64,000 nt of DNA from Acidobacteriota bacterium. Its GTDB lineage: Bacteria; Acidobacteriota; Vicinamibacteria; Vicinamibacterales; UBA2999. The position numbers were made by a program, and so were the translations under genes. Below are positions 1 through 64,000 of this stretch, piece by piece. The stretch lies in NCBI GenBank assembly GCA_030650395.1, contig JAUSDY010000028.1, positions 1-64,000 of the forward strand, read 5' to 3'. The stretch's first letter is position 1. Each line of letters begins with the position of its first letter. Below the pieces are notes generated by a model. The model had not been told where the DNA came from. It did no database searches and saw only the letters and a program-made list of their open reading frames with translations.

Positions 1-1535
1 GCGGTGTCGATCACCGAGACGGTGTCGCCGCCCCAATTCGTCACATAGGCGCGCGTGCCGGCGGGGTTGACGGCGACGACGTACGGGCCGGCTCCCACCG
101 CCACGGTGGCGACCACGCTGTTGCTGGTGGTGTCGATCACCGAGACGTTGTTGCTGTAGCGGTTCGCCACGTAGGCGCGCGTGCCGGCGGGGTTGACGGC
201 GACACCGCCCGGGCCGTCTCCCACCGCCACGGTGGCGACCGCGGTGTTGCTGGCGGTGTCGATTACCGAGACGGTGTTGCTGCTGTGGTTCCCCACATAG
301 ACGCGCGTGCCGGCGGGGTTGACGGCGGCACTGTACGGGCCGGCTCCCACCGCCACGGTGGCGACCACGGTGTTGGTGGCGGTGTCGATCACCGAGACGG
401 TGTTGCTGCCATAGTTGGGGATATAGGCGAAGGGGGCTGCGAGTAGATCGGCTACTGAGTAGCCGCCGGCGTAGAGATTGGCGGCCGACACGCCACCCGC
501 TTTCAGTGCGCCAGCGCTGATGCCGGCGGTTCGCAACTGGCCGACCGTATACTCGACGCCCTCGTTGACGGACAACTCCGCAGTGCTATATCCGCCGATC
601 ACGTAGATCGTCCCGTTGACCGTCGCCACGTTCGCGTAGATGCGAGCGGTGCCGAGACCCGACAAGCTGACCCACTTGTTCGTGATCGGGTCGTATGCCT
701 CGACCGTGTTCAGCGCGCTGAAGTCCTCGGCCTGTCCGCCGACCGCGTATAAGACTCCGTTTACCACCGCGGCCCTGGCATACGAACGCGCAGTGGTCAT
801 GGACGCAGCCGTCGTCCAGGTGTTGGTGACCGGGTCGTACACTTGAACGGTCCCGGTGACGCCGCTGTTTCCACCGCCCGTTATTCCACCGCCGATCACA
901 TACAGTTTGCCATTGAGCACGGCGCCCGCCGGCCCCGTCAGCGAAGTGGGCATCGGTGCCAGGGTCGTCCACGTATTGGTCGCGGGGTCGTAGGCCTGCA
1001 GGAGGTTCGTGTCCGTAGAGCCCGTGTTCGGTGTGTATCCTCCGGCCACGTACAGCTTCCCATTGATGACGCCGCTTGCTGCGCTCGTCTGACCGGTCGG
1101 CATCGACGCCACCTGAGACCACGTGTTGGTCGCCGGGTTGTACGCATACGTCGCGGAGGTATCCACGCAACAATTCGTGCCGCCAGCTTCGTACAGAATT
1201 CCGTTGATGGCTCCGTACGCCTTGGCGGTTCCAACGTCGAGCCGCCCCGCTTTTTGAGACCACGTATTCGTCGCCGTGTCGTACGCCCAGTTGACGTTGT
1301 TTTGGCCGCCGTTATAGGCACCAACGATGTAGATGATTCCGTTGATGGCGACGGTGCTGCCGGCGTGACCGCCCGCTTGGGGGTTCGGCGAGTGCCCCTG
1401 AGGGGCGGCTTTTGGCATCGGCGCCAGCGACATCGAGCCTGACTGGGCGCTCGCATTTGCGGGGATACAGCACACAGCGAGGAGAGCGGCGGCTGCCGGC
1501 ACATGCCACGGCGTTTTCGAGCGTCGGATGGACAT
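1..1535 (-). CDS. Secreted Kelch / YVTN beta-propeller surface protein (C-terminus beyond window)
   Basis: Reading from 1535 down to the window edge gives an open frame of about 511 codons. It starts with a Sec signal peptide: basic MSIRRSK, a hydrophobic run, then cleavage near NASAQ. Kelch repeats follow (recurring YDPxTNTW and INGxxYxxGG), then a short stretch of 10-residue AGxSxxxLxA repeats, then at least three YVTN units (GTRAYVTN, NTVSVIDT). Propellers of this kind are non-enzymatic surface or binding modules. The frame stays open upstream to an ATG at 1694 that overlaps the stop of the next gene (ATGA); that start would add a second hydrophobic segment. Neither start has a clear ribosome site, and 1535 was chosen for its classical signal peptide. 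The 3' end is outside the window. Confidence 0.8.
   Translation of the reverse strand, partial: MSIRRSKTPWHVPAAAALLAVCCIPANASAQSGSMSLAPMPKAAPQGHSPNPQAGGHAGSTVAINGIIYIVGAYNGGQNNVNWAYDTATNTWSQKAGRLDVGTAKAYGAINGILYEAGGTNCCVDTSATYAYNPATNTWSQVASMPTGQTSAASGVINGKLYVAGGYTPNTGSTDTNLLQAYDPATNTWTTLAPMPTSLTGPAGAVLNGKLYVIGGGITGGGNSGVTGTVQVYDPVTNTWTTAASMTTARSYARAAVVNGVLYAVGGQAEDFSALNTVEAYDPITNKWVSLSGLGTARIYANVATVNGTIYVIGGYSTAELSVNEGVEYTVGQLRTAGISAGALKAGGVSAANLYAGGYSVADLLAAPFAYIPNYGSNTVSVIDTATNTVVATVAVGAGPYSAAVNPAGTRVYVGNHSSNTVSVIDTASNTAVATVAVGDGPGGVAVNPAGTRAYVANRYSNNVSVIDTTSNSVVATVAVGAGPYVVAVNPAGTRAYVTNWGGDTVSVIDT
435..467. repeat. 33-bp direct repeat, copy 1
   Basis: These 33 bp are identical to 2133-2165. 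Both copies encode the stretch GGYSVADLLAA on the minus strand: here at the junction between the 10-residue repeats and the YVTN propeller, there at the start of the repeat block of the neighbouring gene. Identity at third codon positions points to a recent duplication or segment exchange between the two genes. Confidence 0.85.
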
Positions 1536-1690
1536 CGGTCGCCAGACCGAGGCGAGAGCGAGGTTGAGGAGAGCGACCAGGTTGAGACCGGTCGTCGCGG
1601 GCAGAACGAAGTAGAGGAAGGAGTAGATCGCCGCGATAGCTCCACCAGCGCGAAGGGCGCGCCCGAGGAGATCGCGGTTGGTCAGAGAGG

Positions 1691-2233
1691 TCATCGCCGC
1701 ACCCGCACGGCGGCGCGCCGGGGAGCACGGAGGGTCATGCGGGCGAGCGCCACCGCGAGCGCGATGAGCGCCCACGTCGGAAGCGCCGGCACCGCCGTCG
1801 CGCTGCCACCGCCTCCGCCGCTTCCGCCGCCGGCCGTCGCAATCTGTTCGGCCGTGAATCCCGCGCCAAGCAGCTCGGATTGGGTGAAACCCGCGGTGAC
1901 GAGATCGGCGAGGGAGACGCCGGCGGCCGTCAACGCCGTGGCGTTGACGCCGGCCGCCGTGAGCTGGCTTGCGGTCGCGCCCGACGCGAGCAAGGCAGAG
2001 GGACTGACCCCGGCGTTCACCAGCTGACTGACCGTCGCACCGGCCGTGAGCAGGGTCGAGGCAGTCACACCGGCCCCTGCGAACCCGGCCGCCGTACCGC
2101 CTCCTGTCAGCACCTGGAGTGCGGTGTAGCCGGCTGCGAGTAGATCGGCTACTGAGTAGCCGCCCGCGATCAGCGAACCCCCGCTGAGGCCCAGGTCGTG
2201 GAGCGTGGCTGCTGTGACGCTGGAGCGTGTCAT
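1691..2233 (-). CDS. Decapeptide-repeat protein with IPTL/PEP-CTERM-like sorting tail
   Basis: About 180 residues. The start at 2233 has GGGGAGG a few bases upstream. The middle is a nearly perfect 10-residue repeat, about 8 units of the form AGxTxSxLLx. A Gly/Ser linker follows, then a tail reading VPALPTW, a hydrophobic helix and an Arg-rich end. That tripartite tail resembles the IPTL-CTERM/PEP-CTERM signals recognised by exosortases (family knowledge; the exact family is inferred). No N-terminal signal peptide is evident, which is odd for a sorted protein. The function of the repeat domain is unknown. It overlaps the possible upstream start of the Kelch/YVTN gene by four bases, suggesting co-transcription. 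Confidence 0.65.
   Translation of the reverse strand: MTRSSVTAATLHDLGLSGGSLIAGGYSVADLLAAGYTALQVLTGGGTAAGFAGAGVTASTLLTAGATVSQLVNAGVSPSALLASGATASQLTAAGVNATALTAAGVSLADLVTAGFTQSELLGAGFTAEQIATAGGGSGGGGGSATAVPALPTWALIALAVALARMTLRAPRRAAVRVRR
2133..2165. repeat. 33-bp direct repeat, copy 2
   Basis: Second identical copy of the segment at 435-467, within the N-terminal part of the decapeptide-repeat gene. Confidence 0.85.
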
Positions 2234-2342
2234 ACGCCTCCCCGGCGTGCACGTTTCGTACCTTCTGTGTCTTGAGCAAAACCGTTTGTTCGCAATCACA
2301 TACGGCTGTCAAAGCTAGAGATCGCCAAGCGAGGAGCACTCA

Positions 2343-2380
2343 TTTTTGAGGGTAAGCTACGTTTTTGAGGGTAAGCTACG
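2343..2380. repeat. Tandem 19-bp repeat, two copies
   Basis: The unit TTTTTGAGGGTAAGCTACG occurs twice head to tail (2343-2361, 2362-2380) and begins a third time. It lies upstream of the minus-strand decapeptide-repeat gene. It could be regulatory, but nothing beyond the repeat supports that. Confidence 0.8.
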
Positions 2381-2408
2381 TTTTGCTAACCGGACCTACT
2401 TTCAACCG

Positions 2409-2738
2409 CGACGTTCCAGGTGAGCGGGCCTGCTGGAATTGCTATCCTGCCCTCCGGCTACAGCGTTGAGGCCCGAGGGCAGCGCGACGACGCTGATGGC
2501 CGCGGGATTCACGGGCACCCGACTGCAAGCCGGGGGCTTCACGTCGGCCGAGATCGACCCGGCGTCGGCCGCCCCGGGCGGCGGTGGAAGCGGCGGTGGC
2601 GGAACCGGCGGTGGTGGTGGCGGGAGAGTTCACGCTGCGCCAGACCTCCCCGCATGGGCGATGGTGTTGCGGATGATGACCTTGGCGACGCTCGTCGTCA
2701 GGAGCGCGTCGCCGGTTGGCCGCGCGGCGTGCGCTTGA
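2409..2738 (+). pseudogene. Degraded second copy of a decapeptide-repeat / sorting-tail protein
   Basis: One frame reads SGYSVEA, matching the GYSVAD block of the intact gene at 1691-2233. After a frame change near 2470, another frame reads TTLMAAGFTGTRLQAGG, then a long Gly/Ser linker, then DLPAWAM and a short hydrophobic tail. The order (10-residue repeats, Gly linker, LPxW tail) is the same as in the intact gene, but the copy is on the opposite strand, frameshifted, and has a poor hydrophobic helix and no clear start. It runs head-on into the exosortase remnant. Confidence 0.55.
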
Positions 2739-3450
2739 CGGTCACGACGCCTCGCGGAGTAATCGTTTCGATCAACGTCGACCCGCACACGGTCAGCCAC
2801 GCGGCAATCGGCAGCCCCGTGGCCTGATAGAGCGTCACCCACAATTCCCACACGACCCGCATGGCGGCATTTTCTGCCGTCCCGGTTCGCATCAACGCGA
2901 TCTGCGCAACGATCGTCGCGACGTGGCCGACGGCGACCACGCTGATCCCGATCAGCGCAAGCGCCCCCCTGCGCGCCCACAAGGCGCGGGACGACGCGAC
3001 GATGAGCGCGACGGCGAGCGCCAGGTCCGCGCCGAGCACCGTCTGAGGGATCGGCAGCGGATCGGCCCAGTCGCCGGATGCGACCAGTCCATGCCACGGC
3101 GCGACCACCAGCCGCAGCATGCGGGGGCCGTGTCGAATGACATCGAACGCCTCCACGGTGCGGGCGAGCACCGACAAATACGCGGGGGCACAGACCCACC
3201 ACACCGCCAGCATCACGCCATACGTGACGACCAGGCGGACCGCCCACTGCAGGACGCTACGCACACGCAGCGGTCGCCCGGCCAGTCTGACCCACGCGAG
3301 ATACAGACCGACGCTGAATACAAGAAGGACGACCGGAACGATCTGCTCGTGCACCACGCTGAACCAGTCGGGGCGGTACGCATTCAGATAGGTGAGCTGC
3401 GCGAGGCGCACGATGTTGAATGCGCTCAGGAGGACTGCGAGGCCGAGCAT
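2698..3450 (-). pseudogene. C-terminal part of an exosortase (XrtH-like) joined to an associated membrane region
   Basis: A 250-residue multi-pass membrane protein. Its first 45 residues match the end of exosortases: NIVRL carries the conserved Arg of the NxxR motif, and a His follows about 22 residues later (VVHEQIVP) before a membrane helix. Exosortases need a Cys in an earlier segment. The in-frame sequence upstream of 3450 (to about 3600) has Cys residues but no recognisable CxG-type active-site helix. The rest of the protein has four or five membrane helices and resembles the membrane protein often linked to exosortase H. The sorting enzyme is therefore probably decapitated, while a candidate substrate tail survives next door. 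A split active enzyme cannot be excluded. Confidence 0.5.
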
Positions 3451-4373
3451 TCCCGCCGCTCGTGCGAGCAGCCCGACCCGCGCGAGGGAACGTGCAGACC
3501 GGGTGCTTTCCGAATCAGCATCAGAGGTCCACGGGCCACCGTGACACCGACAATGACTTTTGGCCGTTAGGCAGATCCCGACTCTTTCCTCCTCTGCCTA
3601 GGTCAGGCACGGGAAGAAGCAGAACCTAGAAGGCTCTGGGATACCAGCAGGTCGTAGCCCGCACTGTTAGTGCATTCCTCCCATGGCCGTCCATGATTGG
3701 CTACGCTTAGGCTCGGCGTCATCTAGGACGCCCCTACGGAATCAGGACGACAACGCCGGTGAATAAGGCGTGGGCGCAGAACATCTCGCCCAGATGGGGT
3801 CGTCAAGCGTCCGCCAGGTCGTCTCGCGCCGATGCGGCATCGCCACCATCGACAGCCCCTTGCAGGGCCAGGCAGTGGGACCAAAGTCCCTAGTCGGGGC
3901 GGACAGTCGTCGTCCGTTCAGGGCGTGTGCCGGACCGCGAGACGACCTGAGTCCCGCCCATGCACACGCTCCAGTCCCCGCCGAACGATCGGCGGCGCGT
4001 TCCCCTCTTTGCGATGTTGAGACCCGCTGTTGGCCATGGTCCAAATCATGGATACCCAGGGAGGGCAGGATGCGGTCTAGCCGAGGTCTAGCCGCGTCCG
4101 ATTCCGATGGCGTGGGGCACGTTGGAAGCCTCAACGTGTCAAGTCGCGCGTCTCGCTCACATAGGGCGCCGCGCACATTGCGTGCGGCCCCTGCTTGCCG
4201 AATCACTTTGTATGGCGCTATCCGGTCGGCGCGTTGGCCGAGCAGCCACGGTCGGACTAGAATGACCGTGTTGCTCGTGCGGCTCGGGAGGCCCCCCGAA
4301 GCCGCTGCCGACCGTGAGGCGAGTTGGCAGGGAAGTCCGCTCACGCGGCCACCCACCAATCAGCCAACTGTCG
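3451..4373. other. About 0.9 kb without a recognisable gene
   Basis: Open frames exist on both strands (for example 3770-4510 forward and 3742-4359 reverse), but their translations are Arg/Ser/Pro-rich, without motifs, a credible start or internal repeats. I read this as decayed DNA between the truncated exosortase and the kinase gene. Confidence 0.5.
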
Positions 4374-4397
4374 TTGGTTGCGAGCCCCCGCAACCAA
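4374..4397. terminator. Hairpin before the kinase gene
   Basis: TTGGTTGCG and CGCAACCAA form a perfect 9-bp stem with a 6-nt loop, followed by a short T-containing run. It could be a terminator remnant or the 5' leader hairpin of the kinase transcript. Confidence 0.35.
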
Positions 4398-4554
4398 TAT
4401 TTCTCATTTCATCTAACATCTGTCTTGCCTGGACTGCTCCTCGAACCTCCCGAAGGTCGAGAAACCTTGCATGGAGGCCGATAGGTCGCTGCTACGCGTC
4501 TCAGGATTAATCCCGTCCGCGCTGGCGCTCGCCCGTATAATCCGCGGCAAGCGT

Positions 4555-7191
4555 TTGGCTCTCACCCCCGGCACTCGACTCGGCCCCTACGAAATCCAGT
4601 CCGCCCTCGGCGCGGGCGGGATGGGTGAGGTCTACAAGGCCCTCGACACGCGCCTGGACCGCACCGTCGCCATCAAGGTGCTTCCCGACACCCTGGCTTT
4701 CAACCCGCAGTTCCAGGCGCGCTTCGAGCGGGAAGCCCGTACGATCTCGCAGCTCGATCACACCCATATTTGCGCGCTCTATGACGTCGGTGAGCAAGAC
4801 GGCACGGCATATCTCGTCATTCAGTATCTGGCAGGCGAGACGCTGGCGGATCGGCTGAAGAAAGGGCCGCTCTCGCTCGACCAGGCGCTCAAGCATGCGA
4901 TTCAGATCGCCGACGCGCTGGACGCGGCGCACCGACACCCGGCCGGGATCACGCATCGCGATCTGAAGCCGGCCAATGTGATGCTGACGAAGAGTGGCGT
5001 GAAGTTGCTCGACTTCGGCCTCGCGAAGCTCCGCGGACCCGCGACGCCGTTGTCGATGACCGACATCACGCAGGCGGGAATGATCCTCGGCACGCTGCAC
5101 TACATGGCTCCCGAACAGGTGGAAGGGAGAGAAGCGGACGCGCGAAGCGACATCTTCGCGCTCGGGGCGACGCTCTATGAAATGGTCACGGGGACGCCGC
5201 CCTTCGACGGCGACGCGCCTGGGACCGTGATCGGCGCGATTCTGACACACGACCCTCCGCCGATGTCCACGCGGCAGCCGTTGAGCCCGCCGGCACTCGA
5301 TCATGCCGTGCAGCGTTGTCTCGTCAAGGATCCCGAGATGCGGTGGCACTCGGCACACGATCTGCGCGAACAGCTGGTATGGATTGCGAGCGATCTCAAG
5401 AACGCCGCGCGCCCGGTCACGAGCGGTCCCGCACGCCGGCGCGAGCGGGTCGCGTGGCTCGCCGTGGCCGCGACCCTGGCCGCGTTGATCATCCTCGGGA
5501 TCGTCGCGTTCGGACGGGATAGGCCCGAGCTGCCTCTTACCCGCCTCGACGTCCTCACGCCCCAGACTGCCGACCCGGTGTCCTTTGCCCTCTCGCCGGA
5601 CGGCCGGCAACTGGTGTTCGACGGGATGACCGACAGCGGACCGAAGCTCTGGTTGCGGCCGCTCGATCAGCCGATCGCGCAACCGCTCGCCGGGACCGAC
5701 GGCGCGATTTATCCGTTCTGGGCGCCCGACAGTCGCGCGATCGGGTTTTTCGCCGACGGCAAACTGAAACGGATCGATCTGGGCGGCGGCTTACCGCGCG
5801 TGCTCGCCGATGCGCCGTACGGGCGCGGCGGGGCGTGGAGCCGCGAGGGCGTCATCGTGTTCGCTCGATCGACGACCGGACCGCTCCTGCGCATCGCTGC
5901 GTCGGGTGGTCCGCTCATCCCGGTGACCCAACTTGACCAGACCCGTCACGCGAGTCATCGGTGGCCACAGTTTCTGCCGGATGGTGAGGGACTGCTCTTT
6001 CTCGCCACGAACGGCCCTGAAGCCCCGGGCATGTACTTGGGCTCGCTCCGTGGTGCTGTGCCGAAGCGCGTGCTGGAGACCGATAACGCCGCCGTTTATG
6101 CCGCGCCCGGGTACTTGCTTGTGTCCGAGGCGGGCGGCTTGCTGGCCCGCCGCATTGATCTCTCTCGCGCCGAGGTAGCAGACTCGGTGTCCGTGGCGCA
6201 TCCAGTCGGGCGGGATACGAGTGTGTTCCGGGGAGCCTTCGCCGTGTCGGCGACCGGCGTGCTGGCGTATCGCGCGACCGCCGCGGGTCGACGACGGCTG
6301 GTGTGGGTGGATCGAAGCGGCGCGCGGACGGGCACAATGGGTGACCCCGATGACAACGGGCTCCTGAATCCCACGTTGTCGCCACGCGGCGAGCGCGTGG
6401 CCGTCCAGCAGACGGACCAAGGCAACCAGGACATCTGGGTACTGGATCGCGTCGGTCTGCCTACACGGATCACGTTCGATCGGGCGGCCGACGGCTTTCC
6501 CGTCTGGTCGCCGGACGGTCATCGCCTGGTGTTCCGGTCCAATCGGCGGAGCTCGTTCGACCTGTACGAGACGCCGGCCAGTGGCGGAGGGACCGAGCAG
6601 CCTCTGTTGGAGTCGGCGCAGACGAAATTCCCGCTCGATTGGTCCGCGGATGGCCGGTTTCTACTCTATCGCGTGCTCAACCCGACGACGGGAAATGACC
6701 TGTGGTCGTTGCCGCTGATCGGGGAGGGCAAGCCCTCCGCCATTGTGCAGACACCGTTCGAGGAAAACAACGGGGAGCTTTCGCCAAACGGACGATGGGT
6801 CGCGTACGATTCGAATGAATCGGGGCGATTCGAAGTGTATGCGCAGTCGTTTCCCGGCCCCGGCCGCAAGTGGCAGATTTCCACCGCCGGCGGCATCGCG
6901 CCGCGCTGGCGCCGCGACGGCCGGGAGTTGTTCTACCTTGCGCCGGACGGCGCGTTGGTTGCGGTTCCGGTGCGGCCCTCAGCGGACGACCAGGGGCTCG
7001 ATCGGAGCACACCCGTGCGACTCTTTCGAGCGCCGATCGCCTACGGCGGATCGATTCAAGGCGGCAACGTCCGGCAACAGTACGCTGTGGCGGTTGATGG
7101 TAAGCATTTTCTGATCAATGTCACCACAGACGACGCGCTCGCGCCGCCAATCACCATCGTACAGAACTGGGTCGCCGGCCTGAAAAAATGA
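4555..7191 (+). CDS. Membrane Ser/Thr protein kinase with PD40/TolB-like propeller
   Basis: About 878 residues. Kinase domain: glycine loop GAGGMGEVY (19-27), catalytic HRDLKPAN (from H134), DFG (153-155) and APEQ activation-segment end. A single membrane helix lies near 298-318, followed by an extracytoplasmic region of repeated LSPDGRxxxF / WSPDGxxLVF (PD40) strands forming a TolB-like propeller. This architecture is expanded in Acidobacteriota; the propeller is thought to sense an external ligand. The frame is open back to an ATG at 4471, but family members usually begin just before LTPGTRLGPYEI, so I place the start at TTG 4555. It appears monocistronic. Confidence 0.93.
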   Translation: MALTPGTRLGPYEIQSALGAGGMGEVYKALDTRLDRTVAIKVLPDTLAFNPQFQARFEREARTISQLDHTHICALYDVGEQDGTAYLVIQYLAGETLADRLKKGPLSLDQALKHAIQIADALDAAHRHPAGITHRDLKPANVMLTKSGVKLLDFGLAKLRGPATPLSMTDITQAGMILGTLHYMAPEQVEGREADARSDIFALGATLYEMVTGTPPFDGDAPGTVIGAILTHDPPPMSTRQPLSPPALDHAVQRCLVKDPEMRWHSAHDLREQLVWIASDLKNAARPVTSGPARRRERVAWLAVAATLAALIILGIVAFGRDRPELPLTRLDVLTPQTADPVSFALSPDGRQLVFDGMTDSGPKLWLRPLDQPIAQPLAGTDGAIYPFWAPDSRAIGFFADGKLKRIDLGGGLPRVLADAPYGRGGAWSREGVIVFARSTTGPLLRIAASGGPLIPVTQLDQTRHASHRWPQFLPDGEGLLFLATNGPEAPGMYLGSLRGAVPKRVLETDNAAVYAAPGYLLVSEAGGLLARRIDLSRAEVADSVSVAHPVGRDTSVFRGAFAVSATGVLAYRATAAGRRRLVWVDRSGARTGTMGDPDDNGLLNPTLSPRGERVAVQQTDQGNQDIWVLDRVGLPTRITFDRAADGFPVWSPDGHRLVFRSNRRSSFDLYETPASGGGTEQPLLESAQTKFPLDWSADGRFLLYRVLNPTTGNDLWSLPLIGEGKPSAIVQTPFEENNGELSPNGRWVAYDSNESGRFEVYAQSFPGPGRKWQISTAGGIAPRWRRDGRELFYLAPDGALVAVPVRPSADDQGLDRSTPVRLFRAPIAYGGSIQGGNVRQQYAVAVDGKHFLINVTTDDALAPPITIVQNWVAGLKK

Positions 7192-7313
7192 AAGAGAACG
7201 TCAAACATCGCGCCGGACCTGGAGCCGGTCTACGACGACGAGGAACTGATCGCGGTGGGGTTGAATAGCGCGCGCTCTGTTCCGTTTCACGGCGGCCCGG
7301 TTGAACGACTGCT

Positions 7314-7811
7314 TCAGCCGAATGGATTCTCTGTGTTTCTGTGTTTCCGTGTTTCTGTGAAACGCATTCCGATCAAGGAACACAGGTAGAGACCGACCGC
7401 GACGAACAGCAAGTAGCGAAAGCCGAGCAGCATCGAGCTGTATTCGGCCAGCCCGCCAAACATCGCGCCGGCGATGTTGGCGCCGAAGGCGCGGTCCGCC
7501 TCCGCAACCCGAGAGAACGACACCGCGAAGATCACACTGGCAAAGAGAATGGGCACGAAGGCCAGAATCGAGGCCCCGGCGATCTGCGCCGTGCGCTCCA
7601 TGCCCAGGAAGTATTCCATGGGGACGAGCGCGCTTACCGTCAGCGACACCAGGAGCCCCGCATAGTAAGGGCCGAGCCGCGCCGGCTTCGCCACGAACAC
7701 GAACAGGTTGGCGGCGAGAATCATCACCAGCACGGCGAAGATCACGACTGAGTTGACGATCCACGCTAGAATGGCTTTGTTATTCCATCCGTCTCCACAA
7801 TGTCTCCACAA
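7314..7811 (-). pseudogene. C-terminal remnant of a membrane spermidine-synthase-like protein
   Basis: Four or five hydrophobic helices ending in GANIAGAMFGGLAEYSSML, GFRYLLF and a last helix. This pattern is the C-terminal membrane module of large fused transporter/spermidine-synthase-like proteins seen in Acidobacteriota. The methyltransferase-like core and the N-terminal helices are absent, and the first about 15 residues look unrelated. It borders the left end of the AbiE island, so truncation by a past integration or deletion is plausible. Confidence 0.55.
7327..7361. repeat. Short-word tandem repeat (CTGTGTTT)
   Basis: Four imperfect head-to-tail copies of an 8-bp word (ctgtgttt / ccgtgttt). 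They overlap the last codons of the spermidine-synthase-like remnant. Similar word repeats occur elsewhere in the window with other words. Confidence 0.6.
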
Positions 7812-7946
7812 CTCAGGTTGAATCCGGATGAATCGCGATTACAGTAGTGGAGAAGGATGCGGCGGGGAACTGCTGACGACTCAGGCACTTAGACCCAGAA
7901 CTCGTGCGCCATCAGCCAGTTACGCAAATCGTTGACTAAGGTTTCA

Positions 7947-7966
7947 ACTCCCGCCGCCTCCACCAT
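7947..7966 (+). repeat. att-like site: tmRNA 3'-end copy, left
   Basis: ACTCCCGCCGCCTCCACCAT is identical to 11518-11537. The sequence up to CCA matches the T-loop/acceptor end of bacterial tmRNA (TTCAACTCCCGCC...CCACCA). The preceding bases cannot form the 5' side of a T-stem, so this is only the 3' part left by site-specific recombination, not an ssrA gene. Confidence 0.7.
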
Positions 7967-8117
7967 ATCTAAGCTGTTGTAAATAAATAACTTAGTAAAC
8001 AGCACACTCAGCGGCGCAATCGAGACGGCCGCATCGTGCCGGCCGTCTTCCTGCGTATCCGGCTGCATCGCAGGGTACGAGACTGCGCGGCGAGCTTTAG
8101 CCTTTGTCCCGGATTGG

Positions 8118-8158
8118 CCTTGTCAATAACTCTCTAAGACGTTATATTATTGACAAGG
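8118..8158 (+). promoter_or_regulatory. abiE promoter with perfect inverted-repeat operator
   Basis: CCTTGTCAATAA (8118-8129) and TTATTGACAAGG (8147-8158) are a perfect 12-bp inverted repeat. TTGTCA (8120-8125), a 17-bp spacer and TATATT (8143-8148) make a good sigma-70 promoter, so the two operator arms overlap the -35 and -10 boxes. AbiEi antitoxins are known to repress their own operon by binding inverted repeats; this site fits that model. Confidence 0.8.
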
Positions 8159-8169
8159 ACGACTGAGAG

Positions 8170-8787
8170 ATGAATCGTCGCCAGTGGGACACGACACTCT
8201 ACAAGCTCGCCGAGCCACAGGCGGGCTACTTCACGGCTGCACAGGCCCTGGAAGCGGGGGTGCTGCAGGTGCGTCTGGCCCAGCTCCATCAACGCGGCGA
8301 CATTGAACGAGTCACACGCGGCGTGTATCGGCTCGCTCGATACCCGATCTCCCCGCTTGGGCAATACATCGAGGCCGCCCTGTGGCCGCAGGTGCGTCGA
8401 CCAGACGCGCACGGCGTGATCTCCCACGAATCGGCGCTCGCGATCTATGGCCTGTCTGACGCAAGCCCGGCCAAAGTCCACCTGACGCTGCCCACGGGGC
8501 TTCGCATCCGCCGCGCCGCGCCGAAGCATCTAGTCCTCCACTATGCGGATCTGAACCCGAGCGACGAGCAGCGCGTCGAAGGCGTTCCGGTCACCACGCC
8601 AGCGCGCGCTATTCGCGACGCCCACGCCAGCCACCTCGGGCCGGCACTCATTCGACAGGCGATTGCAGATGGCCGCCGGACCGGCCACCTCACGCTTGAC
8701 GAAGCCGGCACGCTTGAACGGGAACTGCTTGGGACCAAGCCCCGTCGCCGCGGCGGTCCCGCACGATCACGCGGGACCGCGGCGTGA
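8170..8787 (+). CDS. abiEi: AbiEi-type antitoxin and autorepressor (type IV toxin-antitoxin)
   Basis: 205 residues. The N-terminal winged helix (about 1-65, including YFTAAQALEAG and VTRGVYRLA) is the DNA-binding part. The middle carries SHESALAIYGLSD and LPTGLRIRR, typical of AbiEi-family antitoxins. In type IV systems the antitoxin does not bind the toxin but opposes its effect and represses the operon. The ATG at 8170 has GACTGAGAG upstream and lies 11 bp after the operator. The stop overlaps the start of the toxin gene. The basic C-terminal tail is probably disordered. Confidence 0.88.
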   Translation: MNRRQWDTTLYKLAEPQAGYFTAAQALEAGVLQVRLAQLHQRGDIERVTRGVYRLARYPISPLGQYIEAALWPQVRRPDAHGVISHESALAIYGLSDASPAKVHLTLPTGLRIRRAAPKHLVLHYADLNPSDEQRVEGVPVTTPARAIRDAHASHLGPALIRQAIADGRRTGHLTLDEAGTLERELLGTKPRRRGGPARSRGTAA

Positions 8788-9638
8788 TGGCTTCTCGGAG
8801 GCATCCGACCGGTCCTCCGCCATCGGCGGGTGTACTCGCCAAATACGTACAAGCCTACGCGCGCGAAGCTGGTCTCAGCGAAGGCCGCGTGCGCGGGTGG
8901 ATCTCATACATGGTCATGGCCGGCGCGCTCGAACGCGCCGCCGCAAGCGGGCAACCGCGGTTCACGGTGAAGGGAGGGATCGCCCTCGAACTTCGCCTAC
9001 GCAATCGCGCTCGCGCCACGAAAGATATCGACGTGGTGTTGCAGCACGCGGACGCCGATCTGGCGCGAACGCTCGAAGGCGCTTTGGGCGGTGAGGCGTA
9101 TCAAGGATTCACGTTTCGCCGTAAGGGTGAACCGCTCCTGCTGGACAACGGGGCCGTGAATCTGGAGCTCGCCGTCAGTTACTTAGGCGGCGCATGGACC
9201 ACCATCGCCGTTGATATCGCGCGCGCCGAACCGGGCGAGGCGGAGATCGAATGGTTGCCGGCCATTCCGCTCACAGACGCGTTCGGCATCACCGGGCCTG
9301 TCGATCTTCCGTGCCTGCCACTGCGCCTCCATATCGCGCAGAAGCTGCACGGCATGACCCTGCCGCCACGAGCAGGCAAGCGCAATGAACGGTTTCGCGA
9401 CCTCATTGACCTGCTGCTGATGGAAGAACTGGTGACGGACTACAGGGGACTTCGTGAGGCCTGCGAGGCGGTCTTTGCAAGCCGCGGCACGCACGTTTGG
9501 CCGCCGCCACTCGCGGTGCCGTCCTATTGGATCGAACCATTCGCTCGGCTGGCAGGGGACCTCGACCTACCGGTTGCTGATGCGGAAACTGGGATGACGC
9601 GTGTGCGGGCGTTCGTCGAGCGGATCGTCAACGCTTAG
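8784..9638 (+). CDS. abiEii: AbiEii/AbiGii-family nucleotidyltransferase toxin
   Basis: 284 residues. VKGGIALELRL and TKDIDVVL are the nucleotidyltransferase core (GG loop and Asp-x-Asp metal ligands), HIAQKLHGM supplies the conserved Lys helix, and RFRDLIDLLL the later conserved Asp. AbiEii-type toxins transfer nucleotides, for example to tRNA 3' ends in characterised members; the target here is unknown. Start is either GTG 8784 or ATG 8787; the latter overlaps the abiEi stop by one base (TGATG), implying coupled translation. It probably serves in phage defence or island maintenance. Confidence 0.9.
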   Translation: MMASRRHPTGPPPSAGVLAKYVQAYAREAGLSEGRVRGWISYMVMAGALERAAASGQPRFTVKGGIALELRLRNRARATKDIDVVLQHADADLARTLEGALGGEAYQGFTFRRKGEPLLLDNGAVNLELAVSYLGGAWTTIAVDIARAEPGEAEIEWLPAIPLTDAFGITGPVDLPCLPLRLHIAQKLHGMTLPPRAGKRNERFRDLIDLLLMEELVTDYRGLREACEAVFASRGTHVWPPPLAVPSYWIEPFARLAGDLDLPVADAETGMTRVRAFVERIVNA

Positions 9639-9667
9639 ACTCGGGCGCGGACCATCACCCAAGAATC

Positions 9668-10480
9668 ATGACTTTCGAATCCATCGCACCGAACGAGCGG
9701 CGCTATCTTCTCTATGCAATCGATGTCGACTTGGACCTCGATGCCCAGTTCTACGCGATCCAGAGCCTGCTCGCCGCAAACCACAACGCGGATCGTGAAC
9801 TGACGCGGCACATCGAATCGTTGGTCAATGAGGCCAAATCCGTGGCCGGCGAGCACGCGGACCTGGTTGTCGACGAATGGGTCGATTCCCTCTACCGCTC
9901 GACATATCAGGACGCCGCGCACAGCCTGGCTGCGGTCGGGATGTTGACTCCGTTCCTTGAGAGCGTCCTGGCCCAGTCATTCCACGCGCTGGGGCAGAAA
10001 CTCAGTGGTCGCGTCGCCATATCCCATCCGCGATTCAAGGATGGCGGAAAGCAACAGTGGGATTGTCGTCGGTACCGCGGCGAATCCGGCAAATGGTGGG
10101 ACGGCGTCGTTAAGGGAACGATGCAGTTGAGTGAGGCAATCGGGCTTACGCCACACTTGCCGGAGGCAACTGCGGCAACGCTCTCCGCACTCTTTGAATA
10201 CAGGAACCGAAACTTTCACCACGGACTGGAATGGCCGATGGATGAGCGCCTGGAATTCCTAGAGCTCGTCGAAGCTAGTGGATGGAAGGAATGGTTCGAA
10301 AAGTCCGAGAGCGACCACAAGCCCAAGATCATCTACATGTCGGAAGCGTTCACGGATCACTGCGTCAAGTTCAGCGGAGATCTGCTCGACGGACTCGGCG
10401 CGTTCGTCTGGGCAGCCTCGCAGGACGGACGAATCCAGATTGGGCCGTCCGAACCGCCGCCCTCTTGGATAACCGAGTAG
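9668..10480 (+). CDS. HEPN-like protein of unknown function, island cargo
   Basis: 270 mostly helical residues without a signal peptide. The segment YRNRNFHHG contains R179xxxxH184, the RX4-6H motif of HEPN ribonuclease domains, within a helix pair near the C-terminal third. I do not recognise a named family. HEPN proteins are frequent RNase effectors in toxin-antitoxin and abortive-infection systems. The gene starts 30 bp after abiEii and is followed 50 bp later by an HExxH gene on the same strand, so the two may act together. The HEPN call rests on one motif plus context. Confidence 0.55.
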   Translation: MTFESIAPNERRYLLYAIDVDLDLDAQFYAIQSLLAANHNADRELTRHIESLVNEAKSVAGEHADLVVDEWVDSLYRSTYQDAAHSLAAVGMLTPFLESVLAQSFHALGQKLSGRVAISHPRFKDGGKQQWDCRRYRGESGKWWDGVVKGTMQLSEAIGLTPHLPEATAATLSALFEYRNRNFHHGLEWPMDERLEFLELVEASGWKEWFEKSESDHKPKIIYMSEAFTDHCVKFSGDLLDGLGAFVWAASQDGRIQIGPSEPPPSWITE

Positions 10481-10529
10481 CATCGCGGACCAAGTTGCCC
10501 AGAATCTCTGCCGACCAGGGTCCGCACTG

Positions 10530-11327
10530 ATGCGCGTAGTATTGAACGTCCGAGCCGAGCGTTACAGAGAGACCGCCACGAATGCGTGGCGCACATTTGT
10601 TCGTTCGGTCGTGCTGCCTCCGATCGGGTGCTCGGCGCTAGTGATCGCAACGGACGAGCGCCGTTGCGATGGAACGCCTCAGAGGGCAATTGCGACCGCC
10701 GAGGCAGTGCGGCCGGGCCGCGTGCTGCCTGGATACGGACTGATCTGCCTCTCGGACGCGTTCTTTGAACTCGTCGAAGCACGTCAAACACTCGCGCTCC
10801 TGCATGAAGCGGTTCACCTGAGACTTTATGACGGCCGCCTCGCGGCGAACTACCAGATCATTCGGCAACTGAATCGCAGGATCGACCAAGCGACAGAATT
10901 CGAGCGAGATCGCGACGATCTGGCCATCGAGATGTTGGCCTTTGCACAGGAGGTCGGAGTCGACAAGTTTATCGCGGCGCTACCGGAGGGCACCTCTGGG
11001 CCGTATCTTGAGTTCCGCGCCCATTTCTATAGAAACCGCTACGACCAGGCGCGGTCTCCTTCGTTGGCGCTCTATCGGTTGTTCTATCGCCTTCTTCGGG
11101 CCGAACTTGGTTTGCGCGTGGCTCGAGATCCCGCGCAACGAGAGGAGCTTCAGCGACTTCAACGGCAGTACGACGCCGAGTTCGTGGCAGCTGCCGGGAA
11201 CGATCTCCCATGGTTCAGAACGCAACAGGAGAGACTCTTGAATGTGAGCGTTGATACGGAAGACCCTGACCCGGACGCCTACCGGGAGCTGTTTGACCGC
11301 ATCAGTGGTTTGCTGGGTCCTGGCTGA
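10530..11327 (+). CDS. Zincin-like HExxH protein of unknown function, island cargo
   Basis: 265 residues, probably cytosolic. LLHEAVHLRLY gives a clean HExxH (H92, E93, H96) in a helix; the third zinc ligand may be a Glu or Asp in the acidic helix around 125-140. The rest is charged and helical with a conserved-looking aromatic run (FRAHFYRNRY). It matches no family I can name. Placed last in the island, after the HEPN-like gene, it could be a protease partner that activates or degrades that protein. This is inference only. Confidence 0.55.
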   Translation: MRVVLNVRAERYRETATNAWRTFVRSVVLPPIGCSALVIATDERRCDGTPQRAIATAEAVRPGRVLPGYGLICLSDAFFELVEARQTLALLHEAVHLRLYDGRLAANYQIIRQLNRRIDQATEFERDRDDLAIEMLAFAQEVGVDKFIAALPEGTSGPYLEFRAHFYRNRYDQARSPSLALYRLFYRLLRAELGLRVARDPAQREELQRLQRQYDAEFVAAAGNDLPWFRTQQERLLNVSVDTEDPDPDAYRELFDRISGLLGPG

Positions 11328-11430
11328 TCGTCGATCGCTTTCACGGACCCGACGAGCAAGCGATCCTTGCGCCGGGATGTAGTCATCGGAGGATGCCGAT
11401 TCCGTGTACCTGATTTGTACCTGCACCCAG

Positions 11431-11483
11431 GTTTTTGAGTGATTTGAGTGATTGAGTGATTCGTTTTCCTTAGGAAAATCGAA
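11431..11483. repeat. Tandem GAGTGATT words and an 8-bp-arm hairpin
   Basis: GAGTGATT recurs three times (11437-11461), followed by an inverted repeat made of GTTTTCCT and AGGAAAAT-type arms around 11463-11480. It lies between the last island gene and the right att copy and could act as a transcription end point for the island. Confidence 0.5.
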
Positions 11484-11517
11484 AATCAGGCCTGTTTGAA
11501 AAGGTGTGTCAAGTTCG

Positions 11518-11537
11518 ACTCCCGCCGCCTCCACCAT
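11518..11537 (+). repeat. att-like site: tmRNA 3'-end copy, right
   Basis: Identical 20 bp to 7947-7966, here preceded by TTCG as in many tmRNA T-loops. Again no T-stem partner precedes it, so no functional tmRNA is encoded here. Confidence 0.7.
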
Positions 11538-11826
11538 CCTTCGCTTGCCTTTCAGGCGAGCTTCGTCTGGGTAAACCACTGATCTTCTGCCAAGCGAAGT
11601 CTGTCTCGCCGAGTCATCGCCGCCTCGGGAGTGGTCCGTTACTCACTTCGAGCAACGCGCCGTTCTTCCTGGAATGTGCATCGCGGCAACGTGGCGTCCG
11701 GAGAGTACAATTCGCTATCTCACTTGTGACCGCCCGACAATCGGACACCACGCCGATGCACGCCCCTTGCTCGAACCGCCAGGCCTCGCCCGGCGCGCCA
11801 GGCGCATCTCCGATGAGACGTACCAG

Positions 11827-13248
11827 ATGAGCCTCAGTCGCAGCGACCCGCGCATTCTCGTGGTAGTCGCGGCCGGCGAGTTCCGCGATGAGCTGGCCAC
11901 GCTGCTGGCCGATCTGGGACCGGTGTTCATCCCCTCCGAGCAGCCTGGTCTGCTCGACTTCCTGACGGAGACGCCGACCCTCCAAGTGGTGGTCATCGTC
12001 GAGTGCGGTGGAGAAACGATGGCGCTCGATCTGCTCAATGCCGCCAAGCGCCGCCGTGCGCAACTCGCGGTGTTCGTCCTGAGCGACAAGCCGACGATCG
12101 ACCACGCCACCGAGGCGATCCGCCGCGGGGCCGAGGATTTCGTACCCATTCCGCTGTCCGGGGATCTGCTGCGCAAGGAGATCGACCGCGCGCTCGAGAC
12201 CGCGGACCTGCGCGACAACATCGCGCACCTGCGCAGCCTCGTCTCGACGGCCTACGGCTTCGACCAGATCGTGAGCAACTCGCCGCGCATGCGGCCGGTG
12301 TTCGAGCGCGCGCTCGCTGCCTCGCGCAGCGACACGCCCGTGCTCATCATCGGCGAGACGGGAACAGGCAAGGAACTCCTGGCGCGAGCCATTCACGCCA
12401 ACAGCCGCCGGCGCGATCGGCCGTTCGTCCCCGTCAACTGCGCGGCGCTGCCGCGCGACCTGATCGAGAGTGAGTTGTTCGGCCACCGCCGTGGCGCCTT
12501 CTCAGGCGCGCACGCCGATCATCAGGGACTGTTTGTGACGGCACATCGCGGCACGATGCTGCTCGACGAAGTCGGCGAACTGCCGGCCGAGGCCCAGGCA
12601 AAATTTCTGCGCGTGCTGCAGGACGGCGAGGTCCGGCCGGTCGGAGGCCTCGACAGCCGGAGGATCGATGTCCGCGTGATCGCCGCCACGAACCGGAGCC
12701 TCGCCGACCTCCGAGCCGGCTCGCTGCGCCAGGACCTGTTCTTCCGCCTCTCCGTGCTCGTCATCGAGGTGCCGCCGCTGCGGGAACGCGTCGACGACAT
12801 TCTGCGGCTCGTCCATCACTTTCTGGCGCGCTACAGCGACCGCGACGCTCCGCGCCTGAGCGGCCTCACGCCCGACGCGCTCGACGTGCTGACACGGTAT
12901 TCGTACCCCGGCAATGTCCGCGAACTCGAAAACCTCGTGCACAGCCTTTGCACCACGCTGCCACCGGACCGCACCGAGATCCAGGCAGCAGATGTGCTGG
13001 GCTGCCTGCAACGTCAGGGCGCAAGTCCGCCGCCTGCCGCACCCGAGCCGCCCAAGGACCTCACGCTGAACCTGCGGGGGCTGGAAACCTGGGCGCTCAA
13101 GCTGGCCTTGGAGCGGACCGGGGGTAACAAGAGCCGGGCGGCGCAACTCTTGGGGATTTCCAGAGACAGCCTGTATCGAAAGCTGCATGAACTCGAACTG
13201 TCCGATATTACGACAGGTAACATAACTAGCCATAAAATAAAGAGTTAG
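11827..13248 (+). CDS. Sigma-54-dependent activator (NtrC family) with degenerate receiver
   Basis: 473 residues: receiver-like domain (about 1-125), AAA+ domain with Walker A GETGTGKE, sigma-54 contact loop GAFSGA (a Ser variant of GAFTGA) and DEVGELP Walker B, then a Fis-type HTH (GGNKSRAAQLLGISRDSLYRK) near the C-terminus. The receiver lacks the phosphorylatable Asp: the beta-3 end reads VVVIVECGG, with Glu near that place, so control may not be by phosphorylation. The frame is open upstream to 11674, but alignment of the receiver favours ATG 11827. It precedes a -24/-12 promoter and the electron-transfer operon, its likely target. Confidence 0.88.
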   Translation: MSLSRSDPRILVVVAAGEFRDELATLLADLGPVFIPSEQPGLLDFLTETPTLQVVVIVECGGETMALDLLNAAKRRRAQLAVFVLSDKPTIDHATEAIRRGAEDFVPIPLSGDLLRKEIDRALETADLRDNIAHLRSLVSTAYGFDQIVSNSPRMRPVFERALAASRSDTPVLIIGETGTGKELLARAIHANSRRRDRPFVPVNCAALPRDLIESELFGHRRGAFSGAHADHQGLFVTAHRGTMLLDEVGELPAEAQAKFLRVLQDGEVRPVGGLDSRRIDVRVIAATNRSLADLRAGSLRQDLFFRLSVLVIEVPPLRERVDDILRLVHHFLARYSDRDAPRLSGLTPDALDVLTRYSYPGNVRELENLVHSLCTTLPPDRTEIQAADVLGCLQRQGASPPPAAPEPPKDLTLNLRGLETWALKLALERTGGNKSRAAQLLGISRDSLYRKLHELELSDITTGNITSHKIKS

Positions 13249-13273
13249 CTTGTATGTGTCAGATATTATGACA
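13199..13273. promoter_or_regulatory. Two matching 17-bp sites: candidate activator binding sites
   Basis: TGTCCGATATTACGACA (13199-13215) and TGTCAGATATTATGACA (13257-13273) match at 15 of 17 positions and have TGTC/GACA palindromic ends. They lie about 120-180 bp upstream of the -12 box at 13388, the usual distance for enhancer sites of NtrC-type activators. The first lies inside the end of the activator gene itself. Confidence 0.65.
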
Positions 13274-13374
13274 GACAGAGTCTGGATTGGAGCGTGAGCC
13301 GAGGCGGGCCACGGCACGGCGTAACCCCTTGTCAATAAAGCTTGTATCGACGCACTTAGTCTGTTCCTCTCAAG

Positions 13375-13390
13375 TGGCGGCTGGCGTGCA
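13375..13390 (+). promoter_or_regulatory. Sigma-54 (-24/-12) promoter of the electron-transfer operon
   Basis: TGGCGGCTGGCGTGCA fits the TGGCACG-N4-TTGCA pattern with exact GG-N10-GC spacing (GG 13376-13377, GC 13388-13389). Transcription would start near 13401, before the GGGAGG ribosome site and ATG at 13441, which rules out the earlier in-frame ATG at 13399. Confidence 0.7.
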
Positions 13391-13440
13391 TTGATTCAGT
13401 GGGGCTCGTTGAAATGCCCCTCTGTATTCGGGAGGTACGC

Positions 13441-14862
13441 ATGGCCGCACTACATCAGCCGCTTCTCAGGCTCGGTCTTCTCGGACTCGTCGTTGGCACG
13501 CTCGTCGCCCTGCTGGTTCCCGCCACTTCGGCCGAGGCTATTCCCGCCTGGTCGAGGAAGTACCAGACGAGTTGCTCGACGTGCCACGCGGCCTTTCCAA
13601 AGCTGAACTACTTCGGCAAGGCGTTCCGCAACAACGGCTACCGGTTTCCAGGTGGTGAGGACGAGTCGGCCACAAAGGACCCGCCCGTCATCCTGGGTGC
13701 CGAAGGCTACAAGAAGCTCTTTCCCCGGGCGCTGTGGCCCTCGCACATTCCGGGCGGCGTGCCGCTTGCCGTTCGCGGAATCTCGCGATTCAGCACGTAC
13801 GAAGACGCGCGGACGACGACCTTCGAGTTTCCCCACGAGTTCGAGGTGCTCACGGGAGGGACGCTGGGAGAAACTTTCTCGTTCTTCGGCGAGATTGAGA
13901 TCGAGAACGAGGGCAACGAGAACGAACTGGGAATGGACCTCGTGCTGCAGTACGACCCGCGTCCCTGGCTGCACGTCCGCATGGGGTCGGTCAGTGTCCA
14001 TCCCTTCAACGACGGTCTTCGTCTGACCGCGGCGCACTACACCCCGTACGACACGCGGACGACACCCGGCTCGGTGACGCTGCGGGTGCCGAACCCGAAT
14101 GGGTCGACGCCGACCTTGTCCATCAGTTCCACCACCGCGGAAGACCGCTGGAGATTTCGCGAAGGACAGCCCGGCATCGAGGTGTGGGGGGGCCGAAACG
14201 GGCCGAAGGACAAGGGTGGGGTGACCTGGGGGGTCGGCATCGCCAACGGACAGGGCCTGATCGACGCCAACGATCGCAAGGACGTCTTTGCGCGGGTGGC
14301 CTACAAGTTCGGCGGCTACGGTGAGCTCGGCGGCGGCGAACTGTCTCAAGACCTCGAGTTCTGGCGGGACGACTCGTTGAAGGTGGGCGTCTTCACCTAC
14401 GTGGGCAAGTCCACGAACGTCTACGAAGGGAGGACGGTGGCGCTCAGCGGAACTCCGGGCGCGGGCATCGTCACCGTCTCGGCCGACAGCCAGATCGAGA
14501 ACGAGTTCAACATCGTCGGCATGGAGTTCGACTGGTGGTTCCGGGATCTCAACCTGTTCGGACTCGTCTTGCGCCAGCATGATGAGAATCCGCGCGGCAC
14601 GGGCGAGACGATCGACACGGACAGCTGGTTCGTGGAAGCCGATTACACCGTCTATCCCTGGCTCATCGGGATCCTCCAGTACGGCGCAAGTGCCCAGGAT
14701 TTCAGCGTGCGACCCGATCCCCAGACGCAGAAGTTTCTGGTTCCCGCCGTGGTCTTCATGGCGCGCGCCAATGTCAAGTTCACGCTCGAGGGCCAAGTCA
14801 GGCTCGACGATCCGGGCAAGGGGCACAACCGCTTCCTGGTCGGGATCGACTTCGGCTTCTAG
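13441..14862 (+). CDS. Cyc2-like outer-membrane porin-cytochrome fusion
   Basis: 473 residues. Sec signal peptide ending near AEA33. Immediately after it comes IPAWSRKYQTSCSTCHAAFP with one heme motif, CSTCH (45-49), then PKLNYFGKAFRNNGYR. The remaining about 400 residues alternate aromatic and polar residues as in beta-barrels and end in Phe (GIDFGF), the outer-membrane insertion signal. A single c-heme at the start of a barrel is the plan of Cyc2, the Fe(II)-oxidising fused cytochrome-porin, whose heme segment (Arg-x4-CxxCH...P, then FG..F...GY) is similar. The match is by pattern only; other porin-cytochromes are possible. Start chosen by the GGGAGG ribosome site and the sigma-54 promoter. 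Confidence 0.7.
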   Translation: MAALHQPLLRLGLLGLVVGTLVALLVPATSAEAIPAWSRKYQTSCSTCHAAFPKLNYFGKAFRNNGYRFPGGEDESATKDPPVILGAEGYKKLFPRALWPSHIPGGVPLAVRGISRFSTYEDARTTTFEFPHEFEVLTGGTLGETFSFFGEIEIENEGNENELGMDLVLQYDPRPWLHVRMGSVSVHPFNDGLRLTAAHYTPYDTRTTPGSVTLRVPNPNGSTPTLSISSTTAEDRWRFREGQPGIEVWGGRNGPKDKGGVTWGVGIANGQGLIDANDRKDVFARVAYKFGGYGELGGGELSQDLEFWRDDSLKVGVFTYVGKSTNVYEGRTVALSGTPGAGIVTVSADSQIENEFNIVGMEFDWWFRDLNLFGLVLRQHDENPRGTGETIDTDSWFVEADYTVYPWLIGILQYGASAQDFSVRPDPQTQKFLVPAVVFMARANVKFTLEGQVRLDDPGKGHNRFLVGIDFGF

Positions 14863-14871
14863 GAGGATGCG

Positions 14872-15465
14872 ATGCGAACGAACTGGCTGACTGGTGTGGC
14901 GCTGGCCGCGGCGACGCCGCTCTTGTTGACAGCGATGGCGCTCCAGACGGCTGGCGTGTCTGGCTCGGTCACGGCGAAAGGGCTTCGGACGAATGCCGGC
15001 ATCGTCGTCAGCCTGCAGGCGCCGGGGACGAACGTGACGCCGCCGGCCAAGCCGCCCGAGGTGGATCAGAAGGGTATGGTCTTCATACCGCACGTCATGG
15101 CCGTCGTGAGGGGCACGGCCGTGCGGTTTCTCAACAGCGATGCCGTGGCGCACAACGTATTCTCGCCGGAAGGCAAGTACAACCTGGGCACCTGGCCGCA
15201 GGGGGAAACCCGCGAGCACATGTTCGATAAGCCGGGGGTCTATACCCAGCTCTGTCGCGTGCACCCGGAGATGGAGTCCTTCGTCGTCGTCCTCGAGACG
15301 CCGTACTTCGCGGTCAGCGACCGGGAGGGTAAGTACGCGATCGCGGCTGTGCCGCCGGGGAAGTACACGCTCGTCGCCTGGAGCGAGAGACTCAAGAGCG
15401 TCAAGCAGGAGGTGGTGATCGAGTCCGGCAAGACCCTGACCGTCGATCTCGCCATGGCCCGATGA
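14872..15465 (+). CDS. Exported cupredoxin (plastocyanin-like) with C-terminal CarbopepD-like domain
   Basis: 197 residues. N-terminal signal peptide, then a cupredoxin fold. Copper ligands are visible: His in VAHNVFSP and the C-x2-H-x2-M cluster CRVHPEM, consistent with a type 1 copper site. The last about 60 residues (YFAVSDREGKYAIAAVPPGKYTLVAW) match the carboxypeptidase-regulatory-like beta-sandwich that often follows such cupredoxins. It starts 10 bp after the porin-cytochrome with GAGGATGCG upstream. A periplasmic electron carrier between the outer-membrane cytochrome and the inner-membrane complex is the natural reading, comparable in role to rusticyanin (inference). Confidence 0.85.
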   Translation: MRTNWLTGVALAAATPLLLTAMALQTAGVSGSVTAKGLRTNAGIVVSLQAPGTNVTPPAKPPEVDQKGMVFIPHVMAVVRGTAVRFLNSDAVAHNVFSPEGKYNLGTWPQGETREHMFDKPGVYTQLCRVHPEMESFVVVLETPYFAVSDREGKYAIAAVPPGKYTLVAWSERLKSVKQEVVIESGKTLTVDLAMAR

Positions 15466-15480
15466 GGCCGGAGGATTCTG

Positions 15481-17379
15481 GTGGACGCCCAGTACCACGC
15501 GAGCCTTCCGACACCACGTTACTTCCTGGATCTGATCAGCTGCCGTTCCGGGTGTCCCGTGCGCACCAACGCCGGCGCGTACGTCCGGGCGGTCGCGGAA
15601 GGCGACTACGAGAACGGGTACCGCATTGCACGGGCCCCCAACCCGTGGGCGTCGGTCTGTGCGCACGTCTGCGCGCATCCCTGCGAGACGCGTTGCCGGC
15701 GTGGCACCATCGATCAGCCCATCTCGATCCGTGCACTGAAGCGGACGCTCACTGAACGTTTCGGCCCTGAGTCGGTCGCGGCCTCAATCGACGAGCCGGC
15801 GCCCCTCGGCGCCGCGGCGCGCGTCGGCGACCAACCGGCCCGCGTGGCCGTCGTCGGGGCCGGTCCGGCGGGGCTGGCCTGCGCCCACGATCTCGCCTTC
15901 CTCGGGTACCGCGTGACGGTCTTCGAGGCAGCGCCGGTGGTGGGCGGCATGCTGGCACAGGGCATTCCCGAGTACCGCCTGCCGCGCGACATCATTCGCG
16001 CCGAGATCGAACGCACCGTTCGCATGGGCGTCGACGTCAAGACGAATTGGCGCCTCGGTCGCGACTTCACAGTCGCCGATCTGATGCGTAACGGCCACGC
16101 CGCCGTGTTCCTGGCCTTCGGCGCGACGCGCGGCCGTGACCTGCAAGTACCCGGCGCGGAGCTCGACGGCGTGATCAACGGTGTCGACTTCCTCCTCAAC
16201 GCGAACCTCGGCTACCAGGTCTCCCTCGGCTCGCACGTCATCGTCGTGGGCGGCGGGAACGTGGCGATCGACGTCGCCCGCACCGTCCTGCGCTACGGCG
16301 CGCGCGAGGAGCAGGGGCTCATGCCGCCGGGTGCCGAGGCGCTGCTCGAATCGTGGGGCTACGACAACACCTTGATCGACGCTGCGCGCACCGCGCTTCG
16401 GCTGGGCGCTCGCCGCGTGACGGTCGTCTCGCTGGAGCGCCGGGACGAAATGCCGGCCTCGCCGGAAGAGATCGCGCAGGCCGAAGAAGAAGGCATCCGG
16501 TTCGTCGGTGGTCGCGGCCCGAAGCAGTTCATCGGCCGTGATGGAAAAGTCACCGCCCTGAAGACCGTGGCGGTGGCCTCGGTGTTCGACGCGCAGGGCC
16601 GCTTCAACCCGACGTTCGTGCCCGGCAGCGAAAGCCAAATCGAGGGGGACACGATCGTTCTCGCCATCGGGCAGAAGCCGGACGTGGCGGCGCTCGCCGG
16701 CGACCCGAACATCGCTATCACCGCGCGTGGCCTGGTTGAGGTTGACCCGCACACGCTGGCGACCACCGCCCCGGGCGTCTATTGCGGAGGCGACCTGGCG
16801 TTCGGCCCGCGCGTCATCATCGACGCCGCGGGCGACGGCAAGCGTGCCGCGCTCGCCATCCACCGGCACCTGGGCGGCGCCGCCCTCGACCACGCTCCCA
16901 TGCGCTTCCGCCGCCTGTCGCTCAGCCGCTGGGCGGAAGACTACGATCGCATCCCGCGCCACGACGTGCCGTGCCTGCCCGTACAGCGACGGGTCGGCTT
17001 CCGCGAAGTCGAAATGGACTATGCCGAGGCCGACGCCCGGGCCGAAGGCCGTCGCTGCCTGTGGTGCAACGTCAGCCCGATCTTCGACTCGGAGAAATGC
17101 ATCCTCTGCGGCGGCTGCGTCGACATCTGTCCCGAGAACTGCCTGAAGCTCGTGCGCGCCGATCGGCTGACCGGCGTTGCCCAGCTCGAGGCGCTGCGCG
17201 AACGGCTCGGCGCCTCGCCGGACGCCGGGGTCATTTTGAAGGACGAAGATCGCTGCATCCGGTGCGGCCTGTGCGCCGACCGGTGCCCCACCGGCGCCAT
17301 CACCATGGAGCTGCTCGAGGTGGACAACAGCCCGGTCGCCTCGCTGCAGCTCTTCGCCGAGGAGATGGAGGGCGCATGA
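15481..17379 (+). CDS. GltD-like FAD/NAD(P) oxidoreductase with C-terminal 2[4Fe-4S] ferredoxin
   Basis: 632 residues from GTG 15481. The N-terminal Cys-rich domain (CRSGCP..., CAHVCAHPCETRCRRG) is the FeS domain of GltD/NfnB-type flavoproteins. VVGAGPAGLACAHDL is the FAD Rossmann motif and VVGGGNVAIDVARTV the pyridine-nucleotide motif. The C-terminus has two ferredoxin clusters (CILCGGCVDICP and CIRCGLCADRCP) plus an extra CLWC. Such proteins move electrons between NAD(P)H and FeS or quinone partners. It is encoded inside a Rieske/cytochrome b operon and overlaps the Rieske gene by four bases, suggesting a subunit or docking partner of that complex. No membrane helix is seen. Confidence 0.9.
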   Translation: MDAQYHASLPTPRYFLDLISCRSGCPVRTNAGAYVRAVAEGDYENGYRIARAPNPWASVCAHVCAHPCETRCRRGTIDQPISIRALKRTLTERFGPESVAASIDEPAPLGAAARVGDQPARVAVVGAGPAGLACAHDLAFLGYRVTVFEAAPVVGGMLAQGIPEYRLPRDIIRAEIERTVRMGVDVKTNWRLGRDFTVADLMRNGHAAVFLAFGATRGRDLQVPGAELDGVINGVDFLLNANLGYQVSLGSHVIVVGGGNVAIDVARTVLRYGAREEQGLMPPGAEALLESWGYDNTLIDAARTALRLGARRVTVVSLERRDEMPASPEEIAQAEEEGIRFVGGRGPKQFIGRDGKVTALKTVAVASVFDAQGRFNPTFVPGSESQIEGDTIVLAIGQKPDVAALAGDPNIAITARGLVEVDPHTLATTAPGVYCGGDLAFGPRVIIDAAGDGKRAALAIHRHLGGAALDHAPMRFRRLSLSRWAEDYDRIPRHDVPCLPVQRRVGFREVEMDYAEADARAEGRRCLWCNVSPIFDSEKCILCGGCVDICPENCLKLVRADRLTGVAQLEALRERLGASPDAGVILKDEDRCIRCGLCADRCPTGAITMELLEVDNSPVASLQLFAEEMEGA

Positions 17380-17861
17380 AGACCCCGAAGCCGCCTGAGG
17401 CAGGCGCAAGCAAGGAGTCGACGCGACGGCGATTCCTCCTCACGACCGGCACGACGACCGTCGTCGCGGGCGTGGTCGGCTTCCTGGGCGCGACCGCCCG
17501 GTTTCTGTTTCCCAACGTGCTCTACGAGCCGCCGAGCCGTTTTCCCGTGGGCGGGCCCGATGATTTTCCGACGGGCTCGCCGACCTTCCTGCCGAATCAG
17601 CGGCTCTTCGTCTTCAACAGCGATGCTGGCTTCTACTCCATATCGTCGATTTGCACGCACCTGGGCTGCAACGTCAATCACGTGGCGAGCGGCGGCTTCG
17701 CCTGCCCGTGCCACGGCAGCCAGTTCGATGCGAACGGCCAGGTGATCCATGGTCCGGCGCCGCGGCCGCTGGCGTGGTTCGGTCTGAGCTTGTCGTCCCG
17801 TGGCGAGCTGGTCGTCGACCAGCGGCGTATCGTGGAACCCGACTATCGGTTCAAGGTGTGA
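17376..17861 (+). CDS. Rieske [2Fe-2S] protein
   Basis: 161 residues. A Tat-like RRRFLL motif and one N-terminal membrane helix anchor it. The cluster ligands are canonical: CTHLGC and CPCHGS, followed by the Pro loop GPAPRPL. The ATG overlaps the flavoprotein stop (ATGA), so translation is coupled. With the cytochrome b gene that begins one base after its stop it forms the core of a quinol:cytochrome c (bc-type) complex in the cytoplasmic membrane. Confidence 0.95.
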
Positions 17862-17862
17862 A

Positions 17863-19119
<1,257 letters not shown>

Positions 19120-19131
19120 GGAGAGGCGCCG

Positions 19132-21126
19132 ATGCGAGCTCCGCAAACCGCTCCGCCCTGGATGCACCTGGCGTTCGCGGCGCTCAGCGTCGCGTTCCTC
19201 GCGATCTTTTCCTGGGTGCTCCTGCAGGAATCGTTCGCCGAATGGCGCACCCGGCAGGCCGAGTTCCTCGCAATCGAGCGCCAGGTGAAGGACCCACACG
19301 CGCTCGCGCTGGCCGCGCACGTCGGCGGGATCCGGCAGATCTGGCTGCGTGACATCGATCTCGTCGATCGCTGCACGACGTGCCACCTGGGGACCGACGA
19401 CCCGGACTTTCAGGTGGCGAAGCAGCCGTTTGCCACGCACAGCGGGACGTGGCTGACGACGCATCCGCCGGATCGGTTCGGCTGCACGATCTGCCACGGC
19501 GGTCAGGGCGAAGCCACGAACTACCGCGACGCGGCGCACCAGCCGGTCGCGTACTGGCCCGAGCCGGTGCGACCCCGCGAGCTGATCGAAGCCAACTGCG
19601 GCGTGTGCCACCGCGAACGCGCGCCGGCCGAAGCCTTTCTGCTCGCCGAGGGACGGCAGCGGATTGCCGCCGCCGGCTGCGTCGCCTGTCACGATTTGCC
19701 CGGCTTCTCGCCGGACGAGATCCAGGCGCCGCACCTGTCGAGCGTGGGCTACAAGGTCCGCCCGGACTGGGTGCGGAGCTGGCTCGCCGATCCGAAGACG
19801 TATCTTCCGCGAGCCCGGATGCCGAACTTCCGCCTGCAGAAGCAGGAGATCGAAGACCTGAATGCGTTCCTGCTCTCACAACGCGAGACCGCGCCCCTCG
19901 ACTCGTCCGGCGTCGACTGGTCGAAGGCCGACTCCGAACACGGACGCATCCTGTTCGGCGAGGCGCGGTGCCTGTCGTGCCACATGGTCGACGACCGCGG
20001 CGGATTGCTCGGCCCGGATCTATCGAGGGTGGGCAGCAAGGTTCGCCGTGACTGGCTGTTTAGTTTCATCAAAGATCCGATGCACGACCAACCAGACACG
20101 CGCATGCTGCGCTACCGGTTCTCGGACGTCGAGATCCGCGACGTGGTCGCGTACCTGACGACGGACCTCGTCGACCCGGAAGCGCCGGAGAATGCGCCGG
20201 CCGCCGGGTACCTCGACCCGAAGCAGGTCGCCGCCGGCCGCGACACGTTCGTCAAGCACGGGTGTTTCAGTTGTCACCGATTCAACGGCCTGACGCCGAC
20301 GGCGAAGATCGGACCCAGCTTGATGGCGGTCGGCAATCGGGTCGTCGAACGGCCCGAGTTCGGATCCATGAACGTCGTGCCGACACTGGCGAACTGGCTC
20401 TACCTCAAGCTGCGCCAGCCGGACTCGCTTGCCGAAGAGTCGCGCATGCCGACCTTCAACTTCACCGAACCGGAAGTCGCCTCGGTGGTGGTCGCGCTCC
20501 TGAGCGTGCGCAAAGCTGACTTCCCGGCCTCGCGGGTGACGCGCGCGCCGAGCTCGACACCCTACACGCCGCAGGGCGCGTTCGGCGCGCTCGTGTCGCG
20601 CTACCGCTGTCTGTCGTGCCATCAGGTGGGGGGATCGGGAGGAACGCTCTCGACCGTGCCGCTCGATCGCATCGGCAGCCAGCTCCAGCGGAGCTACCTC
20701 GTCTCGTACTTGCAGAACCCGTCGGCGGTGCGCGTGAGCATCGAAGAGCGCATGCCGTTCTTCCACATGACGCCGCAGGAGGCGGCGACGATCGCCGACT
20801 ACGTTGGCGCGGTCCTCGTGGACGACTCACTCGAGCGCCCGTTCACGGCGGACACCGAGGCCGCGCGGCGGGGCGAGCAGCTCTACCGCCGTCTCGGCTG
20901 CCATGGCTGCCACATCATCGGCGCGAGCGGCGGCTACGTCGGACCCGACCTGAGCGACACGGGCCATCGGCTCGAGGCGGGGTGGATTGAGCGCTGGCTC
21001 GCCGCGCCGCAGACGTGGAAGCCCGCGACGCTCCAACCCGACTACGGGCTGAAGGCCGAGGACCTGCGCGATCTGACGGCGTACCTGATGACGCTGACGA
21101 CGTCCGCGCGTGGGAGAAACCCGTGA
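19132..21126 (+). CDS. Membrane-anchored octaheme c-type cytochrome
   Basis: 664 residues with a membrane helix near 12-30 and eight CxxCH motifs: CTTCH, CTICH, CGVCH, CVACH, CLSCH, CFSCH, CLSCH and CHGCH. Several are followed by GPDLSRVG-like and MP-type blocks of mono-heme cytochrome c domains, so the protein is a string of c-type domains, not a hydroxylamine-oxidoreductase-type octaheme fold. Its position after cytochrome b suggests that it replaces cytochrome c1 and carries electrons along the outer face of the membrane. Confidence 0.9.
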   Translation: MRAPQTAPPWMHLAFAALSVAFLAIFSWVLLQESFAEWRTRQAEFLAIERQVKDPHALALAAHVGGIRQIWLRDIDLVDRCTTCHLGTDDPDFQVAKQPFATHSGTWLTTHPPDRFGCTICHGGQGEATNYRDAAHQPVAYWPEPVRPRELIEANCGVCHRERAPAEAFLLAEGRQRIAAAGCVACHDLPGFSPDEIQAPHLSSVGYKVRPDWVRSWLADPKTYLPRARMPNFRLQKQEIEDLNAFLLSQRETAPLDSSGVDWSKADSEHGRILFGEARCLSCHMVDDRGGLLGPDLSRVGSKVRRDWLFSFIKDPMHDQPDTRMLRYRFSDVEIRDVVAYLTTDLVDPEAPENAPAAGYLDPKQVAAGRDTFVKHGCFSCHRFNGLTPTAKIGPSLMAVGNRVVERPEFGSMNVVPTLANWLYLKLRQPDSLAEESRMPTFNFTEPEVASVVVALLSVRKADFPASRVTRAPSSTPYTPQGAFGALVSRYRCLSCHQVGGSGGTLSTVPLDRIGSQLQRSYLVSYLQNPSAVRVSIEERMPFFHMTPQEAATIADYVGAVLVDDSLERPFTADTEAARRGEQLYRRLGCHGCHIIGASGGYVGPDLSDTGHRLEAGWIERWLAAPQTWKPATLQPDYGLKAEDLRDLTAYLMTLTTSARGRNP

Positions 21127-21581
21127 CACAACGTCGCCACGTGATCGGGATGTGGGTCGGTCTCGTCGTGGCTGTGGCCAGCGGTTGCGGGCGGCCGGGC
21201 GAAGGGCCTCCCGCGGATCCCCTGATGGACGTCTTCCGGCACCAGGCACAGGAGGAGGGCCTCACGCGCATACAGACCGACGGCAAGCGTCTCTTCGCGC
21301 ACTACTGCGTGACGTGCCACGGCGAGGCCGGGACGGGCGACGGGCAGAACGCCTACAATCTGGAGCCGAAGCCGCCCGACTTCCAACAGTCGCTGCCGCT
21401 CCACGCTGTGCCCTACCGCCGGCAGATCATCGAAAGTGGCACAGCGGCGGTCGGACGCTCGGCGCTCTGCCCGCCCTGGGTCCGCAACTTGTCGGCGACA
21501 CAGATCGACACGTTGCTCGCGTATCTGGACGCGCTCGCGAAACCACCGGCGGTGCCGGGGCCGGGCGGAAGCAAGCAGTAA
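21123..21581 (+). CDS. Lipoprotein mono-heme cytochrome c
   Basis: 152 residues from GTG 21123, overlapping the octaheme stop by four bases. The N-terminal hydrophobic run ends in VASGCG, a lipobox with Cys about 22, followed by a Pro-rich tether. One heme site, CVTCHGEAGTGDG, begins a class I cytochrome c domain (LEPKPPDF, ALCPPWVRNLS, then a C-terminal helix IDTLLAYLDAL). It closes the operon and could be the soluble-side acceptor or donor between the octaheme protein and the cupredoxin or a terminal oxidase. Confidence 0.88.
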   Translation: MTQRRHVIGMWVGLVVAVASGCGRPGEGPPADPLMDVFRHQAQEEGLTRIQTDGKRLFAHYCVTCHGEAGTGDGQNAYNLEPKPPDFQQSLPLHAVPYRRQIIESGTAAVGRSALCPPWVRNLSATQIDTLLAYLDALAKPPAVPGPGGSKQ

Positions 21582-21655
21582 CCTGAGAGTTCGTCAGCTT
21601 CGCGCTCGACATTGCGCCAGAAAACCGATCGTACAAGATTCACGAAATCGGAAGA

Positions 21656-21689
21656 TGCCAGTTGGCATGTTGTATAATGCCTTTTGGCA
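21656..21689 (+). promoter_or_regulatory. RES-Xre promoter with two tandem operators
   Basis: TGCCAGTTGGCA (21656-21667) and TGCCTTTTGGCA (21678-21689) are two TGCC-N4-GGCA palindromes spaced 22 bp centre to centre, two helical turns, so a repressor would bind the same DNA face. A perfect TATAAT (21673-21678) lies between them. AGGAG follows at 21689-21693, before ATG 21699. Confidence 0.75.
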
Positions 21690-21698
21690 GGAGTTGCT

Positions 21699-22136
21699 AT
21701 GACAGCAGCCGAATACGTCATCGACGTTCTGGGCGGACCGAAAGTGTTCAAGGGTCGGACGCTACCGAATGCGACGGAGCTCCGGGATCGAGTCAGAACG
21801 GGACTCCCGTACCAATCGCTGGAGTCCATCCGCGGACGCCTCAATTTGTCGCTGCCGGAAGCGGCCATCGTGCTCCATGTGCCGCTCCGAACCCTCGCGC
21901 GACGCCGGCACGGCCGGAAGCTTGACGCCGACGAGTCCGATCGCCTCTACCGCCTGGCACGCATCGCGGGGCAAGCTGTGGCGGTCTTAGGCACGGAGGA
22001 GAAAGCGGCGACATGGCTCAGACGGGCCAATCGAGCGCTGAATGGTGAAGTTCCGCTCGGGTTGCTGGACACCGACCTGGGCGCCCGCCAGATCGAAGAC
22101 GTCCTGGGAAGGATTGAACACGGAGTTGTGAGCTAG
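21699..22136 (+). CDS. Xre/MbcA/ParS-type antitoxin of a RES-Xre module
   Basis: 145 residues. The N-terminal helical part reads as an Xre-like HTH (ESIRGRLNLSLPEAAIVLHVPLRTLARRR), and the C-terminal half (ATWLRRANRALNGEVPLGLLDTDLGARQIEDVLGRIEHG) is the DUF2384 toxin-binding domain with the conserved W-x2-PN-like and P-L-LL patterns. These antitoxins block RES toxins and repress their operon. ATG 21699 is chosen for its AGGAG site. The stop overlaps the GTG of the toxin. Confidence 0.9.
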   Translation: MTAAEYVIDVLGGPKVFKGRTLPNATELRDRVRTGLPYQSLESIRGRLNLSLPEAAIVLHVPLRTLARRRHGRKLDADESDRLYRLARIAGQAVAVLGTEEKAATWLRRANRALNGEVPLGLLDTDLGARQIEDVLGRIEHGVVS

Positions 22137-22606
22137 TGCGCGTGTGGCGCATTGCCACTGCGGCGCACGCAGCGTTCGACGGTGAAGGGGCGCGGCGGTA
22201 CGGCAGCCGTTGGACGCCAAGAGGCGTTGCCGCCGTGTACGCCTCGGCAACGCTGTCACTCGCCGCACTCGAGCGCTTCGTTCACACCGACCCCGACTTG
22301 GAACCCGCCGACCTCGTGGCGATGCTCGTTGATGTGACCGACGGCTTCCCTATTCATTCACTCGAGATCGGACAGCTTCCAGCAGACTGGCGCCATTACC
22401 CTGCTCCGGATGCACTGGGCCGCCTCGGCGGAGAGTGGTTAGCGGGAGCACGCACGGCGATTCTGGCGGTTCCATCCGTGGTGATTCCGCATGAATGGAA
22501 CTACGTGCTCAATCCGAAGCACGCGGACTTTCGTCGACTGGCCATCGGCCAGCCGGAGCCGTTTAGCTTCGATCCACGAATGCGGGCGAAGCGAAGGCCG
22601 CGATGA
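22136..22606 (+). CDS. RES-domain NAD+-degrading toxin
   Basis: 156 residues from GTG 22136. RES signature: WR at 4-5, GSRWTPRG (R25), VYAS (Y35) and LAALE (E46); these Arg, Tyr and Glu residues line the NAD+ site in characterised RES toxins, which phosphorolyse or hydrolyse NAD+. The later segment has the conserved N-x-LNP (NYVLNPKH) and FDPR. One-base overlap with the antitoxin stop indicates coupled expression. Confidence 0.9.
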   Translation: MRVWRIATAAHAAFDGEGARRYGSRWTPRGVAAVYASATLSLAALERFVHTDPDLEPADLVAMLVDVTDGFPIHSLEIGQLPADWRHYPAPDALGRLGGEWLAGARTAILAVPSVVIPHEWNYVLNPKHADFRRLAIGQPEPFSFDPRMRAKRRPR

Positions 22607-22619
22607 CCGGAAATGGATC

Positions 22620-22800
22620 ATGAACACGGTTCCGGTGGCACTAAAACGGCTCGCCGGCACTCTTCTGATCCTCCCCTTGATCGGGTTCGTCGGTGTGCCT
22701 TGGCAGCCCATGTTCGCCTCGACACCACCACAGACCATCGCCGCAGCCCCGCCGACAGGCGAACGACCGCCCCAGCTGAAAAATCTCAACATCATCCTGC
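22620..22800 (+). pseudogene. Amino-terminal fragment of an exported protein, cut at a junction
   Basis: ATG 22620 begins a clear signal peptide or membrane anchor (hydrophobic LLILPLIGFVGVPW) and about 35 residues of Pro-rich sequence ending KNLNIILL. Beyond about 22800 the frame is only the reverse side of the SBBP gene, so the rest of this protein is missing. I do not recognise the family. The fragment starts 14 bp after the RES toxin stop. Confidence 0.45.
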
Positions 22801-23900
22801 TTGGTGACGAACCCGTCGAAACACCCACTGGCGCTGCCGCACCGCCCGGCGGCGGCGCCCTCGGTCACGAGCATATCGGGCGAACGTGTCTGGCCGGTCG
22901 CGTAGACATTCCCAGCACCGTCAACCGCGACACCGTTCGCGGCGTCGTCGCTGCTGCCGCCAAGATAAGTTGAAAACTGCAGAAAGGTGCCCGATCGATC
23001 GAGCACGAGCACTACAGCGTCGCCGTTGACGACGCTCGTCGAGAGCGACGGGTGCAACGGACGAACCACGGGAAAATTCTGCGAGTTGGTGGCGCCGACT
23101 ACGGCGATGCTGCCGCCTGGTGTCACGGCAAGCGCATGGGGAATGTCCAACCCGCTGCCGCCGATGTGCGTCGCCATCCGCGGCGCCGCCTCGCCGGGAA
23201 CGATACGTGCCAGGAACATATCGAGTTGTCCGGCGTGATTTGGCTGCAGCGCGTTGCGGGTTTGCAACGGGCCCGAGGCGATGGCCAGGAGCCAGAGATC
23301 TCCCTCGGAGTCGAGCGCGATGTCGGTGAGCGTCGGTCCGCTGATGCACTGGAGCTGTTCGATTCGATCCAGCGTGAACGCAAACCGCGCGATAAAGAGT
23401 CCGCCGCAGCCTGCCGCCGGATGATTCTCGAAAGTGGGCGACGACGTCTGGCCCGCGATCCACAAGGTGCCGTTGGGCGCAATCGCCAGGCGCGGATTGT
23501 CGTCGGTGCCGGCGCCGCCCAGGAAGGTCGAGTATTGAATTTGCCCCGCGGCGTCGAGCACCGTGAGCACCACATCGGCGCGCCGCTCGATCCCGAATCG
23601 CCCCTGAAACGCGTTGCAATCGCCGTCCGTGCCGCAGGTGCGATCGAAGGCGTTCGCCGTGACGGGATACCCAGGGGAGGTCGTCGTGCCAACGATGTAG
23701 ACCCAGCTACCCTTGGGTGAAACGACCAGGTCCTGCGCAACGGTACCAGGAATGAACGTCGAGTACGCCTGGCGCGTCAACGATTGCGCGCTGGCCGAGG
23801 GCCACACGGCCGGCTGTGCGGCGGCGATCGTTGCTGCGATTGCAGTGGCCAGGAGCAGCAGCCCTTGACGAGGATTGCGGCGCCGAACAAATGACACCAA
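22641..23900 (-). pseudogene. SBBP-repeat beta-propeller protein, 3' end truncated
   Basis: From ATG 23900: signal peptide (LLLLATAIAATIAAAQ), then SBBP-type propeller repeats (recurring YSTFLGG, DxAxGVAVDxxGNVYATGQT, FVTK). The last authentic residues are CFDGFVTK, at about 22800. The following about 50 residues are the antisense of a neighbouring gene fragment and contain no repeat. The family normally continues with more repeats, so the C-terminus was lost in a deletion or inversion. The remaining protein could still be made. Confidence 0.65.
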
Positions 23901-23968
23901 AGAATTGTAACGCGGCGGTCCGCGGGCTGTAGCGAATGCCGTAATCTAGAAGAGGTAGGTCGCTATTG

Positions 23969-25024
23969 ATGAGCCTGACTGCGCTCCCCTTCGATGCGCC
24001 GCTCTCCGACTACGAACAGCAAGCCGATGCGCTGCTGGCCGGCGGGAAAGCCGATGGCGCGGTGGCGATCGATCGCGATGATGCGTTGCTGGCAATCGCG
24101 CGCTGGTACGAGTTCGCCGACTGGCGGCGCCTGGCCGAGTACGTGGACGCGGTGCGTCAGCCCGGACCGGTCGCCCGATTCGAGCGCGCCGTCGAAGCCG
24201 TGATCGACGGCGACGTCACGACGCTCAGCGCCCTGTTGCATGAAGACCCCGAGATCGTTCGCGCCCGGTCGACCCGGGTCAACAATTTCGATCCACCCAT
24301 GCATCGCGCCACTCTGTTGCATTACCTCGCCGCGAACGGCGTCGAGGGGTATCGCCAGCGCTCGCCCAAGAACGCAGTGGAGGTTGCTCGCGTCTTGCTG
24401 GACGCCGGCGCCGATCCCAATGCCTTGTCATGGGCGTATGGAGGCCAGTGCACGACCATGGCGCTGTTGGTGTCGAGCACGCCGCCCGCGCAAGCCGGGG
24501 TCCAAGTGCCGCTGGTTGAAACGCTCGTCAAGGGCGGCGCTTCGCTCGAACCCGCCGGCGAAGGCAACTGGACCTCGCCGCTCGGCACCGCACTGGTCTT
24601 TGGGTTCCAAGCCACCGCCGACGCGTTGGTCCGTCTCGGAGCAAAGGTGGAAAACGTCGCCGTCGCAGCGGGCCTCGGCCGGATGGACGACGTCACACGG
24701 CTGTTGCCGTCAGCGAGCGCCGAGGATCGCCACCGCGCGCTCGCGCTTGCCGCGCAGCTTGGCCATCCGGCAATTGTCACGCTGCTGATCGACGAAGGCG
24801 AGGATCCGAATCGCTTCAACCCGCCCGGCAGCCACGCGCACACGCCGCCGATCCACCAGGCGATCGCGGCCGATCATCTCGACGTCGTCACGGTGCTCGT
24901 CGACAAGGGCGCGCGCCTCGACATCAAGGACACCATCTACCAGAGCAGCCCGCTTGGCTGGGCGGAATACCTGGGGAAACACGCCATCGCCGACTATCTT
25001 CGCGCCCACGGCGCACCTCGCTAG
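23969..25024 (+). CDS. Ankyrin-repeat protein
   Basis: 351 residues from ATG 23969 with AGAGGTAGGT upstream. No signal peptide. The N-terminal 90 residues are helical (LLAIARWYEFADWRRLAEYV). Ankyrin units then follow, with LLHYLAANG, VARVLLDAGADPNA, VETLVKGGA, IVTLLIDEGEDPN and DVVTVLVDKGARLDIKD. A cytosolic protein-binding scaffold is the general role; the partner is unknown. It is divergent from the SBBP gene and is followed closely by the histidine kinase. Confidence 0.88.
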   Translation: MSLTALPFDAPLSDYEQQADALLAGGKADGAVAIDRDDALLAIARWYEFADWRRLAEYVDAVRQPGPVARFERAVEAVIDGDVTTLSALLHEDPEIVRARSTRVNNFDPPMHRATLLHYLAANGVEGYRQRSPKNAVEVARVLLDAGADPNALSWAYGGQCTTMALLVSSTPPAQAGVQVPLVETLVKGGASLEPAGEGNWTSPLGTALVFGFQATADALVRLGAKVENVAVAAGLGRMDDVTRLLPSASAEDRHRALALAAQLGHPAIVTLLIDEGEDPNRFNPPGSHAHTPPIHQAIAADHLDVVTVLVDKGARLDIKDTIYQSSPLGWAEYLGKHAIADYLRAHGAPR

Positions 25025-25032
25025 CGATCAGG

Positions 25033-25052
25033 CCCATAAAGGGGTGACCTAC
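25033..25052. repeat. Palindromic repeat remnant (CCCATAAAGGGGTG family)
   Basis: CCCATAAAGGGGTGACCTAC matches 44151-44170 at 19 of 20 positions. Here it supplies the likely GTG start of the histidine kinase. Confidence 0.6.
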
Positions 25053-26813
25053 AACACGTCATTTGCCGATAACCTGCAGCGCAATCACGACCGCCACGCC
25101 CAGGGTCTCCAGGCCCTCTTCGCCGCCGGCGGCGCCATCGAATCGCGCCGCATCACCGTGCGCCACCGCGACGGCCACGAATTCCTGGCGGACTGGGCGA
25201 TCTCGATCGCCAGCCGCGCCGACGGCGACCGCGCGATTGCGATCGCGCGGCCCAGTGCGCAGGCCGGCGAATCAGCGTCGCCTGCGGACGCCGGCGAGGT
25301 GCGCTATCACGAGATCCTGGATCAGATCGAAGACGCCTGCGCGGTCGTCGATCTCAAGGGGCGGTATCGCTTCGTCAACCACGCTTTCTGCCGGTTATTC
25401 GGCCGCTCGCGGGAGGCGCTCATCGGCACGAGCTTCAGCGAGAATTCGAGATCGGACGATCGGATCGCCAAGCTGCGCGGCGTTTACACGCAGGTCTACC
25501 AGACCGGCACGCCGGTGAAAGCGTTCGAGTACCAGCTCACGGTGAACGGCGTCGAGAAGTCGCTCGACCAGTCAGTCTCGGTCGATCGCGACGCGAATGG
25601 ACAGCCGGTCGGCTTCCTGACCATCATCCGAGACACCACCGAGCGCGCACGGGCGCAGCACGAGCTGGCCAGGGCAAAGGAGGCCGCCGAGGAGGCGACC
25701 CGCGCCAAGAGCGATTTCCTGGCCAACATGAGCCACGAGATCCGGACGCCGATGAACGGCATCATCGGCATGACCCTGCTCGCGCTCGACACCGAGCTGA
25801 CGCCGTATCAGGCCGATTGCCTCACCACCGTGCGGACCTCCGCCGAATCACTGCTGACGCTGCTCAACGACATCCTGGATTTCTCGAAGATCGAATCGCG
25901 CATGCTCAAGATGGAAGCCGTGGCGTTCTCGCTGCGCGACGCGGTCGCCGACACGCTCAAGCCGTTCGAGGTGCACGCGCATCAGAAGGGGCTCGAGCTG
26001 CGGCACGACATCGATCCGGATGTGCCGGCCGTGATCATCGGCGACCCGGTTCGCGTCAGGCAGATCATGAACAACCTGATTGGCAACGCGATCAAGTTCA
26101 CCGAGCGCGGCCAGGTCAAGGTGTCGGTGTGCCAGGAGCGGCGCCGCGACGGACGCGTCGTGCTGCATTTTGCGATCGCCGACACCGGCATCGGCATCTC
26201 GGCCGACCATCAGGCCGCCATCTTCGAGGCATTCCGGCAGGCCGACGGATCCACGACGCGCAGGTTCGGCGGCACTGGCCTGGGGCTCGCGATTTCGACG
26301 TCGCTGGTCCACATGATGGGCGGACGCATCTGGGTCGAGAGCGAACCCGATGCGGGCAGCACGTTTCATTTCACCGCGGCGTTCGACCTGGTCGAAGGCA
26401 CCGCGGCGGCCCCGCCGAAAGCCGCGGCGACGGCCGTCCCGCCGGCGCGTCTGATCAAGGTGCTCGTCGCCGAAGACACGGTGATCAATCAGCGCGTCGT
26501 GATGCGGATGCTCACCAAGCACGGCCACACGGTGACGGTGGTCGCCGACGGGCGCGAGGCGCTCGACGCGATCGAGCGCGAGGCCTACGATCTCGTGCTG
26601 ATGGACGTCCAGATGCCGGTCATGGGCGGTTTCGAGGCGACCGCCGCCATTCGCGCGCGCGAGCAGCAGACCGGTGGGCACCTCCGCATCGTCGCGATGA
26701 CCGCGCACGCCATGAACGGCGACCGCGAGCGCTGCCTGGCTGCGGGGATGGACGGCTATCTCTCGAAGCCGCTCGATCCGCAACTGCTGTACGCGATCGC
26801 GGAAGAGGGGTGA
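25044..26813 (+). CDS. Hybrid histidine kinase (PAS-HisKA-HATPase-receiver), N-terminus probably truncated
   Basis: About 589 residues from GTG 25044. The first 70 residues are only the second half of a PAS domain ([15 protein letters not shown]). A complete PAS domain follows, then HisKA with H-box [12 protein letters not shown] (His about 231), and HATPase_c with the N-box [10 protein letters not shown] and G-boxes DTGIGIS and [12 protein letters not shown]-terminal receiver has Asp about 521 (LVLMDVQMP) and SKPL. The phosphorelay would pass from His to its own Asp. Because the frame begins mid-domain inside a repeat remnant, the original 5' end was probably lost. Confidence 0.85.
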
Positions 26814-26814
26814 C

Positions 26815-26836
26815 CGACAAACCTAAAGGTTTGTCG
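26815..26836. terminator. Perfect 10-bp hairpin after the histidine kinase
   Basis: CGACAAACCT and AGGTTTGTCG pair around a 2-nt loop immediately after the kinase stop. A second hairpin, GGGCGAC...GTCGCCC (26913-26933), follows about 75 bp later. Neither has a strong T-run, so termination is plausible but not certain; they may equally be REP-like palindromes. Confidence 0.5.
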
Positions 26837-27040
26837 CCACGGCTCGGGGGCGGCTCGGGGGCAGGGCTGGAAATCGCTTGCCCAGAACGGCGCGCACGTG
26901 CACACTAAGCGCGGGCGACGAATTTTGTCGCCCAGTCTGGACATAAAACTGCAATCGACCGTGTAGGACCCTGGTTTAGGCCGGTTTCTCTCAATACCGG
27001 TACGGCACGTGTGTTGCTCTTACGATGAACGGAGGGGTGT

Positions 27041-27532
27041 ATGGAGCCGCTTCGGGAATTGCTTGCGAGCGATCACCAGCAGACGCTCGAGTTCTTCGTC
27101 GTCGGGCTACAGGAACTTTGCGACGCGGACGTCGACCGGCAAGAGCTGCTTTACAACGCCAGCGTACTGGCGCATCACGCGCAAGTCTCGACGCAGTCGG
27201 CCGCCGACATGCCGACCCCCGCCAGTCTCAGTGAAGTCTTCGACGCGTTCGTGCTCGACACCAGCCTGGTCCACGACAGCACGATGATGGAAGCCGCCGG
27301 CGCACAGTGCCTGCTGCTGGCCGGGTTCTTTGAAGATCAAATGCGCGTGCGCCACCGGATCGAATGGTATGCAAAACTCGGCGCCGGCTTTTACCATCGC
27401 GCCGCGGCGCACGAACGATCCTCGAAGAAGGCGCGCCTGCTTGATGCCATCGCGCGGCGTTTCGAGCCGTGGCGCCAGCGTCACTCGCAATTGAGCCGCG
27501 AGTTGCGCGATCAGCCGTACTTAATCATGTAG
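27041..27532 (+). CDS. Helical protein of unknown function
   Basis: 163 residues from ATG 27041, preceded by an AT-richer leader with GGAGGGGT about 8 bp upstream. The protein is almost entirely predicted helix, without signal peptide or membrane segments. It has scattered His/Glu pairs (FFVVGLQELCDAD, LAHHAQVS, RIEWYAKLG, FYHRAAAHERSSKK), and a two-helix repeat is possible. I do not recognise the family. Confidence 0.55.
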   Translation: MEPLRELLASDHQQTLEFFVVGLQELCDADVDRQELLYNASVLAHHAQVSTQSAADMPTPASLSEVFDAFVLDTSLVHDSTMMEAAGAQCLLLAGFFEDQMRVRHRIEWYAKLGAGFYHRAAAHERSSKKARLLDAIARRFEPWRQRHSQLSRELRDQPYLIM

Positions 27533-28187
27533 CCGCCTGCCCTGAGCGAGTCCGTCGACGCGCCGGGCGCGTTCGGCGGACGAGTCGAAGGGCCCGCGAA
27601 GCACGAACTCGGTCCAGCAGCTCTCGCTCAAGAGGAAGCCGTCTTCCATGACGCGGACCTCGAGCGTGCCGCCTGGCAGCGGCGGCTTCAGGCTGAGCGC
27701 GACCCGCCACAAGTCCTTGGCGAGTCCCGTGTTCCGGCCGATCTCGACGGCGTCGAAATAACCCGGCGGAAGGTCACCGCCGCGGCTGAACCACAGCACC
27801 GCCTTGCGTCGCGCGGGAATGCGTTTGAGCTGTTCAACGACACCGAGCAGCACCTTGAAGCTCTGGCGCCCGTTCTCGCCGACACCAAATGTTTCAATCG
27901 CCGACTCGAGTTCGGCCAGGCTCGCGGCTGCCGAAGCCGCCGACGGCGCCGACGGCGCTGAAACCGCTGCCGCCCCAGGCTGCTCGTGTCCAAGATTCCG
28001 CTCGCGACGGCCGGTCATCGGCCGTCAGGTTGAGGACGGGCGCGCCGTTCGCGCTGGTAGCGACGACGTCAATCGTGACCAGGTCCACGCCCGAGCGAAA
28101 GGTGGTTTGAGGGGGCGGCGGCTGCTGCGCGAGGGCCGTGGCCACAGCCGCGACCAGACCGACGCCAACGACGGCTCCTCTGATCAT
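27521..28187 (-). pseudogene. VWFA-related acidobacterial protein with internal deletion
   Basis: From ATG 28187: signal peptide, then FRSGVDLVTIDVVATSANGAPVLNLTADD, the diagnostic N-terminus of the VWFA-related acidobacterial domain. After NLTADD (about 28020) the frame changes, and the sequence jumps to the late part of the domain (LLGVVEQLKRIPARRKAVLWFSRGGD) and a C-terminal sandwich. The Asp/Ser metal-site (MIDAS) region is missing. The tail from about 27593 is the inserted GAGTCGAAGGGC repeat. It is therefore a shrunken gene copy. Confidence 0.6.
27539..27593. repeat. Palindromic repeat GCCCTGAGCGAG...GTCGAAGGGC, copy 1
   Basis: About 55 bp with ends GCCCTGAGCGAG and CGAGTCGAAGGGC and a GC-rich centre, matching the element at 39774-39829 in the opposite orientation. 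Dispersed elements of this type are widespread in high-GC bacteria. Here it supplies the last codons of the VWFA-related remnant. Confidence 0.65.
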
Positions 28188-28256
28188 GGCTCAATGTTAC
28201 GCCACGCCGGGCCGGCGGGCCCGCCTGCAACCTTTGGACGCGGTGGCACGTCTGTA

Positions 28257-28300
28257 GGTAGTAGACAGTCTCCTACCATGGTAGTAGATTGTCTATTACC
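28257..28300 (+). promoter_or_regulatory. Two PadR-type operators directly before padR
   Basis: GGTAGTAGACAGTCTCCTACC (21 bp, 28257-28277) and GGTAGTAGATTGTCTATTACC (21 bp, 28280-28300) share the first nine bases GGTAGTAGA and an inverted TACC end. The second ends exactly where the ATG of padR begins. There is no ribosome site between, so the mRNA may be leaderless. Confidence 0.7.
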
Positions 28301-28654
28301 ATGGCGACGAAAGCCCGTTACCAGAACCGCATCGAGCTCCTCCAGGGCACGCTCGACATGCTGATCCTGCGCACGCTGAGGTGGGGGCCCCAGCACGGCC
28401 ACGGCATCGGCGTGGCGATCGCCGCGAGCTCCGACGATGCGCTGCAGGTCGATTCGGGGTCGCTCTATCCAGCCCTCCATCGTCTGGCCCGGCAGGGCTG
28501 GATCGACTTCGAGTGGAAGCTCAGCGAGAACAAGCAGCGCGCGAAGTATTACCGCCTGACGCCGGCGGGCCGGAAGCAACTCGCGGTCGAGCGGTCGAAG
28601 TGGCGACGGCTGGTCTCTGTGATTGGCCGCGTGATGGATCCGTCGGAGGGCTAG
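28301..28654 (+). CDS. PadR-family transcriptional repressor
   Basis: 117 residues. Winged-helix signature of PadR: LLQGTLDMLILRTL, HGIGVAIA, VDSGSLYPALHRLARQGWI and YYRLTPAGRKQL. This small subgroup is regularly found before ADOP permease genes in Acidobacteriota. ATG 28301 abuts the operator; a TTG at 28289 lies inside the operator and is less likely. It should repress itself and the following permease; its ligand is unknown. Confidence 0.92.
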   Translation: MATKARYQNRIELLQGTLDMLILRTLRWGPQHGHGIGVAIAASSDDALQVDSGSLYPALHRLARQGWIDFEWKLSENKQRAKYYRLTPAGRKQLAVERSKWRRLVSVIGRVMDPSEG

Positions 28655-28677
28655 CGATATCGAACGATGACGAGGAT

Positions 28678-31248
28678 TTGAAAGACGAGATTGCGTTCCA
28701 CCTCCAGGCCGAAACCGAGCGGCGCATCGATCGTGGCGAGTCTCCCGAAGAAGCGCGTGCCCATGCGCTTCGCGATTTCGGCAATGTCCCCCTGGTCGAA
28801 GAAGTGACGCGCGGCATGTGGGCCACGGCCGCGCGCGAGCGGCTCATCCGCGACTTCCGCTTCGCCGTTCGCACTCTCACGCGCGACGCTTCATTCTCGC
28901 TCGTCGCCATCGTCACGCTCGCGCTCAGCATCGGCGCAACCGTAGCGGTGTTCGCGATCGTCAACTCGATCCTGCTCCAGCCGCTGCCCTTTCCCGAGCC
29001 TGATTCGCTCGTGATGGTGTTCGAACGCGCGCCGAACGGTAATGCCAAGAACCTCGTCAACGCCCAGAACTACGTTGCGTGGCGGTCGCGCAGCCGGGCC
29101 TTCGAGTCGATCGGCGCGATCAGCCGCATTCCGATGAACATCACCGGGCTCGGTCCCGCCGACCAGGTCGATGGCGTACAAGTGACGGCGGAGTTCTTCC
29201 AGGCGGTGGCGGTGCCGCCGTTGATCGGCCGGCTGATTCGCAGCGGCGAGGATGTCGAGGGCGCGCCGCGCACGGTCGTGCTCGGGCACTCGTTCTGGCA
29301 GCAACGCTTCAGCGGATCATCGGAGGTGCTGGGGCGGATGCTCGTCGTCAACGGCAGCCCCTTCGAGATCGTCGGCGTCATGCCGCCGGGGTTTGTGTTC
29401 CCGGGCGTCTTCGCGGAGCTTTTCATTCCGTACCGGCTCAATCCCGCCAACCTGCCGGGCGGCCGCAATCTCATCACTGTCGCGCGAATCAAACGAAATG
29501 TGTCGATGCATGCCGCGCGGGCGGACATGGATGCCATTGCCGCCGCCACCGCTGCCGAAGACCCAGTGATGAACGTCGGCTTCGGCGCCTCGGTCATCCC
29601 GCTGGTGGAGCAGGCGGTCGGCGACACGCGCCGCATCCTCTGGGTGCTGTTCGGGTCGGTGGCGTGCCTCTTGGTGCTGGCCTGCGCCAACATCGCCAAC
29701 CTGCTGTTGATGCGCGCCAGCACCCGAACGCCGGAGATGGCGGTGCGCATGGCCCTCGGCGCCGGGCGCTGGGGCCTCGTCCACCAGCTCGTGGTGGAGA
29801 GCCTCGTCCTCACGATGTCCGCCGGCGCATTGGGACTCGCGCTGGCGTGGGCCGTGGTGCCGCTGGTGCCGGCGATGTTTCCCCCGACGTTCCCATTGCC
29901 GCGCGGACACGAGCTCGGCATCGACGGCGTCGTCGTCGCCTTTACACTTGCGGTTTCCGCGCTCGTGGGCATCATCTTCGGCGTCGTCCCCGCGATCCAC
30001 ACCAACCAGATGAATCTGTCCGATCCGATTCGCAGTTCGGGGCGATCGGTGGCGGGCGCGAACACGCGCGTCCGCCGCGGCTTGGTCGTCGTCGAGATGG
30101 CCCTGGCGCTGGTCCTGGTGATCGGAGCCGGACTCATGAGCCAGAGCCTGATGCAGCTCTATCGCGTCAAGCCCGGATTCGACACCGATCGGGTCCTGTC
30201 CATGCGGATGCTGTTACTACCGTCGAAGTACCGTGAGCTGCCCAAGCGCGTCGCGTTTCTCCGCAACGTGATCGACGAGGTCCGCTCGACGCCGGGCGTG
30301 GCGAGCGCGTCGTCGGTTCACTTCCTGCCGCTCAGCGGCGCCGAATCATCGACGTGGTACTACCGCAGCGATCAGCCGGAGCCGCCGAAGGACGACCCGA
30401 AACACGGCGGCACCGTCTCGGTGATCACGGACGGCTATTTCAGGACGATGGGCATCCCGCTGCTGCAGGGGCGCGACTTCGACGAGCGCGAACGGATCGA
30501 CGGCCCGCGCGCAGCGATCGTGAACCAGACGCTCGCGAGAGAGTGGTATCCGGAAGGGTCGCCGGTCGGGAAGCTCCTGAGCGTGTCGTGGAGCACGGCC
30601 AATCCTCTTCCGTACGAGATCGTCGGCGTCGTCGCCGACGTCCGCTCGAGCACAATCGACGTGCCGACGGTGCCGGGGATCTACATTGCAGAGACACAGG
30701 AGCCGAGCTCGATCGCGACGCTGGTTGTCCGCTCCGAGGCGTCGCCCGGGCAACTGGCATCGGCGGTGAGAGCCGCGATCGCCCGCGTCGATCCCGATCA
30801 GGGCGTGTCGCAGGTCCGCACGCTCGACGTGCTGATGGCGAGCACGACGGCGCGGCCGCAGATCCAGGCAATGGTGTTCGGCCTGTTCGGGGTCCTGGCA
30901 CTGGTCATCGCATCGGTCGGACTCTACGGCGTGATGGCGTACGCGGTCGAACAACGCAGGCGCGAGATGGGTGTCCGGCTCGCGCTCGGCGCCGCACCCG
31001 CGGCGCTATTGCGGCTGGTGGTGAAAGAAGGGCTCGTGCTCGCCGGCATCGGACTGATCGCCGGCGTGCTGCTCGCCGCCGGCGTAAGCCAGACGCTGGC
31101 GGGGCTGCTCTACGAAACGCGGCCGACCGATCCGCGCATCTTTGCCGGTGTGGCGGCCGTGCTGCTCGCGGTGGCGGCGCTCGCCACGTTGATACCGGCG
31201 CGCCGCGCCACGCAAGTCGACCCGGCATTGGTGCTGCGCGACCAGTAA
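28678..31248 (+). CDS. ADOP-type MacB-like ABC permease
   Basis: About 856 residues. Begins with the ADOP N-terminal segment (DEIAFHLQAETERRIDRGESPEEARAHALRDFG), then a MacB periplasmic core and FtsX helices, and a second core/FtsX copy ending RRATQVDPALVLRDQ. These permeases export unknown substrates, or act in mechanotransmission, with a separate ATPase not encoded here. Start codon is uncertain: GGAGGG lies 6 bp before an ATA at 28657, and the first standard codon in frame is TTG 28678. Translation is probably coupled to padR, whose stop is at 28652-28654. Confidence 0.9.
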   Translation: MKDEIAFHLQAETERRIDRGESPEEARAHALRDFGNVPLVEEVTRGMWATAARERLIRDFRFAVRTLTRDASFSLVAIVTLALSIGATVAVFAIVNSILLQPLPFPEPDSLVMVFERAPNGNAKNLVNAQNYVAWRSRSRAFESIGAISRIPMNITGLGPADQVDGVQVTAEFFQAVAVPPLIGRLIRSGEDVEGAPRTVVLGHSFWQQRFSGSSEVLGRMLVVNGSPFEIVGVMPPGFVFPGVFAELFIPYRLNPANLPGGRNLITVARIKRNVSMHAARADMDAIAAATAAEDPVMNVGFGASVIPLVEQAVGDTRRILWVLFGSVACLLVLACANIANLLLMRASTRTPEMAVRMALGAGRWGLVHQLVVESLVLTMSAGALGLALAWAVVPLVPAMFPPTFPLPRGHELGIDGVVVAFTLAVSALVGIIFGVVPAIHTNQMNLSDPIRSSGRSVAGANTRVRRGLVVVEMALALVLVIGAGLMSQSLMQLYRVKPGFDTDRVLSMRMLLLPSKYRELPKRVAFLRNVIDEVRSTPGVASASSVHFLPLSGAESSTWYYRSDQPEPPKDDPKHGGTVSVITDGYFRTMGIPLLQGRDFDERERIDGPRAAIVNQTLAREWYPEGSPVGKLLSVSWSTANPLPYEIVGVVADVRSSTIDVPTVPGIYIAETQEPSSIATLVVRSEASPGQLASAVRAAIARVDPDQGVSQVRTLDVLMASTTARPQIQAMVFGLFGVLALVIASVGLYGVMAYAVEQRRREMGVRLALGAAPAALLRLVVKEGLVLAGIGLIAGVLLAAGVSQTLAGLLYETRPTDPRIFAGVAAVLLAVAALATLIPARRATQVDPALVLRDQ

Positions 31249-31335
31249 TCGCAGCAAGCTGTAGTAGGCGAGCGAGCGGGCGCTCTTCGCGCCCGCCCGC
31301 GTCAGCCACACTCTTCACGCACGCTGCTTCGACGT

Positions 31336-32646
31336 TCAGACGCGAGGGAGGCGCAGTCGCAGGTTGCTCTGGATCTGCTCACGCCACGCGTCGGTCACAC
31401 CCGCCTGGCCGGCATAGTCGGGCCACTTGGCCACAGCAGTCACCACCTCTTCAACGATGGCCTCGGCGCGCCCGCGCTTCATGACGGCACTCCTGCCGCA
31501 CTCGCGGAAATCCGCCAGCGTGAATCCGTCCCGCTTGCCGTTCATCGTCATCTGGTGGGCCGCGGTCCAGGCGCCGGTGGGGTTGTAGCTGTAGGTGACG
31601 TCGAACGCCGGCGACAGCGACCATCGGCCGGCCTTGTCCATCAGGAACGCGACGTTCTTGACGTGGTCGTCGTGGTTGCGGGCGATGATGTTGAACGCCA
31701 TGCGCCGGAACTGCTGTTCGATCGCGTCCATGGGAAGTGCAAGCTGGCGGAGGATCAGCAGAGCCTGCTCGTAGGCGTAGGCGCCGGGACTGTTGAAGTC
31801 GAAATGCGCGAGCGCGCCCAGCGACTGCGCGTGCAGCTTCTCGCCGGCATCCAGGCGATCGAATCGTCGCGTCATGAAGTGCCGCCGGCCGTTCTCCTCG
31901 AGCAACCGGCATTCGGTCATCGTCACGCCTGCAGCCTTCGCCATCACGGAGTAGGCGTACTCGATGGCGCAAAAACCCTGCGGGTCGTCGAACTCCTTGT
32001 CCTTGTTGCCTTCGACACCGTCGAACTTGAGCAGCCAGTAGTCGAACCCGTCTCCAGCAGGGATCTGCCCCGAGCGCACTTCGTTGGTGTCGCGATTCCA
32101 CGCGATCACCGCCTTCGCGCGCGCCCCCCCTGCAGAGGTCCCGACCTTCAGGATTTCCTTCAAGGCGCGTGTCTTCTCTGGACCGGCGAAATGGCCTTTC
32201 AGATCCGCGCGCTGACCGAGCACCTCGGACGCCAGTTGCACGAGGGCGCCCACGTCGATCGTCTGCGCTCGCCGCGATCGCGGTCCGATGCTGGGCCTGA
32301 ACTCCAACGCACCCATGCCGCGTTCGCCGATGTAGCAGAGGCGTTCCACCGCGTTGAAGGTGTCGGCCGTCCGGCCCTTTGTGGCCAGCCATGCGTCGAT
32401 CAACGCGTTGCCGAACTTGTCGGGGAGCGAATCAGCCAACAAGCCAGGAAGGCCGTGAAACGTGTTCCTCGGAAGGCCGGGGAAAACATACACGCGGTTG
32501 CTGAGCGGCATCGTGATCGGTGAAACTTCGATGCCGCTCGTGACGAAGGCGGGGTGGTACTGAAAGGCGACGATGCCGGTCCCTTCATCCAGTGAGGCCG
32601 CGCCGATGGTCCGCCCCCAGAGCCTCACCTCCGCCAGCGTAATCAC
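31336..32646 (-). CDS. hipA: HipA-family Ser/Thr kinase toxin
   Basis: 436 residues from GTG 32646, which overlaps the hipB stop (GTGA). N-terminal HipA domain (AEVRLWGRTIGAASLDEG, YVFPGLPRNTFHGLPGLLADSLPD), Ser/Gly-rich autophosphorylation loop GTSAGGARAKAV, catalytic RNHDDHVKN and metal-binding AFDVTYSYN. HipA kinases phosphorylate tRNA synthetases in characterised cases and halt translation. The frame continues upstream into hipB but without homology. It is convergent with the ADOP permease. Confidence 0.93.
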   Translation of the reverse strand: MITLAEVRLWGRTIGAASLDEGTGIVAFQYHPAFVTSGIEVSPITMPLSNRVYVFPGLPRNTFHGLPGLLADSLPDKFGNALIDAWLATKGRTADTFNAVERLCYIGERGMGALEFRPSIGPRSRRAQTIDVGALVQLASEVLGQRADLKGHFAGPEKTRALKEILKVGTSAGGARAKAVIAWNRDTNEVRSGQIPAGDGFDYWLLKFDGVEGNKDKEFDDPQGFCAIEYAYSVMAKAAGVTMTECRLLEENGRRHFMTRRFDRLDAGEKLHAQSLGALAHFDFNSPGAYAYEQALLILRQLALPMDAIEQQFRRMAFNIIARNHDDHVKNVAFLMDKAGRWSLSPAFDVTYSYNPTGAWTAAHQMTMNGKRDGFTLADFRECGRSAVMKRGRAEAIVEEVVTAVAKWPDYAGQAGVTDAWREQIQSNLRLRLPRV

Positions 32647-32996
32647 GCGCGATCGTCCCAGTGCCACTTCGACGGGGATCCACCGGGCGCTGTGGTGGAC
32701 GTCGCGCGACGACGGATCTTGCCGCGCAACTTCAATTGAGCGATGGGGCTGTCCACGGGTTCGGGAAGCAAGGCTTCGAATCGATCGAGGATGCCGAGAA
32801 CCCTGCACACGCGAACAAAAACGGAGAGGTGGGTGGCCACCGCACCCGACTCCAGGCGCTCGACCGTTCGCTTGGACACGCCGGCTTGTTCGGCGAGGCC
32901 GGCCTGAGTGAGATTGTGGTCGAGTCGGGCCCTTGCGAGCCGGCCGACCAGTTCGTGAAGGACGGCCTCATCCGTGAGCTGAGATGATATTTGCAT
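32643..32996 (-). CDS. hipB: HipB-like HTH antitoxin
   Basis: 117 residues from ATG 32996. Cro/C1-type helix-turn-helix in the first 75 residues (ARLDHNLTQAGLAEQAGVSKRTVERLESG), then an unstructured basic tail, which in HipB proteins contacts HipA. It overlaps hipA by four bases. The DNA upstream is strikingly AT-rich with GACGAATT repeats, a candidate operator array. Confidence 0.9.
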   Translation of the reverse strand: MQISSQLTDEAVLHELVGRLARARLDHNLTQAGLAEQAGVSKRTVERLESGAVATHLSVFVRVCRVLGILDRFEALLPEPVDSPIAQLKLRGKIRRRATSTTAPGGSPSKWHWDDRA

Positions 32997-33030
32997 AAGT
33001 CGTCACAAAAGTATCTTATACCTATAAAAG

Positions 33031-33160
33031 TTAGTATATTCGACTTTTATGACGAATTCAATACTACATAATTAATTAGTCTCTAGAGACGAATTAAAGA
33101 CAATATTACATATATTTAGTCGTTTTAGACGAATTCAAACACTCATACAGAATACGAATT
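33031..33160 (-). promoter_or_regulatory. AT-rich iteron-like array upstream of hipBA
   Basis: GACGAATT occurs at 33051-33058, 33088-33095 and 33128-33135 (37 and 40 bp apart), each about 10-20 bp after a TAGT; ACGAATTC follows again at about 33154. Two units include a TCG...TTTTA...GACGA palindrome. The stretch is far more AT-rich than its surroundings. It lies between hipB and the divergent aldolase-like gene and may hold their promoters and HipB sites. Confidence 0.5.
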
Positions 33161-33236
33161 CGGTCCTGATGCAGGCAGGTCATGGGTACCAGCCTATAAT
33201 CGGAACGGAATTATTTCCGCAGTTTCAGGAGGCAAT

Positions 33237-34271
33237 ATGCACGGACGTTTTGTTCTGGTCCTGGCCGCGATCGTCGCGGCCGGCAGCGTCGCTACCGGGC
33301 AGGGGCCACGGCGGTTGAACCCGATGATCGAGCTGCTGTCGCAGAAGAAGCCGGTGTTCGGCCTCTATGCGCCCAGTAACCCCCGCACCCGAACCGGCGC
33401 GGCAGGGACGTTGCCGGGTGGCGCTGCGAGGACGCCGCCCTACGTGCCGCCGGCCAGCACCGCCACACCGCCGTCGCCGCCGAAAACGGCCGCGCAATTG
33501 GCCCAGGAAGCACTGGCCAACACCTCCACCGATTACATCTTCGACGGCACGATGGAAGGCGGCATGGACCGCGCGCTGCCGGCGTACACGGAATTCGTGA
33601 AGGGCATGGCGGCGAGCGGATCCTTCCACAAGTCGCCGGCCGGGCAGCTGACCCACCCGCTGGTCGTCAAGATGCACGAGATCGCGCCGGATCCGAAAGC
33701 CGCCGTCGCCAGCATCAGCAAGCAGCTCAATCTCGGCGTCAGCGGCATCATGTTCGTCAGCGTGGAAAGCGCGGAAGAAGCCAAGGCCGGGATTGCCGCG
33801 ATGCGCTTCAAGTCGAAGGGCGGCACGCGCCCGGACGATGTCGGCCAGGCGCCGAAGCTGTGGGGCGTGAGCGAGAAGGAGTACCGCGAGAAGGCCGATC
33901 TGTGGCCGCTCAATCCAAACGGCGAGCTGATCAACTGGACGATCATCGAGAGCAAGGAAGGCCTTGCCCACATCCGCGAAATCGCGGCGGTGCCTGGCGT
34001 CGGCGTGCTGTGGCCCGGCGCGGGCACGCTACGCGGCGTGTTCTCGACGACGAATCCGGATGGCACGCGCAAGCTCGATGAAGCGGCCTGGGAAGCCGCG
34101 ATTCAGCAGGTGCTGTCGGCGTGCAAGGAGTTCAAGGTCGCTTGCGGGTATCCGGCGAGCCCGGCAGACATCGAGATGCGGATGAAACAGGGCTTCAGCG
34201 TGTTCGTGATGAACTGGGGCGATCAAGGCTTTAAGGCAATTGAGATCGGTCGAAAAGCCGCAGGGCGCTAG
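33237..34271 (+). CDS. Exported HpcH/HpaI aldolase-like protein
   Basis: 344 residues with a Sec signal peptide (VLVLAAIVAAGSVATG) and a CAGGAGG site 5-10 bp before ATG 33237. After a Pro/Ala-rich insert, the TIM-barrel features of the HpcH/HpaI (citrate-lyase beta-like) family appear: TDYIFDGTMEGG, LVVKMHEIAPDP, GVSGIMFVSVESAEEAKAGI and an end block FVMNWGDQGFKAIEIGR. Classical members are cytosolic metal-dependent class II aldolases; the signal peptide is unusual, and whether the metal ligands survive is unclear. A shorter paralogue is encoded at 43069-43947. Confidence 0.82.
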   Translation: MHGRFVLVLAAIVAAGSVATGQGPRRLNPMIELLSQKKPVFGLYAPSNPRTRTGAAGTLPGGAARTPPYVPPASTATPPSPPKTAAQLAQEALANTSTDYIFDGTMEGGMDRALPAYTEFVKGMAASGSFHKSPAGQLTHPLVVKMHEIAPDPKAAVASISKQLNLGVSGIMFVSVESAEEAKAGIAAMRFKSKGGTRPDDVGQAPKLWGVSEKEYREKADLWPLNPNGELINWTIIESKEGLAHIREIAAVPGVGVLWPGAGTLRGVFSTTNPDGTRKLDEAAWEAAIQQVLSACKEFKVACGYPASPADIEMRMKQGFSVFVMNWGDQGFKAIEIGRKAAGR

Positions 34272-34275
34272 AGAA

Positions 34276-34341
34276 ATAACGAATTACCAATAACCAATAA
34301 CGAAAGGAGTTTTGTTATTCCTAATTCGTTATTGGTTATTT
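34276..34341. repeat. Snap-back hairpin of CAATAAC/AATAACGAATTA words
   Basis: GAAATAACGAATTACCAATAACCAATAACG on the left is answered by the inverted CGTTATTGGTTATTTC on the right with a short AAGGAGTTTTG loop. It lies between two converging genes and ends at the TAG of the ankyrin gene, so it could serve as a bidirectional terminator. Confidence 0.7.
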
Positions 34342-36018
34342 CTAGCAGCTCACACACCTGTGATTATTCTTCGCGCCGAGGCCCTCGAGCAGCTTGATGG
34401 TCTCGGGATACGGCTGCGTGCGCTGCACGGGGCCGTTGGCCATGTCGACGGTGGTCTGGCCGCGGCGATTGACCTTCGTCACATCGGCGCCCTTCGACAC
34501 GAGGTAGAGAATCATCTCGTTGTCGCCGCGTGAGGCGGCGTTGTGCACCGCGGTGCTGCCGTCTTCATCCTCGGCATTGACGTCGACGCCGACTTCTTCG
34601 ACCAGATACTTCACCGCCGCCATCATGCCGGTCGGCGCGAAGCGGTGGGCGTTACCCGCGAAGCCCTCGCTATAGCCGGCGCCTGCCGCGGCGACGAGCG
34701 GCGGCGTGCCCGGTCCACCGACCGGCAGCGCCGGACGCGGCGGCGCGGCATTGACGTCTCCGCTGCGTGTGCCGCCCTGGAAGTCGCGGCCTCCGGCCGG
34801 CTTCATGGTGGGAACGTTCGGGTCGGCCCCCCGCGTGATCAGGAGCTTCATCGCCGCGATGTCGCTGGCGTAGGCGGCACGCCAGAACGGGCTCGCGCCG
34901 GAATCGTCCGTGCGCAGCAGGTCGAAGTTGTACTGCGTGAACCAGGTGTTGCGATTGGTGCGCGCGTTCGGATCGGCGCCCTTGTCGAGCAGCTTCGTCA
35001 TCAGCTCGAGATAGCTGATCTTCTGCTGCAGGTAGGCGCGCGGCTGCGGGTAGAACGAGCGCGGCTGCCACTGCACGTTGACCACGGCATAGAGCGGCGT
35101 GACGCCGCCCTGGCTGGCGAGATTCGGATCGGCGCCGTTATCGAGCAGATAGCTCACCGCGTCGAAGTGGCCGTTGATGGCGGCCACGAGCAGCGGCGTG
35201 GTCTGGTCGCCGGCGCCGCGCTGATTGACCTGCGCGCCGCCCTTGATGAGCGCTTCGATCGTCGGCAGCGCGCCCTGGCGCGCCGCGAAGTGCAGCGCGG
35301 CGAGGCCGCCGTGTTTGCCGATCAGCTCGTTGTAATTGAAGCCCCTGGTCACACCGGGGACGTCCGGGCCGGCGGGGCGGGCGGGCGCCGGACGCGGCAC
35401 GCCGTTTTGATCGGCATCATTGGTCATCGTGAGCGCCGAAAAATCTTCGACCCTCGACGTGATGGCGACGTCGGCGCCGCGCGACAGCAGCAGCTTGACC
35501 ACGTCGACGCGATCGGCCGCGGCGGCAAACATCAACGCCGTCTGGCCGTTGGCCAATTCCTTCACATTCGGATCGGCGCCGTTTTCGAGCAGCATCCGGA
35601 CGGCGTCGGCGCTGCCGGCATGCGAGGCCTGCATCAACGCCGTGGCGCCCGTCGTGGTGGCCGCCGCGACCGGCGCGCCCGCGGCGATCAGCGGCGCAAT
35701 TACCGAGGCATTACCGACCTGGGCCGCGAGGTGGAGGGGCGTATAGCCGCCGATGCGCGTCTTGGCGCCGAGGTTGGCGCCGGCGTACAACAGCATCGAG
35801 GCCAGCTCGGCGTCGCCGTTGAGGGCGGCCCAGTGAAGCGCCGTCATGCCGTCACCTTGCGAGGCGTTGACGTCGACACCTTCCTTGAGCAACTTCCTTA
35901 CCGTCGCAGTATCTTTCGCCATCGCGGCGTCGGCGATCGGCGCGGTCGGCGCGGCGTGAAGAGAGGCGACGAGGGTCGCCGCCAGCAGCATTGCAAGGGC
36001 GCGAGAAGTGGTTTTCAT
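34342..36018 (-). CDS. Exported ankyrin-repeat protein
   Basis: 558 residues. Signal peptide ending LHAAPTAP, then about ten ankyrin units (DGMTALHWAALNGDAELASMLL, GYTPLHLAAQVGN, TALMQASHAGSADAVRML and so on). A glycine/proline loop interrupts the later repeats, and the C-terminus is NNHRCVSC. Proteins of this type commonly follow DUF1592/DUF1552 genes in Acidobacteriota and Planctomycetes-like genomes. Here it is the third gene of that minus-strand group, four bases after DUF1552. A surface or periplasmic scaffold is likely. Confidence 0.9.
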   Translation of the reverse strand: MKTTSRALAMLLAATLVASLHAAPTAPIADAAMAKDTATVRKLLKEGVDVNASQGDGMTALHWAALNGDAELASMLLYAGANLGAKTRIGGYTPLHLAAQVGNASVIAPLIAAGAPVAAATTTGATALMQASHAGSADAVRMLLENGADPNVKELANGQTALMFAAAADRVDVVKLLLSRGADVAITSRVEDFSALTMTNDADQNGVPRPAPARPAGPDVPGVTRGFNYNELIGKHGGLAALHFAARQGALPTIEALIKGGAQVNQRGAGDQTTPLLVAAINGHFDAVSYLLDNGADPNLASQGGVTPLYAVVNVQWQPRSFYPQPRAYLQQKISYLELMTKLLDKGADPNARTNRNTWFTQYNFDLLRTDDSGASPFWRAAYASDIAAMKLLITRGADPNVPTMKPAGGRDFQGGTRSGDVNAAPPRPALPVGGPGTPPLVAAAGAGYSEGFAGNAHRFAPTGMMAAVKYLVEEVGVDVNAEDEDGSTAVHNAASRGDNEMILYLVSKGADVTKVNRRGQTTVDMANGPVQRTQPYPETIKLLEGLGAKNNHRCVSC

Positions 36019-36022
36019 ATTG

Positions 36023-37414
36023 TTATGCCACCGTTGGTGCGGGTGCCGAATTCAAATCCATCGCGGCCGTGCTGTCGCCGAACGTGTCGAGCGGCACGCC
36101 AACCGATCGCAATGCCGACAACATCGCATTGGCCATCGGGGTGCCGTCGGCCGCCTTGATGTGCAGGTTGCCCTTGAGCGCGCCGCCGGCGTGTCCGGCG
36201 ATGAACAGCGGGCATCGCTTGTGGTTATGTACGTTGGAGTTGCCCATCGGCGAGCCGTAGATCAACAGCGAGTTCTCGAGCAGGTTGCTGTCGCCGTCGG
36301 GCGTGTCCTTCAGCTTCTTCATGAAGTACGGCACCAGGCTGACGTGGTACTTGTTGATCTTCGCCAACTCCGTGATGCGATCGTCGCGGTCCTGGTGATG
36401 CGACGCGATGTGGAAGCCGGTGTTGACGCCGGTCTCGGGATAGACGCGGTTCGAGACGTCGCGGCTCAACTTGAAGGCGACCACTCGCGTCACATCGGAC
36501 GCAAACGCCACGACTTGCATATCGAACATCAGCTTGACGTGCTCGTCGTACGAATCGGGCACGCCAATCGGCGCGCCGGGCAGCGTGCGCTCGTCACCCT
36601 TGATGTTCTGCGCTTCGACCTTCTGGATGCGGCGCTCGATCTCGCGGACGTCCTCGAGGTAGTCGCTCAACCGCTGCTGATCGGCCGCGCCGAGGGTGGC
36701 CTTCAGCTGGTTGGTGGATTGCGTCACCCAGTCCAGGATGCTGCGGTCGCGCTTGCGGCGCGCGGTGCGGGCTTCGGGCGTGGCGCCGATGCCGAACAGC
36801 TGATCGAACACCGCGCGCGGATCGCGGATCATCGGCAGCGGCTCTTCCGGCGACGCCCAGCTGATCGAATCGGTATACGCGCACGAGTAGCCGTAGAAGC
36901 AGCCGCCCGCCTGGTCGACGTTCTCGACGCAAAGCTGCATCGAGGGCATCGGCGTTTCCTGCCCGAACTTTTGCGCGAAGATTTGATCGAGCGAGATGCC
37001 GGCCTGCAGATCCGAGCCCTGCGTCTGCTTCGGGTGCGACTGGGTCAGGAACACGGCCGCGGAGCGGAAGTGATCGCCGCCGATCTCGGGCGGCAGAAAC
37101 GCCTCGGCGTTACGCACGTCGGTGTTGCTGACAATCGTGAGGTAGTCGCGCCACGGCTCGAGCGGCGCCAGGCTGGTCGGGCTCAGGTCGAAGGCCGAAC
37201 CGGTCGCGGCCGGCGCCCACAGGTTCTTCTGCAAACCGAAAGCCGTGCTGCCGGCGGCGCCGTGCACCATCTCCATCGCGACCAGCCGGACCTTCTTCGC
37301 CGCCTGCGCGCGAAGCGCCGGGGTCATGGCGTCGAGCAACGGTAACGCGATGGTCGCGCCGAGTCCCTTGAGGACGGTACGCCGATGCAGGTGTTTTTGT
37401 GTGATGAAGTTCAT
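36023..37414 (-). CDS. DUF1552 protein with Tat signal
   Basis: 463 residues. HRRTVLKGLGATIALPLLDAM is a Tat signal with the twin Arg. The body matches DUF1552: MEMVHGAAGS, NAEAFLPPEIGGDHFRSAAVFLT, LQAGISLDQIFA, LLIYGSPMGNSNVHNHKRCPLFIAG. The family is related to DUF1501/sulfatase-like folds and is nearly always encoded with DUF1592 proteins; no activity is established. The ATG overlaps the DUF1592 stop (ATGA), so the two are translated together. Confidence 0.92.
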   Translation of the reverse strand: MNFITQKHLHRRTVLKGLGATIALPLLDAMTPALRAQAAKKVRLVAMEMVHGAAGSTAFGLQKNLWAPAATGSAFDLSPTSLAPLEPWRDYLTIVSNTDVRNAEAFLPPEIGGDHFRSAAVFLTQSHPKQTQGSDLQAGISLDQIFAQKFGQETPMPSMQLCVENVDQAGGCFYGYSCAYTDSISWASPEEPLPMIRDPRAVFDQLFGIGATPEARTARRKRDRSILDWVTQSTNQLKATLGAADQQRLSDYLEDVREIERRIQKVEAQNIKGDERTLPGAPIGVPDSYDEHVKLMFDMQVVAFASDVTRVVAFKLSRDVSNRVYPETGVNTGFHIASHHQDRDDRITELAKINKYHVSLVPYFMKKLKDTPDGDSNLLENSLLIYGSPMGNSNVHNHKRCPLFIAGHAGGALKGNLHIKAADGTPMANAMLSALRSVGVPLDTFGDSTAAMDLNSAPAPTVA

Positions 37415-39906
37415 GGTTGTACCGTCGTCGTGGCCGCATCCGCGGCCCTTCCATTCGTAAACACCGGGCTCGTCGCAAGCGCCTGCACAAACGCCGAAAC
37501 CTTGTAGCCGCGCTTACCAGCATCCTTGATCAACTTGCGGACCGCCGGCATGTCGGCCGGTTCCACGCGGCGGCCCAGCGCGTAGGTCATCAGGTTCTCG
37601 GTAAAGCTCAGAAGGAAGACGTCCTGATGCTTCAGCAGCGCCGCGCGCAGGCCGTCGGGGCCCGTCATCGGCGTGCCGTCATACAAGGTGCCCGTCGGGT
37701 CAACCGGCATGCCCGCGTCCTTGATGCGCCATTTGCCGGTGACGTCGAAATTCTCGAGCGCCAGGCCGAGCGGATCGATCACGCGATGGCATGACGTGCA
37801 CTGCGGATTCTTGCGGTGCTCTTCCATCCGCTCGCGAACCGTCAACACCCGGCCGGCCGCTTCGCCTTTCGTGTCCGTAAACGCGGGAACACCAGGCGGC
37901 GGAGGCGGGGGCGGCGAGCCCATCAGCACTTCCATCACCCACTTGCCGCGCATCACGGGCGAGGTGCGATCGGCGACGGAGGTCAGCACCAACACGCTGC
38001 CATGCGTCGTGATGCCGCGACGGTCCGCCGGCAGCATCACGCGGCGGAAGTGATTGCCCGTGACATTCGGGATGCCGTAGTGCTTCGCGATCCGCTCGTT
38101 GACGAACGTGTAGTCGGCGGTAATCAGGTCGAGGATGCTGCGGTCTTCGCGCACCAGGCTGTCGAAGAACAGCTCCGACTCCTTGATGAACGCGTCGCCG
38201 AGCGTGCGATCGAAGTAGGGATACGCCACCGCGTCCGGCAGCACGCCGTCGACGTCGCCGAGACGCAGCCACTGACGGGCAAACCGTTTCGACAACGATT
38301 CGGAACGCGGATCCGCGAGCAGGCGCGCGACCTGTCTTTCGTACACGCCTGGCGCGCTCAGCCGGCCCTGGGCGGCGAGCTTCGACAGCTCGACGTCGGG
38401 CGCCGCGCCCCACAAAAAGTACGACAGCCGCGAGGCGAGCTCCATGTCGGCAAGACGGAACGACTGACCGGCCCGCAGCGTCGCCGGCGTGTTCTCGAGG
38501 CGGAACAGGAACTGCGGGCTGGCGAGAATCGCTTCGATCGCGCCGCCGATCGCGTATTCGAAATCGCCTTCCTTGCGCCCGTCGGCATAGAACTTCATCA
38601 AGCTCGCGAAATCGCGGTCGCTCACCGAGCCGCGAAACGCCTGCGTCGCCAGTTGCCGCAAGATCCTGCCGGCGCACGCCGGCTCGTCGGCCGCCGAGGT
38701 CGGACGGCACGTGAAAATCTTTCGGCGGCTCGCGGTGTCGGAAATACCCGTCACGTTGTAGGGACCAACGATGCTGAAGTCCTTGACGTGAGGGAGCGTG
38801 GTGATGCCGAGGGCGACGCCGATCTGCGTGTCGGCGAGCGTGTGATCGATCGGCGCGATCAGATCGTTGACCGGCCCTTCGAAGCGCTGGATGAACGCCG
38901 CGGTCACGCGATGCACGCCGGCCTTGATGTGCACGGCCGGCGCCTTGAGCGACAGCCCCGTGGTGGTTTCGGCCATGCGCGGATTGATGTCGAGAATCGC
39001 CTTGCGCTCGCCGTCGACCGAAATCTCGACCTGCTCGCCGGCGTTGGGCCCGCCGAACAAGACGCCGCACGCGTTGGAATGCAATTCGACCTTGAAGACG
39101 TAATCGCCGTCGGCCGGGAAGGTGTGCGGCACCGACAGCCCGCCGCGCGTGCCGAACGGCGCACCCTCGACGCGCGACAATTGAGACGCGGTCTTCGGCA
39201 CGCGGTAATTCGTCTCGGTCGCCGCCGCCGCAGGATCGCCAATCGCAAGCGCGGTGACCCGCGCCGCCGCGCGGAGGTAGCTTTCCATCAACGTCGCGGA
39301 AAACGCCTGCGAGTCGGCGACGTTGTCGAAGCCGGCGCTGATGGTGTCGGCCGGCAGCAACGCCGCGACGTCGATGTCGATGCCCAGAAGGTCTTTGACG
39401 GCGCGGCCATAGTCGGCGCGATTCAAGCGCTGAAACGGCCGCGAGCCGGGATTGGGATTGAGCGCCGCCGCGCGATCGACGCGGGCTTCGAGCGCCGCGA
39501 TCATCGACTGGATCTGGTCAGGCTCGGGCCGGCGCGCACCGGGAGGCGGCATCATCTGGGCGCGCAGCTTGCGAATTATTTTCTCGGTGGTCGCCACGTG
39601 CTCGGCGGCCTTCGAGGCATCGAATGATGCGAGCGAGAGCTGGCCGGCCCTGGCGCGATCGTTATGACAGCCGGTGCAGTACTGCTTCACCAGCGCGGTT
39701 TCTGCGGCGCCGGCGATCGGCACGGCCGTATGAGCTACGGCGGGTGCGATGGGTTTGGTTGCAGCTTGAGAAGGCCCTTCGACTCGCACTTGCGCGCCTT
39801 CGGCGCGCGAGCGCTCGCTCAGGACGGGCGCTCGCAATGCTTGCGCGCCCGCCAGATGCACACCGGGAATCGCGGCGACCAACGCCGCGAACAAGAGTCG
39901 CTTCAT
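37411..39906 (-). CDS. DUF1592-type multi-domain cytochrome c protein (PSCyt-like)
   Basis: 831 residues with a signal peptide. The first heme motif CTGCHNDRARAG opens a planctomycete-type cytochrome domain. DUF1587 (RPFQRLNRADYGRAVKDLLGI), DUF1595/1592 (FLFRLENTP, LASRLSYFLWGAAPD, FARQWL, FVNERIAKHYGI), DUF1588 with a second motif CTSCHRVIDPLGLALENFD, and DUF1585 (GPDGLRAALL, YALGRRVEPAD) follow. Function is unknown; an extracellular redox role is likely. Residues about 30-50 come from a palindromic repeat read in frame just behind the signal peptide. Confidence 0.93.
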   Translation of the reverse strand: MKRLLFAALVAAIPGVHLAGAQALRAPVLSERSRAEGAQVRVEGPSQAATKPIAPAVAHTAVPIAGAAETALVKQYCTGCHNDRARAGQLSLASFDASKAAEHVATTEKIIRKLRAQMMPPPGARRPEPDQIQSMIAALEARVDRAAALNPNPGSRPFQRLNRADYGRAVKDLLGIDIDVAALLPADTISAGFDNVADSQAFSATLMESYLRAAARVTALAIGDPAAAATETNYRVPKTASQLSRVEGAPFGTRGGLSVPHTFPADGDYVFKVELHSNACGVLFGGPNAGEQVEISVDGERKAILDINPRMAETTTGLSLKAPAVHIKAGVHRVTAAFIQRFEGPVNDLIAPIDHTLADTQIGVALGITTLPHVKDFSIVGPYNVTGISDTASRRKIFTCRPTSAADEPACAGRILRQLATQAFRGSVSDRDFASLMKFYADGRKEGDFEYAIGGAIEAILASPQFLFRLENTPATLRAGQSFRLADMELASRLSYFLWGAAPDVELSKLAAQGRLSAPGVYERQVARLLADPRSESLSKRFARQWLRLGDVDGVLPDAVAYPYFDRTLGDAFIKESELFFDSLVREDRSILDLITADYTFVNERIAKHYGIPNVTGNHFRRVMLPADRRGITTHGSVLVLTSVADRTSPVMRGKWVMEVLMGSPPPPPPPGVPAFTDTKGEAAGRVLTVRERMEEHRKNPQCTSCHRVIDPLGLALENFDVTGKWRIKDAGMPVDPTGTLYDGTPMTGPDGLRAALLKHQDVFLLSFTENLMTYALGRRVEPADMPAVRKLIKDAGKRGYKVSAFVQALATSPVFTNGRAADAATTTVQP
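39774..39829. repeat. Palindromic repeat GCCCTTCGACTCG...CTCAGGACGGGC, copy 2, inside a gene
   Basis: Same family as 27539-27593. It is read in frame in the DUF1592 gene as Arg/Ser/Glu-rich codons (SERSRAEGAQVRVEG), between the signal peptide and the mature domain, where an insertion would be tolerated. Confidence 0.65.
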
Positions 39907-40433
39907 CCGGGTCCGGTCCTCACAAGAAACTGCCGGGCTTGGCGTCGTTTTCTGCGGTCAGTATAGCCGACTAAGTGCTGTGGCTACAGAGACATCCGAA
40001 GACAGAGACGGGAGGCATTTCTTGTCGGGAGGGCACCCCTTGCTTGCCTCGCCGAAGCGCGCAAGCGCGAAGGCGGGTCGGGACGGCGCTCCTTGCAGTT
40101 CCCCGCAGGGCCAAGCTGAGGTCAATTCCCACCGTGTATAAACCCTTCGCGACTTATGGGGAGTCAATCTCCGCGCCCGGCGGGACCGAGGGGGTCTGAG
40201 GTTTGAATCTTCTCGCCCCGACCAACCTTTCCCCAAATTGTGACGGCGATGAGCATCTGAATCGCGCTCGCCACCAGCCACGAATTGCTGAGCCAGCTCC
40301 TTCACATAATTAATCAGCCGCGCTGCTCGTGCGGCTCAGCCGAAAGGTTGTCGGGCTGCAACTCAAGTTGTATATTAGTTGACGAAGGGTTAATATCAGG
40401 TTGATAAAATATTGACGATGAGAAGGAGCTTGC
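39907..40433. other. About 0.5 kb without a gene; repeat and tRNA scar
   Basis: Contains CGGGAG...TTGTCGGGAGGGCAC words (about 40009-40035) related to the 18-bp array at 42475, a tRNA-Pro 3' fragment (40190-40224), and the AT-rich leader of the receiver/Xre gene with GTTGAC and GTTGAT words (40378-40415). An open reverse frame at 39958-40305 reads WSGREDSNLRP, the known false translation of tRNA antisense; it is not a gene. Confidence 0.6.
40190..40224 (+). tRNA. tRNA-Pro 3' half, integration scar (not a functional tRNA)
   Basis: GGGGGTCTGAGGTTTGAATC and the following TTCTCGCCCCGACCA match the variable loop, T-arm and acceptor end of bacterial tRNA-Pro, including the encoded CCA. The 5' half (CGGGGCG..., D-arm) is absent and one T-stem pair is lost, so the product cannot fold. 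This is the usual trace of an element that integrated into a tRNA gene. Confidence 0.65.
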
Positions 40434-41123
40434 TTGAAGAAGATCTTTGCGGTCGGCGATCAGCAGTGGCTTGGCGGGCTGACCCCTAGGCTGGAAGAGG
40501 CGCGGGTTGGCTACCGGCTCGCCAAGACGCCGAAGGAACTAGCGTCTTACCTCAAGAAGGAGACGCCGGCCCTCGTCCTGTGCGACCTGAAGATGCCGAA
40601 GCTCTCCGGATTCGATGTGCTTCGGCAGATCAAGGCCGCACGCATCGATATCGCGGTCGTCATGGTCAAAGACCCAGCCACTTTTGACTTTGCCACGCTC
40701 ACCCAAGTCTTTGAGATGAAGCGCTATGCTCCTGAAGAGAAGAGCAAGCAGGTGCGCGCACCGACCCTCTCTCTTTCGACCGCTCCCGAACTTCACAACC
40801 CGCGCAGTGGGAGGCTCGATGCCAGGAGGGTCGCGGATTTCTTCGGAATGGCGCCGGCCAGGTTGGCCAAAGTCCTCGGGAGATCTCCACAAGCACTGCA
40901 CAAGACACCTGATGCCGAGAGTCTGCAAAAGCCCTTGGCAGTCTTCGCTCGCATCGCTACCTCGCTGCTGTCGGCGTTCGAGGAAAAGGAGCAGGCCCGG
41001 ATATGGCTGAACTCGCCTAACCCAGACCTGGATGAGACTCGGCCGATCGAGCTCGTCGAGCAGAAGAAGCCGGACGTGGTTGCAGAACTTCTTGAAGACG
41101 CGCTCCTGGGCCATCCCGGCTGA
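40434..41123 (+). CDS. Receiver domain fused to Xre/MbcA/ParS antitoxin
   Basis: 229 residues from TTG 40434, with AGAAGGAG upstream. Residues 1-100 read as a response-regulator receiver: KKIFAVGDQQW in place of the acidic pocket, and D51 in LVLCDLKMPKLSGFDVLRQI as the phosphoacceptor. The conserved Thr and Lys of beta-4/beta-5 are not obvious (VVMVKDP, MKRYAPEE). Residues about 125-229 are a MbcA/ParS-type antitoxin: GRLDARRVADFFGM, an Xre-like helix set ending RSPQALHKTP, then ARIWLNSPNPDL and a C-terminal helix. It overlaps a RES toxin gene by one base. Fusing a phospho-receiver to a RES antitoxin would link toxin release to a two-component signal (inference). Confidence 0.75.
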   Translation: MKKIFAVGDQQWLGGLTPRLEEARVGYRLAKTPKELASYLKKETPALVLCDLKMPKLSGFDVLRQIKAARIDIAVVMVKDPATFDFATLTQVFEMKRYAPEEKSKQVRAPTLSLSTAPELHNPRSGRLDARRVADFFGMAPARLAKVLGRSPQALHKTPDAESLQKPLAVFARIATSLLSAFEEKEQARIWLNSPNPDLDETRPIELVEQKKPDVVAELLEDALLGHPG

Positions 41124-41725
41124 TGTTGTCCGCCAAGGCGCTGAAGCTCGCACTGGCGCGGGTGGCGGTGACGCGCTTCGAGGGGTTGCTCTGCCGTGCG
41201 GTCCACTCCGGGACGCTCTACTGTTTCTCGCCTGGAAAGCTCTACACGCCTCGGCCCCTGTACAACCTCGGTCCGGCAAAGAATGGTGCCCGGTTCACGC
41301 CAAAGGGTGGCGGGCCTGCCTTGTACCTGGCTGAGGACTTCGAGACGTCTCTGCGCGAGTACCTTCAGCTTGGAAAGACCGCCCGTCTCAAACCGAGAAG
41401 CGCGAAAGAAGGAGCAATCGTCTGCTTCACTTCGGAGGTGCGTCTAGAGGCCGTGCTCGACCTCACGAACAGTGTCGTGCAGAAGGCTCTCGGCACCGAC
41501 GACCACGAGCTGAAGAGCCCGTGGCGATATCGCAAGAAACGTGGCGTGCCACCGACGCACCGCCTGGGTCGAGCGATCGCCGCGGCTCAGCGTTTCGACG
41601 CGGTGCGATTCAAATCGAGCAAGGGCGATGGAGATTGCTTCATGATCTTGACAGAAGCACTGGTCGCTCCGTCGTTCGTGGAAGTGAAGGATCCGATCTC
41701 GCTCCTCACGCAACGAATCCCCTGA
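41123..41725 (+). CDS. RES-domain toxin (NAD+-targeting), larger variant
   Basis: 200 residues from ATG 41123. LLCRAVHS, then GARFTPKGG (R57), PALYLAEDFETSLREY (Tyr about 68, E79) and VLDLTN, a RES pattern with a long Lys-rich insert (KSPWRYRKKRGVPPTHRLG) before RFDAVRFKSSKGDGDCFMIL. Arg, Tyr and Glu match the NAD+ site residues of RES toxins. TGATG overlap with the antitoxin stop shows coupled translation. Confidence 0.82.
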   Translation: MLSAKALKLALARVAVTRFEGLLCRAVHSGTLYCFSPGKLYTPRPLYNLGPAKNGARFTPKGGGPALYLAEDFETSLREYLQLGKTARLKPRSAKEGAIVCFTSEVRLEAVLDLTNSVVQKALGTDDHELKSPWRYRKKRGVPPTHRLGRAIAAAQRFDAVRFKSSKGDGDCFMILTEALVAPSFVEVKDPISLLTQRIP

Positions 41726-41797
41726 TCTTCCAAGGAGGGCGATCATGAGACAAGGGCTCTATTCAGGGGCCATGAGCCTTGATGCGGCGCGGTGACA

Positions 41798-42265
41798 CTA
41801 CTCCCTGTTGCCCCTGATGATCGCGGCCACGTCTGAAGGTAGCTCGTACATGTGGTGCTCAAACCCATCGTTGTTTCTACGCTTCGTGAAGAATACCGTT
41901 TCTTCGCCGAAGATCCTCATGTTCTCGTTCGCGCACGTCGATGCGGCAACGACCATGAAGTCGAACCTCGGATGCGCTGGCAGGTTCAAGCAGACGTCGT
42001 ACTGGTACTGGTTTACTGGCTTCTCATCCTTGGGGTCGTTGCGGAAAACAGCGACACGAGCTGTCGCGTCATCCACCTTGAAGGCGATCGCCCCGAGCAC
42101 GACGGAGTCCCTCGCGATGTCGGCGAGCGGGGTGTTCTCCACGTTGAAACGAACAGGCCGGTCGTCCTGGAGCGATAGCAGATTCCACGCCTCGCGCGAC
42201 ATCGTCCCGACCAGCGGCCTCGTTTCGCGTGTCCAGCGGAACTTGAGCCTCGGAGCGTCAGCCAT
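41798..42265 (-). CDS. Protein of unknown function
   Basis: 155 residues; the start at ATG 42265 (MADAPRLKFRW) is preferred to an upstream ATG at 42280. Mixed alpha/beta composition without signal or membrane segments. Recurrent features are RFNVENTPLADIARDSVVLGAIAFKVDD, NQYQYDVCLNLPAHPRFDFMVVAAST and an acidic/aromatic C-terminus. No family recognised. It converges on the RES toxin gene. Confidence 0.5.
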   Translation of the reverse strand: MADAPRLKFRWTRETRPLVGTMSREAWNLLSLQDDRPVRFNVENTPLADIARDSVVLGAIAFKVDDATARVAVFRNDPKDEKPVNQYQYDVCLNLPAHPRFDFMVVAASTCANENMRIFGEETVFFTKRRNNDGFEHHMYELPSDVAAIIRGNRE

Positions 42266-42474
42266 GATCCATTTTCGCACAAGCGCAGGTGGTCGACGTC
42301 AGTTGGGTCGCTGGCGGTTGAAAGACAGAGGCCAGTGGTGTGTTTCGGCCGTCGATTTTGGATTACCCGCTATAAACGCGGTAGGGGCGACCGACCTGAC
42401 CGGAATAGTACCGCCAGTCAAAGAGTTTCAACGGGGGTGTCGGCACTGAAGGTCGTTGCGGGGTACCGAGAACT

Positions 42475-42541
42475 CTCCCAACAAGAATGAACCTCCCGAC
42501 AAGAGGTGCTCTCCCGACAGGAAGTGTCCTCCCGTCTGGCC
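42475..42541 (-). repeat. 18-bp tandem repeat, four units
   Basis: CTCCCG (CTCCCA in the first unit) recurs at 42475, 42493, 42511 and 42529, exactly 18 bp apart. On the minus strand the unit is CGGGAG followed by 12 variable bases usually ending in TTGT or CTGT. A related pair of units lies at 40009-40031. It sits 3' of the membrane-protein gene. Confidence 0.75.
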
Positions 42542-42544
42542 CGG

Positions 42545-43057
42545 CTACCGTTTGAGGAGCACGTACAGGCCGGGCAGATACGCCATCGACCACGCCACAA
42601 AGTGCTTCAGCGCCGGAAACTCGGTCGGCGGCCACCCTCGATAGAGTTGAAACAGAACGACCCCAAAGCCGAGGCCCGCGGCGATCGACGTGATCACGCC
42701 ACGACCGATCGCCCGCGCCAGATCGAGCTTGCCGTCGAGATGTGTCTGCAGCGCCGCCAGCATGATCCACAGCAGCACCCACGAGACCAGCATCATCGGG
42801 TAGCCGCCGAGCGGCGCGAGCGCGTAGAACGATAGCGCGGCCACCATGCCGCTCACGAGTCCGCCGATCGCGCCGATCCCGAACTTGCCCCGCCGCCATC
42901 CGAGATACGCGCCGAGCGCGGCAAACAGCACGGCGCCGTGGATCATCCCCGACGACACCTGGTGCTGCGGGATGTTGAGGAACCAGACGTAGTCGGCCAC
43001 CGTGCTGAGCACGGCCAGCAGCAGCGAGCCGACGATGGCGGGGGTGAGGGCGCTCAT
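42545..43057 (-). CDS. Small integral membrane protein
   Basis: 170 residues, five predicted helices (IVGSLLLAVLSTVADYVWFL, MIHGAVLFAALGAYLGW, IGGLVSGMVAALSFYALAPL, MMLVSWVLLWIMLAALQTHL, SIAAGLGFGVVLFQLYRG) and a short last hydrophobic patch. No named family recognised. It starts 11 bp after the aldolase-like stop on the same strand, so the two are probably co-transcribed. Confidence 0.7.
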   Translation of the reverse strand: MSALTPAIVGSLLLAVLSTVADYVWFLNIPQHQVSSGMIHGAVLFAALGAYLGWRRGKFGIGAIGGLVSGMVAALSFYALAPLGGYPMMLVSWVLLWIMLAALQTHLDGKLDLARAIGRGVITSIAAGLGFGVVLFQLYRGWPPTEFPALKHFVAWSMAYLPGLYVLLKR

Positions 43058-43068
43058 CAGGCCTTCTA

Positions 43069-43947
43069 TCAGCGGCCGGCGGCGGCGCGGCCGATCTTGA
43101 TCGCCTCGTCCGCGGTCGGCCCGTTCATCAACAGCGCGAGGAACCCTTCCTTGACGCGCTTGTCAACATCCTGCGAGTTCGCCGTCAGCATGTTCGCCAA
43201 CCCGGCGCGCCTGGTTTCCACGAGCACCTGCTGCGTGCCGGCTTCCGCGCCCGCGCGATCGCCGCCGAGCGCTTGCGCGAGGCTGCCGATGCCGCAGGCG
43301 AGCACGCTCAGTCCCTTGAGATCGGCGATGTCCTTGCGCTGCTCGATCGCCTTCGGATCCTCGAGCATCAGCATCGCGATCTTGTCGCCTTTGGGGTTGG
43401 ACGGCGACCACACATTGGCCTTCGCGTCCCTGAAAAAGCTCAGCGCCAGCTTCGCTTCGTCCAGGCTGCGAATGTGCGGGATGGTGACGCCGTCGGCGCC
43501 GGCATCGAAGATCTCCTTGACGCGCGCCCTGGTCGCCGCTTCGCCGTCTTTGCTGATCGGCGGAATGCGCACGATCAGCGTCTTGCGGCTGACGGCTTTC
43601 GGGCTGTGAAGCCCCTGCGACATCGCCCTGACGGCCGCTGGATCGTACGCGCCCTCGAGGTTGAGGAAGACGTAGTCGTAGAGCGGATTCATCGCCAGCT
43701 TCTCGCCGCCACCAACGGTGTAAAGCGGCGGAGGCATCGGCGGCCGCTCACCTGCCGCACCGCCCCTGCCTGCCGCACCGGCCGCCCCTGCCCCACCCGC
43801 CCGGACTGGCGCATTTTCGTTCGGTGCATACACTCCGAACGCGACCTTCCTTGCCTTCCAGAGCTCGAGGGCCTGAGCGTGTAACGGAGCCGCAGTCAGC
43901 AAGCTCGAGATGGCAATTGCCAATATTCGGAGGGTCGTGGGCTTCAT
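43069..43947 (-). CDS. Exported HpcH/HpaI aldolase-like protein (paralogue)
   Basis: 292 residues with a Sec signal peptide ending LHAQA and a Gly/Ala/Pro linker after KVAFGVYAPNENAP. Core features: YDYVFLNLEGAYDP, KTLIVRIPPISKDG, IFDAGADGVTIPHIRSLDEAKLAL, IAMLMLEDPKAIEQ and an end block FLALLMNGPTADEAIKIGRAAAGR parallel to the 33237 paralogue. MLMLEDP holds a Glu suited to be a metal ligand. The end of helix 8 and the GRAAAGR/GRKAAGR tails show common descent. Substrate unknown. Confidence 0.85.
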   Translation of the reverse strand: MKPTTLRILAIAISSLLTAAPLHAQALELWKARKVAFGVYAPNENAPVRAGGAGAAGAAGRGGAAGERPPMPPPLYTVGGGEKLAMNPLYDYVFLNLEGAYDPAAVRAMSQGLHSPKAVSRKTLIVRIPPISKDGEAATRARVKEIFDAGADGVTIPHIRSLDEAKLALSFFRDAKANVWSPSNPKGDKIAMLMLEDPKAIEQRKDIADLKGLSVLACGIGSLAQALGGDRAGAEAGTQQVLVETRRAGLANMLTANSQDVDKRVKEGFLALLMNGPTADEAIKIGRAAAGR

Positions 43948-44023
43948 GAATGCAAATGCTACCCGACTTTCTGATCTGCGTTATCTGTGTCATCTGTGGC
44001 CCGGTTGAATTAATCTGCGGCGC

Positions 44024-44740
44024 ATGGCTGACGAAACAAAACCCGGCGTATCGAGGCGCGAGCTGCTCAAGCGGGCCGGCTTGGCCGGTGCGGCGCTCAC
44101 GATTCCTGCTTCGGCGCTTCCTGGTGAGGCACCCCCTAATGCTGAGGCACCCCATAAAGGGGTGCCCTACGAACAGGCGCCTCGGCGTGAGCCGCTCGAA
44201 AACCTCACCGCGGCGGAATCCGATCTGCTCGAAGCGATCTGCGCGCGCATCGTGCCGACCGACGCCACCGGTCCGGGCGCGCGCGAGGCGCGGGCGGCGC
44301 ACTATATCGATCGCGCGCTCGGCGGTGCGCTGGCCTCGTCGCGGCCCGCCTACACCGCCGGCTTCGCGGCCTTCGAACGCTACTGCCGCTCGTCGCGCGG
44401 CGCGCCGTTCCTCGAGCTGTCGGAGCGCGATCAGGATTCCGTGCTGATCGACGTCGAAACCGGATCGGCCACCGGCTTCACCAGCAGCTCCGGGGCCTTC
44501 TTCGGCATGGTGCGCACGCACACGCTGCAAGGCATGTTTGGCGATCCGTACTACGGCGGTAACGCGAACTTCGTTGGGTGGGATCTGATCGGCTACCCCG
44601 GCGTCCGCACCAACGTGACCATCGACGATCAACGGCTGGGAGCGAAAGTCGCGCCCAATCATCGCTCCGCTTATGACTACGAGATGTTCACCAAGGCATC
44701 CGCCCGGCTGATCAGCAAGGACCACACTCATGGCGACTAG
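44024..44740 (+). CDS. Gluconate 2-dehydrogenase subunit 3-like Tat-exported protein
   Basis: 238 residues. SRRELLKRAGLAGAAL is a Tat signal; subunit 3 features are LTAAESDLLEAICARIVPTDATGPGA, AHYIDRAL, FFGMVRTHTLQGMFGDPYYGGN and VGWDLIGYPG. In this family the subunit carries the FAD-containing GMC partner across the membrane by Tat. It overlaps the GMC oxidoreductase start by 11 bp. Residues about 37-50 derive from a palindromic repeat read in frame behind the signal peptide. Confidence 0.92.
   Translation: MADETKPGVSRRELLKRAGLAGAALTIPASALPGEAPPNAEAPHKGVPYEQAPRREPLENLTAAESDLLEAICARIVPTDATGPGAREARAAHYIDRALGGALASSRPAYTAGFAAFERYCRSSRGAPFLELSERDQDSVLIDVETGSATGFTSSSGAFFGMVRTHTLQGMFGDPYYGGNANFVGWDLIGYPGVRTNVTIDDQRLGAKVAPNHRSAYDYEMFTKASARLISKDHTHGD
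44146..44166. repeat. Palindrome GGCACCCC-ATAAA-GGGGTGCC inside a gene
   Basis: Perfect 8-bp arms and a 5-nt loop, read in frame in the Tat-exported subunit just after the signal peptide. GAGGCACCCC also occurs in a partial extra copy at 44125-44135. Related sequence is at 25033-25052. Confidence 0.7.
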
Positions 44741-46433
44741 GCTTAAAGAAACCGATGTCGTGGTGGTCGGCCTGGGCGCGGCCGGCGGCGTCGCGGTGCT
44801 GCCGCTGACGCAGGCGGGCCTCGATGTCGTGGGCCTCGAGGCGGGCACGTGGCTCACCAAGCGCGACTTCGCGCCTGATGAAATCCGCAACAACGTCCGC
44901 GACTGGCCGCAGTCGGTGCAGAAGGCGCAGCAGGAGGTGCCGACGCATCGCGTCAACGCCAAGGCCAACACCACGCGCGGCGGCAGCCACCCGATGATGA
45001 ATGCCGTCGGCGGCACCACGCTGCATTACTGGGCGCAGAGCTGGCGGCTCAACCCGTGGGACTTCAAGGTCGTGAGCGAGACCACCAGGCGCTACGGCGC
45101 GTCGCGCGTGCCGGCGGGGTCGACGGTGGAAGACTGGCCGTTCGGCCTCGACGAGCTCGAGCCGTACTACGACAAGGTCGAATACGAAGTCGGCGTGTCG
45201 GGCCAGGCCGGCAACGTCAAGGGCGCGATCGATACCCGCGGCAATATTTTCGAAGGACCACGGCAGCGGCCGTACCCGATGCCGCCGCTGCGCAGCACCG
45301 GCTTCATCGATCTGATGGCCGCCGCGGCGCGCGGCCTCGGCTGGCATCCGTTCGCGGGACCCGCCGCGATCAACTCGCGGACCTATCAGAACCGATCCGC
45401 GTGCATGTATCACGGCTTCTGCAACAAGGGCGGCTGCCACGTCGACGCCAAGAACAGCCCGAGTGTGACAACGATTCCGCGCGCGCAGGAAACCGGCCGG
45501 CTGAAAGTCGTGACGCGGGCGCACGTCACCTCGATCGACACCGACAACCAGGGCAAGGTCACGGGCGTGACCTATGTGACCGACGGGCAGGAATTCATTC
45601 AGCCGGCCAAAGTCGTGTTGCTGGCGAGTTACACCTACGAAAACTCGCGGCTGCTGCTGCTCTCGAAGTCGAAGGCGTTTCCGAACGGGCTGTCGAACAA
45701 TCACGGACAGGTCGGCCGCCATTACCTGAGTCATGCCCAGGGCGGCAGCGTGACGGCGCTGTTCCCGTTCGACATCAACGCGTGGTACGGGCTGCCGGCG
45801 CAGGGCGTGGCCGTCGACAACTTCGCCGACGACAATTTTGATCACGGCGCGCTCGACTACGTCGGCGGCGGCAACTTGTGGGTGATGTCGGATCGCCGGC
45901 CGATCGCCGCGGCCAGCATGGGCACGTTCGGCAAGACGCCCAGCTGGGGCGCGGAGTGGAAAGCGTTCATCAAGCAGAACGCCGACCGCTCCAACACCTC
46001 GTACCTCCAGAAGACGACGCTGCCCTACGAGGGTAACTTCCTGGATCTCGATCCGGTCGTGAAAGATCCGCTCGGTTTCCCGGTGTGCCGCATCACCGCG
46101 GACTACAAAGACAACGAGCGGCGGATCAACGCCGCCACGCAAGACAAGATGATCCAGTGGTACAAGGCCGCCGGCGCGATTGCGACGCAGGCCAACCCGC
46201 TCGGCACGATGGGACCGACGACCCACGCGTATGGCGGGACGCGGATGGGCCGCAACCCCGAGACCAACGTGGTGAATCAGTGGGGCTTCTCGCACGAGGC
46301 GCCGAACCTCGGCGTGCTGGGCGCGTCGGTGATGGGCACCAGCGGCGCGCGCAACCCGACCCTAACAGTACAAGCGCTCGCTTGGAGAACTGCCGAGTAC
46401 CTGACAAAAAACTGGAAGCGCGTCTCCAGTTAG
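44730..46433 (+). CDS. GMC-family FAD oxidoreductase (gluconate-dehydrogenase large-subunit type)
   Basis: 567 residues. FAD Rossmann motif VVVGLGAAGGVAVLPL near the N-terminus, then GGTTLHYWAQSWR, FCNKGGCHVDAKNS and a C-terminal GMC block GGTRMGRNPETNVVNQWGFSHEAPNLGVLGASV, with ALAWRTAEYL at the end. The His in the HAYGGTRMG region is the expected catalytic residue. The enzyme would oxidise a sugar, sugar acid or alcohol in the periplasm and pass electrons to a cytochrome c not found in this operon. No signal peptide of its own: export depends on the Tat partner. Confidence 0.93.
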   Translation: MATRLKETDVVVVGLGAAGGVAVLPLTQAGLDVVGLEAGTWLTKRDFAPDEIRNNVRDWPQSVQKAQQEVPTHRVNAKANTTRGGSHPMMNAVGGTTLHYWAQSWRLNPWDFKVVSETTRRYGASRVPAGSTVEDWPFGLDELEPYYDKVEYEVGVSGQAGNVKGAIDTRGNIFEGPRQRPYPMPPLRSTGFIDLMAAAARGLGWHPFAGPAAINSRTYQNRSACMYHGFCNKGGCHVDAKNSPSVTTIPRAQETGRLKVVTRAHVTSIDTDNQGKVTGVTYVTDGQEFIQPAKVVLLASYTYENSRLLLLSKSKAFPNGLSNNHGQVGRHYLSHAQGGSVTALFPFDINAWYGLPAQGVAVDNFADDNFDHGALDYVGGGNLWVMSDRRPIAAASMGTFGKTPSWGAEWKAFIKQNADRSNTSYLQKTTLPYEGNFLDLDPVVKDPLGFPVCRITADYKDNERRINAATQDKMIQWYKAAGAIATQANPLGTMGPTTHAYGGTRMGRNPETNVVNQWGFSHEAPNLGVLGASVMGTSGARNPTLTVQALAWRTAEYLTKNWKRVSS

Positions 46434-46439
46434 CCGTCG

Positions 46440-46535
46440 ATCTCAGATCTCAGATCTCAGATTGCAGATCAATTTCAGATCGTTCGATCTGAGATCTGCA
46501 ATTAATCTGAAATCTGAGATCTGATTTCTGAAATT
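46440..46535. repeat. Snap-back hairpin of CAGATCT words
   Basis: Left arm: three CTCAGAT words, then TGCAGATC. Right arm: the reverse complement with GATCTGAGATCTGCA. Further ATCTGAAATCTGAGATC words follow. It lies between two converging genes, the same setting as the hairpin at 34276-34341. Confidence 0.7.
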
Positions 46536-46539
46536 GATG

Positions 46540-47106
46540 TTACTTCGGCATCCGCTCGTAGAGCGCGACCAGCGCCCCCTGTCCGATGATGTGACCCTTG
46601 ATGGCCTCCATCAATTGATTGCGAGTCAGTCCGGGTTCGAGCGGCAGCTCCGCATCGAGCGCGTAGACGGTGAAGGTGTAGTGATGCGGCTTCCCAGCTG
46701 GTGGCGCGGGACCGCGATACCCGGCACGACGGAATCCCGATAGCCCCTGGATCGTGCCCGCCAGTTCTGCAGGCGCCGTCAGGGTGGCGTCCATCGGCAG
46801 TTCCGCGGGGAGGCCCTTCGCGGCAGCCGGGATCTTGTAGACCACCCAGTGCACGAAGTTTCCGCCGCCGAACTGGGCGTCGGGGTCGTCCATGATCATC
46901 GCGAACTGCTTGGTGGCCGCGGGCGCACCGACCCACATCAAAGCCGGCGACAGGTTTTTGCCGTCGGCGGTGTGATCTTTCGGGATGACCTCGTTTGCCT
47001 TTAAAGTCGTGCTGGTCACCGTGATAGCGGCTGGCGTCTGCGCCGAAACCGATGTCGCGGACAGCGCGGCAATCGCCAGCGCATAAAATCCGTGTCGAAT
47101 TCGCAT
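46540..47106 (-). CDS. Exported YbhB/YbcL (PEBP, Raf-kinase-inhibitor-like) protein
   Basis: 188 residues from ATG 47106, which has CGGAGGAG upstream. Signal peptide ending SVSAQ. PEBP fold markers: NLSPALMWVGAPAATKQFAMIMDDPDA, FVHWVVYKIP, GYRGPAPPAGKPHHYTFTVYALDAEL and IKGHIIGQGALVALY. The DPDA and GPAPP...H elements form the anion pocket of the family. Periplasmic location; ligand unknown. Its promoter region is shared with the divergent PQQ dehydrogenase. Confidence 0.92.
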   Translation of the reverse strand: MRIRHGFYALAIAALSATSVSAQTPAAITVTSTTLKANEVIPKDHTADGKNLSPALMWVGAPAATKQFAMIMDDPDAQFGGGNFVHWVVYKIPAAAKGLPAELPMDATLTAPAELAGTIQGLSGFRRAGYRGPAPPAGKPHHYTFTVYALDAELPLEPGLTRNQLMEAIKGHIIGQGALVALYERMPK

Positions 47107-47171
47107 CAAATACTCCTCCGGGAGGGTCAATTGCCTTGAGTTATGACCCGCCCGGATTATACAGTTCCGGC

Positions 47172-49211
47172 ATGAATCAACCTTCATACCGCTGGCTGGT
47201 GGGCTTCGGCGCCTTGATACTGATGATGGGCGTCGCGACGGTGACCCCGCGTGGACAAACCGCTGCCAAGGTCGGGGAATGGCCGACCTACGGCGCCGAT
47301 CTCGCGAGCACGCGCTATTCGCCGCTCGATCAAATCACCGCCGACAACTTCAACAAGCTCCAGCTGGCGTTCCGCTTCAAGACCGAGAACCTCGGCCCGC
47401 GCCCGGAGTTTCAATTCCAGGGCACGCCGCTGATGGTGAACGGCGTCTTGTACGTCACCGGCGGCACGCGCCGCGCCGCCATTGCGCTCGACGCGACGAC
47501 GGGCGAGATGCTGTGGATGCACAGCCTCAATGAAGGCAAGCGCGGTGAAGCGGCGCCGCGCCTGCTGTCGGGCCGCGGCCTCTCGTACTGGAGCGACGGC
47601 AAGGAAGAACGCATCGTCTACGTCACGCCCGGCTACCAGATGGTCGCGCTCAACGCCAAGACCGGCGATCCGGTCGCGAGCTTCGGCACCAACGGCATTG
47701 TCGATCTGAAGCAGAACCTCGACCAGGAAGGCCTCGATCTGATCACTGGGGAGATCGGCCTGCATGCGGCGCCGATCATCGCCAAGGATGTGATCGTGAT
47801 CGGCGCGGCGCATCGCGAGGGCAGCGCGCCACGCAGCAAGACCAACGTCAAGGGTTACATCCGCGGCTTCGACGTGCGCACCGGTAAGCGCCTGTGGATC
47901 TTCCACACCATCCCGATGAAGGGCGAAGCCGGCTACGAGACGTGGGATCCGGATGCGCAGGTCTACACCGGCAACACCGGGGTGTGGGCGCAGATGAGCG
48001 CCGACGAAGATCTCGGCATCCTCTACATGCCCGTCGAGATGCCGACCGGCGATTATTACGGTGGGCATCGCCATGGCAAGGCCGATTCGCGAGATTCGTC
48101 GCTCTACTCCGAGAGCCTGGTCGCACTCGACATCAAGACCGGCCAGCGCAAATGGCACTACCAGCTGGTGCATCACGGCCTCTGGGATCACGACATCCCG
48201 TGTGCGCCGATCCTGATGGACCTCGTGGTCGACGGCAAGCCGGTGAAGGCGGTGGCGCAGCCGACGAAGCAGAACTGGCTCTATGTGTTCGATCGCATCA
48301 CCGGCAAGCCGGTGTGGCCAATCGAAGAGCGCCCGGTCGAAAAGGGCAATGTGCCCGGTGAATGGTATGCGCCGACGCAGCCGTTTGTGACCAAGCCTCC
48401 TGCGTACGAGCGTCAAGGGGTCACGATCGACGATCTGATCGACTACACGCCCGAGCTGAGGGCCGAGGCCGCGAAGCTCGTGTCGCTCTACAAGCTCGGA
48501 CCGATCTTCACGCCGCCTGTGGTCGCCAAATGGGAAGGGCCGCGCGGCACGCTGATGCTGCCGGACGTGACGGGCGGCGCCAACTGGCAGGGCGGGTCGT
48601 TCGATCCCGAGACGAAGATGTTCTACATCTTCACCAACGTGACCATCACTACGATTGGTCTCATGCCGCCCGAACCGGGCCGATCCGACATGCTGTTCGG
48701 CCGCGGCGCCGCGCGGAATCCGAATCCCCCGCCGCCGCCTGCAGCCGGCGCGCCTGCTGCCGGCGGTGGTGGCGGTGGTGGCGCGTTGAACATCCAGGGC
48801 CTGCCGCTGGTGAAGCCGCCGTACGCGACGATTACCGCGATCGACATGACCAAGCCCGACATCGCCTGGAAGATCGCGCATGGTGACACGTCGGACGCGG
48901 TCAAGAACCATCCCGCGCTCAAGGGCCTGACGATTCCGCGCACGGGACGCCAGGGCCGCATCGGCGTGCTGGCCACGAAGACCCTGCTGATCGCGGGCGA
49001 GGGTGGCTTCAACACCACGCCCCAGGGCCGCGGCGCGATGTTGCGCGCGTACAACAAAGCCACCGGCGCGGAGGTCGGCGCGGTGTACATGCCTGCTCCA
49101 CAGACCGGATCGCCGATGACGTACTCGATCAACGGCACGCAGTACATCACCGTCTCGGTCAGTGGTCCCGGCTTTCCCGGCGAGTTGCTGGTCTACAAAC
49201 TCGCACAATAA
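47172..49211 (+). CDS. Exported PQQ-dependent dehydrogenase (single 8-blade propeller)
   Basis: 679 residues from ATG 47172, chosen because the signal peptide begins there (RWLVGFGALILMMGVATVTPRG). Propeller features: EWPTYGADLASTRYSPLDQI, repeated tryptophan-docking blades (LDATTGEMLWMHS, VRTGKRLWIFH, IKTGQRKWHYQ), GHRHGKADS and TGGANWQGGSFDP. A Pro/Gly-rich loop of about 30 residues (PPPPPAAGAPAAGG) is inserted near residue 525. Related enzymes oxidise alcohols or aldoses with PQQ and no heme domain. Substrate not deducible. Confidence 0.9.
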   Translation: MNQPSYRWLVGFGALILMMGVATVTPRGQTAAKVGEWPTYGADLASTRYSPLDQITADNFNKLQLAFRFKTENLGPRPEFQFQGTPLMVNGVLYVTGGTRRAAIALDATTGEMLWMHSLNEGKRGEAAPRLLSGRGLSYWSDGKEERIVYVTPGYQMVALNAKTGDPVASFGTNGIVDLKQNLDQEGLDLITGEIGLHAAPIIAKDVIVIGAAHREGSAPRSKTNVKGYIRGFDVRTGKRLWIFHTIPMKGEAGYETWDPDAQVYTGNTGVWAQMSADEDLGILYMPVEMPTGDYYGGHRHGKADSRDSSLYSESLVALDIKTGQRKWHYQLVHHGLWDHDIPCAPILMDLVVDGKPVKAVAQPTKQNWLYVFDRITGKPVWPIEERPVEKGNVPGEWYAPTQPFVTKPPAYERQGVTIDDLIDYTPELRAEAAKLVSLYKLGPIFTPPVVAKWEGPRGTLMLPDVTGGANWQGGSFDPETKMFYIFTNVTITTIGLMPPEPGRSDMLFGRGAARNPNPPPPPAAGAPAAGGGGGGGALNIQGLPLVKPPYATITAIDMTKPDIAWKIAHGDTSDAVKNHPALKGLTIPRTGRQGRIGVLATKTLLIAGEGGFNTTPQGRGAMLRAYNKATGAEVGAVYMPAPQTGSPMTYSINGTQYITVSVSGPGFPGELLVYKLAQ

Positions 49212-49213
49212 CT

Positions 49214-49320
49214 AGGGTGCGTACGGTGCGTACAGTTCCTATGGTGCGTACAGTGCTCTTGGTGCCGGGTGCCAAGAGCACAGTACGCACTCTTGGAACC
49301 GTTCTCACGGTACGCACCCT
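49214..49320. repeat. GTGCGTAC snap-back hairpin, copy A
   Basis: Left arm of GTGCGTAC words (GGTGCGTACGGTGCGTACAG, TTCCTATGGTGCGTAC), loop TTGGTGCCGGGTGCCAA, right arm inverted (GTACGCACTCTTGGAACC, ACGGTACGCACCCT). It ends at the base before the ATG of the DinB-like gene. Same family as 60681-60832 and 62193-62312. Confidence 0.85.
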
Positions 49321-49845
49321 ATGACGAACGATACCCTACGCCCCATTCTCAAGAGTCAATTTCACGCGTCGCTGGCGATGCTGAAGGACGCAATTGAAAA
49401 ATGTCCGGACGATGTGTGGTTCGACGATCGCGTCACCAATCGCTACTGGCAGATTGCGTATCACGTGCTCTACTACGCCCATCTCTATCTTCATCCAGAT
49501 GAGAAGTCGGTGCGGGAATGGGCCGGTCATCAGTCACAGGTGCAGTATCCAAGCGGGCTGACCAATCCGCGGCTCGAGGTGGACAAGAGCCTGCCGAGGT
49601 TTGCCACTCCATACTCGAAGGCTCAGGTGCTGGAGTTCTGGGACATCTGCGATGGACTCGTCGATGGTGCCATCGACAGTTTCGATCTCGACTCGCCCGA
49701 GTGCGGATTCTGGTGGTACAAGATGGGCAAGCTCGAACATCAGTTCATCAACATCCGCCACATCCAGCATCACGCCGCGCAGCTGGCGGATCGCTTGCGG
49801 GTCTCGCAGGATGTCGGCGTGCCGTGGGTGGGGATGCGGCACTAG
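49321..49845 (+). CDS. DinB-like four-helix protein
   Basis: 174 residues. Four-helix-bundle composition with His at the usual DinB metal positions: YHVLYYAHLYLH in helix 2 and HIQHHAAQLADRLR in the last helix. DinB/YfiT-type proteins bind a divalent metal and often act as thiol-dependent transferases. The ATG follows directly on a long hairpin repeat with no ribosome site, so expression may be weak or leaderless. Confidence 0.78.
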   Translation: MTNDTLRPILKSQFHASLAMLKDAIEKCPDDVWFDDRVTNRYWQIAYHVLYYAHLYLHPDEKSVREWAGHQSQVQYPSGLTNPRLEVDKSLPRFATPYSKAQVLEFWDICDGLVDGAIDSFDLDSPECGFWWYKMGKLEHQFINIRHIQHHAAQLADRLRVSQDVGVPWVGMRH

Positions 49846-49854
49846 CGCGGCGGA

Positions 49855-50557
49855 AAGCGCCCAGGGTGATACCCGCGGCGGCGGATCGATCTGGGTCACG
49901 GGCACATACGATCCCGAGCAGAACCTGGTGTTCTTCGGCACGGGCCATCCCGGCCCTGACTACTACAGCGCCAATCGCGAAGGCGACAATCTTTTCACGG
50001 CGTCGATCGTCGCGCTCGACGCCGACACCGGCAAGTTGAAATGGCACTACCAGTTCACGCCGCACGATGTGCACGACTGGGATGCGACGCAGGTGCCGGT
50101 GCTCGGCGAGGTGCCGATCGACGGCAAGCCGCGCAAGGTGGTGATGTTCGCCAATCGCAACGGGTTCTTCTACGTGATCGATCGCGTCATGGGAAAACTG
50201 ATCGGGGTCCGCGACACGCGGTTCCTGCATCAGCCCGCTACGTCGGGCACCCACGTCGCGTTCGTCTACGCCGACGACCTGTGGGTGGCGCGCCTCGACG
50301 GATCCGATGTACGCCGGTTCACCACGGATGACGGCTCCGAGTCGAGCCCCGCGTTCTCGCCGAACGGCACGACCATCGCGTTCAGCGGCCAGTACGACGG
50401 CAACACCGACGTCTTCACCGTGCCCGCGGCCGGCGGCGTGCCCACGCGGCTGACCTGGCACCCGGCGAAGCTCTGGAGCAGCGGCTCGCTGCGTGTTGAC
50501 AACGTATACACACAACGTTATAGTCAGGATATTGACGTGAGTTCAGTGACCGCCTAG
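49855..50557 (+). pseudogene. Chimera of PQQ-alcohol-dehydrogenase and tricorn-protease fragments
   Basis: One open frame joins two unrelated pieces. 49870-50205 encodes a mid-part of a methanol/alcohol dehydrogenase propeller (GTYDPEQNLVFFGTGHPGPDY, WHYQFTPHDVHDWDATQVPVL, RNGFFYVIDR). From about 50210 it becomes the N-terminal propeller of a tricorn-like protease (RFLHQPATSGTHVAFVYADDLW, PAFSPNGTTIAFSGQYDGNTDVF, LTWHP), which breaks off at about 50465. Neither has a start, an active site or an end. The TacAT promoter begins about 30 bp later. Confidence 0.75.
50496..50524 (+). promoter_or_regulatory. Sigma-70 promoter of the TacAT-like module
   Basis: TTGACA (50496-50501), 17-bp spacer, TATAGT (50519-50524). 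AACGTATA and AACGTTATA words between and over the boxes are likely repressor contacts. AGGAGGGAAGCT precedes the antitoxin ATG at 50568. Confidence 0.75.
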
Positions 50558-50567
50558 GAGGGAAGCT

Positions 50568-50846
50568 ATGCCAGCTACAGCGACGCGGACTAAAACCATC
50601 AACATCCGCATCGAGGATAAGCGCAGAGCGCTCATCGACCGAGCTGCTGAAGCTTCCGGAAAAGATCGGACTCAATTCGTGCTTGATGCGGCAACGCGCG
50701 AAGCCGAATCCGTTCTTCTTGACCAGCGCTTCTTTCAACTCGACGAGAAGGCGTTTGCAAAGTTCTCGGCTGCGCTCGACGCTCCGCCCGAGGACAACCC
50801 GAGGCTTCGTGAGCTCCTTAGCACGCGTGCTCCTTGGGAGCGATGA
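50568..50846 (+). CDS. DUF1778 (TacA-like) ribbon-helix-helix antitoxin
   Basis: 92 residues. TKTINIRIEDKRRALIDRAAEASGKDRTQFVLDAATREAE is the ribbon-helix-helix DNA-binding domain of DUF1778. The C-terminal part (FFQLDEKAFAKFSAALDAPPEDNPRLREL) is the toxin-wrapping segment, with the conserved FxxALDxPPxxNPxL motif. TacA neutralises a GNAT toxin and represses the operon. The stop overlaps the toxin ATG by three bases. Confidence 0.95.
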   Translation: MPATATRTKTINIRIEDKRRALIDRAAEASGKDRTQFVLDAATREAESVLLDQRFFQLDEKAFAKFSAALDAPPEDNPRLRELLSTRAPWER

Positions 50847-51358
50847 GCAGAGATGTCGCGATCAGTTCACCGGAGCATCTGAAGGCCGAACACGACCTGT
50901 CCGCTTTCGACTGCGGCATGCCCTCACTCGACGCGTGGCTCAAACGCCAAGCAATGCAGAACGAGGCCTCCGGTGCTTCACGCACATACGTTGTGACCGC
51001 CGGGGCCCGCGTGATCGGATACTACGCACTGGCGACGGGTTCGGCGAACCAAGCCGAATCCACAGGTAGGGTTCGGCGTGGCATGCCGGATCCGATTCCC
51101 GTGATGATCTTAGGCCGTCTGGCCGTCCACCGCGAGTTTCAGCGGTCGAAGCTCGGATCTGCGCTACTGAGGGACGCTTTACTCCGAACCTTGCAGGTGT
51201 CATCGATCGTCGGAATACGAGCGGTCCTTCTTCACGCTATCTCAGAAGACGCGAAACGCTTCTACCTGCGTCATGGCTTCGTCGAGTCGCCCGTCAATCC
51301 CATGACGTTGATGATTAAGCTGAGTGACATCGAGCGCGCCCTCGGCGGGTCGCGCTGA
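50843..51358 (+). CDS. GNAT-family (TacT-like) aminoacyl-tRNA acetyltransferase toxin
   Basis: 171 residues from ATG 50843. FDCGMPSLDAWLKRQAMQNEASGASRTYVV is the typical TacT N-terminus (FDCG...LD.WLk..A). VMILGRLAVHREFQRSKLGSALLRDAL carries the acetyl-CoA motif (Q/RxxGxG/A), and RFYLRHGFVESPVNPMTLMIKL ends it with the catalytic Tyr region (FYLRHGF). Such toxins acetylate charged tRNAs and stop translation. The start at 50843 overlaps the antitoxin stop; an in-frame TTG at 50834 is less likely. Confidence 0.95.
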   Translation: MSRDVAISSPEHLKAEHDLSAFDCGMPSLDAWLKRQAMQNEASGASRTYVVTAGARVIGYYALATGSANQAESTGRVRRGMPDPIPVMILGRLAVHREFQRSKLGSALLRDALLRTLQVSSIVGIRAVLLHAISEDAKRFYLRHGFVESPVNPMTLMIKLSDIERALGGSR

Positions 51359-51520
51359 GATTTCTCGTGTAGGGACCCACCTTTCATTTTCTGCAATATG
51401 CGTCGCGCGCTTACATAGCGGCGTTTGAGTACTGAATAACCTCCGCCATCGAATTCAGGCGGATTTCCCCGCGGCATGCCGCGTGCACCGTAGAGGGCTT
51501 CCACCACCAAGGAGCTCAAC

Positions 51521-51946
51521 ATGTCCGATAACCCACTACGACGAACTTCCAGCAGCTGCTGGATCGAGGGATCGAGCTTCCTCCGCCAGACGCTTTGGTC
51601 GGCGCCGATGTGACAACGAAGTTGTGGGAGGTCATCAGCGGCCTCGCGCAGCTGCGCGTCTACTTGGACTGCACCGATCATCTGACCGACACGGAGATGT
51701 ACTCGAAGCTGTGGCACGACACGCTCCCCAGCGACGTCCCAGCGATTGATGAAATCGGCTTCAACACGCACATCGACCTGTGCGCGATCGGCGATGACGC
51801 CGATCGTCGATCTGCCCGAAGACAGAGAGCATCGTCGCGCGGTGTTCGAACTGATTGTGCACGTCGGCCAACCGGACGAAGACGGCCCTGATCCCGACCC
51901 GCTGATTGATTGCGGACAGCGATCAATTCGACTGTGGTGGGACTGA
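51521..51946 (+). pseudogene. Small hypothetical gene with two frameshifts
   Basis: ATG 51521 has AAGGAG at proper distance, but the frame breaks after six codons. A second frame then reads NFQQLLDRGIELPPPDALVGADVTTKLWEVISGLAQLRVYLDCTDHLTD up to HIDLCAIGDD, and a third continues DLPEDREHRRAVFELIVHVGQPDEDG. The pieces form one continuous small soluble protein of unknown function when two single-base shifts (near 51536 and 51797) are corrected. True decay or base-calling errors are both possible. Confidence 0.6.
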
Positions 51947-51980
51947 GGGCCGGCGACGCTCCTCGTGCGCGCCATCTCAC

Positions 51981-52684
51981 TCAACGTTTTGGCGGTTCCG
52001 GACAGAATCCCGGTTCGAAACCACGCGCCCGCTCGCGGCGCTCCAGATGGCCGGCGGTGGGAGCGGGTTGCAGGACGCCGAGCCTGACCAGCTGCGGGCG
52101 GAACTCGTAACGGATGTTCACGGTCTGCGCCGGCACGTCTTCCAAATCCAGCCACACCTGCGAAACGACGTGGCCGGCGCCGAGGGAGACGGACTGGCAT
52201 CCCTCGCGGCCTCGGTCATGCGGTTCGAGACGCGCTCCCTGAAGAATACGGCGGTGATCACACCCAGGTTGGCGGTCTTGCCGAGCGTCTGACCATACGA
52301 ATGTTCCTCGGTGGTGAATTCGAAGCGGCGAGCTTCGGTCCGGCTCGTCTGCCATCCGCTGATGGTGACGGTCTCGTAAGGTCCGAGGACCCACTTGCGC
52401 GCGGCCACCGCAGTCGTCTGTCGCGCATCGATGGTGTTGAGCCCATCAACAGACAGGGCAACGGCTGCGCGAACGCCATCTGGGTTCCGAATCCGGATGG
52501 CATATTCCCGTCCCTTGAGCGCCTCGACGTACCAGCGCCCCTGGTGCGCATAGCGCGGTTGCGCAGTGGCGTTGACGAGGATATCGATGTCCCCTGCCGG
52601 ACGCCGGACAGAGTCAGCAGACATCACGACCTGGCTCGCCAACGCCAGCCCGGTGAACATGAGATAGGCGAAACGGTGCTTCAT
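51981..52684 (-). pseudogene. Exported beta-rich protein with one frameshift
   Basis: From ATG 52684: signal peptide (FTGLALASQVVMS), then GDIDILVNATAQPRYAHQGRWYVEALKGREYAIRIRNPDGVRAAVALSVDGLNTID, KWVLGPYETVTISGWQTSRTEARRFEFTT and TANLGVITAVFFRER. Near 52200 the frame changes, and the adjacent frame continues GAGHVVSQVWLDLEDVPAQTVNIRYEFRPQLVRLGVL to a stop at 51981. The combined protein is about 230 residues and looks like a secreted carbohydrate-binding or sandwich-fold protein; no named family recognised. Confidence 0.6.
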
Positions 52685-52861
52685 AGATCCTCCAGCCTTA
52701 GAACGGCGCCGGCGGAGAATCTTGCACGCGAGGAGGGTAAGCCAATTGCCACAACAACTTACGGCGACCCGTTGTATGCTCAATTCCGCTGCTCTTTCCT
52801 CTTTCCGAGTGAGCAAAGCGGAATGTGCCCCGGGGAATCTCCACGCTCGAGAGGTGACACC

Positions 52862-53746
52862 ATGAGAATGAAACGAAGAGAATTTCTGGCGGCCGGTCTC
52901 GCGGTGAACCTCAGTCCGATCGCGATTGCGCTGGCGCACCAAGGAGGTGCGACTTCGGGCGCGACTCCGGCTCGAACGGCGAAGACGACCAGGATGTTCA
53001 AATCGCCGGGCATGTATCCCAACGCGCTCGCGGTGATGACCGACGGACCAGGAGGCTTGTGGATCGGGCAGCAGAAGGTCACTGCTCAAAACGCGCAGAC
53101 GTATAACCTGCCCCTGGACCCGAACAGGGAGGAGGCGGCGTGGCTGGTCGATTGGAACGGCAAGCTGATCAAGACGGTCACCACCCAGTCGCGCAACACG
53201 TCCGGCATGGCGTACGGGAACGGCTGCGTGTGGATGGGCGCGAACGCCGAGCCATACGGCATCTTTCAGGTCGACATGGGCTCCAGGCAGATCAGCCACC
53301 GTCAGATTCCGCTCAGCATCGACGGCAAGGGTGGTGGTTGCCATGGTGTGAAGTGGCACGACGGCAAGCTCTGGATTGCCGCCCTGCGCCTGGGCGGCAT
53401 CCTGCGCGTCGATCCGACGACGTGGGTTCCCGAAGCCTTGATCCGCGTGAGCTCGACGGAGAAGCCTCGACTCCACGACGCGGCGTTCGACCACGAAGGT
53501 CATATCTGGGTCGTGACCGGCAACAGCAGCACCAGCTACGCCGAGGGAAAAGCCGGCCTGAACAAGTATGACGGCAAGACCGGCCAGCTCCTGATGACGG
53601 TCGATTTTCAGCCCGGATCGTGCGACCCGCACGGACTGGTGTGGCATGACGGACGTCTCATCAGCTGCGATGCCGGCATCCACCCGGGATGGAAAGGTAA
53701 TGAGAGCCCGCACACGGGCTACATCTTCAGCATCGAGATCGGCTAA
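52862..53746 (+). CDS. Tat-exported beta-propeller (SMP-30/NHL-like) protein
   Basis: 294 residues from ATG 52862. KRREFLAAGLAVNL is a Tat signal. Then propeller strands: LAVMTDGPGGLWIGQQKV, WLVDWNGKLIKTVTTQ, NGCVWMGANAEPYGIFQVD, GVKWHDGKLWIAALRLGGILRVD, DAAFDHEGHIWVVTGN and GLVWHDGRLISCDAGIHPG. The pattern resembles Vgb/SMP-30-like six-blade propellers of unknown substrate. It is upstream of and converges on an ATPase remnant, overlapping its end by four bases. Confidence 0.85.
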   Translation: MRMKRREFLAAGLAVNLSPIAIALAHQGGATSGATPARTAKTTRMFKSPGMYPNALAVMTDGPGGLWIGQQKVTAQNAQTYNLPLDPNREEAAWLVDWNGKLIKTVTTQSRNTSGMAYGNGCVWMGANAEPYGIFQVDMGSRQISHRQIPLSIDGKGGGCHGVKWHDGKLWIAALRLGGILRVDPTTWVPEALIRVSSTEKPRLHDAAFDHEGHIWVVTGNSSTSYAEGKAGLNKYDGKTGQLLMTVDFQPGSCDPHGLVWHDGRLISCDAGIHPGWKGNESPHTGYIFSIEIG

Positions 53747-54429
53747 GACACTTCAACGCGGATTTGCAGTCGCTCAGGATTCGACTCGTCCCGCGGCCGC
53801 TCGGCGCTTTGCGCCGCCGCATTCGGATCGCCGAGACGAGCGTACATATGACCGAGCCAAGAGAAATAACGCCCGCTGATCGTCGCATCGTCGACCCGAG
53901 CCAGCCGTGACTCGTGCTGCAGCAGCAGATTCACGCTCTCGCGGAAGCGGCCAAGGAAGTAAAGGGAGTGGGCATGGCGAAGCGCCACGTCGAGGATGCG
54001 CCGATCGCGCTCGACGGTGTCGGGGCATCGATGCAGGTGCGCCATGATAACGCCCTGGATGGAGTCGGGAATCAATCGATCCATCGAATCGTGGTCGAGG
54101 ATCGCGCGGGCGAGCTCTTCGAGAAAAAACGGGTTCCCCTCGGCACGGCTCAGGACGGCTGACGAGAAGGATTGCGGCATGTCCGCGATGTCCATGGCCG
54201 ACGAGAGGACGGCAAGGCTGTCCGCCGCGCTGAGCGGACGCAGCGTGATCTGTGTTGCATACGAGCGGTCCATCCAGGGCGCGCGGTACCCCGGCCTGTA
54301 GGTGGCCACGAGCAGCACCCGCGCCCCTGCAAGGTCTGCGATCAGCGTCTCGAAGAACTCCTCCGACGGTTTGTCGATCCACTGCAGATCCTCGAGCCGG
54401 GCAAACACTGCACGTGGATGGCGGGGCAT
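53743..54429 (-). pseudogene. Fragment of a cyclase-associated AAA/TPR ATPase
   Basis: Contains Walker B LEDLQWID, then the sensor and winged segments typical of large adenylate-cyclase-type or LuxR-type ATPases (FFETLIADLAGARVLLVATYRPGYRAPW, LSRAEGNPFFLEELARAI). It jumps after RCPDTVERDRRILDVA to a TPR part (RHAHSLYFLGRFRESVNLLLQHESRLARVDDATISG). Walker A, the cyclase domain and the C-terminus are missing and the middle is deleted. Confidence 0.65.
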
Positions 54430-54506
54430 CCGTCATGGACCCGGTGTTCCCGCTGGAGATTCAACGGGGCTAGCCCGGGCTGGACTCGATCCCGCTCGCA
54501 AGCTTC

Positions 54507-55472
54507 TCAGAAGCCGTACAGCCTCGCCGGGTTGTCGACCAGGATCAGTTTCCGGATCGCCGGATTGGGCGCCCAGGTCGGAAGCAGGTTCAACAGGCGG
54601 CCATCGTCGATCCGAAGCAGTGGGGTGACGTCAGTCGGCTTCCCGCCCGGCGGCGGGACCGGATTGGGATGCGGCCAGTCTGTGCCCCAGAGCACGCGTT
54701 GGGGGTTCGCGCCGATCAACGCCTTGGCGAGCGGGACGATGTCGGGAAAATCCGGCGCGGCCGATGACGAGCGATAGGCCGCGGAGATCTTGATGTAAGC
54801 CCTGCCCGACCGGACCAGCTCGATCAGATCCGCAAAGCCTGGTTGCTGCACCCCCAACTCCGCGCGTGCGCCGCCGAAGTGGTCGAACACGACCGGCACT
54901 GGAGAGGCGGCGACCAGATCCTTGATCGCGGCGATCATCGCCAGGCTTGTATTGATCTGAATGTGCCACCGGCGCTTCGTCACGCGGGCGAGCGCCGCGG
55001 TGAAGCTCGCGCGGCCGACGGCCGGATCGTTGATGCCGCTGGTCGCCAGGTTGAGGCGAATGCCGCGGATGCCGACGCGGCCCAACGCATCGAGCTCGCG
55101 CTCCGGCGTCTTGTCGTCGATCACCGCCACGCCGCGGGCGTCGTTCCCACGCGCCTTCATCCCGTACACGGTCGCCGCATTGTCGGTGCCGTAGATGCTC
55201 GGCGTCACGATCACCACGCGCTGAAGGCGAAGCGCCTTGTGCAGCGCCGCCATCTGTTCAGGGAGCGCAACTTCGGGGGTGTAGACCCGGCCCACGAACA
55301 ACGGAAATGCCTTCGGGTCACCGTGGATGTGGGTGTGGCAATCACACGCGCCGGCGGGAATGGCAAAGTTCACAGGCGTGGCGGGCTGAGAGGGCTGGGC
55401 CGACGCAATTCGGCGTCGCATCGCGGCGCCGGCGGCAACCGCTGTGATGAGGACTTCCCTTCTGGTCAGCAC
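54507..55472 (-). CDS. Exported amidohydrolase-2 family metal-dependent hydrolase
   Basis: 321 residues. Tat-like TRREVLITAVAAGAA signal. ACDCHTHIHGD is the HxH metal site, VVFDHFGG supplies a later His, and LWGTDWPHPNP the catalytic Asp. The layout matches amidohydrolase-2 enzymes such as 2-pyrone-4,6-dicarboxylate hydrolases and related lactonases or decarboxylases. Substrate unknown; export is unusual for the lactonase group. It follows a broken sugar-dehydrogenase gene on the same strand. Confidence 0.88.
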   Translation of the reverse strand: MLTRREVLITAVAAGAAMRRRIASAQPSQPATPVNFAIPAGACDCHTHIHGDPKAFPLFVGRVYTPEVALPEQMAALHKALRLQRVVIVTPSIYGTDNAATVYGMKARGNDARGVAVIDDKTPERELDALGRVGIRGIRLNLATSGINDPAVGRASFTAALARVTKRRWHIQINTSLAMIAAIKDLVAASPVPVVFDHFGGARAELGVQQPGFADLIELVRSGRAYIKISAAYRSSSAAPDFPDIVPLAKALIGANPQRVLWGTDWPHPNPVPPPGGKPTDVTPLLRIDDGRLLNLLPTWAPNPAIRKLILVDNPARLYGF

Positions 55473-55534
55473 GACCTAATGGAGCGTGTCAACGAAATCG
55501 ATGGTCCCTGCATGGTTGCTCAACGATATTACAG

Positions 55535-55557
55535 GGGCCGTTCCGTAGGAACGGCCC
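55535..55557. terminator. Perfect 10-bp hairpin GGGCCGTTCC/GGAACGGCCC
   Basis: Ten paired bases with a GTA loop, lying between the 3' end of the broken sugar dehydrogenase and the start of the amidohydrolase. No T-run; terminator or REP-like palindrome. Confidence 0.5.
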
Positions 55558-55583
55558 GCATTCGGCTTCGACGTCACTCTCCA

Positions 55584-56573
55584 CTAGAAACCCGTGGCCC
55601 CGACCACTTTCCGAATCATCCCATCGCCCTTGCTGTAGAGATACAGCTCGCCGGCGGCATCGATCGAGAACCGCACGTCGGCGCGGCCGCCTTTGATTAG
55701 ACTGGGATTGCCCTGCAGGCGAGGATGCTTCCCGCCGCGCGCATGGTAAGTGGCTTCGACAACGGGAAACATCGAGTCGTGCAGCCCGCCGTTCCACCGC
55801 ACTCTCACTTCTCGAATCGCCGCCACCGTTCCGGGCTTGCCATCGTCTGCCGCTAGCATGTCCTTGTACTCCGCGTACCAGAGACGGCCGGTGGTGAGAT
55901 CCGTGAAGATGTACTTGCCGCGCAGCGCCGGAATCCGTCACCGCATTCCAGATAGAGGACGCGCCAATCGGGATCACCGGGGACTGCCGTCGGGTTGAAG
56001 ATCAGATCTCCCATCGGGTGACTGCGGGTATTGAGCTGCACGCGCAGCAGCTCGCGGGCCGTGCCTTCGAACGTGTCGTTCGATGGACGCGTATCGGTCC
56101 ACTCGATCAGCACGCCTTCGTTCTGCAGCGATCCCGGTGTCTTCACGGCCTCGGTCGTCGTGTAGCCCTCGACGCTCAGGCCCGGCAAACCGGCGTTGTT
56201 TGGCAGGTTGGATCCCGGCAACGCCGGATCCTCGATGTGCACGGTGTAGAACTTCCCGTTGCGCGTGTGTCAGCTTGCGGAAGATGCCGGTCTTGCCCTC
56301 GTTACCGTTGAAATCAAGGTAGACAGAGAACTCCTTCGTGGCCTTGTCGAAGACGTAGAGCGGGCCGTTGAGGTCGCTGATGAAGAAGCGCCGCGCGCCG
56401 CCGGTCTCTTCCCGCAACGTGTTGACCCTCGATAACAAGAGTTCGTTCGAGCCCTTGCCATCCACGCGTCCGGTGATCGGCGTCGCCACGTAGTCTTCGA
56501 TGATCAACGTTGGCTGCGCCAGGACGGGCGTCGTCGCGAACAGCGTCATGGCCATCATCAACATGCTTCGCAT
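55584..56573 (-). pseudogene. Glucose/sorbosone-dehydrogenase-like PQQ protein, broken
   Basis: From ATG 56573: signal peptide, then LIIEDYVATPITGRVDGKG, RRFFISDLNGPLYVFDKATKEFSVYLDF and GIFRKL. At about 56270 the frame changes to VHIEDPALPGSNLPNNAGLPGLSVEGYTTTEAVKTPG and on to LFNP-like DLIFNPTAVPGDPDWRVLYLECGDG. At about 55935 a third frame reads ALRGKYIFTDLTTGRLWYAEYKDML and finishes GELYLYSKGDGMIRKVVGATGF. All pieces belong to one propeller. Two frame changes and some missing sequence make it non-functional unless they are sequence errors. Confidence 0.75.
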
Positions 56574-56617
56574 GGCGTTAGCTTACCGTGCGGAGAAACC
56601 AGGACCTTCCTGTTTTG

Positions 56618-57118
56618 TCAGGGCGCGTCGAGTCGTAACGCGGTGATCTTCGCCTGCTCTTCAGCCGCAATGCGAAGCTCCGGGTCGCGATCGTTCGGCA
56701 GCCGCGCGCGGAGCAAATCGAGCATCTCGTTGGCGGTCTTCCCCGTCGCGCAGACGATGAAGATGAACCCGAAGCGGTCGACGTACGCTTGGTTCGCGTC
56801 GGCGAGCGCGGTCAGCACGTCTTCGGTTGCCTCCGGCACCGCCGACTGTTCGCGCGCCGACAAATGATGGGTCGCGGGGAACCGCGCGGCCAACGACGCG
56901 CGATCGCCAATCCTCGGATGATGCGAGAACGCTTCGAGCCAGTCATCCGCCGATAACGCCCACCACTCTTCCCGCGCCGACGTCAGCAGTGCCTCGCGGC
57001 TGCCAAAGGGACGCCGCGCCACCATCCGCCCGGCCCACCGCGACGACCCGCAGCACTCCGACAGCGTCGCGAGCGCGTCGGCGGGAGCGGCGCGATCAAG
57101 CTCCTGCCAGCGATCCAT
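56618..57118 (-). CDS. uraD: OHCU decarboxylase
   Basis: 166 residues. Converts 2-oxo-4-hydroxy-4-carboxy-5-ureidoimidazoline to S-allantoin, the last step after uricase and HIU hydrolase. Family motifs: FSHHPRIGD (catalytic His), REQSAVPEA and FIFIVCATGKTANEML. The start overlaps the allantoicase gene by 23 bp. With the divergent pucL/uraH genes this completes urate to allantoin. Confidence 0.95.
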   Translation of the reverse strand: MDRWQELDRAAPADALATLSECCGSSRWAGRMVARRPFGSREALLTSAREEWWALSADDWLEAFSHHPRIGDRASLAARFPATHHLSAREQSAVPEATEDVLTALADANQAYVDRFGFIFIVCATGKTANEMLDLLRARLPNDRDPELRIAAEEQAKITALRLDAP

Positions 57119-58112
57119 GGATCCTCAACCGGCTGACGCCGCCGTCCGGGAAGATGTTGAGCCGCACGTGAGACACGGCGCCGCCAGGCTGCAACTGCTT
57201 GCCGGAAAAGAAATGCCGCTTGTTCGCCGACAGCTTGGTCTGCGGCAGGATCGTTCGCCACGACGCCGACGCTAATCCGTCTGGCGCGGAGTTGTCGGCG
57301 AGGCATCCTTCGATCGAAGCGCTGTCGGGATAGTTGCCCTTGAAGTGGTTGGTATCGATTTCGATCTTCGACACGACTCCTGGCGCACCGAGCCGCACGA
57401 TCGCCCAATCGAACCCGGGACCGCGCCGGCGCCTGGTCTCCCAGCCATCGCCCATGTTCTTCGCGCGGCCGGGCATGATCAAGCTGCCCTTCGTGCCGTA
57501 ATGCAAATCGCTGGCGTCGAGGAACAGCCCGCCATTCTTGATCGACCCCAGGTCTACGACACTCCCGCGCGGCGCGAGCTGTTTCCAATCCACCGCGACC
57601 TCGCCGTAGACGCGCAGGCGCGCCACGCCGCCGTCGGGATAGATGCTCAGGCGCAGGTGCGTCCACGGGCGGCGATCGTCGATCGCAAAGAAGTTGTCGC
57701 CGTTGCCGCCGAGCGGCGACTTCGCCAACAGCGTCGTCCACGGTGATCCCTCGATCGCATACCAGGACGGCCGCAGCGCCGCCTTCGCATCGACCGCTTC
57801 GATCGAGCCATGCGATGGAAAGTTTCCCGTGAAGTGGCTGGTGTCGACGTTGATGCCGTGCACGACCCCGCGCATCCCCAGCTGGACGATGCACCAGTCG
57901 TGGCCGGGGGTGCGGCGGCGGCGCGACTCCCACCCGTCCATCCATTTGCCGCGCGACGTGAATTTCCCTGGGATGAAAATCGCCGGCTCGGGCTTGACGA
58001 GGTTTGCCTTCGGCGCGAAGAAGTCATCGCTCGTGGCCACGGCCCTTCCGCCGACGCGCGCGGAGGCGAGATCGGCCAGGTTCGTGAATGTCAGGGTGCT
58101 ATGATCGCCCAC
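57096..58112 (-). CDS. alc: Allantoicase
   Basis: 338 residues, two repeated jelly-roll halves: FFAPKANLVKPEPAIFIPGKFTSRGKWMDGWESRRRR and a second GSLIMPGRAKNMGDGWETRRRRGPGFDWAIVRLGAPG. Each half ends with LRLSIYPDGGVARLRVYG / VRLNIFPDGGVSRLRIHG. It hydrolyses allantoate to ureidoglycolate and urea. Start 58112 lies only 29 bp from the uricase ATG on the other strand, so the two operons share one short control region. Confidence 0.96.
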   Translation of the reverse strand: MGDHSTLTFTNLADLASARVGGRAVATSDDFFAPKANLVKPEPAIFIPGKFTSRGKWMDGWESRRRRTPGHDWCIVQLGMRGVVHGINVDTSHFTGNFPSHGSIEAVDAKAALRPSWYAIEGSPWTTLLAKSPLGGNGDNFFAIDDRRPWTHLRLSIYPDGGVARLRVYGEVAVDWKQLAPRGSVVDLGSIKNGGLFLDASDLHYGTKGSLIMPGRAKNMGDGWETRRRRGPGFDWAIVRLGAPGVVSKIEIDTNHFKGNYPDSASIEGCLADNSAPDGLASASWRTILPQTKLSANKRHFFSGKQLQPGGAVSHVRLNIFPDGGVSRLRIHGSLAGA

Positions 58113-58141
58113 TCTTCGCCTCGGTTCGGAACTGGAGCCTT

Positions 58142-58978
58142 ATGCCGCTGTCGCAAACATCCTACGGAAAATCCAGGATCCGGCTCGTTCAAGTGTCGCG
58201 CCGCGGCGATCGCCACGAGCTGCGCGACCTGACCGTGGCCGTGCGCTTCGAGGGCGAATACGACACATCGTATACGGAGGGCGACAACAGCAACGTGCTG
58301 CCCACCGACACGATGAAGAATACCGTGTATGCGCTGGCGGCTCGCGAGCGGGTGCGCGAGCCCGAGTCGTTCGGCGTCGTGCTCGGCCGGCATTTCCTCG
58401 ATCGCAACCCGCGGCTCCGCACAGTGCACGTCGAGGTCGTCGAGCACGGCTGGGGCCACATCCCGATCGGCGATCGCGAGCACGGCCAGTCGTTCGTGCG
58501 CCGCGGCCCCGAATCGCGGACCGCGCGGGTGATGACCGACGCGCAGGACACGGCCATCACGTCCGGTGTCGCCGACCTGGTGATTCTCAAATCGTCGCGC
58601 TCGGCGTTTGCGGGCTTCCCGCGCGACGAGTTCACGACGCTTCCCGAAACCCAGGACCGGCTGCTCGCGACATCGCTGACCTCGTACTGGACCTATCGCA
58701 GCGAGGAAGTGGACTTCGGCCCGAGCTGGCGCGCCGTGCGCGCGGCCTTGCTCGAGGCCTTTGCCAATCACGACAGCCTGTCGGTGCAGCACACGCTCCA
58801 TGCCATGGGGCAAGCGGTGCTCGAGACGGTTGACGCCGTGCAGAGCATCACACTGGTGATGCCGAACCGGCATCACCTCCCCGTCGACCTGTCGAAATTC
58901 GGGCTCGAAAACCGCAACGAGATCTTCGTCGCCACCGAAGAACCTCACGGTCTGATCGAAGCCACGCTGTCGCGTTGA
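58142..58978 (+). CDS. pucL: Urate oxidase (uricase)
   Basis: 278 residues from ATG 58142. Catalytic triad candidates: YGKSRIRLVQ (Lys), LPTDTMKNTVYALA (Thr) and NRHHLPVD (His). GVADLVILKSSRSAFAGF and LATSLTSYWTY are uricase signatures. The C-terminus lacks a peroxisomal signal, as expected in bacteria. Oxidises urate to 5-hydroxyisourate without a cofactor. First gene of pucL-allB-uraH. Confidence 0.96.
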   Translation: MPLSQTSYGKSRIRLVQVSRRGDRHELRDLTVAVRFEGEYDTSYTEGDNSNVLPTDTMKNTVYALAARERVREPESFGVVLGRHFLDRNPRLRTVHVEVVEHGWGHIPIGDREHGQSFVRRGPESRTARVMTDAQDTAITSGVADLVILKSSRSAFAGFPRDEFTTLPETQDRLLATSLTSYWTYRSEEVDFGPSWRAVRAALLEAFANHDSLSVQHTLHAMGQAVLETVDAVQSITLVMPNRHHLPVDLSKFGLENRNEIFVATEEPHGLIEATLSR

Positions 58979-58985
58979 TCTGATC

Positions 58986-60338
58986 ATGGCCTCGTGCGTC
59001 GTCCGAAGCGAGCGAGTCGTGTTGCCGGACGGCATGCGGCCTGCCTCGATCCACGTTAGCGATGGGCGGATCGTGGCGATCGGCCTTCATTCGGATCGGC
59101 CCGCCGGCGTCCGCGAGATCGATGCCGGCACGGATGTCGTGCTGCCCGGGCTCATCGACACGCACGTTCACATCAACGATCCGGGCCGCGCCGACTGGGA
59201 AGGGTTCGAGACGGCAACGCGCGCGGCGGCGGCCGGCGGCATCACGACGCTCGTCGACATGCCGCTCAACAGCATTCCACCCACCACCACCGTTGACGGA
59301 CTCGAAGCCAAGCGTCGCGCCGCGCACGGCCGATGTCATGTTGACGTCGGCTTCTGGGGCGGCGTGGTGCCCGGCAACGCCGCCGACCTCGCGCCGCTGG
59401 CTCGCGCCGGCGTGCTGGGCTTCAAGTGTTTTCTCAGTCCATCGGGTGTGGAGGAGTTTTCACACGTCAGCGAATGGGATTTGCGCGTCGCCATGCCGAT
59501 GCTCGCGCCGCTTGGGCTTCCGTTACTGGCGCATGCCGAGTGGCCAGGGCTCTTGAGCGAGCCCGATTCCCGGGCGGATCCGCGCCGCTACTCGACGTGG
59601 CTCATCAGCCGCCCGCCCGCGGCCGAGACGGCCGCCATTGAATTACTGGCGCGGCTGTCGCACCACACACGGGCGCGGGTGCACATCGTGCACCTGGCCT
59701 CGGCCGATTCGCTGCCGGCGATCGCGGCGGCACGTTCGGCGGGCGTGCCGATCACCGTCGAGACCTGCCCGCACTACCTGACGTTTTGCGCTGAAGAGAT
59801 CGCCGATGGCGCCACGCCGTTCAAATGCGCGCCGCCGATCCGCGAGCGCGACCATCGCGAGCGGTTGTGGCAGGCGCTCGAGGCCGGCGCGATCGACCTG
59901 ATTGCGACCGATCACTCCCCGGCTCCCCCGGCCCTCAAGCACGTGGCCGATGGCGATTTCGTGGAGGCGTGGGGCGGCATCGCGTCGCTGCAGGTGGCGC
60001 TGGCGGTGGTGTGGACGGGGGCCGCCGGGCGCGGCCTGCCCATCGAACGGCTGGCGCAGTGGATGTCCGCCGCACCCGCGCGGCTGGCGGGCCTCAGCGG
60101 CGTGAAAGGCGCGATTGCGGCCGGACACGACGCCGATCTTGCGATCTTCGATCCCGACGCGCTCTGCACGGTCGATGCCGCCACGCTCTATCATCGTCAT
60201 GCCGTGACGCCATATGATGGCGCGCGGCTGCGCGGGCGGGTGCGGACCACACTGCTCGGCGGCGAGATTGTGTTTGATGATGGAGAATGCCGCGGCCCCG
60301 CGTCGGGCCGGTTGCTGGGACCCGCCAACCTGACATGA
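58986..60338 (+). CDS. allB: Allantoinase
   Basis: 450 residues. Zinc ligands: DTHVHINDPG (HxH), carboxylated-Lys segment GFKCFLSPSGVEEF, AHAEWP, HIVHLAS and Asp in ATDHSPAPP. Cyclic amidohydrolase fold with composite sandwich ends (VVLPDGMRPASIHVSDGRI, GHDADLAIFDPD). Opens allantoin to allantoate, the substrate of the allantoicase encoded across the shared promoter. ATG 58986 follows uricase by 7 bp; the stop overlaps uraH. Confidence 0.96.
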   Translation: MASCVVRSERVVLPDGMRPASIHVSDGRIVAIGLHSDRPAGVREIDAGTDVVLPGLIDTHVHINDPGRADWEGFETATRAAAAGGITTLVDMPLNSIPPTTTVDGLEAKRRAAHGRCHVDVGFWGGVVPGNAADLAPLARAGVLGFKCFLSPSGVEEFSHVSEWDLRVAMPMLAPLGLPLLAHAEWPGLLSEPDSRADPRRYSTWLISRPPAAETAAIELLARLSHHTRARVHIVHLASADSLPAIAAARSAGVPITVETCPHYLTFCAEEIADGATPFKCAPPIRERDHRERLWQALEAGAIDLIATDHSPAPPALKHVADGDFVEAWGGIASLQVALAVVWTGAAGRGLPIERLAQWMSAAPARLAGLSGVKGAIAAGHDADLAIFDPDALCTVDAATLYHRHAVTPYDGARLRGRVRTTLLGGEIVFDDGECRGPASGRLLGPANLT

Positions 60339-60679
60339 GCGCGATTACGACACACGTTCTCGACACCAGCCGCGGCCGGCCCGCGGCCGGCGTGTCGGTG
60401 CTGCTCGAACGGCGCGCCGGCCATGGCGAATGGCACGCCGTGGGCCGCGGCGACACCGATCTCGACGGCCGGGTGCGCGAACTGATTGCGGAGGGCGAGC
60501 CGCTGATCCCCGGGGTCTACCGCCTGAAGTTCGATACCGGCCGCTACTTCGAGGCGCAGAACGTGCACGCGTTCTATCCGGAGGTGGTTGTCGTCTTTGA
60601 GGCCACGCCGGATGAAACCCACTATCACGTTCCTCTCTTGCTCGGACCTTTCGGATATACGACTTACAGGGGAACCTAA
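60335..60679 (+). CDS. uraH: 5-Hydroxyisourate hydrolase (transthyretin-like)
   Basis: 114 residues from ATG 60335, overlapping allB (ATGA). ITTHVLDTSRGRPAAGVSVLLERR (catalytic His), GDTDLDGRV, HYHVPLLLGPFGYTTYRGT with a C-terminal YRGT variant of YRGS. Hydrolyses 5-hydroxyisourate to OHCU, feeding uraD. Confidence 0.96.
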   Translation: MSAITTHVLDTSRGRPAAGVSVLLERRAGHGEWHAVGRGDTDLDGRVRELIAEGEPLIPGVYRLKFDTGRYFEAQNVHAFYPEVVVVFEATPDETHYHVPLLLGPFGYTTYRGT

Positions 60680-60680
60680 G

Positions 60681-60832
60681 GTGCGTACGGTGCGTACAGT
60701 TCCTAGGGTGCGTACCGTGCTTTGGTGCATAACGTGCCGGGCACCTGAGGCACTCGCGGTGCATAGGGGCCTCGCACTGTTGGCACTAGAGCACTGTACG
60801 CACTCTAGGAACCGTACGCACTGTACGCACTG
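60681..60832. repeat. GTGCGTAC snap-back hairpin, copy B
   Basis: About 150 bp: left arm GGTGCGTACGGTGCGTACAG, TTCCTAGGGTGCGTACCGTG; variable 70-nt centre with GCACCTGAGGCAC-like words; right arm GCACTGTACGCACTCTAGG, AACCGTACGCACTGTACGCAC. It fills the gap between uraH and the DUF6986 gene and ends about 7 bp before that ATG. Confidence 0.85.
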
Positions 60833-60838
60833 ATCCAT

Positions 60839-62188
60839 ATGCCGCGCTCCCTTACGCCGCGAGATCTGTCACCGATCCTGTCCGGCTTGCGTACGGCCAA
60901 CGCCGCGGCCGCCAGAGCATATCCGGGTGAATCCGAGGAGCGCCAACCTGTCCATACGGTTTATGGCGGTGCGCATTTGTTCGCGGCCGATACGGCGCCG
61001 AAGTTCGGCGTGCTGGCGCTCGCGGCGCTCGACGAGTTCGCTCGCAACGGCGCCATCTTCGGGAAAGCGCTCGGCCTCCGCACCGAAGGCGGATTTGCCG
61101 ACACCGTGCGCGCCCGGGTCGTCGACAAGCTGCGGCGCGAGCCGGTGGAAGACTTCCGGCTCGATTTCGAAGACGGCTACGGCAACCGGCCCGACGCCGA
61201 AGAAGACGGGCACGCCGAGTCGGCGGCGCAGCAAGTCGCGGCAGGCCTGGCGGCCGGCACACTGCCGCCCTTCATCGGCATTCGCATCAAGCCGATGTCG
61301 AAAGAGCTGCACGCGCGCAGCCTGCGGACGCTCGACCTGTTCGTGTCGTCGCTGGCGAAGGCCGGCAAGCGGCGTCTGCCCTCCAACTTCGTGATCACCA
61401 TCCCGAAGGTGATGACGCCTGCACATGTCGTAGCCGTGGCGCGGTCGTGCGCGGCGCTGGAGCGGCGGCTCAAACTGGAGCCGCAGTCGCTCAGGCTCGA
61501 GCTGATGATCGAAACGCCGCAGTCGATTCTCGCGCCGGACGGCACCTCGGCACTGCGCGCGCTGGTCAGCGCCGGCGGCGGACGCGTCCGCGCGGCCCAC
61601 TTCGGCACCTACGACTACACCGCGCTGTGCGGCATCACCGCGTCGTGGCAGCACATGCGCCACCAGGTCTGCGACTTTGCGAAGCACATGATGCAGGTGG
61701 CGCTCGCCCAAACCGGCGTATGCCTCTCCGACGGCGCGACGAACATCATGCCGGTCGGCCCGCACAAGGCCGGCGCCGGCAGGCCGTTGACCGAGGCCCA
61801 GCGGCGCGAGAACACCGAGACCATCCACCGCGCGTGGCGAGTCCATTTCGACGACGTGACGCACTCGCTCGTCAATGGGTATTACCAGGGCTGGGACCTG
61901 CACCCCGCACAGTTACCGACGCGGTATGCCGCGCTCTACGCGTTCTTCCTCGCGGCGCGGCCGGCCGCCACCGCGCGCCTGCGCAACTTCGTCGAGAAGG
62001 CCGCGCAAGCGACGCTCGTCGGTGACGTCTTTGACGACGCAGCGACGGGACAGGGCTTGCTGAATTTCTTCGTCCGCGGATTAAGCTCCGGCGCCATTAC
62101 TCTCGATGAGGCTCGCGAAACCGGACTGACGCAGCAGGAGCTTCAAGGACGATCGTTTCTTGCGGTTCTTGAAGCGCGAAAGCACTAA
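60839..62188 (+). CDS. DUF6986 aldolase/citrate-lyase-like protein linked to purine catabolism
   Basis: 449 residues, TIM-barrel of the citrate-lyase beta/malate-synthase superfamily: VYGGAHLFAADTAPKFG, DFRLDFEDGYGNRPDAEEDGHA (acidic metal site), IGIRIKPMSKELHARSLRT, LELMIETPQSIL (Glu ligand) and AHFGTYDYTALCGI. Members are often encoded with uricase and allantoinase genes; a role in handling glyoxylate or ureidoglycolate carbon is plausible but unproven. It has no classical ribosome site: a hairpin repeat ends just before the ATG. Confidence 0.85.
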   Translation: MPRSLTPRDLSPILSGLRTANAAAARAYPGESEERQPVHTVYGGAHLFAADTAPKFGVLALAALDEFARNGAIFGKALGLRTEGGFADTVRARVVDKLRREPVEDFRLDFEDGYGNRPDAEEDGHAESAAQQVAAGLAAGTLPPFIGIRIKPMSKELHARSLRTLDLFVSSLAKAGKRRLPSNFVITIPKVMTPAHVVAVARSCAALERRLKLEPQSLRLELMIETPQSILAPDGTSALRALVSAGGGRVRAAHFGTYDYTALCGITASWQHMRHQVCDFAKHMMQVALAQTGVCLSDGATNIMPVGPHKAGAGRPLTEAQRRENTETIHRAWRVHFDDVTHSLVNGYYQGWDLHPAQLPTRYAALYAFFLAARPAATARLRNFVEKAAQATLVGDVFDDAATGQGLLNFFVRGLSSGAITLDEARETGLTQQELQGRSFLAVLEARKH

Positions 62189-62192
62189 CAAC

Positions 62193-62312
62193 GGTGCGTA
62201 CGGTGCGTACAGTTCCTAGGGTGCGTACCGTGCTCTGGTGCCAACCGCACCTGGCACTCTTTGCACGAGTGCACTGTACGCACCCTTGGAACAGTACGCA
62301 CTGTACGCACCT
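62193..62312. repeat. GTGCGTAC snap-back hairpin, copy C
   Basis: Left arm GGTGCGTACGGTGCGTACAG, TTCCTAGGGTGCGTACCGTG; short centre with TGGTGCC/GGCAC words; right arm GCACTGTACGCACCCTTGG, AACAGTACGCACTGTACGCACC. Its first 45 bp are almost identical to copy B. It lies between two converging genes. Confidence 0.88.
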
Positions 62313-62315
62313 TAT

Positions 62316-64000
62316 TTAGCCGATCGGAATCCAGAAGGAAGTTTTAACGAGGAAGATGTTGGATCCCGGAGCGGTGACCGATCGAAACGCGTCGTCGATG
62401 CCGACGCGCGTGCCGAGAATCCTGGAATCCGCGCGATCCTGTTGCCAGACGACGTAGAGCGTGCTGCCGGCGCGCCATTCCCATCGCAACACGACGTTGC
62501 TGCGGAACGACCGGGTGTTGAAATCGCGGTTACGCAGCGGGATCGTGACGCCGCCGATCGTCACCAGCTGGCTGCCATCCGGCTGAATCGCGAGGAGCGT
62601 GCCCGCGGTCCCGTAGGTGATCCGCTCGCGGCTGCCCGGCTCCAGCAGCTCGCCGTAATCGTAATAGTGGCCTGATGCGGCAAACGGCTCGGCGTAGACA
62701 TCCAGGTTGACGTCGGGCTTCAGCGTCAGGCCGAGCCGGAATTCCATCGACGCCGTGCTGCGGTCGATGAAGGCGAAGACGTAGCGGTTGTCGAACGTGA
62801 TCGGACGCCCGCCGCTCAGGGTGCTGATGTACTGCTGCGGCTCGGTGACGCGATCGAAAAACGGCGACAGCGACAGCTGCCAGCGCGGCCCCGGCCGCAT
62901 CGAGAAGGTGCCGCTCGCCCTCTTCGTAGACGCGCCATCGTCGTTGGTCTGCATGAACACGTTGCCGCTCACGCGCGTCCGCGAGGTCGCCCGGTTGCCG
63001 GCGCTGATCTCGGCGGTCCACCCCGGACCCCTGGCCATCAACGGGCCGCCCCGGGTCAGCGACACGCTGTTGGTCGCCAGGTTTCTCGACAGCCGCACCT
63101 GGGTGGTCCAGAAGTTGATCCACGTCGTGTTGAACGTCGTCCGCACATGGCCGGTCTGCCTCAGACCCCGCAACGTCGTGTCGCTCGACACGTCGAACTG
63201 GACCGAGTAGGTCCGGAAGACCTGCCCGGGCTGCGTTTCGCGGTACCTGAGGTTCCCGGTCGTCATCCAGCCATCCGCGCCGTTCAACAGGGCGAAGTCG
63301 TTGGTTTCGAAATTCTCGGCATCGATCTTGGTATAGAGCCCCCAGAGCCAATGCCGGCCACCGGTCTTGTCGAAATTGACCTGCGTGGACCAACCCGCAA
63401 GCGATCGCAACGTGGGGTCCAGCCGCGAGTAATTGCGGTCGGGGCGTTGAGCATAGTGGGAGCTCGATCGTTGCCAGCGCTCGACCGACTTTTCGGATCC
63501 GTTCAGGAATGAACCGCCGGCTGAGGCGCGAAGCTCGTACTCGCCGCCCTTGAACCGCAGGAGCGTGTTGCCCCCAACGCCAAGCGCATTTCGGGTGTAG
63601 AGGTCGGCCAGCGGGCTTCCCTCTTCCAGGTCGCGGTGCATGACGTTGACGATGACGCCGGCAGTGGAGGCTAACGGGCCGAACTCCTGCAGCACCCGGC
63701 CGACCGCGTGATAGGTGTGCGGCGCCACGCTGATGTCGCGCGTGCCCGCCAGTCCGAGACTGGCGACCTGCGCGGTCTCTTCGTCGGTCACCGCCGTCAG
63801 GAACGCGATCGAGGTCTTCGATTGCAGACGGCCGGTGAGCTTGGCCGCGGCAAGAATGGTCGTCGAATCGGGGTACCCAACGTAGTCGCCGGCGGCAAGG
63901 CCGATCGGGCGCGCGCCGATGCGGCGCGAGTAGTAGAAGTTCGGGTGCCCGATGTTGAAGAGGCTCGCGCCTTCCAGAAAGAACGGCCGCTTCTCGGGAA
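62316..64000 (-). CDS. DUF5916 outer-membrane barrel protein (N-terminus beyond window)
   Basis: At least 561 residues; the 5' end is outside the window. The segment near the edge, EKRPFFLEGASLFNIG with FYYSRRIGARPIGLAAG, is the signature that joins a CBM9-like domain to the DUF5916 barrel. The rest is amphipathic beta-strands with alternating aromatic and charged residues, a repeated R-x-RWQxSxSxFFDR style and a C-terminus of SFWIPIG. Known members are found with TonB-type receptors; function unproven. It faces the DUF6986 gene. Confidence 0.85.
   Translation of the reverse strand, partial: PEKRPFFLEGASLFNIGHPNFYYSRRIGARPIGLAAGDYVGYPDSTTILAAAKLTGRLQSKTSIAFLTAVTDEETAQVASLGLAGTRDISVAPHTYHAVGRVLQEFGPLASTAGVIVNVMHRDLEEGSPLADLYTRNALGVGGNTLLRFKGGEYELRASAGGSFLNGSEKSVERWQRSSSHYAQRPDRNYSRLDPTLRSLAGWSTQVNFDKTGGRHWLWGLYTKIDAENFETNDFALLNGADGWMTTGNLRYRETQPGQVFRTYSVQFDVSSDTTLRGLRQTGHVRTTFNTTWINFWTTQVRLSRNLATNSVSLTRGGPLMARGPGWTAEISAGNRATSRTRVSGNVFMQTNDDGASTKRASGTFSMRPGPRWQLSLSPFFDRVTEPQQYISTLSGGRPITFDNRYVFAFIDRSTASMEFRLGLTLKPDVNLDVYAEPFAASGHYYDYGELLEPGSRERITYGTAGTLLAIQPDGSQLVTIGGVTIPLRNRDFNTRSFRSNVVLRWEWRAGSTLYVVWQQDRADSRILGTRVGIDDAFRSVTAPGSNIFLVKTSFWIPIG

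What the first reader, a model, noticed from the sequence alone, without database searches (positions are those of the whole stretch)
13199..21581. Sigma-54-controlled operon joining a porin-cytochrome to a flavo-bc complex
Seen: seven genes with overlaps or gaps of 1-41 bp encode, in order, a one-heme outer-membrane barrel, a cupredoxin, a GltD-like NAD(P)/FAD/FeS protein, Rieske, cytochrome b, an octaheme c and a lipoprotein c, behind a -24/-12 promoter. Known: Cyc2-type porin-cytochromes take electrons from Fe(II); cupredoxins and c-hemes pass them on; bc complexes can run in reverse. Inferred: this is a complete extracellular electron-uptake or disposal line with a built-in pyridine-nucleotide module, under nutritional sigma-54 control in an acidobacterium. 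The donor or acceptor is unknown.
Basis: partly seen in the sequence, partly recalled or inferred. Interest (0 to 1): 0.88.

Follow-up and report, generated by a model that had tools for sequence, protein, structure and literature searches.

The report
Surface-wired NAD(P)-linked cytochrome b6c operon
A seven-gene acidobacterial operon, with close counterparts in several bacterial phyla, ties an outer-membrane one-heme pore to an inner-membrane respiratory complex that carries its own NAD(P) enzyme, which suggests cells may link electrons outside the cell directly to their internal reducing power.

Summary
Seven genes (13441-21581, gaps -4 to +15 bp) encode a one-haem barrel, a cupredoxin, a GltD/NfnB-like FAD/FeS protein, Rieske, a fused b6-type cytochrome b, an eight-haem c and a lipoprotein c. 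The set is conserved: in 54 informative octaheme relatives from several phyla, FAD is nearby in 52, Rieske and cytochrome b in 53, cupredoxin in 52, a one-haem barrel in 48. In two of the six without barrel, Mtr-type conduit genes stand before the cupredoxin instead. The inner-membrane core is a variant of the NAD(P)-oxidoreductase-bearing Rieske/cytochrome b complexes of anammox bacteria: its Rieske's two best PDB matches are theirs, and residues proposed there to hold a bridging haem are conserved, but the haem c_N cysteine is missing. The barrel is Cyc2-like by motif (two conservative changes) and predicted 16-strand topology; Cyc2 membership could not be tested. Sigma-54 control rests on an adjacent activator and twin palindromes; the -24/-12 box itself is no better than chance. 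Direction, donor and acceptor remain unknown; uptake is slightly favoured. The genome's only RuBisCO-family match resembles an apiose-pathway enzyme.

The parts
11827..13248 (+). sigma-54 enhancer-binding activator (AAA+ and Fis-type HTH); ATG at 11827 or, upstream in frame, 11674; no Pfam receiver hit, so the N-terminal domain may be a degenerate receiver
   Evidence: homologue (57%) in the same place in L034
13199..13215 (.). palindrome TGTCCGATATTACGACA, candidate activator site (inside the 3' end of the activator gene)
   Evidence: one of only two TGTC-N9-GACA in the window
13257..13273 (.). palindrome TGTCAGATATTATGACA, candidate activator site
   Evidence: TGTCAGAAGATCTGACA lies in the equivalent gap of L034
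13375..13390 (+). weak -24/-12-like box TGGC-N8-TGCA, not better than chance
13441..14862 (+). BAR: N-terminal signal-like helix, one CxxCH (residue 45), predicted 16-strand outer-membrane barrel, Cyc2-like
   Evidence: matches at E<=0.001 in 85 of 297 genomes, many of the weaker ones over the haem region only
14872..15465 (+). CUP: cupredoxin with His-Cys-His-Met type-1 copper pattern and CarboxypepD_reg tail
15481..17379 (+). FAD: GltD/NfnB-like NAD(P)/FAD oxidoreductase with N-terminal Fer4_20 and two C-terminal Fer4 stretches
   Evidence: 38-40% identical to the subunits of L213 and L215
17376..17861 (+). RSK: Rieske protein, CTHLGC / CPCHGSQF
   Evidence: best PDB hits 9rk4 and 9rk3
17863..19119 (+). 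CYB: b6-type cytochrome b fused to the subunit IV part; His110/124/211/226, extra His41, R231/K232, APWY, no c_N cysteine
19132..21126 (+). OCT: octaheme cytochrome c with one N-terminal hydrophobic segment
21123..21581 (+). LPC: one-heme cytochrome c with a lipobox-like N-terminus

Best explanation
The operon encodes one electron-transfer line across both membranes. An outer-membrane porin-cytochrome (BAR) exchanges electrons with something outside the cell and hands them to a periplasmic copper protein (CUP) and c-type haems (LPC, OCT). These connect to an inner-membrane flavo-b6c complex (RSK, CYB, OCT, FAD), in which the high-potential side (Rieske, copper, c haems) and the low-potential side (haems b, an interface haem, four likely FeS clusters, FAD, NAD(P)) meet at the quinol site. 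Shown by sequence: gene content, conservation, relationship to the anammox NAD(P)-linked complexes, conserved cofactor residues, replacement of the barrel by other surface conduits in a few relatives. Inferred: that the proteins form one physical chain, the interface haem, and the direction. My preferred direction is uptake: electrons from Fe(II) or another surface donor enter at BAR and CUP; part goes to an oxidase, part is driven uphill through the complex to menaquinone and NAD(P)+.
For: Order BAR-CUP-FAD-RSK-CYB-OCT-LPC in 32 of 54 informative loci among the 80 best octaheme relatives kept by a genome scan; each other inner component near in 49-53 of 54. In the phylum sample 27 of 29 full-length octaheme loci (28 of 297 genomes) have a one-heme barrel nearby. 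Barrel and octaheme distances correlate at r=0.89 over 50 loci, 0 of 1000 permutations as high (co-inheritance, not contact). Conduit exchange: a second Cyc2-motif barrel instead of the window type in 11 of 54; MtrA-like plus MtrB in L143, MtrB-like plus OmcA/MtrC decaheme in L126, directly before the cupredoxin. Rieske's best PDB matches are Kuste4569 and Kustd1480, measured at +303 and +335 mV. His41, R231 and K232 align with His43/Arg247 and His62/Arg266/Lys267. A Rieske near +300 mV and a copper protein would be poor donors to Fe(III) oxides but good acceptors from Fe(II) at neutral pH (general knowledge; the window protein's own potentials are unknown).
Against: No experiment. The relatives include Geothrix (L158; Fe(III)-reducing genus, recalled), and L126 carries an MtrC-type decaheme; both fit export. 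The only RuBisCO-family hit in the genome is OiaX-like, so Calvin-cycle autotrophy is unsupported; other carbon-fixation routes were not searched. BAR-CUP pairs without the complex occur in 9 of the 20 loci (some on short contigs), so the barrel does not need it. The second barrel type lies downstream of the octaheme, not in first place, in 9 of those 11 loci. MtrB-like genes are seen in only 3 of the 80 loci, one of them (L124) beside an operon that has a barrel. The extra His is also kept in FAD-less relatives, so it does not prove a haem-to-FAD route. None of the four other genomes of the window's genus in the sample has a full-length octaheme.
Confidence: 0.5

Rival explanations
1. Same line, opposite direction: the complex oxidises menaquinol and bifurcates. 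One electron goes through haems b and FAD to NAD(P)+, as proposed for anammox bacteria; the other goes through Rieske, octaheme and cupredoxin to the surface or to a high-potential acceptor (Mn(IV), O2, nitrite), with BAR as exit.
For: Bifurcation is the published proposal for the closest studied complexes. A cysteine at the c_N spot is seen in only 2 of 99 cytochromes b compared, L144 and L145 (L123 has one a column off), which would fit the compromised Q_N site that paper considers. MtrC-type decaheme in L126. A Cyc2 isoform, Cyc2B, is described as acting in Fe(III) reduction.
Against: A high-potential Rieske and copper chain could not reduce most Fe(III) oxides at neutral pH (general knowledge). 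No acceptor is known. FAD-less versions exist (L152, L144, L145, L139).
Confidence: 0.38
2. Two adjacent but separate modules under common control: BAR-CUP is an autonomous outer-membrane redox pair, and the flavo-b6c complex serves ordinary intracellular NAD(P)/quinone balancing with an oxidase.
For: BAR-CUP without the complex in 9 of the 20 loci; related complexes without BAR, e.g. L081, L087, L098, L099.
Against: Adjacency over several phyla, other surface conduits in two barrel-less loci, r=0.89 co-inheritance.
Confidence: 0.08
3. The barrel is a substrate porin with a structural haem, as suggested for the porin ExtI of the ext cluster (selenite/tellurite), and the line reduces an oxyanion.
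For: Cytochrome b is similar to ExtP (NF040969, 2.4e-80) and ExtQ; the ext cluster also joins a porin to Rieske, cytochrome b and multihaem c.
Against: Below the ExtP cut-off (269.2 vs 290 bits). The ext cluster as listed has a rhodanese and 10- and 12-haem proteins that this operon lacks, and no FAD subunit. BAR was not compared with ExtI itself. Cyc2-type motif and Mtr replacements point to electron exchange.
Confidence: 0.02

Closest known systems
NAD(P)-oxidoreductase-bearing Rieske/cytochrome b complexes of Kuenenia (Kuste4569-4574, Kustd1480-1485)
   Same: Rieske, b6-type cytochrome b, subunit IV part, multihaem c, GltD-like FAD/FeS subunit; best PDB hits for the Rieske; extra His and Arg/Lys conserved; FAD 38-40% identical to the subunits in L213 and L215
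   Different: Cytochrome b and subunit IV fused here; no c_N cysteine; outer-membrane barrel and cupredoxin in the operon; different gene order; no HAO-like gene in the operon
Cyc2 / Cyt572 fused cytochrome-porins
   Same: Single CxxCH, A-X-P-X-(F/W)-(A/S)-R-(K/Q)-(Y/T) motif, PXL downstream, 16 predicted strands, length above 365
   Different: Window motif has two substitutions; phylogenetic cluster and FeGenie HMM not tested; no reference Cyc2 sequence compared; iron oxidation unknown
ext cluster of Geobacter (extHIJKLMNOPQS)
   Same: Porin plus Rieske, cytochrome b and lipoprotein c; cytochrome b related
   Different: No FAD subunit listed there, split b/SUIV (ExtP, ExtQ), other multihaem proteins
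MtrAB/PioAB/MtoAB outer-membrane conduits
   Same: Such genes stand before the cupredoxin in L143 (MtrA-like, MtrB) and L126 (MtrB-like, OmcA/MtrC decaheme) where no one-haem barrel is found
   Different: Decaheme plus porin rather than one-haem barrel; MtrB-like genes seen in 3 of 80 loci

Membership tests
Anammox-type NAD(P)-linked Rieske/b complex | Rieske, b6-type cytochrome b, subunit IV and multihaem c encoded together with a GltD-like FAD/FeS NAD(P) oxidoreductase | tested here: met
   compare gene sets of L213 (cut by contig end) and L215
Anammox-type NAD(P)-linked Rieske/b complex | Rieske closest to Kustd1480/Kuste4569 among solved structures | tested here: met
   9rk4 4.2e-22 and 9rk3 1.1e-20, next 3.3e-15; identities of the entries
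Anammox-type NAD(P)-linked Rieske/b complex | Interface-haem His and Arg/Lys in cytochrome b | tested here: met
   His41 in 99 of 99 aligned cytochromes b after 3 bc1-type rows of 102 were set aside; some loci occur twice under two names; R231/K232 in the alignment. Also kept in FAD-less relatives, so not specific
Anammox-type NAD(P)-linked Rieske/b complex | Haem c_N cysteine | tested here: not met
   window YTFGLG vs FTWCMGG in L213/L215. So it is filed as a variant, not as a member of those complexes
Anammox-type NAD(P)-linked Rieske/b complex | NAD(P) reduction by bifurcation | not testable with these tools
   a proposal, also for Kuenenia
Cyc2 | AXPXFAR[Q/K][T/Y] before CXXCH | tested here: inconclusive
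   window AIPAWSRKY, 2 conservative changes; 22 of 49 motif-bearing barrels in L121-L200 exact, and these 49 were picked with a looser form of the same motif
Cyc2 | PXL about 4 residues downstream, one CXXCH, length at least 365 | tested here: met
   CSTCHAAFPKL, 473 aa
Cyc2 | 16-strand porin | tested here: met
   moderate-confidence model
Cyc2 | FeGenie Cyc2 HMM / place in the Cyc2 tree | not testable with these tools
   no such HMM or named reference sequence was at hand
Cyc2 | Fe(II) oxidation | not testable with these tools
   needs experiment
Geobacter ext cluster | ExtP above curated cut-off | tested here: not met
   269.2 vs 290 bits
Sigma-54 operon | -24/-12 TGGCAC-N5-TTGC | tested here: inconclusive
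   3 of 10 mismatched in the window, 0.26 such boxes expected by chance in the gap; boxes with at most 1 mismatch in 6 of 54 upstream regions of relatives vs 0.73 expected
Sigma-54 operon | adjacent enhancer-binding activator with candidate sites | tested here: met

The most novel reading that the evidence does not exclude
A widespread single-operon machine in which an exchangeable outer-membrane conduit (one-haem porin-cytochrome, a second Cyc2-like barrel, or Mtr parts) is plugged into an NAD(P)-linked, electron-bifurcating or confurcating b6c complex, so that extracellular redox partners set the cytoplasmic NAD(P)H pool without separate complex I and complex III steps.
Probability: 0.45. 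Interest if true: 0.93.

Novelty: new variant of a known kind. Interest (0 to 1): 0.8.

Why it matters
Fe(II) oxidisers must push high-potential electrons uphill to NAD(P)H, and how this is wired is known for few organisms. Here a surface conduit, a carrier and an NAD(P)-linked complex are inherited as one unit in soil, groundwater and peat bacteria (judged by record titles), including the strain Geothrix campi SG10. It makes two open questions testable: whether bc-type complexes can be coupled directly to NAD(P), as proposed for anammox bacteria, and which uncultured acidobacteria exchange electrons with minerals. It also offers a marker gene, the octaheme, that finds such operons whichever conduit they use.

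Tried and rejected
Autotrophy test: the only RuBisCO-family match in the genome lies in an open frame cut by a contig end and matches OiaX best (202.6 bits, below that model's cut-off of 700); its neighbour resembles D-apionate lactonase (512.5 bits, cut-off 750). Dropped as evidence for uptake. PDB sequence search for the barrel: nothing significant (best E 0.033). Plasmid searches: octaheme none; window barrel one match over 11% of its length; second barrel nine plasmid records, 28.6-37.1% identity over 90-99%, among them Acidiphilium cryptum and Acidithiobacillus ferrooxidans, a lead that these are Cyc2 relatives but not proof. A general sigma-54 signature: enriched but rare, so not claimed for the family. 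Linking the extra His to the FAD subunit: rejected, since FAD-less relatives keep it.

Errors of mine that were mended. The first linkage count lost cytochrome b through frame assignment and counted a weak FAD hit in L152; replaced. The distance run held duplicate loci; replaced. The column used for Arg was wrong (ragged end); replaced. One search translated the lipoprotein in the wrong frame. The activator start 11821 used is not a start codon; 11827 is. The MtrB motif missed the MtrB of L124, so I replaced it by a tblastn of five Mtr proteins over all 80 loci. The Rieske survey had Ser in its pattern, so it shows only that 74 of 80 loci match; the six others have no Rieske hit (short or broken loci).

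Literature. Searches in the open-access library; of the listed papers I saw titles and starts of abstracts. Passages or sections were seen of PMC12954380, PMC5877670, PMC10654088, PMC8406198, PMC7029218, PMC9012536 and PMC10715153; PMC12442345 held none of the terms asked (64). None of what I saw describes this operon; subscription papers were not searched.


Full report
Observation. The seven genes exist as described at 13441-21581, all on the + strand, with gaps of 9, 15, -4, 1, 12 and -4 bp. Family scans give Copper-bind and CarboxypepD_reg for the second gene; Fer4_20, Pyr_redox_2 and two Fer4 stretches for the third; Rieske; Cytochrome_B; four Cytochrom_C stretches; and a cytochrome c for the last. 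The first gene has no Pfam or NCBIfam match. CxxCH counts are 1, 8 and 1 in barrel, octaheme and lipoprotein.

The barrel. An AlphaFold2 model from 20 sequences (window plus 19 relatives) has 16 strands of three or more residues after a helical haem region (pLDDT 60.8, pTM 0.64; the haem region is below 50, so haem in the pore was not tested). Foldseek finds porins such as OmpT, OmpU and PorB (TM 0.38-0.46 by query length in the rows shown). The published Cyc2 criteria (PMC8406198, passages read) are an AXPXFAR[Q/K][T/Y] motif, CXXCH, PXL, 16 strands and length of at least 365. The window protein reads AIPAWSRKY-QTS-CSTCH-AAF-PKL: two conservative substitutions in the motif, the rest met. Of 49 motif-bearing barrels near the octaheme in L121-L200, 22 match the motif exactly; all 49 were picked with a looser form of it. 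FeGenie and named reference Cyc2 proteins were not at hand, so I call it Cyc2-like.

Conservation in the phylum. Of 297 genomes sampled, 85 have a barrel match at E<=0.001, many of the weaker ones over the haem region only. A full-length octaheme is found at 29 loci in 28 of the 297 genomes (above 350 bits; the next match has 208 bits). Contig lengths tie this sample to Acidobacteriota: G174's contig has the length of the Geothrix campi record of L158, and G005's that of the MAG contig of L128. A one-haem barrel lies nearby at 27 of the 29 loci, 21 of the window type (one, G258, with an in-frame stop) and 6 of a second type, three before and three after the octaheme; the two misses, G098 and G203, lie at contig ends. 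FAD is present at 27 of 29 (absent in G005's second copy; G098 is cut). The 28 genomes span 13 families. The distribution is patchy: none of the four other genomes of the window's genus in the sample has a full-length octaheme. The closest in-sample operon is G143, same order, with an activator gene too and 69% cytochrome b identity.

Conservation across phyla. By record title they include Bacteroidota and Ignavibacteria, Desulfobacterales, KSB1, Planctomycetes, a Brocadiaceae bin and a bin named Dehalococcoidia, besides Acidobacteriota. Of the 80, 54 had at least 6.6 kb upstream and 450 bp downstream of the octaheme; the 26 others were left out of the counts. Among the 54, FAD is near in 52, Rieske in 53, cytochrome b in 53, cupredoxin in 52, lipoprotein c in 49 and a one-haem barrel in 48 (37 window type, 11 second type only); 32 have the exact order of the window. 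One of the 54, L173, has a partial octaheme and none of the other genes. Pairwise distances of barrel and octaheme correlate at r=0.89 over 50 loci with a window-type barrel, cupredoxin 0.88, FAD 0.93, Rieske 0.91, with 0 of 1000 permutations as high. Shared ancestry alone can give such values, so this shows co-inheritance, not contact.

Exchange of the surface part. The second barrel type (A[VL]PS[YF]ARQT followed by CxxCH) is related to the first by profile comparison (98.9%), models with 16 longer strands plus one of three residues (pLDDT 56.8, low) and matches porins. In 9 of the 11 loci that have only this type it lies after the octaheme, in 2 before. Its plasmid relatives at 28.6-37.1% identity include A. 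ferrooxidans and Acidiphilium cryptum; in Caballeronia it lies beside a HiPIP and a c-type cytochrome. Six informative loci have neither barrel (L126, L132, L143, L146, L173, L178). In L143 (Bacteroidota) a DmsE/MtrA-family decaheme protein (TIGR03508, 257.6 bits, cut-off 192.2) and an MtrB/PioB porin (TIGR03509, 358.1 bits, cut-off 240.05) stand directly before the cupredoxin. In L126 (acidobacterial MAG) an MtrB-like porin cut by the locus end (33% identical to that of L143), a seven-haem protein and an OmcA/MtrC-family decaheme (TIGR03507, 459.6 bits, cut-off 209.3) do. As a control, five Mtr proteins were compared with all 80 loci: MtrB-like matches occur in L124, L126 and L143 only, that is 2 of the 6 barrel-less and 1 of the 48 barrel-bearing informative loci; MtrA-like matches also in L181 and L192. 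L124 has a window-type barrel after its operon and an MtrAB-like pair divergent from its cupredoxin. L132, L146 and L178 showed no conduit in what I scanned (a second octaheme, a two-component pair with a sigma-54 activator, and a TonB-plug protein). The numbers are small, but they favour the first gene being an electron conduit rather than a solute porin.

The inner-membrane complex. The two best PDB matches of the Rieske protein are 9rk4 and 9rk3 (4.2e-22, 1.1e-20; next 3.3e-15), which are Kuste4569 and Kustd1480 of the Kuenenia complexes that carry a putative NAD(P) oxidoreductase (PMC12954380; sections 3 and 13, part 1 of section 14, and passages). Their measured potentials are +303 and +335 mV. 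In the genome of L144, L215 reads Rieske, FAD, b6, a further 251-aa frame in the place of SUIV, six-haem, eight-haem; in that of L145, L213 reads Rieske, b6, FAD, SUIV-like and then the contig ends. As far as the paper's text names the genes, these are the orders of the two Kuenenia clusters. Counted from their first Met, these cytochromes b have His43/Arg247 and His62/Arg266/Lys267, the residues that paper names for a proposed extra haem b leading to the FeS clusters of the NAD(P) subunit; they align with His41, R231 and K232 of the window. The FAD subunits are 38-40% identical with the cysteine pattern largely kept (one N-terminal Cys is missing in L213). His41 is present in 99 of 99 cytochromes b compared, after three bc1-type rows were set aside; some loci are counted under two names. 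FAD-less relatives keep it too (L116, L144, L145), so it is not specific to NAD(P) coupling. Haem-b ligand spacing is b6-like (110/124, 211/226). Unlike the anammox-lineage proteins the window lacks the c_N cysteine; among the 99 it is at that spot only in L144 and L145, and one column off in L123. Of 73 loci matching WYFLxxQE the Qo motif is APWY in 72, and of 74 Rieske matches the motif ends CPCHGSxF in 70 and xY in 4.

Regulation. A sigma-54 activator without a Pfam receiver hit precedes the operon. Two palindromes TGTC-N9-GACA, the only ones in the window, sit at the end of its gene and in the gap; L034 has one in its gap and L150 a TGTCCGA half-site (such 7-mers occur 0.1-0.4 times per kb). 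The -24/-12 box itself is not better than chance (0.26 expected, 1 seen). Over 54 upstream regions of relatives (not the same 54 as above), boxes with at most one mismatch occur in 6 against 0.73 expected, perfect in L146, L151 and L152. Sigma-54 control is likely here but is not a trait of the family; LuxR- and Crp-type regulators lie near other copies.

Mechanism. Architecture and an extracellular electron link are well supported; direction is not. Uptake fits the high potentials expected of copper and Rieske and the role reported for most tested Cyc2 proteins. Bifurcating export fits the published anammox proposal, loss of c_N, the MtrC-type decaheme in L126 and the presence in Geothrix. 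The genome has two haem-copper oxidase genes above the Pfam cut-off. Its only RuBisCO-family match is OiaX-like, so Calvin-cycle autotrophy is not indicated; other routes were not searched.

Novelty. The parts are known kinds. I found no description of the combined operon in the searches named under Tried and rejected, which cover open-access papers only. I file it as a new variant: a flavo-b6c complex wired to an exchangeable outer-membrane conduit.

Noticed in passing
window 21684-22606: Xre-like antitoxin and RES-domain pair directly downstream of the operon.
   Followed up: no
window 8170-9635: AbiEi-like/AbiEii type IV toxin-antitoxin pair.
   Followed up: no
window 11827-13248: The activator has about 150 residues before its AAA+ domain but no Pfam receiver hit: how it senses its signal is open.
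   Followed up: partly
L042 (G258) 13183-14466, - strand: Barrel gene with an in-frame TAG just after the haem motif in an otherwise complete operon: pseudogene, error or recoding.
   Followed up: no
L116/L152, L144, L145, L139: Versions of the operon without a FAD gene, a natural comparison for what NAD(P) coupling adds.
   Followed up: partly
L081-L084, L086-L095, L097-L099, L119, L120: Other acidobacterial Rieske/b complexes with a GltD-like gene but 5, 6 or 7 CxxCH and other gene orders, one of them in the window's own genome (L099).
   Followed up: partly
L182:7536-8939 and 15 other loci: A family of about 470 aa with an apparent signal peptide and no Pfam hit above cut-off follows the operon in 16 loci.
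   Followed up: partly
L221 (G000:C44) 508-10726: Genes resembling D-apionate lactonase and OiaX (apiose catabolism) beside transporter-like genes in the window's genome, both below their models' cut-offs.
   Followed up: no
L132 1278-4732: A second octaheme copy plus a four-haem homologue upstream of the complex in a Bacteroidetes MAG.
   Followed up: no
L225, L226 and L227 (plasmids): Relatives of the second barrel on plasmids of Acidiphilium, Caballeronia and Acidithiobacillus, near HiPIP or c-type cytochrome genes: possibly mobile electron-exchange genes.
   Followed up: partly
L181 14703-21693: 5-, 19- and 13-haem proteins and a cytochrome b561-like gene about 2 kb downstream of the operon in a palsa acidobacterium.
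   Followed up: partly

Follow-up and report, generated by a model that had tools for sequence, protein, structure and literature searches.

A Cyc2-like heme-porin encoded with a copper protein and a Rieske/cytochrome b complex in an Acidobacteriota genome

Cyc2 serves widely as a marker gene for iron oxidation. The published features of its product include a signal peptide, one CXXCH motif, the sequence AXPXFAR[Q/K][T/Y] upstream of that motif and PXL downstream of it, and the protein has been modelled as a 16-stranded barrel with OprP and OprO as templates (PMC8406198). In Acidithiobacillus, Cyc2 hands electrons to a copper protein (PMC10654088). The least certain part of this marker is cluster 3 of FeGenie/McAllister, a loosely defined group to which the Leptospirillum Cyt572 and homologues from Geobacter belong. 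FeGenie names Geobacter and Rhodoferax as sources of cluster 3, grades it 'probable iron oxidation and possible iron reduction' and points out that known iron reducers have it. Cluster 3 predominates at sites where Ignavibacteriales and Zixibacteria have iron-oxidation genes (PMC8478452), and Cyt572 has been reported as derived from a cluster of Acidobacteria and Nitrospira homologues (PMC10654088).

The locus described here lies in a stretch of 64,000 nucleotides (the window) from an Acidobacteriota bacterium, the genome of which is in the same family as groundwater MAGs deposited as Acidobacteria. As in the window, the Acidithiobacillus rus operon (cyc2-cyc1-cup-cox-rus) combines an outer-membrane Cyc2 with copper proteins and cytochromes c; however, the rus operon encodes an aa3 oxidase, whereas in the window the copper gene is followed by genes for a Rieske/cytochrome b/NAD(P) complex. 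The Geobacter ext selenite/tellurite operon (extHIJKLMNOPQS) likewise includes a porin gene together with genes for a Rieske protein, a cytochrome b (ExtP/ExtQ) and multiheme cytochromes, and loss of extI reduces selenite and tellurite reduction (PMC5877670). Unlike the cyc2-like protein, the Geobacter ExtI porin has no heme motif, and neither a copper protein nor a GltD-like gene is listed for the ext cluster, in contrast to the window operon. No description of the window operon was found in the titles, abstracts and passages available from the open-access literature.

The cyc2-like gene and its product

The cyc2-like gene (13441..14862, + strand, within an open reading frame spanning 13399-14862) was annotated as a monoheme cytochrome-porin fusion on the basis of its sequence, its homologues, an AlphaFold2 model and a profile match. 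It is present as a single copy in its genome, and its start codon is most likely the ATG at 13441, which has GGGAGGT in front of it. The product is 473 amino acids long, compared with the length criterion of at least 365 amino acids applied for Cyc2. A single hydrophobic segment (residues 8-26, by hydropathy) is followed by AIPAWSRKYQTSCSTCHAAFPKLNYFGKAFRNNGYR and then by about 400 residues ending in a final Phe, and the predicted signal peptide is likely cut between AEA and IP, at residue 33. The c-type heme motif CSTCH (C45-S-T-C-H49, residues 45-49; 13573..13587, +), of which both cysteines and the histidine are invariant in 74 homologues, is preceded by AIPAWSRKY, with R39 lying six residues N-terminal to C45. 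After the motif, the sequence reads CHAAFPKL, with PKLN at residues 53-56, FG at 58-59 and GYR at 66-68. The original prediction had listed a signal peptide, one CSTCH, an Arg six residues before it, PKLN, FG..F...GYR and some 400 residues running to a Phe, and all of these can be read in the 473-residue protein. Residues P35, R39, C45, C48, H49, P53, L55, G59 and G66 are invariant across the 74 homologues; given these nine invariant residues and the existence of orthologues at 73-77% identity, the features are not attributable to chance.

Single N-terminal CXXCH and downstream PXL elements are both present, with P53 and L55 invariant. Against AXPXFAR[Q/K][T/Y], the window sequence AIPAWSRKY agrees at five of the seven specified positions, with W in place of F and S in place of A; the exact motif occurs in 83 of the 133 collected sequences, mostly relatives of the window protein. 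The claim that the window protein departs from the Cyc2 heme signature is thus correct in part: AIPAWSRKY does differ, but it is less deviant than claimed, being only two positions off a published consensus that allows [Q/K][T/Y] (PMC8406198), and most of its relatives match that consensus exactly.

An AlphaFold2 model computed with 74 homologues (mean pLDDT 85.4, pTM 0.83) contains 16 long strands within residues 109-472, as read off the element list with two short loop strands excluded, and the barrel was assigned to residues 109-473 (13765..14859, +). The top folds by VIA-align were OprP (Z 26.6, rmsd 2.8 over 303 residues) and OprO (Z 26.5), with the next group at Z 23-24; Foldseek alone placed general porins on top, and VIA-align, used as a second look, placed OprP and OprO there. 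An AlphaFold model of one FARQTG Cyc2 reference also has 16 strands, with a pLDDT of 55 that is too weak for comparison. When the family profile was aligned to FARQTG Cyc2 with hhalign, a match with 99.7% probability (E 5.7e-27) was obtained over 359 columns, in which the barrel part is aligned loosely. Pfam and PHROGs yielded no family for the protein and NCBIfam no model above cut-off; a PDB search with the single sequence gave no match below E 0.01, and a PDB search with the family profile gave unrelated chains only, at E 0.21. Judged by the predicted architecture and by homology to Cyc2, the protein is a Cyc2-type heme-porin, and the fused cytochrome-porin originally proposed is borne out by a model that has a barrel, of 16 strands and closest to OprP/OprO, and by profile homology to Cyc2 over those 359 columns.

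The features common to this protein and FARQTG Cyc2 are a signal peptide, a single CXXCH near the mature N-terminus, AXPX(F/W)xR(Q/K) before it and PXL after it, FG..F...GY, full-length profile homology and a 16-stranded OprP-like barrel. The cyc2-like protein nevertheless has RKY where FARQTG Cyc2 has RQTG, it lacks the NNNP..DVWN and C-terminal NNTLY sequences that are conserved in FARQTG Cyc2, and its gene neighbours are unlike those of FARQTG Cyc2.

For phylogenetic comparison, FARQTG references were selected by motif, not by biochemical proof, from Bacteroidota (loci L196-L198 and L200), from Caballeronia and Methylocystis plasmids (L201 and L203) and from Nitrospirota (L206-L210 and L228). 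The tblastn search of plasmids returned heme-domain matches only, three of which were taken as Cyc2 references; the Paraburkholderia sequence (L202) fails the motif filter and was left out of the tree. In the 75-sequence tree, which is without a verified Cyt572 or Mariprofundus sequence, eleven FARQTG references are united in one clade (SH-aLRT 99) that excludes the window protein, which instead groups with sequences from Acidobacteriota, Gemmatimonadota, Glassbacteria, Calditrichota and Bacteroidota. A constraint placing the window group inside the FARQTG Cyc2 clade was rejected (p-AU 0.0001). The distinct clade suspected in the original prediction is therefore upheld, and the protein was not placed within an unrelated periplasmic cytochrome family. 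The window protein belongs to a large FARKY clade that extends over many phyla and is apart from FARQTG Cyc2. Within Acidobacteriota, 112 of 396 genomes match the cyc2-like family at E<=1e-3. The FARKY clade probably corresponds to FeGenie cluster 3, which is its likely filing because the taxa reported for cluster 3 partly overlap those of the family, Ignavibacteriales and Zixibacteria being common to both.

The operon, its control region and its conservation

The operon is compact, with the cyc2-like gene as its first structural gene, and the order at the locus is sigma-54 activator, cyc2-like protein, type-1 copper protein, NAD(P)-FAD-4Fe4S protein, Rieske protein, cytochrome b, octaheme cytochrome c and monoheme cytochrome c. 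The sigma-54 interacting activator (11674..13248, +; AAA+ with a Fis-type HTH; Pfam Sigma54_activat 4.7e-62, HTH_8), the true start of which may be internal, is a probable regulator of the operon. A repeat search detected two candidate activator sites, the palindromes TGTCCGATATTACGACA(G) at 13199..13216 and TGTCAGATATTATGACA(G) at 13257..13274. These copies, of 18 nt each, are 89% identical and spaced by 58 bp, one where the activator gene ends and one just past it, and a comparable palindrome is found about 210-220 bp upstream of cyc2 in two other loci (L055 and L053). The weak -24/-12-like site TGGCGGCTGGCGTGCA (13375..13390, +), detected by pattern match, is not significant alone, because the window has 6 such matches against 4.5 expected by chance. 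A strict TTGGCAC-N5-TTGC lies upstream of the cyc2-like gene in loci L149, L180 and L048, and the operon is probably under sigma-54 control.

Directly downstream of the cyc2-like gene is that for a plastocyanin-like type-1 copper protein carrying a CarboxypepD_reg domain at its C-terminus (14872..15465, +; Pfam Copper-bind 1.2e-6, CarboxypepD_reg 2.2e-10); its copper ligands H94, C128, H131 and M134 are each retained in 102-107 of 107 homologues. A GltD-like NAD(P)/FAD oxidoreductase follows (15481..17379, +; Pyr_redox_2, Fer4_20, Fer4; PRK12771-like), with N- and C-terminal 4Fe-4S domains and no TM segment, and is cytoplasmic. The Rieske 2Fe-2S protein (17376..17861, +; Pfam Rieske 1.7e-13) has cluster ligands conserved in 52 homologues. 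The cytochrome b (17800..19119, +; Cytochrom_B 3e-42) combines b6 and subunit IV in one polypeptide, and its true start is probably downstream of 17861. The last two genes encode a membrane-anchored octaheme c-type cytochrome with eight CXXCH motifs (19132..21126, +; Pfam and sequence) and a monoheme c-type cytochrome (21123..21581, +; Cytochrome_CBB3 1e-7; GTG start at 21123 in an ORF from 21015), which is likely a lipoprotein. The Rieske ATGA overlaps the GltD-like stop and the monoheme GTGA overlaps the octaheme stop, and these overlapping gene ends suggest a single transcript.

Among the NCBIfam models, the cytochrome b best matches ExtP (2.4e-80) and ExtQ (1.1e-21), and the octaheme protein also matches ExtS. 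None of the Ext models reaches its curated cut-off against the window operon, with bit scores of 269 against 290 for ExtP, 77 against 150 for ExtQ and 81 against 100 for ExtS.

The operon region is flanked by an AbiEi/AbiEii pair (window 8170-9638) and an Xre-MbcA-ParS/RES pair (21684-22606). Both pairs are of toxin-antitoxin types, which may point to a mobile or accessory segment.

Neighbourhoods were counted in the best 80 named loci of the contig scan, considering genes on the same strand and within 3.5 kb for the copper gene or within 8.5 kb downstream for all six genes; as the loci were chosen by similarity to the window, the rates hold for its relatives and not for the whole clade. Among these best 80, 70 loci could be scored for the copper gene, and in 62 of them it directly follows the cyc2-like gene. 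The complete set of six downstream genes occurs in 25 of the 41 loci whose sequence extends 8.5 kb downstream, and 11 of 32 scorable loci have an activator homologue upstream of the cyc2-like gene. The 25 full operons come from at least eight phyla: Acidobacteriota (including the isolate Geothrix oryzisoli, L172), Gemmatimonadota, Glassbacteria, Calditrichota, Ignavibacteriota, Bacteroidota, Fidelibacterota and Nitrospirota. The operon was found in none of 34 control loci with FARQTG Cyc2 or other heme-porin families, several of which are on short contigs; in one control (L253) Rieske and cytochrome b genes are close by, and a copper-protein match occurs in a few. In L055, two further copper-protein homologues flank the operon (5569-6129 and 16592-17167).

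In some relatives without the bc-type genes, the cyc2-like/copper pair is accompanied by other partners. In L112, Pfam matches show the pair followed by a pentaheme cytochrome c, a molybdopterin protein, an Fe-S protein and NrfD, with QrcB as the best NCBIfam match (319 bits against a cut-off of 440); the gene layout is the same in L111 and L118. A molybdopterin protein with Fe-S domains is found in L174. In L126 (4292-9684), the pair precedes a bd-type oxidase-like subunit, cytochromes c and an EB_dh-domain cytochrome. The L126 set recalls the bd-like TO complexes of the Mn-oxidising Manganitrophaceae. Finally, L115, L127 and L130 have no such complex beside the pair, which in these loci precedes sensor-like or uncharacterised genes.

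Function and direction of electron flow

On balance, it seems probable that the cyc2-like protein is a Cyc2-type outer-membrane electron conduit tied to the quinone pool, with electrons moving inward and Fe(II) as the leading donor. The single c-type heme, in a short N-terminal domain, would be located at the periplasmic mouth of the OprP-like barrel, where a small reduced donor, with Fe(II) as the leading candidate, could give an electron to the heme within the pore. Electrons may then pass from the heme to the copper protein and the cytochromes c and on to quinone, and perhaps to NAD(P)+, with the conduit presumably joined to the quinone pool by the dedicated Rieske/cytochrome b complex and its NAD(P)-FAD-4Fe4S partner; alternatively, the inward path could end at oxidases encoded elsewhere. 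Electron uptake is favoured because of the Qrc-like and oxidase-like partners in other loci and the parallel with Cyc2 and its copper protein in Acidithiobacillus. A role as putative iron oxidase is a reasonable guess, and a heme-porin match by itself should not be read as iron oxidation. The more far-reaching proposal of a self-contained route from the outer membrane to quinone and NAD(P), in which the FARKY heme-porin takes electrons from a dissolved metal, the copper protein and the octaheme cytochrome relay them, and the Rieske/cytochrome b complex with its own NAD(P)-flavoprotein drives some of them uphill to NAD(P)H, is unlikely; if true, metal oxidation of this kind would be a common form of respiration that has gone unrecognised in at least eight phyla, made up mostly of uncultured bacteria.

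The same proteins might instead carry electrons outward, from quinol or NAD(P)H through the bc-type complex, the cytochromes c and the copper protein to the heme-porin and on to extracellular Fe(III), Mn(IV), humics or selenite, which we consider possible but rather doubtful. The full operon is present in Geothrix oryzisoli, and the genus Geothrix is described as electrogenic (PMC12285243). The cytochrome b is closest to the Geobacter Ext set, in which loss of extI lowers selenite and tellurite reduction (PMC5877670), and the octaheme cytochrome matches ExtS, but ExtI is without a heme. The FeGenie grading of cluster 3 allows for iron reduction, and iron reducers carry cluster 3. The genome itself holds a second GltD-like/Rieske/cytochrome b set with a pentaheme cytochrome c (contig C143, L269 ~1010-7982, -), followed by a Sec-type nitrous-oxide reductase (TIGR04246, 901 bits); this paralogous set beside NosZ means that such a bc complex can serve outward electron flow, suggesting that a complex of this kind may also feed N2O reduction. 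Together with the Geothrix operon, it counts against an inward-only direction. The separate clade formed by FARQTG Cyc2 and the lack of support for a Calvin cycle also weigh against the inward reading with Fe(II) as donor. Against outward flow, other family members are combined with complexes that resemble Qrc (menaquinone reductase) or a bd-type oxidase, and the high potentials usual for type-1 copper centres are awkward for low-potential acceptors. It is very improbable that the protein is a heme-plugged selective pore or a sensor, whose target could be copper, an oxyanion or a metal complex, and that the redox operon supports its regulation or loading and not bulk respiration; the OprP/OprO-like barrel, the single heme and the sensor-like or uncharacterised genes after the pair in L115, L127 and L130 are compatible with such a role, but the co-occurrence with three different redox complexes and the conserved copper ligands argue for electron transfer. 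With either direction, the conserved operon of FARKY heme-porin, copper protein and quinone complex offers a concrete, testable pathway, and its occurrence in a cultured Geothrix opens direction and substrate to genetics and transcription studies.

The genome also encodes an aa3 oxidase with adjoining NrfD-type genes, and O2 respiration is therefore probably independent of the cyc2-linked complex. A Calvin-cycle RuBisCO was considered and rejected: the sole RuBisCO-like match is a fragment at a contig end (L268:10163-10726, contig C44) that is closest to OiaX, a 3-oxo-isoapionate-4-phosphate decarboxylase, and a Calvin cycle is thus unsupported. Elsewhere in the window, at 36023-39906 (-), there is a DUF1552 and PSD/DUF1592-type gene pair, the larger protein of which has two CXXCH motifs.
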